Position numbers and translations under genes: made by a program
Part shown: piece by piece, positions 1-33,456 of the stretch
Layout: every line of letters starts with the position of its first letter
Numbering within the stretch: the first letter of the stretch is position 1
Notes under the pieces: generated by a model
The model's database searches: none
What the model was told of the DNA's origin: nothing
The model's input: only the letters and a program-made list of their open reading frames with translations
Virus record (IMG/VR): IMGVR_UViG_3300008113_000082
Coordinates: 80,451 to 113,906 of that record
Direction: 5' to 3' (one strand)
DNA length: 33,456 nt
Source: a virus

Positions 1-1907
1 GCAAAGAACTTTTTAACAGCTTTGTCGTCCTCGCCCTCTTTACCTAGCTCACCAAATCCAATAGTATTATTTTCATTATCGCGAGCACCTAAGTTGCTGG
101 TCATAATTAAAATGCAATTACGTCCGTCTGCAACCTTTCCATTAGAACCAGTTACAAATCCGTTATCCATGAATGCTAACAGAATGTTTGTAACGTCTGG
201 GTGTGCTTTTTCAACTTCGTCTAATAATAAAATACAATTAGGAGTTTCTTGTAGTTTAGTAATTAACTGACCAGCATTGTCTTCATACCCCACATAGCCA
301 GGAGGTGCACCAATTAATCGAGACACTGAGTGTTTTTCTTGATATTCGCCCATGTCAAAGCGCACAAGAGGCATACTCATCTTTTCACTCAATTGTTTTG
401 CAGTTTCAGTCTTGCCACAACCAGTTGGCCCTAAAAATAAGAAACTACCAATAGGCTTATTGGGCGATTTCATACCTGCCTGTGCCACAAAGATTTTATC
501 AAGCAACGTGTTAACAGCAGTATCCTGACCGTATACCGCAGTTTTCATTCCGTCCTCTAATCCAGAAAGATTTTTGCTTTCTTTCTGAGCCACTGTTTCT
601 AATGGCATATTAATCATCTTACTTAACTCGTAAGTAATTTGTTCAATGTCAACCAATTGTTCAACACCGTCCATATCTGGATCGTCTTTAATTTTATAAC
701 GTGCGGCAGCACAATCTAAAATATCAATTGCTTTATCTGGCAATTTTTTATCTGACATATACTTAATAGATAACTTGACAGCTTGCTCAATTGCTGCATC
801 AGTAATCCTAACATTATGATGTTTTTCATAATATTTTTTAATACCCTTAAGGATCTTAATAGTTACTTCTGCAGTCGGTTCGTCAATAGTAACACGTTGG
901 AATCTGCGCATCAGCGCACGATCCTTTTCAAAGTACTTGCGATACTCTTCCCATGTGGTCGAGGCAATTAACTTAATTGTACCTTTAGTGAGAATTGGCT
1001 TAAGCATATTGGCCATGTCATTAGAACTTTGGCTTGAAGCTCCTGCACCGTTGATCATGTGTGCTTCGTCGATAAAAAGAATAATTTTTCCTTTCTTTTC
1101 TAATGCTCCTAACACAGCTTTAAGACGTTCTTCAAAATCTCCACGATACTTACTGCCAGCAATCAATGAACTAACGTCAAGTGTGTATACTTGATGATCC
1201 TGAATAAATTTTGGAACTTTCTTTTCAAAAATCTTACGAGCAAGCCCTTCGGCAATAGCAGTCTTACCAACACCGGGCTCGCCTACCATTAATACATTGC
1301 ATTTATTGCGTCGTGCCAATACTAGTTGAATTTTTTCTAGTTCTTCATCACGACCAATTACCGGATCAATTTTACGTTGTTTTGCTTGTAGGCTAAGGTT
1401 TGTACAGAATTGATTAATAATTCGCTCCATTTGATTAGGTGTTGTGATTGCATTTTCAGTTTCGTGTTCTTCGTCACCTATCATTTCTTGGAAATATGTA
1501 ACAAATTTATCTTTAGTTAATCCGCCTTTTGTTAGGAAATAGAATCCAAACGAATTTTTTTCACTAAGGATGCCAATAACTACATCGGCAATTTCGATAC
1601 GTTGGCGACCGCTAAACAGTACCTGTGTAAAACAACGATTCAACACACGCTCTACCGCATGTGTCTTTTTTGGTTTATCGTTACTAGAATTTTTAATATC
1701 GTCTAAATTATTTTTAAGATAATGTTCTAGATTAGTTTTGATAAAATTTGAATCAACACCAAATTTTTCTAACATCTCGTAGGATTCTTTGTCACTCATT
1801 ATACCATATAAAATATGTTCAATGGTGACATATTCATGCTGGTGTTGTTTAGCAACACTTACTGAATATTCAAAAACCGTTTGTAATCCTTGACTTGGTT
1901 CGATCAT
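1..1907 (-). CDS. clpA: ClpA-type AAA+ unfoldase, C-terminus cut by window edge
   Basis: Reads from ATG at 1907 to the window edge (635 residues; the family is usually about 750, so roughly the last 120 are missing). Order: Clp N-domain (about 1-145, in ClpA the ClpS-binding domain), AAA+ module 1 with Walker A GEPGVGKT (209-216) and Walker B IILFIDEAH, then AAA+ module 2 with Walker A GPTGCGKT (493-500) and Walker B CILLLDEVEKAHPDV. It lacks the long coiled-coil middle domain of ClpB. An IGF tripeptide at 616-618 sits where E. coli ClpA has its IGL ClpP-docking loop, so this reads as a proteolytic partner unfoldase and not a disaggregase. The start overlaps the def stop as TAATG, implying translational coupling in a dnaJ-def-clpA operon. 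No clpP is visible, so host ClpP is the presumed peptidase (inference). The ClpA family call is firm; the role in infection is unknown. Confidence 0.95.
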   Translation of the reverse strand, partial: MIEPSQGLQTVFEYSVSVAKQHQHEYVTIEHILYGIMSDKESYEMLEKFGVDSNFIKTNLEHYLKNNLDDIKNSSNDKPKKTHAVERVLNRCFTQVLFSGRQRIEIADVVIGILSEKNSFGFYFLTKGGLTKDKFVTYFQEMIGDEEHETENAITTPNQMERIINQFCTNLSLQAKQRKIDPVIGRDEELEKIQLVLARRNKCNVLMVGEPGVGKTAIAEGLARKIFEKKVPKFIQDHQVYTLDVSSLIAGSKYRGDFEERLKAVLGALEKKGKIILFIDEAHMINGAGASSQSSNDMANMLKPILTKGTIKLIASTTWEEYRKYFEKDRALMRRFQRVTIDEPTAEVTIKILKGIKKYYEKHHNVRITDAAIEQAVKLSIKYMSDKKLPDKAIDILDCAAARYKIKDDPDMDGVEQLVDIEQITYELSKMINMPLETVAQKESKNLSGLEDGMKTAVYGQDTAVNTLLDKIFVAQAGMKSPNKPIGSFLFLGPTGCGKTETAKQLSEKMSMPLVRFDMGEYQEKHSVSRLIGAPPGYVGYEDNAGQLITKLQETPNCILLLDEVEKAHPDVTNILLAFMDNGFVTGSNGKVADGRNCILIMTSNLGARDNENNTIGFGELGKEGEDDKAVKKFF

Positions 1908-2401
1908 TACTTCATTTTCCTTATTTTCTTCATAGCTAAGTTTAACTTCATTTGTGACACTTTGTCAACAAAACAAATGCCTAACAAGTGATCATACTCG
2001 TGTTGAAAGCATCTTGCAACTAGTCCATCCATCTCTGCTTCGATCGTATCGCCGCTACTGTTTTGATACTCTACTAGAATCTTTTTAGGACGTTTAATTT
2101 TTAACCATAGATCCGGATAACTCAAACATCCTTCTTTTTCTAAAATTACATCTTCACTAACTTTTAATATTTTAGGATTAAACACAGCAAACGGAATAGG
2201 AAATCCTTGAATATTATTACTACCAATAGTGAATACTTGTTTTGTAAGACCAATTTGATTTGCAGCCAATCCTATGCCGTGATTTGCAACCATAAATTCG
2301 CACATGTCTTTTTCAAGTCGATCAGCATCTCCGTCAACTGCAAAATCCCAAGGAGTGCTTGGCACTACAAGAGACTGGTGAGGCCCTAATTTAAACTCCA
2401 T
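1907..2401 (-). CDS. def: Peptide deformylase
   Basis: A 164-residue metallo-hydrolase that removes the formyl group from the N-terminal Met of nascent proteins, in the cytoplasm at the ribosome exit. All three family motifs are present: GIGLAANQ (42-49), EGCLS (90-94, metal ligand Cys92) and QHEYDH (133-138, ligands His134 and His138, catalytic Glu135). Length is close to bacterial enzymes, so this is not the shortened form without a C-terminal helix. The ATG is preceded by AGGA about 8 bases upstream and overlaps the end of the dnaJ-like gene by 11 bases; its stop overlaps the clpA start as TAATG. Deformylases are known in cyanophages, where support of host protein synthesis has been proposed. 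Here it sits between a J-protein and ClpA, which points to nascent-protein handling (inference). Confidence 0.96.
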   Translation of the reverse strand: MEFKLGPHQSLVVPSTPWDFAVDGDADRLEKDMCEFMVANHGIGLAANQIGLTKQVFTIGSNNIQGFPIPFAVFNPKILKVSEDVILEKEGCLSYPDLWLKIKRPKKILVEYQNSSGDTIEAEMDGLVARCFQHEYDHLLGICFVDKVSQMKLNLAMKKIRKMK

Positions 2402-3242
2402 CTCTAATTTCCTGTATTTTTTGTAATTGAGATTTAGATAAATTTTTCGGAATATCTACTTTAATACGAACTAATAAATTACCGCGTACTCTAGTTCGCA
2501 TGTTTGGAATGCCTTCACCTTTGCAACTTAATACTGTATCTGGTTGTGTGCCGTGTGGAATGTTAATAGTTAAATTTTTCCCATCAACAGTTGAAATGGC
2601 TATAGCAGAACCCAACATTGCTTGCCATACATCTACTCTTTTTTCAGTAATGATGTCATCGTCTTCTCGATAGAATTCCGGATGAGCTTTAACATACACA
2701 TTGACAATTAAATCGCCTGCTGGAACATCACGCATACTTTGATCGCCTATTCCCTGATATCTAATTTGCTGACCATGTTGCACACCAGGTGGTATAGAAA
2801 TATTAACAATCTTTGATTGTCCGCCTGGGACACTTAGTTCAGCATTTAATTCTTTTCCAGCAATAACATCGTTCAACGTTAATTCAACATTAACATTTAA
2901 TGTGCGATTTTTGCGCATCTGATTCCTAAAACCAAATCCAAAGGCTTGTCCAAACAGGTCATCCATTCCAGGAGCACCACCAAAGTGGAATTCAAATGGA
3001 TTTCCGCCACCTTGATGATAAAACCCGCCACCCTGTTGTTGACGAGTTGGATCCATGCCAGAATCAATCATTTGTTTCTTTTGAGGATCGCACAAAAATT
3101 CATATGCCTGACTAATTTCTTTAAATTTCTTTTCATCACCCCCACGGTCGGGATGATGTTTCATAGCCATGCTACGATATGCTTTTTTAATATCGGCGTC
3201 TGTTGCGCCACGTTGTAAACCAAGAGTTGAGTAATAATCCAT
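2391..3242 (-). CDS. dnaJ: DnaJ/CbpA-like J-domain co-chaperone (no zinc finger)
   Basis: A 283-residue class-B J-protein that would stimulate an Hsp70 and deliver substrates to it. The J-domain (about 1-65) has the HPD triad at 30-32. A Gly/Phe/Gln-rich linker with GGG and FHFGG runs about 70-108, followed by the two beta-barrel substrate-binding domains (about 112-283) with ELTLNDVIAGKE and IPPGVQHGQQIRYQGIG. The CxxCxGxG zinc-finger repeats of true DnaJ are absent, so it is architecturally like CbpA. No Hsp70 gene is in the window, so the host DnaK (or HscA) is the presumed partner. It is first gene of the dnaJ-def-clpA operon. The ATG lies only 9 bases after a perfect -10 box and has no Shine-Dalgarno sequence, so its mRNA from that promoter should be leaderless. 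No later Met would keep the J-domain intact. Confidence 0.93.
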   Translation of the reverse strand: MDYYSTLGLQRGATDADIKKAYRSMAMKHHPDRGGDEKKFKEISQAYEFLCDPQKKQMIDSGMDPTRQQQGGGFYHQGGGNPFEFHFGGAPGMDDLFGQAFGFGFRNQMRKNRTLNVNVELTLNDVIAGKELNAELSVPGGQSKIVNISIPPGVQHGQQIRYQGIGDQSMRDVPAGDLIVNVYVKAHPEFYREDDDIITEKRVDVWQAMLGSAIAISTVDGKNLTINIPHGTQPDTVLSCKGEGIPNMRTRVRGNLLVRIKVDIPKNLSKSQLQKIQEIRDGV

Positions 3243-3251
3243 AGTCTTTAT

Positions 3252-3280
3252 ATTATACGATAAAAAAAGGACTGTGTCAA
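3252..3280 (-). promoter_or_regulatory. Consensus sigma70 promoter for the dnaJ-def-clpA operon
   Basis: On the minus strand TTGACA (3280-3275), a spacer of exactly 17 bases, then TATAAT (3257-3252). Both hexamers match the sigma70 consensus perfectly. Start of transcription is expected at about 3246-3243, essentially at the dnaJ-like ATG (3242), giving a leaderless message. The -35 box lies in the loop and adjoining arm of the upstream terminator hairpin. Confidence 0.85.
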
Positions 3281-3291
3281 GCAGTCCTTTT
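3262..3291 (-). terminator. Rho-independent terminator of the lysis / small secreted protein unit
   Basis: On the minus strand a 10-bp stem (3291-3282 with 3274-3265, arms AAAAGGACTG and CAGTCCTTTT) with a 7-base loop, running into a T-tract. It lies 25 bases after the stop of the small secreted protein gene and before the dnaJ-like gene, so it separates the lysis unit from the chaperone operon. Confidence 0.85.
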
Positions 3292-3315
3292 ATTTAATAC
3301 AGATTTACTGAGTGC

Positions 3316-3531
3316 TTATTTTTTCTTTTCTGGAACTGGAGTACCGTCGTGTTTTTTATGCACTTTGATAGTTTTGCAAGTTTGTTTTACGCTACCATCT
3401 TTGTTCTTAACTGGTTTCTTATCCTTGCCAATTGTGTCTTTGCAGACCTGTTTAGTTTTTGCTGCCCCATCTGCTGCAAAAACAGGAGCAATAAATGCTA
3501 ACGATATTAATAATACTAATATTTTTTTCAT
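3316..3531 (-). CDS. Small secreted Lys-rich protein with two cysteines
   Basis: A 71-residue protein with a clear Sec signal peptide: MKK, a hydrophobic core about 4-16, and probable cleavage after VFA (about residue 19). The mature part is about 52 residues, very rich in Lys, and built from two related halves (KQVCK...KKPVKNKDG and KQTCK...KKHDG), each with one Cys. The two Cys could form a disulphide in the periplasm. SD AAAGGA lies 8 bases before the ATG. It is 12 bases downstream of the holin-like gene and ends before a strong terminator, so it is the last gene of the lysis transcript. I do not recognise the family; periplasmic or wall-binding roles are possible but not shown. Confidence 0.75.
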   Translation of the reverse strand: MKKILVLLISLAFIAPVFAADGAAKTKQVCKDTIGKDKKPVKNKDGSVKQTCKTIKVHKKHDGTPVPEKKK

Positions 3532-3543
3532 TTTATTTTCCTT

Positions 3544-4029
3544 TTACAGTTCTGGTTCAGCAGCCGGTGCTGGACCTAATTTGCCGTTACCTGCCGCTGT
3601 TGGTGCTGATTTTGTTGCTATTGGTGTTGCGCCCCAGCTCGGTGCCGGTGTAAAACTTGTGCTCGGTGCCGGTGTACCAAACCCACCTGATTGTGGTTGA
3701 CCAAATGTTGTTGTGACGCTCTGTGATACTGGTGCAAGTCCGCCATTATTTGCCCCACCTAGTTTTTCTTGTGTTCGTCCCCATGCTGCCAAACCTAGTA
3801 CTGCACCCATGGCAATATGAAACAGTCCAGCACCTTGCAGTGTTATTGGTTGCCATTGAGTTTTAACTTCACCACCACCTATAACTTGGATCACGCTCCA
3901 TAGTACAGGGAACAACATAAAATCTGCTGAACATACAGCCATGTACATCCAACCCATCATTGGACGCCATTTTGAATTCATCCAATCTTCTTTTTGTTGT
4001 TCGCTTGCGCTTTTAATTTCCTCTGCCAT
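3544..4029 (-). CDS. Holin-like membrane protein with Ala/Pro-rich tail
   Basis: A 161-residue protein. A charged N-terminus is followed by WRPMMGWMYM and hydrophobic segments at about 24-50 and 64-84, then a long low-complexity tail (about 90-161) rich in Gly, Ala, Pro, Ser and Thr with FGTPAP / FTPAP-type units. The WRP-xx-GW membrane start resembles the 3TM holin group found beside phage endolysins, and it lies in the same transcript as the GH19 endolysin and spanins, which supports a role in opening the inner membrane. The tail is longer than I would expect for such holins. SD AGGAG lies 8 bases upstream of the ATG. The call is probable, not certain; a virion or other membrane role remains possible. 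Confidence 0.65.
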   Translation of the reverse strand: MAEEIKSASEQQKEDWMNSKWRPMMGWMYMAVCSADFMLFPVLWSVIQVIGGGEVKTQWQPITLQGAGLFHIAMGAVLGLAAWGRTQEKLGGANNGGLAPVSQSVTTTFGQPQSGGFGTPAPSTSFTPAPSWGATPIATKSAPTAAGNGKLGPAPAAEPEL

Positions 4030-4051
4030 AGTTTTCGCTCCTATTAGTTTA

Positions 4052-4168
4052 TTATTTCTTAGCTAACATTGTTTGAATCTTTTCCTGAATTGCTTTGGCC
4101 CAGAATGGCTGAGGAAAATTCCATCCTACAAATGCTCCTACTGCTACCCATAATAAAATATCTAACAT
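4052..4168 (-). CDS. 38-residue membrane microprotein in lysis cassette
   Basis: A short reading frame from ATG at 4168 (SD GGGAG 7 bases upstream) to TAA at 4054-4052. The product begins MLDILLWVAVGAFVGWNF, one hydrophobic helix, followed by PQPFWAK and an amphipathic Lys/Gln tail ending LAKK. It sits between the i-spanin gene and the holin-like gene with gaps of 26 and 22 bases. The strong ribosome site, compositional match to a one-pass membrane protein and conserved operon position make it likely real. Small one-pass proteins in such positions can be holins, antiholins or pinholins, but no such function can be shown here. Confidence 0.7.
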   Translation of the reverse strand: MLDILLWVAVGAFVGWNFPQPFWAKAIQEKIQTMLAKK

Positions 4169-4194
4169 AACAACGCTCCCTATTGTTTATACTA

Positions 4195-4809
4195 TTATTT
4201 AACGCTTTCAAAGATTTTCTTCTGCTCTCGATACCATTCTTGCCACATTCTCAATTTTTCTGCGTTTTCGTGGCAGGCTCCGTAGTTTTCAACGACTCTG
4301 TCGAGGAGCTGACTGGCTTCAATGCCACTGGGGGTTCCATCAGTTGCGGCGGCACGCTCGGGAACTTCATTACGACTGGCGCTGTCGTGCAAGCTGACAG
4401 TAGACTTAGGCAAAGTACACTGAGCATCCAACTGTTTACCCGCAACTTCTTTGATAATTTCTCTGTTGACATAGACATTTTCCTTAATGACTTTAACTTT
4501 TGTAACTATTTTTGTTTCGATGACTGTGTTAACCTGCTGGCTTTTTTCTTCAGCAACCTTAACTTTGGCTTCTAATTCTGCCACACGAGCCTGCCATGCA
4601 GACTGTACACCGTAGCCACCGTAAAAGTAAGCCCCGATAACTAGCAATACAACACCAACAACTTCTGCTGGTAATTTGTACTGACCCATCATGGGTATCC
4701 ATTGTACTAATTTGCTGGCAATGTACAGCACGACACCTGCTGACAGCATGATATAGTATATAAAAATAAAAATGCTTTCAGGCATAATGCTTAGTAACCA
4801 ACCAAACAT
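4195..4809 (-). CDS. Inner-membrane spanin-like protein (i-spanin / Rz-like), two TM segments
   Basis: A 204-residue protein with two predicted membrane segments (about 10-32 and 47-65), a charged coiled-coil-like stretch (about 70-115, AELEAKVKVAEEK and KVIKENVYVNREIIKEV) and a soluble C-terminal half. Spanin identity rests on position (next to GH19 endolysin) and on the o-spanin lipoprotein frame nested inside it, the classic Rz/Rz1 arrangement. It would link the inner membrane to the outer-membrane lipoprotein in the last lysis step. Lambda-type Rz has one N-terminal TM, so the extra segment is unusual and may add a holin-like function or change topology. SD AGGGG 6 bases before the ATG is embedded in the last codons of the endolysin gene. 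Confidence 0.75.
   Translation of the reverse strand: MFGWLLSIMPESIFIFIYYIMLSAGVVLYIASKLVQWIPMMGQYKLPAEVVGVVLLVIGAYFYGGYGVQSAWQARVAELEAKVKVAEEKSQQVNTVIETKIVTKVKVIKENVYVNREIIKEVAGKQLDAQCTLPKSTVSLHDSASRNEVPERAAATDGTPSGIEASQLLDRVVENYGACHENAEKLRMWQEWYREQKKIFESVK
4251..4472 (-). CDS. Outer-membrane spanin lipoprotein (o-spanin / Rz1-like), nested
   Basis: A frame wholly inside the i-spanin gene, same strand, different frame; 73 residues from ATG 4472. AAGGA 8 bases upstream favours this ATG over the one at 4478, which is only 2 bases from it. The N-terminus has Lys/Arg, then a hydrophobic core and lipobox LSAC followed by TTAPV, a signal-peptidase II site. The mature part is Pro/Ser/Thr-rich (PSVPPQLMEPPVALKPV), as in Rz1 proteins. 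Known family behaviour: the lipoprotein is anchored in the outer membrane and contacts the i-spanin C-terminus across the periplasm, causing membrane fusion at lysis. A chance shadow frame would be unlikely to have SD, signal, lipobox and Pro-rich tail together. Confidence 0.8.
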   Translation of the reverse strand: MSTEKLSKKLRVNSWMLSVLCLSLLSACTTAPVVMKFPSVPPQLMEPPVALKPVSSSTESLKTTEPATKTQKN

Positions 4810-4810
4810 A

Positions 4811-5437
4811 TCAAACCCCTAGTACGTGCAATGCGTGTTCGTAATGCTTGATTCGATCTTCTAGGCCAATAGTGCCACCGTTAATGCGTTTTGTTAATGT
4901 GAGGATGTCGCCCTTGTCTGCCCATTGATTTAGATTATTTGTTTCCCAAAACCAACAAGCTGATTGTAAGGCACCTTCAAATGTTGCTAGGTATTCTGGA
5001 ACTTCTTCGACAGTCATTTCAAGGCTTTCGGCAAATGCTGTGTAGTTTTGCTTGCCGGTAAGTTGTATAAGGCCTCTACCGCAGTAGCGGAATCCGTCAC
5101 CACTTGCTTCATCGCCATTGCCCATTCGATTGCCATAAACTCTGTTGGCAATTTTTTCACCTTGCTTTTCGTATTGTTTTGCAATTCCTAGATCTGGAAA
5201 ATACTTTGGAAATACTTTTACAAGACTTTCTGCACGATAGTTTAAATTTTCTTTTAATGCAGTGAACCCTGCACTCTCGTGAGCGCACTGAGCAATAAAC
5301 GCTGCTACACGCTGTGGAGTATTAATTTCATATTCTGGAAGTATATTACTACAAGCATCATACCATTGATCCACATAGGGATTCTTTGGAATCATTTCTT
5401 GTAATTGTTCTTTTGTAAATTCAAATGTAAAGCTCAT
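4811..5437 (-). CDS. Endolysin, glycoside hydrolase family 19
   Basis: A 208-residue single-domain GH19 (chitinase-like) muralytic enzyme that cuts the glycan strands of peptidoglycan. Visible signatures are AQCAHESAGF with probable catalytic Glu54, ENLNYRAE with the second acid at about Glu63, and YCGRGLIQLTGKQNY, the substrate-groove motif. No signal peptide is seen, so export to the wall should depend on the holin. The ATG overlaps the upstream stop as TAATG, with AAGGA 7 bases upstream. It heads the lysis genes i-spanin/o-spanin, microprotein and holin-like protein. Confidence 0.93.
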   Translation of the reverse strand: MSFTFEFTKEQLQEMIPKNPYVDQWYDACSNILPEYEINTPQRVAAFIAQCAHESAGFTALKENLNYRAESLVKVFPKYFPDLGIAKQYEKQGEKIANRVYGNRMGNGDEASGDGFRYCGRGLIQLTGKQNYTAFAESLEMTVEEVPEYLATFEGALQSACWFWETNNLNQWADKGDILTLTKRINGGTIGLEDRIKHYEHALHVLGV

Positions 5438-6177
5438 TAATCTATCCTTTGTAACAGCATTGCCATGGTTCCGTTTTCAAAAACAAAACTCTCACCAATT
5501 TTATTAATATTATAATCGCCTAATACTTTAGTAAGCCAAAATACTTCGCTAGTTGCTTTTTCATCCAATGTAATTGCATCGGTAGTATTTTCTAAGACTG
5601 ATTCCTTTTCACCTTCTTTAACCATACGTAGTTGAATTTTTTGATTAAATGGTTTATAGATAGTGATTACGTCACCGTCTAATGTAAAGTCGTCCATTAG
5701 TGTTTTACTAAAGAAACGTTTTACGCCTTCTGTTTTGTACTTGTTCATTAACCCATCGTATGCACCTGCATCAGACGGAACAATTGATTTTAATTGTTGT
5801 TCTGTAACTTCGTGGACACCTTGATGTTTGTAATATTTAAATTTAAAATCATCAATGCCTGTTAACCTACGTACTCCGTAAGTGATTTCTTTGATGTGCT
5901 CTGCAAGGCGACTAGTCCTCGGTAGCTCGACAAATACATTGTATTCGCCATTTTCATTTTCGCCAGAGCTTACGTCGGCATCAAGTACAAAGCTGTAGCC
6001 CTTTTCAATAAATTCCATTAGGTCTTTTGCTGGATTACGATCTTTAACGCCAAAGCTGATAACACATACATCGCGATCCTCGCCCATCTTTGATTTGTAG
6101 GTATCAACTTCTAAAAGTGAGTGTACCATGTCTTGGAGGTCGTTGGCTCTAAGCCCTTCATTTAAAGTATTAAACAT
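5437..6177 (-). CDS. Conserved T4-like phage protein of unknown function
   Basis: A 246-residue acidic, soluble protein with no signal peptide or membrane segment. Readable landmarks are LLEVDTYKSKMGEDRDVCV, FIEKGYSFVLDADVSSGE and ITYGVRRLTGIDDFKFKYY. I associate this pattern with proteins of cyanophage-like myoviruses but know no function. I chose ATG 6177 over an upstream ATG at 6237: it gives an 8-base overlap with the preceding gene (ATGTTTAA), has GGATA about 8 bases upstream, and avoids a 68-base overlap. It is coupled to the 173-residue protein upstream and ends as TAATG into the endolysin gene. The pair may be virion or morphogenesis proteins expressed late with the lysis genes (inference from the late-type promoter). 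Confidence 0.8.
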   Translation of the reverse strand: MFNTLNEGLRANDLQDMVHSLLEVDTYKSKMGEDRDVCVISFGVKDRNPAKDLMEFIEKGYSFVLDADVSSGENENGEYNVFVELPRTSRLAEHIKEITYGVRRLTGIDDFKFKYYKHQGVHEVTEQQLKSIVPSDAGAYDGLMNKYKTEGVKRFFSKTLMDDFTLDGDVITIYKPFNQKIQLRMVKEGEKESVLENTTDAITLDEKATSEVFWLTKVLGDYNINKIGESFVFENGTMAMLLQRID

Positions 6178-6691
6178 TTGCAGTATCCTGTTGTATCTGT
6201 TGTTCACCAGCATCTTCTTGAGATTGTGCAACCCCATTTTGATCTAAGATGTCTTGAACTTTATTTGTATCAAGATTTCTATGGCCACGATCAATGTCTG
6301 CCATTAATTTTTTAGGCATTTTAATTTTAACCATCCAAATTTCTTCGCGGTCAATTTTACCTTTCTTTGTTCCGGGACGAATATCGTCTGGATCTTTGAT
6401 TTTACGAACTTTGGTTATGTAAGTTTCTGCATACTGTACTGTACAACCGTAGTCTAGAAGTTTCTTTCCGCCTTCTGGATCGGGCATTTTATCTTTATCC
6501 CACATGAATGTACACTCTATAAAATAGCGTGATTCTTTAGGACCAGCTACAAGTTCGCCGTCCATCCAGTTATCGTAGACGTAGATGTCTAGTTCGTCAA
6601 TAACTCGCTCGAAATTTTTAAGCATATTCAAGCTGTTATTTGACCCGTATATGTTTTCTATATTAGAAATAATGTCTTTTAAATCGGCCAT
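6170..6691 (-). CDS. Conserved T4-like phage protein of unknown function (possible virion protein)
   Basis: A 173-residue soluble protein. Landmarks are ERVIDELDIYVYDNWMDGE, ECTFMWDKDKMPDPEGG, DPDDIRPGTKKGKIDREE and IKMPKKLMADIDRGHRN; the tail (about 150-173) is Gln/Asp-rich and probably disordered. I chose the ATG at 6691 because GGGAG lies 5 bases upstream; the in-frame ATG at 6703 supplies that SD sequence itself. It is first gene of a unit that continues through the 246-residue protein and the lysis cassette, behind a GATAAATAC late-type motif. I recall similar sequences in cyanophage genomes but cannot assign a job. Confidence 0.8.
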   Translation of the reverse strand: MADLKDIISNIENIYGSNNSLNMLKNFERVIDELDIYVYDNWMDGELVAGPKESRYFIECTFMWDKDKMPDPEGGKKLLDYGCTVQYAETYITKVRKIKDPDDIRPGTKKGKIDREEIWMVKIKMPKKLMADIDRGHRNLDTNKVQDILDQNGVAQSQEDAGEQQIQQDTANV

Positions 6692-6705
6692 GTTTTCTCC
6701 CATTT

Positions 6706-6714
6706 GTATTTATC
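6706..6714 (-). promoter_or_regulatory. Putative T4-type late promoter
   Basis: GATAAATAC on the minus strand, matching the core of the T4 late promoter (TATAAATA), 15 bases upstream of ATG 6691. Transcription would start near 6701 and give a short leader carrying the GGGAG ribosome site. The same nonamer occurs just upstream of the gene starting at 13601. Assignment is by resemblance only. Confidence 0.5.
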
Positions 6715-6734
6715 GTCAAAACTTAAACGTAACT

Positions 6735-6740
6735 TATAAT
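6735..6740 (+). promoter_or_regulatory. Possible -10 element of phoH promoter
   Basis: TATAAT on plus in the divergent spacer, 93 bases before the phoH ATG. No convincing -35 box lies 16-18 bases upstream. An alternative late-type GTTAAATAC lies at 6755-6763. Either start would place the hairpins at 6765-6804 in, or immediately at, the phoH leader. Confidence 0.35.
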
Positions 6741-6764
6741 ATTCTTTCAAGATAGTTAAATACT

Positions 6765-6812
6765 TTTGTGTTCGGCTACGGACACAAACGGTTTGAGGTC
6801 CGTGCCTACACG
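6765..6812 (+). promoter_or_regulatory. Structured phoH leader with two competing hairpins
   Basis: Hairpin 1: 6765-6774 pairs with 6779-6788 (10 bp including one G-U, loop GCTA). Hairpin 2: 6777-6783 pairs with 6798-6804 (7 bp, one G-U), with an inner 4-bp stem 6785-6788 / 6792-6795 closed by loop CGG. The two share 6777-6788 and so exclude each other. A third small stem (6801-6804 / 6809-6812) is compatible with hairpin 1. None is followed by a T-tract, so they are not terminators. The phoH SD GGAGG begins at 6818. Confidence 0.5.
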
Positions 6813-6833
6813 TAAAAGGAGGGCTAACCTTAT

Positions 6834-7571
6834 ATGAAGCGTAAAAGAGCAGCAACAGCACTGAAAGCTAATCATTATCACGAAGAGTCTAATGTGATAA
6901 ATCTAGTAGACAAAAAATATCAAAAACGTCCACGAGTTCAAATATATCCCAAAAATCTTAGTCAAGAAGGCTATCTGTTAAAGCTAAACGATCCAACTAA
7001 AATGATCGTGTTTGCTACAGGTCCAGCAGGCACGGGTAAAACCATGTTGGCTGTACAATGGGCTGTAGATCAACTCAAATACGGTGATGCTACTAAGATT
7101 ATTGTAACTAGACCAGCTGTTTCAGTAGACGAAGAGCATGGGTTTTTACCAGGTGACCTAAACGAAAAAATGGCTCCCTGGACACGCCCTATTTTTGACG
7201 TAATTGCAGAAAATTACAATGCAAAAGAGATTGAACACATGGTTCTAGAAGGAATCATTGAAACCAGTCCACTAGCATACATGCGAGGAAGAACGTTTAA
7301 AAACGCTGTCGTCATAGCCGATGAAATGCAAAACACAACACCTAGTCAGATGAAAATGCTGCTAACTCGTCTAGGGCAGGGATCTAAAATGGTCGTTACT
7401 GGTGATCTACAGCAGGCTGACCGCCCAAGCAATAATGGGTTGCTTGAATTCCTGAAGTTATATAATAACTTTGAAAATCACAGGTATGTAGACATTTGTC
7501 ATTTTTCTGTGGATGACGTAGAACGACATGAAGCTGTTAAGGAGATATTAGCAATCTACGGAGATCAATAA
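6834..7571 (+). CDS. phoH: PhoH-like P-loop ATPase
   Basis: A 245-residue phage PhoH. Walker A is GPAGTGKT (63-70), Walker B VVIADEMQN (159-167), with the family signature TRPAVSVDEEHGFLPGDLNEKM between them and VTGDLQQADRP after. A basic N-terminus of about 45 residues precedes the ATPase core. PhoH is common in marine phages; the bacterial family is linked to RNA metabolism and, in some species, to phosphate regulation, but its phage role is unsettled. I see no obvious Pho box. Start ATG 6834 has GGAGG 11 bases upstream. It is one of only two plus-strand genes, alone between a divergent promoter region and a bidirectional terminator, so it is regulated separately. Confidence 0.93.
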   Translation: MKRKRAATALKANHYHEESNVINLVDKKYQKRPRVQIYPKNLSQEGYLLKLNDPTKMIVFATGPAGTGKTMLAVQWAVDQLKYGDATKIIVTRPAVSVDEEHGFLPGDLNEKMAPWTRPIFDVIAENYNAKEIEHMVLEGIIETSPLAYMRGRTFKNAVVIADEMQNTTPSQMKMLLTRLGQGSKMVVTGDLQQADRPSNNGLLEFLKLYNNFENHRYVDICHFSVDDVERHEAVKEILAIYGDQ

Positions 7572-7596
7572 AAAAGGGCCATAGGGCCCTTTTTTT
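7571..7596. terminator. Bidirectional rho-independent terminator
   Basis: A 10-bp stem, AAAAAGGGCC (7571-7580) with GGCCCTTTTT (7585-7594), loop ATAG, and T-tracts in both directions. It lies between phoH (plus) and the amidohydrolase gene (minus), whose stop codons flank or touch it, so it ends both converging transcripts. Confidence 0.92.
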
Positions 7597-8452
7597 AATT
7601 CTTGCCCGGACCGTTGGGCCAGTCTCTATGAATTAGATTTCTTATCGGAAAATCATAAAAGAAGTACTGGGTGCCGTGACTGGGAACTTGCACCACCCAC
7701 TTGCCGCCTATCAGTACACCACTGGGACTGCTTGTTTGTCCATCCCAGTCGTCACCGTTCATGAGATTGCAATTGTCTACAGTAATAAAAGGACCACCTG
7801 CTAGATAAGATACAATTTGCAAGTTTGCGTTATGCCAGTCGTACATTACCTTGTCGTAAACGTCACCGACATTTCTCATGGCGTTTGTGGCATGTATGCC
7901 AATCATAACTCCAGCTTCTCTAGCCATTGACGGTAGATTAGGAAAGTTTGATCGACCGTAAAGATCTTTACATATAAATCCTGCCGCACTAATAGCAATA
8001 GGATTTCCAGTTTCATCGGTGCCTGGAACAAAACAAGCACCGGGTGTTTTGTTAGGAATAATACCTATATCGTGATCCTCTGGACAAATTAGAGTTTTAT
8101 TAACTGCCCCAATAAATTTTCCTGTAGAATCGTATACTCTAAGTTGATTTCTTTTAACTTCTTTGCCACCGGGATCAGTGTCAACCCATAACGTTCCTAA
8201 AAATAATCCCACAGACTTTTTAACAGCATAAGATACAATTTCTTTTTCCGCAGCTACTACATCGCCGTTGATATTAAAACCTTTTATGTATCCGCTCAAT
8301 GATGCTTCGGGGGTAACCAAATAATGTACCTCATTATCGCTAGCCCAATCAATTGCAGTCTTAAGCGTAATAATATTTTCTTCGACAGTTTTTCTAACAG
8401 GAATCTGCGCTCCTGCAAATCTTAAAAATGATTTCATTCTATTTCCATCCAT
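7595..8452 (-). CDS. Carbon-nitrogen hydrolase (nitrilase/amidase superfamily)
   Basis: 285 residues. The superfamily catalytic triad is readable: Glu49 in VTPEAS, Lys119 in AVNKTLICPEDHD and Cys161 in GFICKDLYG. These cytosolic enzymes hydrolyse amides, nitriles or carbamoyl groups, often releasing ammonia. The substrate cannot be told from the sequence, and the region after Cys161 (SMAREAGVMIGIHATNAM) fits the family fold. The start is ambiguous: ATG 8452 has GGGAG 7 bases upstream, whereas ATG 8437 makes the classic ATGA overlap with the upstream stop. I report the longer form. It is last gene of the long minus-strand unit, coupled to the DUF2452-like gene. As a phage gene it is best read as an auxiliary metabolic gene, possibly for nitrogen salvage (inference). 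Confidence 0.88.
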   Translation of the reverse strand: MDGNRMKSFLRFAGAQIPVRKTVEENIITLKTAIDWASDNEVHYLVTPEASLSGYIKGFNINGDVVAAEKEIVSYAVKKSVGLFLGTLWVDTDPGGKEVKRNQLRVYDSTGKFIGAVNKTLICPEDHDIGIIPNKTPGACFVPGTDETGNPIAISAAGFICKDLYGRSNFPNLPSMAREAGVMIGIHATNAMRNVGDVYDKVMYDWHNANLQIVSYLAGGPFITVDNCNLMNGDDWDGQTSSPSGVLIGGKWVVQVPSHGTQYFFYDFPIRNLIHRDWPNGPGKN

Positions 8453-8904
8453 GTATGGTCTCCCATATACTTAACCTGAGTTTGATATACATAATCGACC
8501 GGAGCCCCACTACTCCAATCTGTTGGGCTGTGATGTGTCAATATCATTTTTTCTTTCCTACTGTCCCAAACTAACCAATAACACTGCCCCATTACTATTT
8601 GAAATTGATATTCGGCAGCATGCACTGCATCAGTAACATCCAGTCTTCTCTTAATATCTTGAGCCTGCTTTTCTAATACAGCTACCAGTTCCATAATACG
8701 ATCATATTCTTGCTGGGCATAAATCCTAGCATGATTAATCATGATGTCTTTTTGTTTAGTAACAGGAACTAAATCAAATTTTGGACCACCTGCTTCTGTA
8801 GGATAGGGAGTTACATTCCTATTAAAAAATGGAATAATCGATCCGCCTATTTTAGAATCGTAACTGTTTCTTCCTTTTGCTAAATTAGATTTTTTTTTAG
8901 ACAT
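8434..8904 (-). CDS. DUF2452-like phage protein
   Basis: 156 residues, soluble, function unknown. PYPTEAGGPKFDLVPV (about 33-48), a helical Arg/Glu/Gln-rich middle and an aromatic C-terminal half (QCYWLVWDSRKEKMILTHH) match my memory of the DUF2452 family, found in some T4-like phages and also in eukaryotes (C1orf50). I start at ATG 8904; the frame could begin at a TTG 12 bases upstream, but ATG is preferred. It overlaps the clamp loader stop by 8 bases, and its own stop overlaps the amidohydrolase start region, so all three are translated together. Family call by recollection of motif, not by search. Confidence 0.75.
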   Translation of the reverse strand: MSKKKSNLAKGRNSYDSKIGGSIIPFFNRNVTPYPTEAGGPKFDLVPVTKQKDIMINHARIYAQQEYDRIMELVAVLEKQAQDIKRRLDVTDAVHAAEYQFQIVMGQCYWLVWDSRKEKMILTHHSPTDWSSGAPVDYVYQTQVKYMGDHTWMEIE

Positions 8905-9817
8905 CAATCTTTGCAAGTTTGACCAGTGTGGCTGCTAAATTAATTTCAGAATCAGCGCATACTACATGATCTACCAGTCCTTGCTTAATTACAAGAATAG
9001 CAGTATTTTGATTTTGCTCAGATCCAAAAATTGCAAGGTTGTCGTATAACCAACGATACACTTCTTCCATTTCTTCTGCACGAATCTTACCACACAACAG
9101 TTTACGAGCGTCTGTAATCTTGCCGGCCTTAAACAGTTCAACCATATCGAACTTCCAGTCTGCTTCACCACCATCTGCTTTGTTAGGCGCCGCTAATTTT
9201 CCTTCGTTGACATTTTGTTGTACAAGATTAATGCATTTACGCAAATCCGGATAAGCAACTTTGACATAGTTATCTAATGTGTCAAGATCAAAGTCTACTC
9301 CTTCTTCTACAAGAATTGTAGCAACACGGGCAGTATACTCTGTCATGTCTGTGCGTTCAACATGAAATCCTTGACATCTGCTGTGGAGAGCAGGAATAAT
9401 TCGATTGGGATAGTTACAGGTAAGAATGAAACGACTAGTCTGACTATACTCTTCCATAACCCCGCGTAGCGCCGCCTGTGCGTTGGGACTCAGATAATCT
9501 GCCTCATCTAGCAGTACAACTTTAAACGGACCAAATGGAATCATTTGAACAAAGTTTGTAATTTTGTCACGAACGTCGTCTACTGAGTTAGTACGACTGG
9601 CATTGATTTCTAGCACATCGTAATCTTCAATGCCAATTTCATTAATAAGAATTTTAGCCAGTGTAGTCTTGCCAATACCGGCCGCACCACTTAGTAACAG
9701 ATGTGGGATACTTTTGTCTTTGATCCATGTGGCAATTTGTTTGCGCTGATGATCATCTCTAAAAACATAACCGTCTGCGGTATTCGGACGATACTTTTCT
9801 ACCCATAAGTCTTTCAT
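8897..9817 (-). CDS. 44: Sliding-clamp loader large subunit (T4 gp44-like)
   Basis: A 306-residue AAA+ ATPase of the clamp loader, which with the small subunit (gp62) opens and loads the gp45 clamp on DNA at the phage replication fork. It shows WVEKYRP at the N-terminus, Walker A GAAGIGKT (44-51), Walker B VVLLDEAD (100-107), NYPNRIIPALHSRCQG with the SRC arginine-finger motif (146-148), and a C-terminal helical collar domain. Length is close to T4 gp44 (about 320). The ATG overlaps the upstream stop as ATGA, with AAAGG 7 bases before it. Neither gp45 nor gp62 is recognisable next to it here, so the replication cluster must continue elsewhere or be dispersed. Confidence 0.93.
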   Translation of the reverse strand: MKDLWVEKYRPNTADGYVFRDDHQRKQIATWIKDKSIPHLLLSGAAGIGKTTLAKILINEIGIEDYDVLEINASRTNSVDDVRDKITNFVQMIPFGPFKVVLLDEADYLSPNAQAALRGVMEEYSQTSRFILTCNYPNRIIPALHSRCQGFHVERTDMTEYTARVATILVEEGVDFDLDTLDNYVKVAYPDLRKCINLVQQNVNEGKLAAPNKADGGEADWKFDMVELFKAGKITDARKLLCGKIRAEEMEEVYRWLYDNLAIFGSEQNQNTAILVIKQGLVDHVVCADSEINLAATLVKLAKIDV

Positions 9818-10011
9818 TCTTTTGCCTTTTCAATGTATGGTTCGACAGGTGGATTAAACCCCTTCCAACTATCAGGAGTAAATATTTTAACAGGTTTCCA
9901 ATATTTGTGCAAGATGTTATTAACCACAATAATACCAACAATAATTACAACAAAGCCCAAGGTAGTTAATATACTACCAGCAAGCCAAACAGAAGCTTGA
10001 TCCATACTCAT
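9814..10011 (-). CDS. Small one-pass membrane protein
   Basis: 65 residues from ATG 10011, one base after the upstream stop; GAGG lies about 12 bases before it. A single hydrophobic helix (about 9-30, LAGSILTTLGFVVIIVGIIVV) is followed by a soluble tail with WKPVKIFTPDSWKGFNPP. Longer frames starting further upstream would only overlap the previous gene. Function unknown. It is coupled by ATGA overlap to the clamp loader, though a membrane protein has no evident role in replication. Confidence 0.65.
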   Translation of the reverse strand: MSMDQASVWLAGSILTTLGFVVIIVGIIVVNNILHKYWKPVKIFTPDSWKGFNPPVEPYIEKAKE

Positions 10012-10012
10012 A

Positions 10013-10240
10013 TTACACCAATTCCTCAATAATGCCAAGTATTTCAGCAAAAATTAACAAGCCGCCAGCAAACAACAAGTTGCCTTGAATTAGACACCCA
10101 CCTGCTCCAATACGAATAATACTTTTTACAAGACTGATGTAAAGGTGTTTTTTTGCATCTGGATATTTTTTAGCTTCAGGAATCTCTAATGCAGCTTTTG
10201 CTTTTTTGATATCTTGAATTGCTTCATCTAAATTACTCAT
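10013..10240 (-). CDS. Small hydrophobic protein of unknown function
   Basis: 75 residues. A charged helical N-terminal half (EAIQDIKKAKAALEIPEAKK) is followed by a hydrophobic, Gly-rich C-terminal half (about 36-70, IIRIGAGGCLIQGNLLFAGG then LLIFAEILGIIEE) able to form one long or two short membrane helices. AAGGA lies 8 bases before the ATG. It is tandem with another small membrane protein, one base apart, suggesting the two act together. Not recognised. Confidence 0.65.
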   Translation of the reverse strand: MSNLDEAIQDIKKAKAALEIPEAKKYPDAKKHLYISLVKSIIRIGAGGCLIQGNLLFAGGLLIFAEILGIIEELV

Positions 10241-10241
10241 T

Positions 10242-11003
10242 TTAATTTCCTTTTTTAATAGTACTGCTTTTTATAAGTTTTAAAATACGTTGTCTCATCT
10301 TAAATTGATCAAAATATTCATAACATTTTGCTAACGGAATAATCCCCTGCGATTGTTTTTTTAACATAGAGCATAACACAGCAGGGTTTTCTTCATTGTC
10401 TAAATTAGTTTTTGGATTATCGAATTCAATTAAATTGACCTTTTCGATAGTGTTTAATTTAAAATAAATTAATGCATCGCCTTCTTTTATATTAATTTCT
10501 TTTACACCTGGTCTAATTATAAAAGCAGGCTTGGCTGCAGGCCTAAACCATCTACCAATATCAAAACTAGCTGAAATAGCAAATGTATTTTCGGTAAAAC
10601 TATTTTGATCGTAATATGCAGGCAATTGCGTAGCCATTAGGCTCTTGTCTGAAAAGAACAAATAGCCCAGCCCTAATTGATGTATGCCAAATTTTCCTTG
10701 AGGATTTCCCAAGAATGATTTTGCAAAGTCAATAGTTTGTCCAGTAACATTCATTCTAGTGTTACCAACTTCTATTTTTATAGAAACGGGACTTTTGATG
10801 ACAAATATATTTTTTAAATCGTCAACAATTGCCGGACATTTTGATACTGCCGGTCCAAAAAATTCTTTGTAATCAATGTGTTTGAGTAGCGGCTCAGGTA
10901 CCGCTACACGGAGAGGTGATATAAATGAATCAATACCACCACCAGCAGCTATGACTTCTTGCATACTTGACATCGAGCGACACCAATAAACGTTTATACT
11001 CAT
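10242..11003 (-). CDS. Conserved hypothetical phage protein
   Basis: 253 residues from ATG 11003, which overlaps the MazG-like stop as ATGA. The protein is soluble, beta-rich by composition, with landmarks INVYWCRSM at the start, LKNIFVIKSPVSIKIEVGNTR, YLFFSDKSLMATQLPAYYDQ, IGRWFRPAAKPAFII and a basic C-terminal helix (KMRQRILKLIKSSTIKKG). The middle EGDALIYFKLNT is reminiscent of a cupin or capsid-like beta-strand but nothing decisive. I do not recognise the family. It stands between a nucleotide-metabolism gene and small membrane proteins. Confidence 0.75.
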   Translation of the reverse strand: MSINVYWCRSMSSMQEVIAAGGGIDSFISPLRVAVPEPLLKHIDYKEFFGPAVSKCPAIVDDLKNIFVIKSPVSIKIEVGNTRMNVTGQTIDFAKSFLGNPQGKFGIHQLGLGYLFFSDKSLMATQLPAYYDQNSFTENTFAISASFDIGRWFRPAAKPAFIIRPGVKEINIKEGDALIYFKLNTIEKVNLIEFDNPKTNLDNEENPAVLCSMLKKQSQGIIPLAKCYEYFDQFKMRQRILKLIKSSTIKKGN

Positions 11004-11365
11004 TTTATAAACTGCCCCAATGCCGGTGGTTCCCATCCAATTGGTTTTAGAACCTTGCCATCTTCACGTTTGCGCACTTTACCGGTTTCGTGATCAATTT
11101 TAGCAAAGTTAGTCTGCATGACTTCTTTCCAAGCACCTTCAGCATCTGCGCCCATGCTGTGAATAGCGCCAATGGTAACAACAACAATGTCAATTAATGC
11201 ATCAAGAGTTTCGACCTGATCAACATTATCTACTGCTACTTTAAGTTCTTTGAATTCTTCTTCGATCAGTTTAGTGTATAAATTAAACTGTCCCGTATTA
11301 AACTCACCTACGGATTGATCGCAAGCAGTCATAAATTTCGCTTGATCGCGAAACGGATTAGTCAT
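11000..11365 (-). CDS. MazG-like NTP pyrophosphohydrolase (PRA-PH/HisE-type all-alpha fold)
   Basis: A 121-residue single-domain all-alpha NTP pyrophosphatase. Metal-binding signature: LIEEEFKEL (about 33-41, E-E-x-x-E) followed by ETLDALIDIVVV (52-63, E-x-x-D and a second Asp), with GAIHSMGAD and the C-terminal DGKVLKPIGWEPP typical of the phage branch. Such enzymes hydrolyse nucleoside triphosphates to monophosphate and pyrophosphate; phage forms have been proposed to trim dNTP pools or, debatably, to lower (p)ppGpp. A strong SD AAGGAGA lies 6 bases before the ATG. It begins a run translated with the 253-residue protein by ATGA overlap. Confidence 0.87.
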   Translation of the reverse strand: MTNPFRDQAKFMTACDQSVGEFNTGQFNLYTKLIEEEFKELKVAVDNVDQVETLDALIDIVVVTIGAIHSMGADAEGAWKEVMQTNFAKIDHETGKVRKREDGKVLKPIGWEPPALGQFIK

Positions 11366-11375
11366 TTGTATCTCC

Positions 11376-11591
11376 TTAAGACTTTAATATCTTAATGATA
11401 CGCTTTTTTTCTCGCTCTGTCAACCACTGTTTTTCAATTTCTCCAAAGTCTGGAGACATTTCAAATGCTTGATCGACTATTTCTTTTAAAAGGTGTAAAT
11501 CTTTTTTAAGTTCAAATGCAGTGAACCCGTCATTGTAAGGACTGGCACATTCTCTAGCCAGTGCATGTATTTGGCTACTGATGTCGGCCAT
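11376..11591 (-). CDS. Small conserved phage protein, function unknown
   Basis: 71 residues from ATG 11591, chosen because AAGGA lies 7 bases upstream; the in-frame ATG at 11618 has no SD but would give TAATG overlap with the previous gene. Highly helical and charged: SSQIHALARECASPYNDGF, FELKKDLHLLKEIVD, REKKRIIKILKS. No membrane segment, no metal motif. Similar short proteins occur in T4-like marine phages as far as I recall, with no known role. Confidence 0.65.
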   Translation of the reverse strand: MADISSQIHALARECASPYNDGFTAFELKKDLHLLKEIVDQAFEMSPDFGEIEKQWLTEREKKRIIKILKS

Positions 11592-11617
11592 GCTCCAGTC
11601 CTTTTTTTTAAGATGCA

Positions 11618-12016
11618 TTATTGATTAATAAAATCTTCTGGGCGAATGTTTGATGACAACGATTCAAATTCTTGCCCAATATAAAAATCATTTGGTTTTT
11701 CGTCAGCTACTGCTATGACAGACTTTGTTTCTACTTTTTGAAATTCTTTGTCACCGTCACCGTCGTTGATTTTAATCTTGCGAGTCCAACGTCCATGTTC
11801 AATAAGAATCCATTGACCTTCTTTAACAAAATCAATTTCTGAACCAACCTTGTATACTTTGGCCCAGCGTGGTTTAACACCATGTGCTTTACCGTCGTCG
11901 CTGGCAATAAAAATGCCGCCATTGGATACTTGCTCGCCCATGTGCATGTCAACAACAAGGATGTCTTTTGGCAATGCACGAATTTTAACCTTCTTGGCTT
12001 CAAATGCAAAGCTCAT
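11618..12016 (-). CDS. GroES-like co-chaperonin (T4 gp31-like role)
   Basis: 132 residues from ATG 12016 (AAGG 5 bases upstream, one base after the previous stop). The early part KIRALPKDILVVDMHMGEQ matches the start of the GroES beta-barrel. SNGGIFIAS (31-39) sits where GroES has its mobile loop GGIVL, which docks on GroEL. WAKVYKVGS (51-59) and VKEGQWILIEHGRWTRKIKI (64-83) match the later barrel strands, and VIAVAD (100-105) the closing strand. It would cap host GroEL to fold phage proteins, as T4 gp31 does for the capsid protein. The C-terminal acidic tail (about 106-132) is extra. Divergent from bacterial GroES, so a probable call; it adds to the J-protein and ClpA of the same genome. Confidence 0.72.
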   Translation of the reverse strand: MSFAFEAKKVKIRALPKDILVVDMHMGEQVSNGGIFIASDDGKAHGVKPRWAKVYKVGSEIDFVKEGQWILIEHGRWTRKIKINDGDGDKEFQKVETKSVIAVADEKPNDFYIGQEFESLSSNIRPEDFINQ

Positions 12017-12017
12017 A

Positions 12018-12245
12018 TTAACCTTTTCTACGTGCGGCAATTTCTTCTTGTACAGCTCTAGGATTTGCTGCATAGTAGTCTTGCAAAATTTGTTCTTTTG
12101 TACGCACAATTTTGCCGCCAACACCGATTTCGTCTCCTCGAGCATTTACTTTCATATTGCCTACTGCTGGCAACAGCTCATTTTGAAGATTTAACTTTTC
12201 CATGTCAACTTCTTTACCGCGCATACTCATGTGAGTTTTACCCAT
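12018..12245 (-). CDS. Small conserved phage protein, function unknown
   Basis: 75 residues, ATG 12245 with a very good SD (AAGGAG). Landmarks are KTHMSMRGKEVDMEKLNLQN, VGNMKVNARGDEIGVGGKIV and a helical basic end ending ARRKG. Probably partly disordered; no membrane segment. I have an impression of similar short proteins in cyanophage genomes, again without function. One base separates it from the GroES-like gene, and one base from the DnaE-like gene upstream. Confidence 0.7.
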   Translation of the reverse strand: MGKTHMSMRGKEVDMEKLNLQNELLPAVGNMKVNARGDEIGVGGKIVRTKEQILQDYYAANPRAVQEEIAARRKG

Positions 12246-12246
12246 T

Positions 12247-12714
12247 TTATATCTCCTTAAAGAATTCTTCTATTGGTATATTGTATTTAATACTGTCAAT
12301 CTTATGGACCCCTATGATGTGGAGAACATAACTGGCTACACTAGAGCCACGTCCTACACCCCAAACTACATTATTGGCCCTTAATGTGTCTACTACATAT
12401 TTCATAGTTCTAAGTACTGGTATCATATTGTGTTTTTCAAACAATTTTATTTCTTGAATTACACGCTGGTGATTAATACTGGGACTATTTTGAATTAGAA
12501 ATTCTGTAATGTTTAGTTCTTGATATTCTTTTGGAAGATGCCAATTAGCAACATCTATAGTTTGTTTTGGTCGGGGATAGTTTAAATGCTCAATATCTAA
12601 TCTTTCTAGGTATTGAGTTAATTCGGCAGAATCTGCAAGACACTTGGCCAGTATGTCTGGACCATGCCTTAATACACCTTCTATAAGTTGTTCTTGTGTG
12701 CTGTTAGTCCACAT
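12247..12714 (-). CDS. DNA polymerase III alpha (DnaE) palm-like fragment protein
   Basis: 155 residues. The C-terminal half MKYVVDTLRANNVVWGVGRG (104-123), continuing SSVASYVLHIIGVHKIDSIK and YNIPIEEFF, closely follows the DnaE segment that runs from the start of the palm through G-x-GRGS to LKYNLLFERF. The catalytic Asp residues of DnaE come after this point and are absent, so it cannot be a polymerase alone. The N-terminal half (HLNYPRPKQTIDVANWHLP) is not clearly DnaE. Length and clean gene boundaries (coupled on both sides) argue for a stable phage family and not a decayed gene. It could bind DNA or dNTP, or modulate host Pol III (speculative). Confidence 0.75.
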   Translation of the reverse strand: MWTNSTQEQLIEGVLRHGPDILAKCLADSAELTQYLERLDIEHLNYPRPKQTIDVANWHLPKEYQELNITEFLIQNSPSINHQRVIQEIKLFEKHNMIPVLRTMKYVVDTLRANNVVWGVGRGSSVASYVLHIIGVHKIDSIKYNIPIEEFFKEI

Positions 12715-12937
12715 TAATTAATTGACCCAAATCGCCGTCCAGTTGCTGGTTTAGTCTAATTGCATTTCTTTTAGACATCTCTTGTTTATACATTATAACA
12801 AAAGTTGCGAGTTGTGTCAACATTTCTGTCTTGCCTAATCGTTGAGCAACAAAATATTTTTTGCTCAATTCCAAGATTTTGTCTTCAACCTCGTTATCTT
12901 TGAGGTGACTAAGATCATCGACTAGGGGGCTAAACAT
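12704..12937 (-). CDS. Small helical phage protein, function unknown
   Basis: 77 residues from ATG 12937, one base after the previous stop; a longer frame from about 13000 would overlap the fibre-like gene and has no better SD. Fully helical, charged: DDLSHLKDNEVEDKILELSK, KYFVAQRLGKTEMLTQLATF, MYKQEMSKRNAIRLN. It overlaps the DnaE-like gene by 11 bases. No motif of known function; the composition would suit a small adaptor or coiled-coil protein. Confidence 0.65.
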   Translation of the reverse strand: MFSPLVDDLSHLKDNEVEDKILELSKKYFVAQRLGKTEMLTQLATFVIMYKQEMSKRNAIRLNQQLDGDLGQLINVD

Positions 12938-12938
12938 T

Positions 12939-13601
12939 TTAGGAAAACTGTCCAATATAATGGAAGAATACCAATTCACTACTGTGACGCCAGACATCAA
13001 TTACGATAGGATTAGTATTAGATGGAATTACCACATTAACTGTAATAGGATATATAGGGTCGCTGGTAAGTGGGCCTGGGCCCGAAGGAAACCCCAAGCG
13101 TTTGATAGTTGTTCCGTTTTGCACAATAAATGATATAGTTTTTGATTCTGAATTTGCGCTGTATAGTTCTAACCGTACTTTACCGACACTAGATGATGTA
13201 TCGCCCACTGCTCCGGGAAAATCAACTAATTGGATAGCTTGGGCACCAGTCCAACTTTGGGCAAATTGCCATACTTGATATGACCCCGACATGAAGCTAA
13301 TATTGCCGCCTTGGTATCCAGGAACTAAACCTCCGTATGGTCCACCGTCGAATTTTTTATCTCTAACAGTTAACAATACAGCATTTGAGATAGTATTGGT
13401 ATTAAAGTCGTTAGCAGTTTCACGGTTAGCTGCTCCGGAATAATTTTCGCCCGTTCCTTGTAGAGCTGACAACTCTATATTGGCATTTTCAAGTCCAGTT
13501 TTGATTGTAGCAAAGTTATCTCTAAATACCTTCGTATCGTTGTCTTGCCCTGCTACAGGGAAGTTTGTGTTAATTCCTGCGTATGTTACATTACTAGTCA
13601 C
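12939..13601 (-). CDS. Small tail/fibre-type virion protein
   Basis: 220 residues with a GTG start at 13601; GGAGA 7 bases upstream supports it. The N-terminus (TYAGINTNFPVAGQDNDTKV, then FRDNFATIKTGLENANIELS) is a variant of the NDG-GD...NENFTELY motif of the larger fibre genes upstream. The rest is Gly/Ser/Thr/Asn-rich beta sequence (GGPYGGLVPGYQGGNISFMS, TNPIVIDVWRHSSELVFFHY). This fits a short structural protein with a shared docking N-terminus. It has its own late-type motif (GATAAATAC) 33 bases upstream and is followed closely by small non-structural genes. Confidence 0.72.
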   Translation of the reverse strand: MTSNVTYAGINTNFPVAGQDNDTKVFRDNFATIKTGLENANIELSALQGTGENYSGAANRETANDFNTNTISNAVLLTVRDKKFDGGPYGGLVPGYQGGNISFMSGSYQVWQFAQSWTGAQAIQLVDFPGAVGDTSSSVGKVRLELYSANSESKTISFIVQNGTTIKRLGFPSGPGPLTSDPIYPITVNVVIPSNTNPIVIDVWRHSSELVFFHYIGQFS

Positions 13602-13633
13602 GGTTATATCTCCACTTATTGTGTTTTCTTTGT

Positions 13634-13642
13634 GTATTTATC
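13634..13642 (-). promoter_or_regulatory. Putative T4-type late promoter
   Basis: GATAAATAC on minus, two bases past the subtilase stop and 33 bases before the GTG start at 13601. Identical nonamer to the motif at 6706-6714. Would give a leader of about 28 bases including the GGAGA ribosome site. Confidence 0.5.
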
Positions 13643-13644
13643 AG

Positions 13645-15294
13645 TTAACCTTTTGCTCGTATGCGCACTCTGGGATAAACTGATCCTGATGTAGGTCTGT
13701 TTTTAAATGTGGTTTTTGGCAGACTTTGTCCGCTTACGGGTCTTTCTAAATTATAAAATAGATATCGATTATTTCCGTTATCTCCAAACCATTGATAGTT
13801 TGCAATGCTTGCACCAGTAGTTCCGACTTGGTTCTTTTTGGAATGTGTTATTAGATAAGTTAACGCTTCGCTTGAACCTAGATTTGGATTTTGTTCAGCA
13901 TAACAGGCTAACAGGCCACATACTTGCGGTGATGCCATACTGGTTCCAGAAATGCTACCTAGTTTATAACTGGCATTTCTAGGATCGTTTACTAGGGTAA
14001 TACTAAATTCGGCAGCAGCAGTTGAGTCATAGACTGCGGACGCAATATTGGTTCCCGGAGCCCATACGTCAACTCGGTTGCCAAAGTTACTTGAGCTATT
14101 TTTATATTCTTGTTGGGCACTACCAACATTGCCTACAACAACTACTCCAGGCGCTACAGCAGGACTTGATCCTTGAGAATGAACATAATCAAATCCACCG
14201 CTTCTAATGCTATTATTGTAATCTTGATCGCCACTGTATGCAGAATTCCAAAAACTGTTGCCAGCCGCCGCCACAACAATAACTCCGTCTGCTAGGGCAT
14301 CTGCTACGTCGGCATTGAGGGCAGCATAGGTATAGGGCATTCTATAAAGATATGTGCTGCCAGGAACCGGAACACCGTTTGCTTCCAATATGGTTTTTTT
14401 GGCCGCATCAGTTCCTGACACTGCTGTAGTAACTCCTCTGTAAGTTACACTGGTAATTGACGATAGTTGAATATCATCATACGAGTAGCCCCAACTGTGA
14501 TTGGTTATGGTTGGGTTTCTTTTTCCAGTAGTGGTGTTAACAGTTTTATTTTTATGGAATGCTCTGAGATAATCAAAAATATAAAGTTCCCAGTTGGCAG
14601 GAGAGTTTGCTCCTACATAGCTGAATTCCATGTTATAGATGTTGGCATCACGTGCCCAGCCTTGTGTGTTGCCCGCCACTGTGCCAGCCACGTGTGTTCC
14701 GTGGTTGCTGGAGATATCACTGTAATCATAAGCACCAACAGTGCCTACTCCAACAATACCACTTAACGCAAACCAATTGTATTGATTAACTCTTGATCCA
14801 CCAGTGCCGTCTGCATTAACAGCAAACTCAGGATGAAGGGGATTAATGTGCGCATCGACGACCACAACGTCCACATTCTTTCCTGAGCTGGTTGTAGTCA
14901 CAGTTTGCGTTGTTTGTGTAAATGAAGCATCAGTACCCCAGCCTGCCAATGTGTTGCCTGCTGTGGTTCTATACAGTCCCCAATTTTTATCATTGGCATC
15001 GATGGTAGAATTTTTTTCAAAGTTTCCAGATTGTGTCCAGTGGTGAACTATTTTGATGCCTATGTCTCTAGGAGGACGTTCTACAGCTATTACTCTAGGA
15101 TCAGTTCTTAGTTGAACTGCTTCTTCATCAGACAACATGAAATGCGTGTTTCTACTAAGTTCTCTCAACTGTGTTATGCTAACTTGTCTGTTAGGAATAT
15201 AAAGATTTCCGTTAGGTGACTCCATATCTGCAATAATTGAATCAGCGTCGCTCATTGTCTGAGCAGTAACAACGTATTCTTTTAAGTCGCTCAT
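13645..15294 (-). CDS. Subtilisin-like serine protease (peptidase S8)
   Basis: 549 residues from ATG 15294, with GAGG 6 bases upstream inside the end of the previous gene. Region 1-78 looks like an I9-type propeptide (ending DPRVIAVERPPRD). Catalytic set: Asp147 in VDVVVVDAHINPLHPEF, His198 in SSNHGTHVAGTVAG, oxyanion Asn346 in VVAAAGN, and Ser452 in SGTSMASPQVCG. The usual D-S/T-G after the first strand reads D-A-H, a small deviation; the other motifs are canonical. No signal peptide or membrane segment. It lies inside the fibre block, coupled to a 1272-residue fibre gene, so a virion-associated or virion-processing protease, or one acting on the host surface, is likely (inference). Confidence 0.93.
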   Translation of the reverse strand: MSDLKEYVVTAQTMSDADSIIADMESPNGNLYIPNRQVSITQLRELSRNTHFMLSDEEAVQLRTDPRVIAVERPPRDIGIKIVHHWTQSGNFEKNSTIDANDKNWGLYRTTAGNTLAGWGTDASFTQTTQTVTTTSSGKNVDVVVVDAHINPLHPEFAVNADGTGGSRVNQYNWFALSGIVGVGTVGAYDYSDISSNHGTHVAGTVAGNTQGWARDANIYNMEFSYVGANSPANWELYIFDYLRAFHKNKTVNTTTGKRNPTITNHSWGYSYDDIQLSSITSVTYRGVTTAVSGTDAAKKTILEANGVPVPGSTYLYRMPYTYAALNADVADALADGVIVVAAAGNSFWNSAYSGDQDYNNSIRSGGFDYVHSQGSSPAVAPGVVVVGNVGSAQQEYKNSSSNFGNRVDVWAPGTNIASAVYDSTAAAEFSITLVNDPRNASYKLGSISGTSMASPQVCGLLACYAEQNPNLGSSEALTYLITHSKKNQVGTTGASIANYQWFGDNGNNRYLFYNLERPVSGQSLPKTTFKNRPTSGSVYPRVRIRAKG

Positions 15295-15295
15295 A

Positions 15296-18200
15296 TTAGG
15301 CCTCAAGTTGCAACACAGTTAGTGTAACAGTAATAGCCGCCACACCGCCGCTTTTATTTGTAACTGCTAACTGAATGTTAGTTGAAGGAGTACTTTCATT
15401 GCTGAATCCCATTGAGCCTGGACTAATCAATATAGTTTCTGCTCCTGTGGTAATAACTTCAGCTATCACGCCGGCTCCTGGAAGGGGATCTGTTAATTCA
15501 CTTCGGCCAGCATCTGCTGTTCTACTAGCAACATCAGTGTAAATTCTAACCCAAGCCGCTGCCGAAGTCTGTATTTTATACAACACATAACCTTTGAAAC
15601 CAGTTATGGTTAGATTTCCTGTGGCAGCATTGGCCAAACTAGCTGTGGTAGCATTAGCTGTGGTACGTGTGATAGGTGCTTGATAATCAGTACCTGCCAC
15701 AGCAATGGACAATACTCCTGTTGTGGTTGTGCTTTTTACAATACCTGTTGCCAATGCGCTGGTACCAGGCGCATAATCAGTGCCGCTAGTTGCGGCAGTG
15801 AGGGCGTTTGCTCCGTTACCTTTAACTAACCCACTGATAGTTCCAATTGGTGCTTGATAATCAGTACCAGCTACTGCGGCTGATATGGCAGTGCCATTGC
15901 CTTTCAACACACCGGTGATACTGGTTGTGATTGTGATAGCTGGAGTTGAACTGGCAGTGGCCACTGTGCCTGTAAACCCGTTTGCTGAGGTAACACTTAC
16001 TGTGGTAACTGTGCCAGCACCAGCGCCGCCTGCGGTGGCATCAGCATCATTGATCCAATTGGTACCATTGTACTTTAATACTTGGCCAGTACTTGGGCTA
16101 GTAATAGCTACTCCAGTCAACGTGCTTAAACTGGGAACTCCGGTATAGGCTGTGGTCTGTACTGTAGCATTTGGAAATGTTAAACTGCCATCTGTGCCTA
16201 AGGTCCAAGTTGCTTGAGTACCAAAGCCAGCTCGTAGTTTAATTTTCTGATAAGGTCCGCCAAAGATATTTAATGCACTGTTGGCACTGTTGACTCCGTA
16301 ATCAACTGACTCAACATAAGCATTACCACCGGTGTTTAGAATTAATTTGCCGCCGTTAACTACAACACCGCCAGTGCCATTGCATTCTAGTTCAAGGTTG
16401 GCGTTTGTGACCGTTGTGCTGATTCTATTTCCCACAACAGTGATCTGATCAGTTTTGAACCTTTCAGCTGTGGCAGCACCAGTGACATTTAATGTTGCCT
16501 GTGTGCCTACAACACCAGTCCAGGCTGTGCTTTGAACTGTGTCATCTGGGAATGTCAATGTTTTTGTGAGGCCCGGTGCGTCTGTGCTAAAGGTCCATCC
16601 ATTAAATGCTACAAGAGGTTCGCTACCGTCACCTAGATCATTAGTAATTCTTTGTCCGATCTTAAAGTTAAGGTTGTCTAATTCAGTTAGGTATTCACCG
16701 GTCAGTGATGGCTCACCCTCACCTAATGTATTGATAACTTGGAAGGAGCTGAGAATTCCGTTGGTGCTAACTTCAAATAGAGATTGACCTGTTAGTGACG
16801 GGTTACCTCCTAGATTATTAGTAACTCCGTTTGTGATAACTGTCTTTGATTGAGATACTTCAAGTTGACTTCCGCTGCCGCCCATATCACCGGCAACATA
16901 ATTGCTAATTGTATTACCGGCAATCTTAAGAACACCGTTAGGGAATGTTAGATCCCCATCTTCACCAAACTGCCATCTGCGCAGTGTTGAGTCTGCAAGG
17001 TTGATGTCAATGTTGATGTTGCCGTTGCTCTTGATATCACCTGGTATAGTTAAGCTACCATCGAAGCCAAAGGTCCAAGCCGCAGCGGTAAATAGGCCAT
17101 CATCGGCTTGTATGCTAACATTACCATCACTTGCTAACTTAACATACTGATCGTCATTGCCTAGGAATAATTCTGTAGTGGTTAAGTCTCCGGAAGTGAG
17201 ATGTAAGTGATTGGCATCAGGACCAGTAGTAGGATACACTAATAATTGTTGAGTAGCACTAGTCCCACCATTTGGAGTCAACACAATAGTATTACCGGTC
17301 AAGGCCCCACCTGGAATGCTGCCTTCTGAAATGTTGCCGCCTGAGGGCAATGTTAAACTGCCAGTAGGATCAAATGTCCAGATTCTCGCAGAACTATCCG
17401 ACGCATCAACGGTTATCTTTACACTTTCTGTAGAAGTTAGATAGACATCACCGTTAGTAGCTTTGATTTCTATAGCGTTAGCATCTCCGGCATTGTTGCC
17501 TGCTGATGAGCCAAATATTAGTTTACCACCACCGAAAAGACCACCACCGGCGATATAGCTCAGGCTCTGATCAGTGCCGTCGAGGAATAGATACTTGCCA
17601 GTAGTGCTGTGTGTTGTACCAATGTAGAAACCTGCGGTGTCTGATGCTAAAAGATTCCAGTTTAGTGTTATCCTATCGCTGCCTATGCTATTGTCGCTGA
17701 ATTCCCAAACAAAACTGTTTGTTGTATTGCCATTAGTAGTTGGCATTGTAACGGTCTGTCCAGCGTAGTTGGCACCGTCTGGAAATGTTAACTTGCCATC
17801 CTCGCCAAACTGCCATCTGCGCAGAGTTGAATCTCCAGGGTTGATTTCAATGTTGATGTTGTTGTTGCTCTTGATATCACCTGGAATCTCTAGATTACCA
17901 TCGGGTGTAAATCTCCAATTCCAATTAGCGAAATTTGGAGCAACCACTCCGATGTTATATCCAAATAAATCTGCTGACGTGGTAGTGCGTCTTGACAATG
18001 GTTGGGTATAACCTGTAGGAACAACACCTTGTGGGTCCCAAGTTGTTTTGAATTGAGCCAGCCCTTTACTGACTATATTAAGACCACCAATAATTGTGCT
18101 TTCAATATAATTAACACTTCCAGCACCCTTGTAAATTTGCAGGTCATTTGGAGTCATTAGACTGCCATCTTCACCGAACTGCCAACGGCGCAGCGTTGAG

Positions 18201-19114
18201 TCTGCCAAGTTGATGTCAATGTTGATGTTGCCTTGGCTCTTGATATCACCTGGTATAGTTAAGCTACCATCTGTACCAAACTGCCATAGTTTACCACTGG
18301 TGGCAGTTCCTGTTTCAATCTGAAACTCTTTGTCAACAGCAGCAGTAAAGTTAACTGTGCCAACTCCTCTTGGTGCCCCTAGTGTAAGTCCTGTTGGGAA
18401 TGTGGTGTTGCCAGTTGAACCGAGACTGAGTGTGTGAACACCGTTGACTAGGCTGTTGAAGCTGGTTGGTATAGTGGGCTTATTGGTTAAATTGTTATAG
18501 TCAGTTGTACCACTAGTTACCGTTGCCCAACTTAGAGTTGTTCCGTTAGTAGTAAGATATTTGCCAGCGTTACTAGCTTGACTTGGCAAACCGTTGCTAG
18601 TTATAAACCCTCTTGAGTTGACATAAGTTTCTGTAGCATATCCTGTCAATGCACTGCTAGTAATAAATCCAGAATCGTTAACTAGGTCACTAGTGTTGTC
18701 TGGAAAAACTGGTCTATTAATTAAATTATTATAATCAAAAATACTAACAGCTTCCAAATCTACCCACGCTAACGTTGAGCCGTCAGTGGTTAAGTATTTG
18801 CCATTGTTACCGGACTGAGTTGGCAATACTTTAGATGGGGACAAACTAGCAATCCAAGACGGATTATTATATGACCCTGTAGTGTATATACCGTTTGTAA
18901 CTGTGGCGGCATTGCCGGTAATATCAGTTACTCGATCCCATCTTAGGACTGTACCGCTGGTAGTAAGAAATTTACCATTATTGCCTGCTTGTTCAGGAAT
19001 TCCTCTGTCATACAGTTCGGTAAAATTTTCGTTAATTTTTTGTGCGCCCACTCTAAGGGCATCACCGGAACCATCGTTCGGTATTAAACCTAAATTAATA
19101 ATTTGTTGGCTCAT
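15296..19114 (-). CDS. Large tail fibre-type protein with repeats
   Basis: 1272 residues. The N-terminus (LGLIPNDGSGDALRVGAQKI, then NENFTELYDRG) carries the shared docking motif. The body is built of beta-rich units of the type WTFGTDGSLTIPGDIK, then SNGNINIDINLADSTLRRWQ. At least three near-identical copies at about residues 281-315, 405-439 and 685-719 are also visible in the DNA. A later zone has the fibre motif VLKGNGTAISAAVAGTDYQA repeated with SGLVKGNGANALTAATSGTD. The C-terminal about 120 residues look globular. This is a typical trimeric fibre or long tail-fibre subunit. AAGGA lies 9 bases before the ATG; its stop is one base from the subtilase ATG. Exact virion position and receptor are unknown. 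Confidence 0.88.
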   Translation of the reverse strand: MSQQIINLGLIPNDGSGDALRVGAQKINENFTELYDRGIPEQAGNNGKFLTTSGTVLRWDRVTDITGNAATVTNGIYTTGSYNNPSWIASLSPSKVLPTQSGNNGKYLTTDGSTLAWVDLEAVSIFDYNNLINRPVFPDNTSDLVNDSGFITSSALTGYATETYVNSRGFITSNGLPSQASNAGKYLTTNGTTLSWATVTSGTTDYNNLTNKPTIPTSFNSLVNGVHTLSLGSTGNTTFPTGLTLGAPRGVGTVNFTAAVDKEFQIETGTATSGKLWQFGTDGSLTIPGDIKSQGNINIDINLADSTLRRWQFGEDGSLMTPNDLQIYKGAGSVNYIESTIIGGLNIVSKGLAQFKTTWDPQGVVPTGYTQPLSRRTTTSADLFGYNIGVVAPNFANWNWRFTPDGNLEIPGDIKSNNNINIEINPGDSTLRRWQFGEDGKLTFPDGANYAGQTVTMPTTNGNTTNSFVWEFSDNSIGSDRITLNWNLLASDTAGFYIGTTHSTTGKYLFLDGTDQSLSYIAGGGLFGGGKLIFGSSAGNNAGDANAIEIKATNGDVYLTSTESVKITVDASDSSARIWTFDPTGSLTLPSGGNISEGSIPGGALTGNTIVLTPNGGTSATQQLLVYPTTGPDANHLHLTSGDLTTTELFLGNDDQYVKLASDGNVSIQADDGLFTAAAWTFGFDGSLTIPGDIKSNGNINIDINLADSTLRRWQFGEDGDLTFPNGVLKIAGNTISNYVAGDMGGSGSQLEVSQSKTVITNGVTNNLGGNPSLTGQSLFEVSTNGILSSFQVINTLGEGEPSLTGEYLTELDNLNFKIGQRITNDLGDGSEPLVAFNGWTFSTDAPGLTKTLTFPDDTVQSTAWTGVVGTQATLNVTGAATAERFKTDQITVVGNRISTTVTNANLELECNGTGGVVVNGGKLILNTGGNAYVESVDYGVNSANSALNIFGGPYQKIKLRAGFGTQATWTLGTDGSLTFPNATVQTTAYTGVPSLSTLTGVAITSPSTGQVLKYNGTNWINDADATAGGAGAGTVTTVSVTSANGFTGTVATASSTPAITITTSITGVLKGNGTAISAAVAGTDYQAPIGTISGLVKGNGANALTAATSGTDYAPGTSALATGIVKSTTTTGVLSIAVAGTDYQAPITRTTANATTASLANAATGNLTITGFKGYVLYKIQTSAAAWVRIYTDVASRTADAGRSELTDPLPGAGVIAEVITTGAETILISPGSMGFSNESTPSTNIQLAVTNKSGGVAAITVTLTVLQLEA
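16957..17060 (+). repeat. Fibre-coding direct repeat, copy 1
   Basis: About 100 bases nearly identical to two other stretches in the same gene (17797-17900 and 18168-18270). It includes the shared core TTGATGTCAATGTTGATGTT and CTCTTGATATCACCTGG. It encodes the W-Q-F-G-E-D-G and D-I-K-S-x-G-N-I-N-I unit on the minus strand. Offset to copy 2 is 840 bases, a multiple of three. Confidence 0.85.
17797..17900 (+). repeat. Fibre-coding direct repeat, copy 2
   Basis: Second copy; differs from copy 1 at scattered positions (for example TTGATTTCAATG and GTTGTTGCTC instead of GCCGTTGCTC). Offset to copy 3 is about 369 bases, also in frame. Confidence 0.85.
18168..18270 (+). repeat. Fibre-coding direct repeat, copy 3
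   Basis: Third copy, closest to copy 1 (CTGGTATAGTTAAGCTACCATC is shared in its first 20 bases). In-frame spacing means recombination between copies would shorten or lengthen the fibre without breaking the frame. Confidence 0.85.
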
Positions 19115-19117
19115 TGC

Positions 19118-21709
19118 TTAATATCCTTGATCATATGTAATCGATAAACTATCGTTAGTTGTAACTAAACTATCCATACTGAATGGATTAGATTGTGCCG
19201 GTGTTGGAGTATCTGGAGCTGCTGGTGGCAACGGATCGTCAATAGATCTGCTTGCAGTTCCTGTAGGAAACGCAAGATACTTGTCTTGGAATGTTCCATC
19301 GATAACATCAATAATATATCGATCTGCTTCTAGATCAATATTTTTAAAATCAAAATCGCTAAATTTTATTCTTGAAATAATTGCAGCTGATTTGCCAGGC
19401 AATGTGTAACATAGGGGAAGTGCTTTAACATATCCCGGTTCAGTTAACGAATTTTCTTGAATGCTTCTCATCCATAACGGCAAGTAGGATCTATCGTATT
19501 CCCCAATAGATTGAATGCGTTTCCGCATGTTCTTTATAGAATTAGGAAATACTCGTTGTTTGTCAGAATCACTAACAAATGGTATATCGCTATCTACTGT
19601 TAGATTGTTATAACTAACCAATACTTTGCTATTAATTTTATCAGGTAATTGAACAGTTTGACTGATACTAACTCTATTTTTTTCAAGCGGGTCTACAACA
19701 TCTACGTAAATTATTTCGTATAGTGTTTCTTGAGTAATTGGGTCTTTGGCTTTTGCTGATTTAACGTCCCCAAAACGCATGCGCTTACGTGCATGATTGC
19801 GACTCATGGACTGTACATAGTTTACAGCTTCAACGCTTTCTATCCCGGCAAACAATAAAACTTTAAGTTCAACTTGTACTCCAAAGTTTGTGTCACCGTA
19901 TCGATAAATTTCATCACTTCTAAATATATTAGAGTCGGTGATAAAATTAAACCAAGCAAGTCTTTTAGTTTTATTTTGAAATGATTTAATATAAAGATTT
20001 GAAAACGTTTTAACATTTTCATTAATGACTCTTAAAGAAAAAGTTTTCTTTGACTCTGCAAATCTAATAGTATCTCTTGCTGTAATTTCAAATCTAAATT
20101 CTTTATCAAAGGTCGTATTGCTGCCGTCAAAGCTAGTGCCATAGGTAATTGCACCGCTTGAATCGTGAGTGTCGTTGATCCAGTCAAAAAATCTAGTAAG
20201 ACCAGAGCCGTTACTATCGGCAAATTGTTTTACCTTTCCTTGAATATTCCCTGTGCCCGATAATGTTAAACCTGGCGGTAATGTTCCATTAGTAACTTCA
20301 AATAAAACTTTATCGCCCGGAGTTAATCCGTTAGCAAGAACGCTTATAGAACTAGGCATGTTTGCTCGAATAGTTCCAAGGTTGCTGTCAGATACCCATT
20401 CTATATAACTTTCAATTTCTCCAATTAGATCTATATTAAAAGTTTTTTCGCTTAACGCTGCACTTGAATTCCAATATAATGGTTGCTCGTTAGGTTGTCT
20501 AGATTGGTGCGGCTGAAGACAAATCCATAATATATTATTATAAAGTACTGCATCGTTCTTTGCATATGTAGCTAAGACAGACCATGCTCCTCTAAGATTA
20601 TAATCTAAAGTAAGGATGTCTACAAGAAAATTTGCAGCCAATACTGTAAACTGGTATGAAATAGTAACAGCTCTTTGATAAGGAACTTTTCCAGCAATTT
20701 CGCCAGTTATTTGATCTAGCGACAGTCCCGAAGGCAATACGCTGTTGGATCCATCTGGATTTTTATCTTGTAAGAAAAACAATAGTGTTCCCGAAATTCC
20801 AGGTGCTCTATATACTTCTAAGAAAATAGTTAGATAATTGTTTGCACGGACTCTGCCTAGATTAGATTCGGTTACCCATAGAGGTGATCGGTTACTGGAA
20901 GAACTTGCTTGGAATACATTGGTGTCAACTTGTACAATTGTATTATCGGATTTTAAAAATTCTTCGGTGACCACATAAATTTTAAAAAGTCTTTTGACCT
21001 GACTTTTGCCATCGGTAACTGTTGCCAAGAAAGTATAAAATCGGCTTAGCCTTCTTGGTGTCTTTGATTCTTCGCTGTAGTCATATGTGAGTAAGTCGTA
21101 TAGGTAATCATCAAATCCAGATGATTGTGCTTCAGCTTTATCTAAAGGTAACACATCGAACGCCGATGTATCGTATCCTCCGGTATAGTTTGTTTGATTT
21201 TCTACAGCAAATATAGGATCAGTAAACCCGTATATTCTTCCAGAACGACTTAACGTTAATCCTGGCGGCAACTCTCCATCCATTGGAGAAATGTAATATT
21301 CTAATACATCACCGGCTATTGTGTCGTTGTCATTTGCTTCTAACTGAAAATCGATATAACTGTTGTCCAATACATAATATGCATCATTCGGTCCAACATT
21401 TAAAAATCCTTCTTTGGTAACCCAGCTAGGCAAATCTGCGCCGTCAACTGATAAAGAAAATGTTCTGTCGTCGATGTCAGTTCCATTGTTGGCTCTGATA
21501 ACAAATCTACTTTCGGTAAATTTAACAACTTCAACAGGACTGCCTTTAATTGTATAGCCATCTAATCTAAGACCACGAGGCAATGCACCGGCTAATATGG
21601 TAAATGTTACTGGACCAGTTGGAGACGTTACCTGTAAAGGAATCTCCAAACTTATGCGTTCGGTTATTATTCCTAGGCTTCCTGCAGGAGTAATCCAGTT
21701 AACTGCCAT
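19118..21709 (-). CDS. Large virion protein with Ig-like (PIG-type) repeats and carbohydrate-binding-like module
   Basis: 863 residues from ATG 21709 (GGGA and AAGGA upstream); an in-frame TTG nine bases earlier is less likely. At least four copies of a turn typical of putative-Ig domains are seen: LPRGLRLDGYTIKG (about 45), LPPGLTLSRSGRIYGFT (about 145), LPSGLSLDQITGEIAG (about 325) and LPPGLTLSGTGNIQG (about 475). Between the last two, WSVLATYAKNDAVLYNNILW with ICLQPHQS and a closing W (about 373-410) resembles a chitin/cellulose-binding type module. Unlike its neighbours it lacks the NENFTELY N-terminus. The tail end is Pro/Thr/Ser-rich. Likely an extended adhesive tail or baseplate protein. 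Confidence 0.82.
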   Translation of the reverse strand: MAVNWITPAGSLGIITERISLEIPLQVTSPTGPVTFTILAGALPRGLRLDGYTIKGSPVEVVKFTESRFVIRANNGTDIDDRTFSLSVDGADLPSWVTKEGFLNVGPNDAYYVLDNSYIDFQLEANDNDTIAGDVLEYYISPMDGELPPGLTLSRSGRIYGFTDPIFAVENQTNYTGGYDTSAFDVLPLDKAEAQSSGFDDYLYDLLTYDYSEESKTPRRLSRFYTFLATVTDGKSQVKRLFKIYVVTEEFLKSDNTIVQVDTNVFQASSSSNRSPLWVTESNLGRVRANNYLTIFLEVYRAPGISGTLLFFLQDKNPDGSNSVLPSGLSLDQITGEIAGKVPYQRAVTISYQFTVLAANFLVDILTLDYNLRGAWSVLATYAKNDAVLYNNILWICLQPHQSRQPNEQPLYWNSSAALSEKTFNIDLIGEIESYIEWVSDSNLGTIRANMPSSISVLANGLTPGDKVLFEVTNGTLPPGLTLSGTGNIQGKVKQFADSNGSGLTRFFDWINDTHDSSGAITYGTSFDGSNTTFDKEFRFEITARDTIRFAESKKTFSLRVINENVKTFSNLYIKSFQNKTKRLAWFNFITDSNIFRSDEIYRYGDTNFGVQVELKVLLFAGIESVEAVNYVQSMSRNHARKRMRFGDVKSAKAKDPITQETLYEIIYVDVVDPLEKNRVSISQTVQLPDKINSKVLVSYNNLTVDSDIPFVSDSDKQRVFPNSIKNMRKRIQSIGEYDRSYLPLWMRSIQENSLTEPGYVKALPLCYTLPGKSAAIISRIKFSDFDFKNIDLEADRYIIDVIDGTFQDKYLAFPTGTASRSIDDPLPPAAPDTPTPAQSNPFSMDSLVTTNDSLSITYDQGY

Positions 21710-21721
21710 GGGTCCCAATCC

Positions 21722-22279
21722 TTAAATTATTGTACCTAGGTCTAGACTAAGTCTGCCTGGATTTTCTAAAGTCCCCATATCGACGTTGGCCGCTGCCAAC
21801 GCTAACTGTGTAGGATTTACAAATTGATCTGATATTGGACCAAAATCTAAATTTAATAATACTTGATTTAAATTAATATTTGTATCAATAGTCAAGGTTG
21901 ATCCCGAACCAGATACGCTAATATTAGGACCGCCATTGATATTAATTTGCCCTAGATTGTCTGGAGTAGCAGTAATTGATGATCCAGAAGTAGGAACTAC
22001 TTTACTAAATGCAGTCGGAGCCACACTATTAATAATTAAGGAAGTGGGTTGCACATCAATTGCAATTCCTCTACCTGGAACAATATTTTTAAATTCTAAA
22101 TTGTTATTGACTTTTTTATTAAAAATACCGTAACCTGTGCCGCCAATGTTTGATGCCGTGACAGTTAACTGAGAGTTTAATTCTGTAAAATTAGCATTTA
22201 CTTTTTCAAAAGCGGTGCGTAGGTCATCACCGAGACCGTCATTTACCTGATTACCTAAATTGATTCTTTGTATTGTCAT
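21722..22279 (-). CDS. Short fibre-type protein with shared N-terminal motif
   Basis: 185 residues. The N-terminus INLGNQVNDGLGDDLRTAFE then KVNANFTELNSQL is a textbook copy of the docking motif of the neighbouring fibres. The rest is short-repeat beta sequence (SGSSITATPDNLGQ, ININGGPNISVSGSGSTLTI) and a C-terminus (FGPISDQFVNPTQLALAAAN) without obvious receptor domain. The ATG at 22279 has no usable SD; GGAG is 14 bases away. It may be an adaptor or short trimeric fibre. It lies between the 802- and 863-residue structural genes with a late-type motif directly upstream. Confidence 0.8.
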   Translation of the reverse strand: MTIQRINLGNQVNDGLGDDLRTAFEKVNANFTELNSQLTVTASNIGGTGYGIFNKKVNNNLEFKNIVPGRGIAIDVQPTSLIINSVAPTAFSKVVPTSGSSITATPDNLGQININGGPNISVSGSGSTLTIDTNINLNQVLLNLDFGPISDQFVNPTQLALAAANVDMGTLENPGRLSLDLGTII

Positions 22280-22283
22280 AGTA

Positions 22284-22292
22284 GTATTTACC
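22284..22292 (-). promoter_or_regulatory. Possible late-type promoter
   Basis: GGTAAATAC on minus, ending 4 bases before ATG 22279, in a 31-base gap. If used as a T4-late type -10 element, transcription would start at or within a few bases of the ATG, giving a leaderless message. Weaker than the two GATAAATAC sites. Confidence 0.3.
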
Positions 22293-22310
22293 GCTCCGTT
22301 ATATTAAATC

Positions 22311-24719
22311 TTACGATACAAACCAAGTATATCCATCGCAGGCTATGTTAGTTTTGGCAGATGCTGACACAATGTCGATAACGTTAAGTGCAGCATCTCT
22401 TATGGTTATTGAATAAGTTCCAGATCTATTTTTAATCAACAATCTCAAACCCGCAACTGATGCATCTGCGTTAGGAATGAATAATGTTCTATTGGTAAAC
22501 AAGGGTTGCGCTGTTAAAATATTACCAGTGAAATCAGCAGCAGTTAATACAATGTCACCAGATGCTAGCCCTGTAAGATCCATTACACCTTGGAACATTG
22601 CATTTTTCACAGACAACTGATCAAGGATAGATACTTTGCCTGTACCGCTGGCTGCTAGTTCTAAATCTGCATTAGAATCAACGGTGGTAATTAAATTGCT
22701 GTTGACATTGATACTGCCAACAGTTAAACCTTCACCGTAGCTAACTTCTTTGGTTACTGGATTGTAATGTACAACAAAGTTGGTTGCTGTGTTACGTACT
22801 GGATTAACAAAGAATCTATTTGTGCCGTTGGAGTTTAGACCAGTTGCTGTTGCGTTTAAAATTATCGAATTAGCATGTTGATTAGATTGACCAGCATATG
22901 AACCAATGGCTACTGCGTTGATACCTTGAGAAGTCTGTCCAGCATACAATCCAACTGCAACAGCTTGGGTGCCTTGACCATTTTCACCAGTACCGTGACC
23001 GATAGCAACTGCATCGTCGTTTTGATAAGCAACTCCGCCACCAGCATTTTGTCCAATGGCCACTGCGGTCGATCTTTGAAATTTTCCAGCATTCTCTCCA
23101 ATTGCAACGCTTTGATTACCTTGGTTAGTTCCTGCATTATACCCGACGGCCACTGAGGAATTGCCTTGTGAGTTTTGCCCTGATGTAGTACCAATTGCAA
23201 CAGCATTAACACCTTGATTATTTTGCCCCGATGTAGTACCAATTGCAATACTTTGACCACCCTGTACAACTTGCCCAGATTGTGCACCAATAGATATACT
23301 GGCTTGTCCTTGAGTGGCTTCCCCTGCCTGATGCCCAATTGCAACGGCATATCCTTGTTGATAAGTTTTTGCTGCCTGCCATCCAATGCCAATGCTATAA
23401 TTAGTATCACTAGCAGATCTAGCTAGATAACCAAGTGCGATACTGAGTTCACTGGTTCTTAAACTTGCAGTATCAATGTTGCCGACAACTTTACTAGTAG
23501 TACCGTTAATAATTAATGTAGAATCAAATCCTACAAAGTTACCTTTGTGGTATTCTGATAACGGTGCAGTAATTGTAACTGCATCGTTAGTAGCGTTAGT
23601 TGTTAGGATAATTCCATCGCCGGCCACTAGAGTAAATGTATCTGTTACATTATCTGCCAAGCATGGATTTTGTCCGCTGACAGCAATACTCGTAAATCCA
23701 AATCTAGTATTGGCAACAGTGATGCCACCGGTACTCGAACTTACACTAATGCCATCTCCTGCAATTAAACTGGTAACGCCGGTGTTTACAAGATTAACAG
23801 ATCCTGTGCTGCTTGAAACACTGATGCCTGTGCCGCTAGCTAGACTAGTAACACCTGTGTTGGTGTAAGTAACAGAGTTATTAAGAGCATTAGTGGCAAT
23901 TGATAATCCATTACCTACTGCAAAGGACAATGTAGAATTTGCTGAAATTGGATCAAGTGTGCTTTGCCCAGCAGCGGAAATAAATCGCCAAAGGTTTTGT
24001 GTAATGTTTGGTGAACTGTTAGTAACAGTCACATCTCCGGTTCCGCCCAATGGGCTTAAAATAATACCGCTACCAGAAAGTAGTCGAGTAACACCGGTAT
24101 TGGTAATTGTGACATTGCCAGTACCGTCGCCACTAACAGTAATACCGGCCCCACTAATATTCTTTAGTACACCACTATTACTGATATTTTTAATAGTAGT
24201 ACCACTAACTGATATTCCAGCGTTTCCTGCGGTAACGTCTGTAACACCAGTATTTGTAAATGTAATTCTATCTGCTGCTTGGGAAGTAGTGATAGTAATA
24301 CCATTTCCGATTAGAGTTAAAACTCCAGCGTAGTCGTTGGCTACGACATCATTTTGTCCTGATACTCTAATTGTTCTAAAACTGCTCTCGGCAGGATTTC
24401 GAATCAGCTCACCACCAATAGTTGAGCCTATAGGTAAATTAACACTAGTACCGGTTGCTGTTACATGAGCATCGCCTAGGTACAATGAACTGCCACTTAG
24501 ATATAAATTTCTCCACCTTTTGGCTGCAGATCCTAGATCATAAGCACTAGACTCTCCTGGGGAAACATCTGTAGACAATGCAGTAAGATCAACAATGCCT
24601 CCTCCGCCACCGATGGTAAGATATAGTTCGGTAAAATTGTCGTTGATATCTTTAAATGCTTGATCGACAATGTCCCAAATTATTGGAGGTTGTTGCGAAT
24701 TTATACTTTTTTTAGACAT
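22311..24719 (-). CDS. Tail fibre-type protein with YadA-like head repeats
   Basis: 802 residues. N-terminus: IVDQAFKDINDNFTELYLTI, a divergent docking motif. Residues about 140-380 consist of repeats of the type GAGITVSGDGTGNVTITNTG with TGVTSL. Residues about 425-615 are a run of units such as QSIAIGTTSGQNNQG, SSVAVGYNAGTNQG and AVAIGQNAGG, the A-I/V-G-x-x-A pattern of the left-handed beta-roll in YadA-type trimeric adhesin heads. The C-terminus ends with GTYSITIRDAALNVIDIVSA and an aromatic YTWFVS end. This predicts a trimeric fibre with a collagen-like stacked head. SD AGGAAG lies 6 bases before the ATG, which overlaps the giant upstream gene's stop as TAATG. Confidence 0.85.
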   Translation of the reverse strand: MSKKSINSQQPPIIWDIVDQAFKDINDNFTELYLTIGGGGGIVDLTALSTDVSPGESSAYDLGSAAKRWRNLYLSGSSLYLGDAHVTATGTSVNLPIGSTIGGELIRNPAESSFRTIRVSGQNDVVANDYAGVLTLIGNGITITTSQAADRITFTNTGVTDVTAGNAGISVSGTTIKNISNSGVLKNISGAGITVSGDGTGNVTITNTGVTRLLSGSGIILSPLGGTGDVTVTNSSPNITQNLWRFISAAGQSTLDPISANSTLSFAVGNGLSIATNALNNSVTYTNTGVTSLASGTGISVSSSTGSVNLVNTGVTSLIAGDGISVSSSTGGITVANTRFGFTSIAVSGQNPCLADNVTDTFTLVAGDGIILTTNATNDAVTITAPLSEYHKGNFVGFDSTLIINGTTSKVVGNIDTASLRTSELSIALGYLARSASDTNYSIGIGWQAAKTYQQGYAVAIGHQAGEATQGQASISIGAQSGQVVQGGQSIAIGTTSGQNNQGVNAVAIGTTSGQNSQGNSSVAVGYNAGTNQGNQSVAIGENAGKFQRSTAVAIGQNAGGGVAYQNDDAVAIGHGTGENGQGTQAVAVGLYAGQTSQGINAVAIGSYAGQSNQHANSIILNATATGLNSNGTNRFFVNPVRNTATNFVVHYNPVTKEVSYGEGLTVGSINVNSNLITTVDSNADLELAASGTGKVSILDQLSVKNAMFQGVMDLTGLASGDIVLTAADFTGNILTAQPLFTNRTLFIPNADASVAGLRLLIKNRSGTYSITIRDAALNVIDIVSASAKTNIACDGYTWFVS

Positions 24720-27700
24720 TATGTTCTTCCTACGGCAACTTGAATTGTGCCTACATGATCTGAGTTATAATCTTCTAATGCTTTACCTATCACAGTTCCA
24801 GTTCTTGCGTTGCCGCCCACTGATACTGCAACACCTGCAATCGATGATGTGGTTAATAAATCGCCTTTGGCAATGGTTCCTACCACTCTGACCGGCACAC
24901 GCCCTTGCAAAGCAATTAGGTTTTTATGTCCTGGGCAAGCACCATACATTGAATAAGCAGCAGTATCACTTACTACTCCTGCAATTCTATGATCTTCTTT
25001 AGAAGTTGCAATAGTTACTTCTTTATCGCCACCAAATACAAGCACAGTACCAACTGCATATTCTTTGTCACCTTCGTAGTATTCTGCCAAGTCGGCGGAA
25101 TATGTCGCTTGCATTCTTGATCCCACACCACTTAGTTGCCAACGACCAATAATGCTTGCAACAGTAGTTGGAGTACCAGCGGTTAGTGTTAGTGTTTGTA
25201 CACTGGAAGCAACAATGTTTCCATCTGCAGTTCCTGCCCTATTTCTAAATTGGTGCGTAGTATTATCATAGAATGTAACTTCGTCTGCAGCAGTTCCTGT
25301 GGCATTCTTTCCACCAATTAAAATGCCACCTTGGAATGTTGTAGCACCTGAAGGTTGCCATGCATATACTCTATGAGAACCACCAGTTGATGTAATTGTT
25401 CTATTCAAGAATAAAATACCAGCCCCTGCCTGCTCAGCAACATCTCCGTTGGTAGAATTTTTAATTCTTAGTCCACCATAACTTGAAGTTAAGTTGTTAC
25501 CTTCTATTGTTATTTCTCTAAATGATGATTGACCTTGACTTGATCTAGAAACTAATCTGCCGTTATCAGTAGCAGTCCACGATACTCCTGATCCTGTTCC
25601 GTCTGAAGCTTCAACGGTAATATAGTCAGTATCTGACAGACCAGTGAATCCAGATTTTCTTTGCAAGAAGACCCCGTTAGCATTGAGACTAGATGAGTTA
25701 GGGCTGTATGATGCTTTCTTAAGTCCTAGCCCGTTGTCAATAATAGTGGCAAATGTAACTTCAGAAATGTTGTCTGTAGTTAGATTAGATCCTGAGTTTC
25801 CTAACACACGCTGACCAGTAATTTTTTGTAACTTCTCTTTTAATAAACCATTATCTTTAATAGTTACATAGCCGTTAGTTACTGTAAATTGAGTTGTGTC
25901 AAATGTTGCAGGACCACGTAATGCACGTACCGCACCACCAGTTGCTGAGCCAGTAGTTGTACCACTGTACGTTACAGTTGTTTGTGTAGAATTAACAACA
26001 CGACGAGTTCCGTTATAGCCAGTTATACTCAACCCTGTTACTTCAATTCTTTGACCGTTACTAAACGGTGCTACCGATTGAGATGCAAATGTCAATGTTA
26101 CCAATGATGCTGTTAATGTTGTTGTGGCTTGAGAAACAGAATTATTTAATTGCCATGTACTGTTAAGGCCGACACCACTAATATTTGCAATAATGTAAGT
26201 ATTTTCTGGAACAACGCCACCACTGATTGTTAACCCTGCTTGAATCAATAACCCTTCAGCTCCTGAAGTACGAACAGTTAATGTTGTTCCTGAAATACTA
26301 GCAGAGAAATTAATAGCGCCAGTGCCGCTAGCGGTAACTGCTAATGTAGATGCTGTAGTTGCATACGCTGTATCTAGACTTAATTTTGCATGATCAATAG
26401 CAGCTGATGCATTAATGTTAGCATTGCTAATAACACCTGAATTAATTTGAGAGCTAACTGTATGTGCAGTACTATCTAAACTTAAATTGATATCACCTAT
26501 TACAGTAGCATTTTCAGAATTATTTCCTTCTCCGGTAAAGACCAATAGTTCTGCGGCCTTTGCCTCCACAAGGTTAAATTCTTGAAGATTTTCTAATGCC
26601 AAACTTCGAAGATTAACTGCATCGGTTGGCTGTGCGGGATCTGCAATATTAATGATTCTATTATCGCCTAGATCCATGTCACCGTTCATGACCAGCTGAC
26701 CATCCAAGCTCATGAAGCCGCCCGTTAATGGTGGAATCAACTGTGTATCAACTATAGGAGCGCCTATATGACTAATGCCCAATCTGCGTTCGATGTATGT
26801 ACGAGTTGCATTTTGTGTTGGAACAGTATCTGTAGCATTGTTGGTCATTGCGGAGTCTGTCGAAAACTCTGAAATAGGAACACCACGTTTAAATCCTAAA
26901 CCATCCAAATTACTCAACGCAATCGCTGCGGAGAATGTTACTTTACCAGTACCTTGGTCAACACGGAAATACGGCCCAACTCTGAAGTTACCAAACTGGT
27001 CAGTGGTCACATAGAATGTTCTTCCTGAACCACGTTCTTGAGTTTCGTTAGAATCGTCTAACGGATTAACCGCAGCACCGTAAATTTCATTTGGATAGTT
27101 GGTATCGGAATAGGATCCAGTTCCAATTTCTAACAAGTCATGTCCTGTAACACGAGTTAATGAAATACGAATTGTCAATGTTCCCGACGAAGCATTAACA
27201 CGTCTAGCAACACCTGCTTTTAGTGTTGGCGGTGATTGGTATACCAATACGTTGTCAACTAATCCTCGGTTAAAATAAATTCGTCCGTATGATTCGCTAG
27301 TAACTAATTCATTGTCATACTGAGTTACAGTATATTTTTCGCCCAACCAAACAACTTTCATTCCCACAACTCGAGCAGTATCTAGAGAACTCAACGCTGC
27401 AATTGCAAACGATGTATCGCCTGCCAATCCTTTAACTTTACCAACAGTATGTGTACCGGTCTGAGTACCAGAAGCATCTACTGGATCTCCACCCGGTGAT
27501 GCCGAGACTTTGAATTGAGTTGAACTTAGGCCACTTGAAATTACAAAATAATTTTTAGTGTTAGCAACTCCAATTGGTAACGAACCAGTGGTGCTAAACG
27601 CTACAACATCTCCGGCACTAAAACCGTGGGGTCCTGATGCTGTCATTAATGTTGATATGTTTATAGGAATAGTAACAGTAAATGTAGCGCCTCGATATTC

Positions 27701-30700
27701 GTTAGGACTCCACGGAGTCAGTTCGACATAGTCGTAGTTTTCACGCAATGATGTTCTAGCTAGTCCGCCTGGAACAAACGATTGAGTGCCGGATCCGGCT
27801 GTTGTGGTTGCAACAGGACTTCCGTTTTTAGCTAAAGACACTCTAAATGTGTTTACAGATAAGCCAGTATCTAGCACATAATATTTTATGCCAACAGTCA
27901 ATCCAGTTGGTAATGTACCAGTTGATGAAAAGATTACAATATATCCTGCCAATTGACCATGTGCTGTTGCTGTAATTAGTGTGGGGTTTCCGTTGCTAAT
28001 TGTACAGTTTTGTTTTCCATCAGGGTCTGTATAGTCTTGGAATTGTAATACACGATAAACGTTTACAGTTTCATTAAGTGCCAACGCAGTTGATGGGCGA
28101 GTTGCAACATCAACAATGTCACCAGTCAATACTAGCTGTGATAATGCTCTAACAGTTACCTTAGTACCATCAGGAATGCTAAAAGCCAATCCAGCGGAGG
28201 TACTGTTACCTGTAGTAGCAATATTTAATCTTGCATATCCAGTAGGTAAATCTGCAGTTGATACTGATGTTATTGAATATCGATATAGGTTTCCGTCAGT
28301 GTGAATTACTTCTAACTCTCCGTTGTCTAACGGAGCAAAGTCGTAGTTGTTGATAAAGACAGTTAGTCCACCGGACGAGTTCAAATATATTCCGGTAGAT
28401 ACAATAGCAGCACCAGTAGCTAAATCTTGGTATAACGTGACCGGAGTTGGAATTTCTAATGGATCAGCTCCCTCAGAAACTAGAGCATAAACTCCGTGTG
28501 CGCTTGATCCGCCGATTGAACGAATTTGTCCGCCATTACGAGAATAGTACGAAATGTAGCAATAGTAAGTAAACACCGACACTGCTTCTAACAAGCCACC
28601 ATTGTTGGCTACTATCCCGTAACCCATGTCGTTAATCTGTGTAAAGTCGTTGGCCAACATACTTCTATTACCAGGCATCAACACTTCGTATCTATTTGCA
28701 ATTTCGTCTACATAAACAATAACACCGGCTTGTATAGCAGCTTTGTTGTCTATGATAGTGGTCACTGCCGCTACTTTATTACTGTCATAGGTGTAAGTAC
28801 CACCGGCAAGTATTGGGTATGTGATAGTTGGAGCTGCTCCAACGCCACCTGATAAAATACTTGTAACATAGGTTATTAGTGTTTCAATTGAGGCTGCTTC
28901 AGTTGCCGACGCACCAGTTCCTGATGTTCTAGTAGTTGCACTATATGAAACAGCTGGTGCTAAGTTTTGTATAACTTGTTTGGCTAGATACTTTGCATAA
29001 TTGATAGCAGCAGCAGTTGTTGCAATTTCACCACTAGGTATTTGTAATGTAATAAGGTTACCCACACCATCATAATATTTTAATCCAGCATCTACAACTG
29101 CATTATTTCCGCCATAGATTAAATTGTAGGCAGTTGCTTCAATGGTGTATTGAACATTGCGAGCATAAATTACTGAATCATACACAAAGCTAGTAGTGAA
29201 CGGAGAAGTATTGCCACTTACTTGTGTGTTTATCCACCCAATGGTTTGGTCTTTAATGTATTCAAGGTTAGCTAATAATAATGTTTTAGCATTAGCAAGG
29301 TTAGTTGACAGTCCTGGGGGATTGGTGATTGTGAGTGCAGCCGCACTAATACTCCCATTTCTAAGAATATTAGAGATTGCAGCACTACTAAGATCAACGG
29401 CTCCCCGAGCTGCTGCATATTGGTCACCTGGAATTTCTGCATTGGCCAGCGTGTGAGCTTTCTGAACAGCGGAAATGGTATAGTTCAATTGGCTGTCTAT
29501 AACTACACGAGCATTATTTTCTCTATATACCAACCCAGATTTTCTTTGATTAAAGTTAGTCCCTAATACAACATCGTACCGTACACCATCTAAAATTAAT
29601 CCAACATCTCGTGAACAAATTGCTGAGTCGTATTCAAATATTGGAAAAGGCCACGGAGTTGTTTCGTCTAAGATAAATGAAGCAGTTGATCCTGTTGTGC
29701 TGAACACAAAATCGCGGACATAGTTAATCCTGTACACAGTATCATTGACAATAAAACTGGCTGGAAGATTTGGAAATCTTCCCAATCCTCTTACCTTAAG
29801 GAAACCGTTATTGTATGCGGTGCCTGTTGTTCCCGCTAAATCTACCCCGGTAGCAGTAAAGACTAATCCTACAGTATTTGTAGAAGCTCCCAGTGCTACA
29901 AAATCAGTATTGCCAAGCGTTTTAATTGTGTAAGAATTTCCTATAACAAGATTTCCCGGATTTGTTATACCCTTGTCATAAATTTCAAACTGTAAGTTAC
30001 CAGTAAATCCGTCAACAAACATACCTCCACTAAATCTTCTACGACCTGTACTTCTTGAGAATGAAGCGCATTCTTGACCGTATGGTGACTTGGCAAGAAT
30101 TTGACCTTCTGGGTCAAGTACCATCATGAAGCCACCATGTCCTTGACAGGACACCGCACGAATAATAGTAGCATCGTTACATAAAAATACGTCTAGATCG
30201 TTATTATCTTTGGGGAAATTTGGAACTGCTGCCCCGGCCCCAGAGCCGTTGATAAAGTCGATAGCAACATCTTTTAGATCAGTAACAACGTCACCGGATC
30301 CAACTTCTGATACATATGCTAAATCAATAACTTGTGATTTAAAAATATTATAAACTGTTGGAATTTCGGTATTAGCAAGAACTTGTTGAGCTAGTGTGTC
30401 AATATAATTAATAGCAGCAAAGTTAGCGCCCGAAGGAGTACTGGTAATTAATCCATTAGCTTGATATTTTAATGCTGCTGAAATGGTTCTATTATACCCG
30501 CCCCATCTAAGATCAAATACTTGTGCGTCAATAATTAACCCGACGTCTCGTTTCCATAAACTACTACTGTAATTTTCTAAATTATAAAAAGTACCACTTG
30601 GAATTGCTACACGCACCTGTTGGGCAATCCATGCAACAATTTCTTCTTGGATAAACGACTTATTTAAATACAACAACTCAGCAGCTGATCGATAGAATCC

Positions 30701-32644
30701 TTTGTTGTTAACTAGCGGATACACTGGCTTTGACGGATCTGCTAGATAATGCCATCCAAACTCTTGTTCTGCAACAATATTGCCGTCAATTTCTAAATCT
30801 CTTTTAAAATTTAAAAATGCCCACGGGCTTGAACTAATTCCAACTTTTGGTTTAACAATTACACGGCGGAATTCATCCCCAATAATTGCAACGTTTTGCG
30901 GAATACGTAAAGGATAATTTTCTTCGTAAGTACCACTTTCAATGTTGACTGAAATCTGTGTTAACTTGGTTACATCTCCATAGGAAATAACTTCTCCTAA
31001 TACAAATGACCCATATTTAATATCAACGTCAAACACTTCATCGAGACCATCAAGTTCTCCTCGATGTGCTAGGATCTGTGCTAATGCTCCCGACTCTTCA
31101 CCTCGTAAGTATAGACCGTCTCGAATATCTCTGGTTCTAGCCGCAGCAGAGGTATTGTCAATTACATTTCCAGTAAAATCAGTTCTTAGCCCAGATGTAA
31201 ATAATTTAAATCTAGGTAATGTAACTACAACATTCGGAGTGGTGGTAAATCCAGATCCTTGATCAGTAACAGTAATACTTTCAACTCTTCCATCGACCAC
31301 GTTGGCTGTACCAAATGCTCCAGACCCTGTTGTATCGCCGATGCCAGGAAGAATCCGTACAGATACCAGTCCATATCCTGATCCTCTGCCGTCAACCAAG
31401 TCGTCAACAATATTTTTAACTCTGATGTTATTAACTTTATAAGTTACATCAAACTTTGCTCCACCACCGAACGCACTGTCGGTAGTTGAATCGATTAGAC
31501 CGCCCGGTAGAACAGAATAAACACCTGGAGTAGCCAGTCTAAAGGAAAGTATTTCGCCACCGGCGTTGACGGCTAAAACTTCAACTTGAGCCGGAGAGCC
31601 GGTACCACCAACGTTAAGAACTACAACATCTCCTGCACGATAGTTAAAATCTAAAGAACTATCAGCAATAGAAATGGTATCGATACTCATGAATGCAATA
31701 CCTTGAAAACCGCTACCCGAATCTGGAGCAATGCCAATGGAAGATAATGTACATTCCGTATTACCGTTGTTGTAGGTTAATACCTTTTTGTACGGACCAA
31801 TTTCTATACGAGAGTCTAGGAGGATTTCTTCTGCTCTTTTAAGAGCAGCTTCGATGGTTCGATAGGCATATGCTAATGCTCTACCCTGCAACAACGGGCT
31901 AACCCCAGGGCGTTCGTCTTGCCCAGATAATGCAACATACAAGTTTGATACAGAGCCAAATGCCGAACCGTCGACATATCTTTTAGTTGCGGCAACTAGG
32001 CCATCATATGTTTCATCATCTGATGGTTGTGGATCACGTGATAATACCAACGGACCAGTCATTCGTCCAAAGTCTGGATTAACAGTATTGGTTCTAGGAT
32101 CAATTGCATCTACGCCAGCAAGAGCTATTTTTCTATCAACATATCCTTTATTTGCAACTATCCTGTCTGGATCGGCGTATAACAATCCGTGTGATTGTGT
32201 AAGTCTAGCAATGGCACTTGAAAATTCGCTTGCGCTGCGAAGGTCAGGTAAATTACCGATTGGAAATCTAAGTGTTCCAGAACCTGCATTAAGAGGCCCG
32301 CCTAATTGTGGAGTTGGGTCTCCCGAAATTGCTGAAAACAAAGTGTTGATAGTAATGCCGGTAGGAGTAGAGTCAATTTTAACACCAGTACCTTCGAGTA
32401 ATGGTTTAAATTTAATCCCGCTTAAACCTGTAGTTTGATCAACTCCAACAGTTAATAATGAGTTTTCATACCCATCGTACGAGCTTGGAGTGTCATCTAA
32501 TCCCTTAAAAGTAAGTCTATCACCTAGACCTAATGAACTATAAAGTTCAAGGAAGTTTTCATTTACTTTTCTAAATGAGTCGCGAATACTATCGCCTGTG
32601 CCGTCGTTGCCTACAACGCCGATATCAATTGGTTTTCTTGCCAT
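24719..32644 (-). CDS. Giant virion protein (2641 residues), fibre/tail with C-terminal peptidase-G2-like domain
   Basis: Starts at ATG 32644 (AGGA 6 bases upstream), not at the earlier in-frame start. N-terminus IDIGVVGNDGTGDSIRDSFR then KVNENFLELYSSLG is the shared docking motif. Three related modules begin WKRDVGLIIDAQVFDLRWGG (about 690), CSRDVGLILDGVRYDVVLG (about 1000) and YARNVQYTIEATAYNLIYGG (about 1150). Near 1880 is DQFGNFRVGPYFRVDQGTG. The C-terminus (about 2513-2641) with YSADLAEYYEGDKEYAVGTV, RIAGVVSDTAAYSMYG and VIGKALEDYNSDHVGTIQVA resembles the intramolecular-chaperone (peptidase G2-like) ends of phage fibres, which can fold then cleave themselves off. Probably the largest tail or fibre component; precise location in the virion is not known. 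Confidence 0.85.
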   Translation of the reverse strand: MARKPIDIGVVGNDGTGDSIRDSFRKVNENFLELYSSLGLGDRLTFKGLDDTPSSYDGYENSLLTVGVDQTTGLSGIKFKPLLEGTGVKIDSTPTGITINTLFSAISGDPTPQLGGPLNAGSGTLRFPIGNLPDLRSASEFSSAIARLTQSHGLLYADPDRIVANKGYVDRKIALAGVDAIDPRTNTVNPDFGRMTGPLVLSRDPQPSDDETYDGLVAATKRYVDGSAFGSVSNLYVALSGQDERPGVSPLLQGRALAYAYRTIEAALKRAEEILLDSRIEIGPYKKVLTYNNGNTECTLSSIGIAPDSGSGFQGIAFMSIDTISIADSSLDFNYRAGDVVVLNVGGTGSPAQVEVLAVNAGGEILSFRLATPGVYSVLPGGLIDSTTDSAFGGGAKFDVTYKVNNIRVKNIVDDLVDGRGSGYGLVSVRILPGIGDTTGSGAFGTANVVDGRVESITVTDQGSGFTTTPNVVVTLPRFKLFTSGLRTDFTGNVIDNTSAAARTRDIRDGLYLRGEESGALAQILAHRGELDGLDEVFDVDIKYGSFVLGEVISYGDVTKLTQISVNIESGTYEENYPLRIPQNVAIIGDEFRRVIVKPKVGISSSPWAFLNFKRDLEIDGNIVAEQEFGWHYLADPSKPVYPLVNNKGFYRSAAELLYLNKSFIQEEIVAWIAQQVRVAIPSGTFYNLENYSSSLWKRDVGLIIDAQVFDLRWGGYNRTISAALKYQANGLITSTPSGANFAAINYIDTLAQQVLANTEIPTVYNIFKSQVIDLAYVSEVGSGDVVTDLKDVAIDFINGSGAGAAVPNFPKDNNDLDVFLCNDATIIRAVSCQGHGGFMMVLDPEGQILAKSPYGQECASFSRSTGRRRFSGGMFVDGFTGNLQFEIYDKGITNPGNLVIGNSYTIKTLGNTDFVALGASTNTVGLVFTATGVDLAGTTGTAYNNGFLKVRGLGRFPNLPASFIVNDTVYRINYVRDFVFSTTGSTASFILDETTPWPFPIFEYDSAICSRDVGLILDGVRYDVVLGTNFNQRKSGLVYRENNARVVIDSQLNYTISAVQKAHTLANAEIPGDQYAAARGAVDLSSAAISNILRNGSISAAALTITNPPGLSTNLANAKTLLLANLEYIKDQTIGWINTQVSGNTSPFTTSFVYDSVIYARNVQYTIEATAYNLIYGGNNAVVDAGLKYYDGVGNLITLQIPSGEIATTAAAINYAKYLAKQVIQNLAPAVSYSATTRTSGTGASATEAASIETLITYVTSILSGGVGAAPTITYPILAGGTYTYDSNKVAAVTTIIDNKAAIQAGVIVYVDEIANRYEVLMPGNRSMLANDFTQINDMGYGIVANNGGLLEAVSVFTYYCYISYYSRNGGQIRSIGGSSAHGVYALVSEGADPLEIPTPVTLYQDLATGAAIVSTGIYLNSSGGLTVFINNYDFAPLDNGELEVIHTDGNLYRYSITSVSTADLPTGYARLNIATTGNSTSAGLAFSIPDGTKVTVRALSQLVLTGDIVDVATRPSTALALNETVNVYRVLQFQDYTDPDGKQNCTISNGNPTLITATAHGQLAGYIVIFSSTGTLPTGLTVGIKYYVLDTGLSVNTFRVSLAKNGSPVATTTAGSGTQSFVPGGLARTSLRENYDYVELTPWSPNEYRGATFTVTIPINISTLMTASGPHGFSAGDVVAFSTTGSLPIGVANTKNYFVISSGLSSTQFKVSASPGGDPVDASGTQTGTHTVGKVKGLAGDTSFAIAALSSLDTARVVGMKVVWLGEKYTVTQYDNELVTSESYGRIYFNRGLVDNVLVYQSPPTLKAGVARRVNASSGTLTIRISLTRVTGHDLLEIGTGSYSDTNYPNEIYGAAVNPLDDSNETQERGSGRTFYVTTDQFGNFRVGPYFRVDQGTGKVTFSAAIALSNLDGLGFKRGVPISEFSTDSAMTNNATDTVPTQNATRTYIERRLGISHIGAPIVDTQLIPPLTGGFMSLDGQLVMNGDMDLGDNRIINIADPAQPTDAVNLRSLALENLQEFNLVEAKAAELLVFTGEGNNSENATVIGDINLSLDSTAHTVSSQINSGVISNANINASAAIDHAKLSLDTAYATTASTLAVTASGTGAINFSASISGTTLTVRTSGAEGLLIQAGLTISGGVVPENTYIIANISGVGLNSTWQLNNSVSQATTTLTASLVTLTFASQSVAPFSNGQRIEVTGLSITGYNGTRRVVNSTQTTVTYSGTTTGSATGGAVRALRGPATFDTTQFTVTNGYVTIKDNGLLKEKLQKITGQRVLGNSGSNLTTDNISEVTFATIIDNGLGLKKASYSPNSSSLNANGVFLQRKSGFTGLSDTDYITVEASDGTGSGVSWTATDNGRLVSRSSQGQSSFREITIEGNNLTSSYGGLRIKNSTNGDVAEQAGAGILFLNRTITSTGGSHRVYAWQPSGATTFQGGILIGGKNATGTAADEVTFYDNTTHQFRNRAGTADGNIVASSVQTLTLTAGTPTTVASIIGRWQLSGVGSRMQATYSADLAEYYEGDKEYAVGTVLVFGGDKEVTIATSKEDHRIAGVVSDTAAYSMYGACPGHKNLIALQGRVPVRVVGTIAKGDLLTTSSIAGVAVSVGGNARTGTVIGKALEDYNSDHVGTIQVAVGRT

Positions 32645-32714
32645 AGCGGATCCTAAGATTATTACTTGCAACAATATTTAGCCCAAAGTTTTATAAGCCT
32701 AATGTAAATACATT

Positions 32715-33002
32715 ATGTTCTTAAAAAAACAAATCCAACAAAGTCAATATGTTAGACGCAGTAAGAATGGTGTTGAACACAAATACACCAGGGAAAAAAC
32801 TGTGGCAATATTTCTATGTGATAATTGTAGCAACGAATTTAGTCGAGATGTGAGACTAATGGATCGTAAGAGATTAAACAACAATTATTTTCATGTCTGC
32901 GGGAATTGTGATTCTAAAAGATTTGCTCAAAGAAAAGGAGTCGAGCAAAAGAAAATTTGGGATATGCCGGCAAGTACTACCTTGCCTGTAGGCAAGTACT
33001 AA
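32715..33002 (+). CDS. Small zinc-ribbon protein
   Basis: 95 residues on plus, divergent from the giant structural gene. Two CxxC pairs, C35-DN-C38 and C62-GN-C65, about 24 residues apart, would bind one zinc. Between them are basic and polar residues (EFSRDVRLMDRKRLNNN), and the N-terminus is basic (KKQ...RRSKNGVEHKY), suggesting nucleic-acid binding. The C-terminus ends PASTTLPVGKY. There is no SD before the ATG at 32715; TGTAAATACATT precedes it directly. It overlaps the iscA stop by 4 bases on the opposite strand. HNH endonucleases can contain such ribbons, but I see no H-N-H core, so no nuclease call. Confidence 0.75.
   Translation: MFLKKQIQQSQYVRRSKNGVEHKYTREKTVAIFLCDNCSNEFSRDVRLMDRKRLNNNYFHVCGNCDSKRFAQRKGVEQKKIWDMPASTTLPVGKY
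32981..32996. other. Hairpin at the convergent gene ends
   Basis: CTTGCC (32981-32986) pairs with GGCAAG (32991-32996) around TGTA, inside the last codons of the zinc-ribbon gene and just before its overlap with iscA. A 10-base direct repeat GGCAAGTACT occurs at 32969-32978 and 32991-33000. No T-tract follows on either strand, so at most a weak terminator or RNA end-stabilising element. Confidence 0.35.
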
Positions 33003-33325
33003 ATTCTAAAACTTTCGCCACACCCACAGCGATCACGTTCGTTTGGGTTTATAAAATCAAACCCTTCATTAAGTCCGTTGCGAACCCAATCCATCGTTAA
33101 GCCATCCAGATAGGCTAAACTTTTGGCATCAACTAACAACACAAAATCTGGTTGTCCAAAATTTGTTACACCTACTTCGGCCTCGTAACTATCTACATAC
33201 TCCAGCACATAAGCTAATCCGCTACACCCTGTAGTACGAACACCTATACGAATGCCGACACCTTTACCACGTTTTACCAAGTTTTGCTTGATTCGTTTAC
33301 TGGCTGTGTCGGTTACGATAATCAT
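32999..33325 (-). CDS. iscA: IscA, A-type iron-sulphur carrier
   Basis: 108 residues, standard IscA length. The three conserved cysteines are present: Cys34 in VRTTGCSGLAYVLEYVD and Cys100 and Cys102 in RCGCGESFRI. RGKGVGIRIGVRT and LNEGFDFINPN are close to enterobacterial and beta-proteobacterial IscA and not to ErpA. Known role: binds iron or an Fe-S cluster and passes it to apo-enzymes. Its ATG lies 29 bases inside the end of iscU, with AAGG upstream, so the two are translated together. HesB/IscA-like genes have been reported from marine phages; a full iscU partner is less usual. Confidence 0.95.
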   Translation of the reverse strand: MIIVTDTASKRIKQNLVKRGKGVGIRIGVRTTGCSGLAYVLEYVDSYEAEVGVTNFGQPDFVLLVDAKSLAYLDGLTMDWVRNGLNEGFDFINPNERDRCGCGESFRI

Positions 33326-33456
33326 TTACAGCCGCCTTGATTGCGTCTTCAGCAAGAATTGAGCAATGTATTTTAACTGGGGGGAGTGCAAGATGTTCGG
33401 CGATTTCAGAATTCTTAATAGATCCTGCTTCATCCAACGTCTTACCTTTGACCCAC
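33297..33456 (-). CDS. iscU: IscU, iron-sulphur scaffold, N-terminal part outside the window
   Basis: Only the last 52 residues are inside the window, from WVKGKTLDEAGSIKN to the TAA at 33299-33297. They contain LPPVK, the motif by which HscA recognises IscU, and the third cluster-ligand cysteine in KIHCSILAEDAIKAAV. Sequence is nearly that of proteobacterial IscU. Full IscU is about 128 residues, so about 75 lie beyond the edge with the other two cysteines. Role: platform on which IscS-derived sulphur and iron are built into a [2Fe-2S] cluster. Overlap with iscA by 29 bases keeps the bacterial gene order iscU-iscA. Whether iscS or iscR precede it cannot be seen. Confidence 0.95.
   Translation of the reverse strand, partial: WVKGKTLDEAGSIKNSEIAEHLALPPVKIHCSILAEDAIKAAVNDYRNRHSQ

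Follow-up and report, generated by a model that had tools for sequence, protein, structure and literature searches.

What does a virus gain from carrying the genes for a J-protein, a peptide deformylase (PDF) and a ClpA-type unfoldase side by side? This question is raised by a stretch of 33,456 nt, here called the window (positions 80451-113906 in a virus record of 113,906 bases), in which dnaJ, def and clpA follow one another in that order on the minus strand (Table 1). The first-pass annotation had described three overlapping genes within bases 1-3242, joined by an 11-base overlap and a TAATG junction and with all their motifs intact. Domain searches confirmed the presence of the three genes and their motifs, and both junctions were found as described. 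The clpA gene, however, extends past the window edge: it is truncated by a 20-N scaffold gap directly before window base 1, with the remainder of the gene beyond the gap. A complete ClpA of 775 aa is encoded at L005:7336-9663, on an IMG/VR contig that carries the trio of the window in identical form.

Table 1. Positions of the trio, its junctions, the upstream control element and nearby genes in the window
Feature	Position	Strand	Remarks
clpA, partial	1..1907	-	Clp_N and two AAA+ modules, IGF loop, without ClpB middle domain
TAATG junction	1905..1909	-	def stop/clpA start
def	1907..2401	-	peptide deformylase, 164 aa, basic C-terminal tail VSQMKLNLAMKKIRKMK
11-base overlap (ATGGAGTTTAA)	2391..2401	-	dnaJ stop/def start
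dnaJ	2391..3242	-	class B J-protein, 283 aa, HPD intact, DnaJ_C substrate-binding domain
Predicted promoter TTGACA-N17-TATAAT	3252..3280	-	sigma-70-type, consensus
Hairpin AAAAGGACTG-cttgaca-CAGTCCTTTT, then T run	3265..3291	-	intrinsic-terminator-like; between lysis cassette and trio
Small secreted protein	3316-3531	-	upstream lysis cassette
Holin	3544-4029	-	upstream lysis cassette
Rz-like spanin	4195-4809	-	nested Rz1-like frame 4251-4478
Endolysin	4811-5437	-	
GroES-like/head-morphogenesis co-chaperonin	11618..12145	-	phrog_931 5.5e-15

Conservation of the gene order

IMG/VR was searched with DnaJ and with PDF, yielding 95 loci, and near-copies were merged at 95% ClpA identity into 43 clusters with dnaJ and clpA, the phages Phosso and Atu_ph07 included. 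The order was conserved in 80 loci, representing all 43 clusters. It had been anticipated that related phage contigs would share the arrangement, as opposed to its being unique or the genes occurring only as unlinked copies, and this was borne out, def lying between dnaJ and clpA in 35 of the 43 clusters. One def-bearing locus (L074) carried a 1.2-kb insert, and in the 8 clusters without def, dnaJ still adjoined clpA. The exact 11-base dnaJ/def overlap was observed in 27 of the 35 def-bearing clusters (26 by script, plus L032, where the script had chosen an upstream start codon), and the def/clpA junction took the form TAATG, ATGA or TAATATG among relatives. The order and overlap, repeated in dozens of diverged viruses, are far beyond chance. 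Close pairs gave pN/pS values of 0.04-0.31 for dnaJ, def and clpA, showing that each gene is under purifying selection. The pairwise distances of ClpA, DnaJ and PDF correlated with r = 0.96, 0.90 and 0.89, whereas none of 999 permutations exceeded 0.54, and the congruent matrices show that the three genes co-evolve.

Neither def nor clpA was found near dnaJ in any of 80 bacterial loci, 66 of which had dnaK nearby. The trio is therefore a viral arrangement, and a bacterial operon was rejected as the origin of the cassette. Mapped on the ClpA tree, def required 8 changes between presence and absence, at least 5 of them forced by well-supported branches. Among 24 records searched, many of them fragments, def was at the trio locus in 14 and nowhere in the other 10, and therefore it does not appear to have been relocated when gone from the locus. 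Its lack in 8 of the 43 clusters, together with its absence elsewhere in the checked records, indicates that def is not needed for dnaJ-clpA function. The optional member is def, dnaJ-clpA is probably the older core, and the simplest history would be an old dnaJ-clpA pair to which def was gained and then lost several times.

The repeated loss and gain of def would also fit a plainer explanation, in which the genes only supply extra housekeeping dosage for heavy translation, uncoupled from one another and without selective turnover of host proteins. Phage PDFs are common and one is enzymatically active, the Vp16 enzyme having been described as the smallest PDF (PMC5591237), and J-proteins and Clp ATPases are scattered among jumbo phages (PMC7824862). 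However, the congruent evolution of the genes, their strict linkage and the conservation of the 11-nt overlap argue for selection on the unit, and a def gone from the trio locus did not reappear elsewhere in the checked records. We therefore regard a mere increase in dosage as possible but rather doubtful.

Features of the encoded proteins and their partners

The window DnaJ matched Pfam DnaJ (1.4e-21) and DnaJ_C (6.8e-40), and the HPD motif was present in every DnaJ locus scanned. With a J domain containing HPD, a DnaJ_C domain and no CxxCxGxG zinc finger, the protein is a class B (CbpA/DnaJ-like) J-protein that scores below the NCBIfam equivalog cut-offs (231.2 versus 377.2 for TIGR02349; 103.7 versus 403 for the curved DNA-binding protein).

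The window PDF matched Pfam Pep_deformylase (1.1e-40; 139.2 versus a cut-off of 22.8) and exceeded the family cut-off of TIGR00079 (130.9 bits versus 103.95). It contains the motifs GIGLAANQ, EGCLSYP and QHEYDH, and the corresponding metal-binding and catalytic motifs GxGLAAxQ, EGCLS and QHExDH were present in nearly all relatives. In 33 of the 35 def-bearing clusters the protein ends in a basic tail of similar length, whose last 18 residues carry a net charge of +5 to +8. The tail aligns with the C-terminal portion of the bacterial enzymes. In E. coli this part of the enzyme binds the ribosome. The phage PDF thus appears to keep a basic ribosome-type tail in nearly all clusters, a feature that is new here.

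The Clp_N, AAA and AAA_2 domains of Pfam were clear in the window ClpA, and the complete copies have two Walker A motifs. Residues 8-736 align to residues 6-737 of E. coli ClpA without a large insertion, while ClpB and ClpC matches to the phage protein were split into two stretches. IGF was found in all complete copies, aligned to the IGL of the ClpP-docking loop in E. coli. A ClpB-type disaggregase was accordingly rejected, given the lack of a middle domain, the IGF loop and the splitting of the ClpB profile. Although TIGR02639 was the best family, the score of 893.7 bits lies below its equivalog cut-off of 993.15, and the protein is therefore called ClpA-type rather than a certified equivalog. 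The invariance of IGF among complete copies, also new here, suggests that the phage ClpA retains the features needed to dock ClpP.

Potential partners were found elsewhere in the genomes. ClpP-family proteins were present in 7 of 36 records searched, four of them strong full-length matches; the copy of a 353-kb relative is ClpP by NCBIfam subfamily, and the phage ClpP keeps the Ser-His-Asp triad. Full-length DnaK was found in 3 of the 36 records and ClpS in 6 of 19, with ClpS and ClpP both present in the 353-kb relative, a 163-kb relative, Phosso and Atu_ph07. In the phage ClpS, the N-degron pocket retains its His and NDD/E..TPM residues. In three contigs dnaK, hsp20 and clpS adjoin one another; chimeric assembly or host contamination is an unlikely source of DnaK and ClpS, as the three contigs share both this order and its neighbours. 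Larger relatives thus supplement the trio with ClpP and ClpS, and in three cases with DnaK and an Hsp20, which is likewise new here. No match to ClpP, ClpS or DnaK was obtained in the window virus's own 114-kb record, which probably covers just part of a larger genome. L/F-transferase was found in none of 24 records (control genomes were positive in 4 of 14, E. coli included), and searches for a phage methionine aminopeptidase and a phage GrpE returned neither.

Genomic context and the predicted promoter

The trio belongs to a syntenic block running from phoH through the lysis genes and the trio to the next gene. The lysis cassette (3316..5437), recognized by Pfam and PHROG matches, is syntenic among relatives.

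A fourth gene (224 aa) overlaps clpA in most relatives. Its product matched nothing in Pfam or PHROG, and no sequence match in the PDB was convincing. The structure model was confident (pLDDT 92.7), and its only convincing fold matches were uncharacterised phage proteins; reverse transcriptase chains from the PDB were discarded at a TM of about 0.27, which is not meaningful.

Between the lysis cassette and the trio, the -35 box (TTGACA) of the predicted promoter is located inside the loop of the terminator hairpin, with a 17-nt spacer to TATAAT. Among 49 distinct upstream regions, which are related and not independent trials, 34 had a promoter that agrees with the consensus at 11 or more of 12 positions (0.45% in shuffles), and the -35 box was within the hairpin in 34. 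The stem showed compensatory pairs among relatives (GGACTG/CAGTCC, GGCTGC/GCAGCC, GGACTAC/GTAGTCC and GGCAGC/GCTGCC), and five regions kept the hairpin with the promoter gone. In the 37 regions with at least 10 of 12 promoter matches, the -10 box was 6 nt from the ATG in 21 and 9 nt in 9, the window's included. With such spacing, transcription is predicted to start at the AUG or about three bases from it, giving a leaderless or almost leaderless mRNA. Near-consensus promoters in the 353-kb relative were situated 5-7 nt before a start codon (13 sites) or mostly 23-34 nt before it, with almost none at 8-16 nt. It can be tested whether this group generally builds its early genes with terminator-nested promoters and leaderless starts. 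The trio seems to have its own early-type, sigma-70-type promoter inside the upstream terminator, and the placement of the predicted -35 box in the loop of a conserved terminator hairpin, often positioned for a leaderless dnaJ mRNA, is new.

The synteny of the whole block from phoH to the gene after the trio could mean that the order persists by neutral hitchhiking, held together only by essential neighbours. This is very improbable given the purifying selection on each trio gene, the conservation of promoter and hairpin with compensatory changes, and the persistence of dnaJ beside clpA even where def is lacking.

The surroundings also invite the view that the locus serves virion assembly, with DnaJ and ClpA folding or remodelling head and tail proteins without ClpP and def merely accompanying them. 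The trio is near structural genes in the clade, and a GroES-like head-morphogenesis co-chaperonin is encoded 8 kb away (GroES phrog_3188, 4.7e-4; Pfam Cpn10, 7.5e-4, just below cut-off). In Pseudomonas phage PA5oct, dnaJ-clpA lies between two virion structural genes and tail/structural genes, flanked by structural proteins detected by MS. An invariant ClpP-docking loop would nevertheless be superfluous for a ClpP-free remodeller, larger relatives also encode ClpP and ClpS, and a separate predicted early-type promoter behind a terminator is ill-suited to late virion genes. An assembly role is, on this evidence, unlikely; together with the simple dosage booster it is the main rival to the interpretation that follows.

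A model of the locus and its relation to known systems

We consider it fairly likely, from the sequence comparisons, that the locus is an early, host-sigma-70-driven protein quality control operon which can feed proteolysis in a large T4-like (jumbo-phage-related) clade. Upon infection, host RNA polymerase would make the near-leaderless trio mRNA. The J-protein would pass unfolded nascent or phage proteins to Hsp70, either that of the host or, in some relatives, the phage DnaK, while the PDF, held at the ribosome via its basic tail, would remove formyl groups during high phage translation. ClpA, its IGF loop engaging host or phage ClpP, would unfold and degrade folding failures or clients delivered by ClpS. 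In this scheme dnaJ-clpA would provide the core function and def a dispensable booster. The Hsp70 hand-off, deformylation and ClpP docking are drawn from the biochemistry of the respective families. The predicted promoter, the IGF loop, the PDF tail and the partner genes support an operon that can feed proteolysis. Selective turnover of host proteins by the trio, which the first-pass annotation had inferred, is no more than a possibility. A more far-reaching version would make the fullest members of the clade self-contained, with PDF at the ribosome, folding by DnaK, DnaJ and Hsp20, and N-degron proteolysis by ClpS, ClpA and ClpP, all switched on at once from the host sigma-70 promoter in the terminator via a leaderless mRNA and working in a stressed or dormant host; the gene content and the promoter placement are seen in the sequences, but such a joint function we think improbable.

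The first-pass annotation had proposed a compact operon for handling nascent proteins, and the linkage across 43 clusters, the predicted promoter and the PDF and ClpA features support a linked, co-transcribable unit that deals with nascent and misfolded proteins. The trio as a coupled operon had been unfamiliar to the first-pass annotation. Yet dnaJ-clpA is already annotated in PA5oct and Atu_ph07 and the trio in Phosso.

A close arrangement is that of Sinorhizobium phage Phosso (PV764938), in which dnaJ-def-clpA has the same order and strand and is annotated in the deposited record, with a phage ClpP and ClpS elsewhere in the genome. It differs from the window in its proteins (32-43% identity) and in a 42-nt gap that replaces the 11-nt overlap; the terminator-promoter element was not found in Phosso, nor was a paper discussing its trio as a unit. 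Agrobacterium phage Atu_ph07 resembles the clade in its adjacent dnaJ and clpA (gp293-gp292) and in encoding ClpP and ClpS, but unlike in the window no def was found anywhere in its 490-kb genome. Its authors list ClpA, DnaJ, ClpP and ClpS and suggested that they help to clear aggregates and to assemble particles (PMC6102473). In Sinorhizobium phage AP-J-162, the gp154 deformylase adjoins the gp155 DnaJ and Clp proteins are encoded in the genome (PMC11242549), an adjacency resembling the first two genes of the trio that was not described as an operon.

PA5oct and Paride (Arenbergviridae, Wroclawvirus; both Pseudomonas phages) and their relatives have dnaJ 9 bp upstream of the ClpA gene in the corresponding position, like the core of the clade, and share with it the IGF loop, a ClpS elsewhere in the genome, and as neighbours the clamp loader, phoH on the opposite strand and two virion structural genes. 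Unlike the window they lack def and an intervening lysis cassette and have an SD-type start before clpA. Their DnaJ is shorter (229 aa) and diverged; that of Paride was deposited as hypothetical, yet it matches the J domain (3e-17) and DnaJ_C.

Searches for literature on phage-encoded ClpS with N-degrons and on 'phage-encoded peptide deformylase' found none, and a search combining phage, peptide deformylase, DnaJ and ClpA returned a single paper, on Ehrlichia. The consulted sections of the jumbo-phage survey note ClpP, ClpS, ClpA and DnaJ without the dnaJ-def-clpA trio (PMC7824862), and no paper was found that deals with the three genes as one unit, with their control element or with the complete set including DnaK.

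The phage ClpA has in common with the E. coli ClpA-ClpS-ClpP N-end-rule system its architecture and the IG(L/F) loop. In contrast to that system, the phage clpA adjoins dnaJ and not clpS, and the phage clpS adjoins dnaK-hsp20. Scattered notes on jumbo-phage chaperones and Clp proteins can be brought together as one conserved locus with a dnaJ-clpA core, a variable def and a specific control element. Growth on deep-dormant P. aeruginosa, described for Paride in a report that leaves Clp, DnaJ and chaperones unmentioned (PMC10761892), adds another angle on the locus. Since cultured phages carry the pair (PA5oct, Paride and Atu_ph07) or the trio (Phosso), phage-run proteolysis is directly testable.

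Promoters nested in terminator-like hairpins and their spacing

Upstream of dnaJ, the -35 box of the predicted sigma-70-type promoter lies inside a terminator-like hairpin. Further hairpins carrying a -35 box in the 3' half were found both in the full record of the window virus and in its 353-kb relative G011 (see the table), indicating that the nesting of promoters in terminators is a repeated arrangement among these phages. In a survey of about 60 near-consensus sigma-70 sites in G011, together with one in the window virus record, the spacing between promoter and start codon separated two classes, one at 5-7 nt and the other mostly at 23-34 nt, with few promoters at the distances between. 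Judged from sequence, the 5-7 nt class would be leaderless-like, examples being the promoters upstream of dnaJ and upstream of a QueE-like gene.

Coordinates of the features described (rows marked "virus record" in whole-record numbering)
Feature	Location	Strand	Remark
Terminator-like hairpin	virus record 73241	minus	-35 box in 3' half
Terminator-like hairpins	G011 66855 and 138659		-35 box in 3' half
Promoter site of spacing survey	virus record 59894	minus	near-consensus sigma-70
Conserved fourth gene, 224 aa	L002:9050-9724	minus	just 3' of clpA
Rz-like inner-membrane spanin	window 4195-4809	minus	between endolysin and holin
Rz1-like lipoprotein frame	window 4251-4478	minus	nested within Rz-like spanin gene
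Fragment-like protein, 155 aa	window 12247-12714	minus	match to bacterial DNA polymerase III alpha domain
Subtilisin-like (S8) protease, 553 aa	window 13645-15306	minus	among tail-fibre-type genes
HesB/IscA-like protein	window 32999-33325	minus	Pfam Fe-S_biosyn
Second HesB/IscA-like protein	L002:5591-5917	minus

A conserved fourth gene and other genes

The fourth gene overlaps or abuts the end of clpA in most relatives, and searches of Pfam, PHROG and PDB sequences returned no match to it. The fold of its product was predicted with confidence, and the structural relatives of this model are uncharacterised phage proteins only. The two HesB/IscA-like proteins, which belong to the same virus, share a CGCG(E/S)SF ending. 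In three large relatives (L120, L122 and L123), a CsgG-like curli secretion gene was observed a few genes away from a dnaK-hsp20-clpS cluster.

Counterparts in Pseudomonas phages

In Paride (OR805295.1), the gene at 64212-64901, deposited as hypothetical, encodes a J-domain protein and lies directly 5' of the ClpA gene; the identical gene of PA5oct is annotated as DnaJ. At the position matching that of the 155-aa fragment-like protein, Paride has a gene annotated as DNA polymerase.

Follow-up and report, generated by a model that had tools for sequence, protein, structure and literature searches.

A DnaE palm fragment lacking the catalytic aspartates is retained as a separate gene, mostly in jumbo phages

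What a phage would do with a gene for a piece of DNA polymerase III that stops short of the catalytic site is the question raised by a 155-aa ORF in virus record IMGVR_UViG_3300008113_000082. The window (i.e. the whole stretch of DNA that was analysed, 33,456 bases in length) represents bases 80451-113906 of this 113,906-base record. The gene, designated here as the palm fragment, and its characteristic motif were located as follows:

12247..12714, minus strand: palm-fragment gene, 155 aa (evidence: ORF, PF07733, PHROG 11127, hhalign to E. coli DnaE and AlphaFold2 superposition)
12340..12360, minus strand: GVGRGSS motif at residues 119-125, corresponding to the GS loop of C-family polymerases

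The ORF (12714-12247, minus strand) is intact, and its 155-aa product was matched by PF07733 (DNA_pol3_alpha) with an E-value of 7.7e-11 and 42.5 bits, compared with the curated Pfam cut-off of 23.9 bits, residues 68-153 corresponding to profile positions 10-95 of 260. The resemblance to DnaE noted in a first-pass annotation of the sequence therefore lies far beyond chance, and its description of a T4-like setting was fair, with gp44-like clamp loader, PhoH and baseplate-wedge families being present in the window. In addition to PF07733, the Pfam scan of the protein returned only a DUF6882 match below cut-off, while PHP, thumb and fingers domains were absent. PHROG 11127 (171 aa, annotated as 'DNA polymerase') matched residues 9-153 over profile positions 21-171 of 171 (E 6.2e-38, 131 bits), so that the palm-fragment family had previously been catalogued, and the window gene is, as judged by this profile, one of its members. 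The members of PHROG 11127 share the same end and the same neighbours with the window gene, but differ from it in the first ~53 residues.

To what extent the protein is DnaE-like was addressed by profile and structure comparison, both of which had been proposed in the first-pass annotation as tests of its claim, and both of which sustained it. Using a profile of 89 relatives, hhalign aligned residues 54-155 to residues 272-395 of E. coli DnaE (probability 88.6, E 2.7e-6). The AlphaFold2 model of the palm fragment (pLDDT 88.5, pTM 0.70) was shown to superpose on the DnaE palm: the top 15 structural matches are all C-family polymerases (Z 7.4-12.3), and the comparison with the E. coli alpha subunit (2hnh) placed residues 56..155 on 277..396 (Z 9.6, rmsd 2.9, 99 residues). 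Although the structure tool cautions that helical models can commonly yield Z-scores below about 13, the gap to the next, unrelated rows (Z 2.8) is wide in this case. Matches to Ebola VP35 (Z 2.4-2.8), ranked under the polymerases, were taken as chance. Foldseek alone gave a weaker result for the model (best E 0.03, probability 1.00), with no match at E ≤ 0.001, and in a profile search of solved structures all nine matches at E ≤ 1 were to Pol III alpha (E 0.0041-0.0076).

For residues ~1-53, which are variable between phages, no match was obtained in either the profile or the structure comparison. Since the match extends back to approximately residue 54, about two-thirds of the palm fragment would be DnaE-like according to alignment and model, with residues 1-53 being family-specific; the earlier suggestion that the entire N-terminal half is unrelated was thus not upheld. 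The palm fragment is the N-terminal part of the palm, including the GRGS motif, rather than the whole palm, as the aspartate-bearing strands are missing. Compared with DnaE/Pol III alpha (PF07733), it resembles E. coli residues 272-396 in both fold and sequence, but is devoid of the PHP, thumb and fingers regions in addition to the aspartates.

The position of the C-terminal end was found to be uniform. The last aligned residue of E. coli DnaE is 395 by hhalign or 396 by superposition, i.e. the protein ends ~6 residues ahead of the catalytic D401/D403, as had been recognized from the sequence at the outset; the catalytic aspartates of a working C-family polymerase (D401, D403 and D555 in E. 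coli) are all absent. In E. coli DnaE, D401 and D403 are located 42 and 44 residues, respectively, past the first G of GxGRGS, whereas 140 of 140 closed family ORFs (a count that includes repeats and near-copies, some contigs having been fetched twice) end 35-43 aa past this residue. The 173-aa ORF of one further locus (L144) has the same kind of end once its frame is corrected, while two others (L029 and L046) are cut by contig ends. Consistent with a fixed end, the PF07733 match stops at profile position 89-98 of 260 in 15/15 fragment-bearing records, as compared with a match over positions 3-260 for the full polymerase of the control phage FADO. The closed family ORFs all stop within 43 aa of the motif, and no natural fusion of the palm fragment with a neighbour was observed among them.

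Residue conservation was assessed in a set of 89 family rows (<88% identity, without repeats, one X-containing row and the copies from named phages being excluded). No row of this set reaches D403 and only one reaches the position of D401, where it carries Leu; one further row is cut by its contig. The G, G, R, G, S and S residues of GxGRGSS were invariant in 89/89 rows. At the position of E. coli Arg390, which we take to be an active-site residue, the family carries Glu (85/89) or Asp (4/89), whereas Arg is present in 75/79 DnaE controls, a proportion that is biased towards Arg, as this letter forms part of one of the two patterns used to fetch the controls. The control set comprised 79 fetched loci, minus three without a GxGRG motif, plus E. 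coli, FADO and TR-TP2 (79 rows). Of its four non-Arg rows, three were inspected and were attributed to a one-residue shift (L201) or to the wrong motif (L182 and L217); all three were retained in the counts. A role for Arg390 was not found in the accessible portion of PMC3919608. Because the aspartates are missing, catalysis by the palm-fragment protein alone is excluded on sequence grounds, and the reversal of the Arg390 position to Glu/Asp renders it even less likely. The label 'DNA polymerase' for this family is almost certainly wrong, as the protein stops just ahead of the catalytic site.

Pairwise dN/dS values of the palm fragment (150 pairs) did not exceed 0.40, with a median of 0.22, and the family is under purifying selection; taken with the uniform ends (140/140), this median agrees with the earlier proposal that the gene is a stable orphan of DnaE ancestry without catalytic function. 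In a quick tree, 100 family rows were split from 76 DnaE rows by a branch of length 4 with a support of 100, with two out-of-register DnaE rows at the root and a long-branch warning from the tool. This topology fits, without proving, a single origin followed by long separate evolution. Separately, the palm genes of five loci (L012, L014, L017, L032 and L035) were observed to share a ~35-residue block (TMDILDWLYQRCPTPEIRERVVEELRLFAKHDMIP and near-copies) that is almost identical between copies that otherwise differ, which suggests recombination within the gene.

The distribution of the palm fragment was examined by tblastn, which identified matches at E ≤ 0.01 in 80 of 50,697 phage records, some of these being full polymerases, such as that of FADO. 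Among the 60 listed of these 80 records, 58 are at least 284 kb in size, the two short ones being 86 and 94 kb, and the associated hosts include enterobacteria, Pseudomonas, Xanthomonas, Vibrio, Rhizobiales and others. At least 586 relatives are present in IMG/VR, seven palm-fragment loci were found in genome contigs, in metagenome bins, and copies belonging to PHROG 11127 are encoded by phages RaK2, GAP32, CBB, PA5oct, MIJ3, XacN1 and Atu_ph07. The palm fragment belongs to one family (PHROG 11127), mostly present in jumbo phages.

A frameshift concealing the remainder of a polymerase had been named beforehand as the finding that would speak against an orphan gene. No such frameshift was detected, the sole six-frame PF07733 match in the 113,906-base record being the palm fragment itself. 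A single PF07733 match above cut-off per record was likewise observed in 15/15 fragment records, bearing in mind that IMG/VR records may themselves be fragments. Matches to PF07733 below cut-off were seen in W09 (151-226, with three internal stops), W01 (174-226, with two stops) and W04 (49-78). The fingers family PF17657 exceeded its cut-off in none of nine fragment records, with weak matches in three of them. E. coli DnaE from residue 386 onward did not match any of nine records, a result to which little weight is attached as the search had no positive control. A split or frameshifted polymerase is accordingly unsupported by the six-frame searches with PF07733 and PF17657. All nine fragment-bearing records that were checked encode their own B-family polymerase.

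The genes surrounding the palm fragment were shown to follow a conserved order (77-aa gene, palm fragment, 75-aa gene and GroES-like gene). The features below are given with their frequencies among 142 loci, a number that includes the window, repeats and near-copies, the counts of more distant genes being limited by locus length:

12704..12937, minus strand: 77-aa gene, PHROG 15348 (unknown function), E 1.5e-4; 139/142 loci
12018..12245, minus strand: 75-aa gene, PHROG 14844 (unknown function), NARGD motif, E 3.5e-16; 136/142 loci
11618..12016, minus strand: GroES-like gene, PHROG 931 (head morphogenesis), weak PF00166 match; 133/142 loci
8897..9817, minus strand: gp44-like clamp loader gene, PHROG 168, E 2e-77; 101/142 loci

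The 77-aa gene lies upstream of the palm gene and overlaps it by 11 bases, its start (12937) being deduced from relatives, while the ATG of the downstream 75-aa gene is located 1 base past the palm-gene stop. The start of the GroES-like gene (12016) is likewise a deduced position; its longest ORF starts at 12145 and the median length among the loci is 131 aa. A MazG gene was present in 81/142 loci. Both small genes were found in 134/141 loci, with tight packing around the palm fragment in 117/141, and all 55 phage records matching the 75-aa protein of the window were, when compared by eye, among the 60 listed for the palm fragment. Exceptions are XacN1 and RAS14 (L054 and L058), where the palm fragment is present and neither small partner was detected, as well as L055 (77-aa gene missing) and L080 (75-aa gene missing); divergence past detection is possible in all four cases.

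The last codons of the palm gene (..EEFFKEI, stop) contain AAGGAG, a likely ribosome-binding site of the 75-aa gene. Among relatives, the spacing between the two genes is most commonly +1 (46 loci), followed by -8 (29 loci), which suggests that their translation may be coupled. When modelled alone, the 75-aa protein gave a poor prediction (pLDDT 69, pTM 0.36), which would fit, but does not prove, a need for a partner. Twelve residues of this family (G10, D14, E23, A27, G29, N30, N34, A35, R36, G37, D38 and G44) were invariant in 51 rows. The 75-aa protein of the window was not matched by Pfam, and 51 members of its family gave only stray Pfam matches (E ≥ 0.03). Elsewhere in the window, a 553-aa ORF (13645-15306, minus strand) with matches to PHROG 3677 (protease) and PHROG 9158 adjoins baseplate- and tail-fibre-like genes, and a 2651-aa ORF is located at 24719-32674 (minus strand).

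The explanation that we consider best, with a probability of roughly 0.55, is that the palm fragment arose by exaptation of part of a C-family polymerase and is non-catalytic, serving as a binding part that works together with its two small neighbours. In the ancestor of a large jumbo-phage group, the N-terminal palm part of DnaE (approximately E. coli residues 272-396) would have been turned into a free gene, which would then have been retained under purifying selection next to two small genes, the presumed direction of descent being from full DnaE to palm fragment. Since catalysis is excluded and a split enzyme disfavoured, binding remains as the probable mode of action. The strand that precedes GRGSS in a complete palm is paired with the aspartate-carrying strand; in the palm-fragment model, no strand was assigned ahead of GRGSS. 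Because the aspartate-carrying strand is gone, the strand ahead of GRGSS would be expected to need a partner, most likely the 75-aa protein, perhaps in addition to the 77-aa protein. The resulting small complex would act for the phage's own benefit, either in replication or in a step close to it, and such a phage-internal role is judged the likelier one because of the long-stemmed separate clade, the fixed partner genes and the charge reversal at Arg390. It is considerably less likely that all the particulars of a fuller version hold, namely that the palm fragment and the 75- and 77-aa proteins form a three-protein complex, in which a strand or hairpin of the 75-aa protein completes the dead subdomain, and which acts in replication as a non-catalytic sensor of triphosphates or primer ends. 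If true, this complex would serve a large share of the RaK2-, PA5oct- and Atu_ph07-type jumbo phages, as well as many uncultured aquatic phages.

The gene order of the block can, however, be kept for regulatory reasons, and the palm fragment may fold and act by itself, as its lone model is fairly confident. On this basis, it could be a lone binder of nucleotides or nucleic acids, in which the GS loop holds a triphosphate or a DNA/RNA phosphate, the protein acting as a non-catalytic sensor, primer factor or ssDNA factor. Reuse of the fold for binding nucleotides or DNA had also been considered in the first-pass annotation. Pol beta-like polymerases use the GS loop to contact the incoming nucleotide, and the invariance of GxGRGSS is in keeping with such a role; nevertheless, the acidic residue at the Arg390 position in 89/89 rows and the loss of the remaining nucleotide pocket speak against it, GRGSS may be retained for structure, and we regard this explanation as rather doubtful. 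The palm fragment would be one half of a split polymerase if another phage gene provided the thumb, the fingers and the aspartates in trans; such an arrangement has a precedent in the divided DnaE of phage TR-TP2, but is very improbable given that neither a second PF07733 match above cut-off (15/15 fragment records) nor PF17657 fingers above cut-off (nine records) were detected.

Alternatively, the palm fragment might act against the host, by inserting into, or competing with, host DnaE so as to slow host replication. Competition with, or regulation of, host Pol III had been put forward in the first-pass annotation. Its structural likeness to host DnaE would permit this, and phages with their own B-family polymerase could presumably afford to block Pol III. 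Yet the identity to DnaE structures is only ~15-20%, the existence of a separate, long-stemmed clade in phages of many hosts is unlike the tracking of host DnaE, and the 155 aa include neither the PHP region of DnaE nor its C-terminal regions for clamp and tau binding, so that a decoy or regulator of this kind is quite unlikely. Proximity to the GroES-like gene (median distance 240 bases) could be taken to indicate an accessory function in head assembly, exerted together with that gene; this is very unlikely, as the same region also carries clamp loader and MazG genes, the palm fragment itself contains no pointer to a capsid, and gp162 is not mentioned in the accessible main text of the RaK2 paper. 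That the gene is a non-functional remnant or an annotation artefact is hardly credible: it is indeed shorter than DnaE, but purifying selection, uniform ends, wide occurrence and conserved neighbours refute such an interpretation for the family as a whole.

Part of this picture was already available, as the family is present in databases and its truncation is in print for one phage, the accessible text of the CBB phage paper (2017) stating that a 172-aa copy seems truncated compared with 1120-aa bacterial proteins (PMC5259590). Several phage records nonetheless label the palm fragment DNA polymerase III alpha, and one genome paper, in the portion available, takes the gene as contributing to replication (PMC6102473). 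The open-licence literature yielded no functional study of the family and no statement of the family-wide absence of the catalytic site, the loss of Arg390 and the conserved triplet. The accessible text of PMC9123017 likewise treats the Pfam domain as a polymerase gene; of the genes unique to the largest jumbo-phage cluster (marine, PGC_A), PF07733 is there the only one to occur in half or more of the cluster (51.9%). This marker is probably the palm fragment rather than a polymerase. Correcting the 'DNA polymerase' label alters ideas on how jumbo phages carrying the fragment replicate, and the present analysis points to a conserved gene triplet in these phages.

Two known systems bear a partial resemblance to the palm fragment. 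ImuB, of the Y family, is, according to the accessible text of PMC12926913, also a catalytically inactive polymerase relative that is kept in a complex, although it belongs to another polymerase family and is far larger, the palm fragment keeping ~100 residues of a single domain; the survey described in that text dropped fragments of <200 residues. In Thomasclavelia phage TR-TP2 (L061), a C-family polymerase is spread over separate ORFs, but its first piece keeps PHP-like and GRGS regions as well as the aspartate motif, beyond which it extends for some way, whereas the palm-fragment family has no second half. At the TR-TP2 locus (3026-7651), this 551-aa DnaE piece precedes an HNH gene, after which comes a second 'DNA polymerase' ORF, an arrangement that may represent an intron, an intein or a split polymerase.
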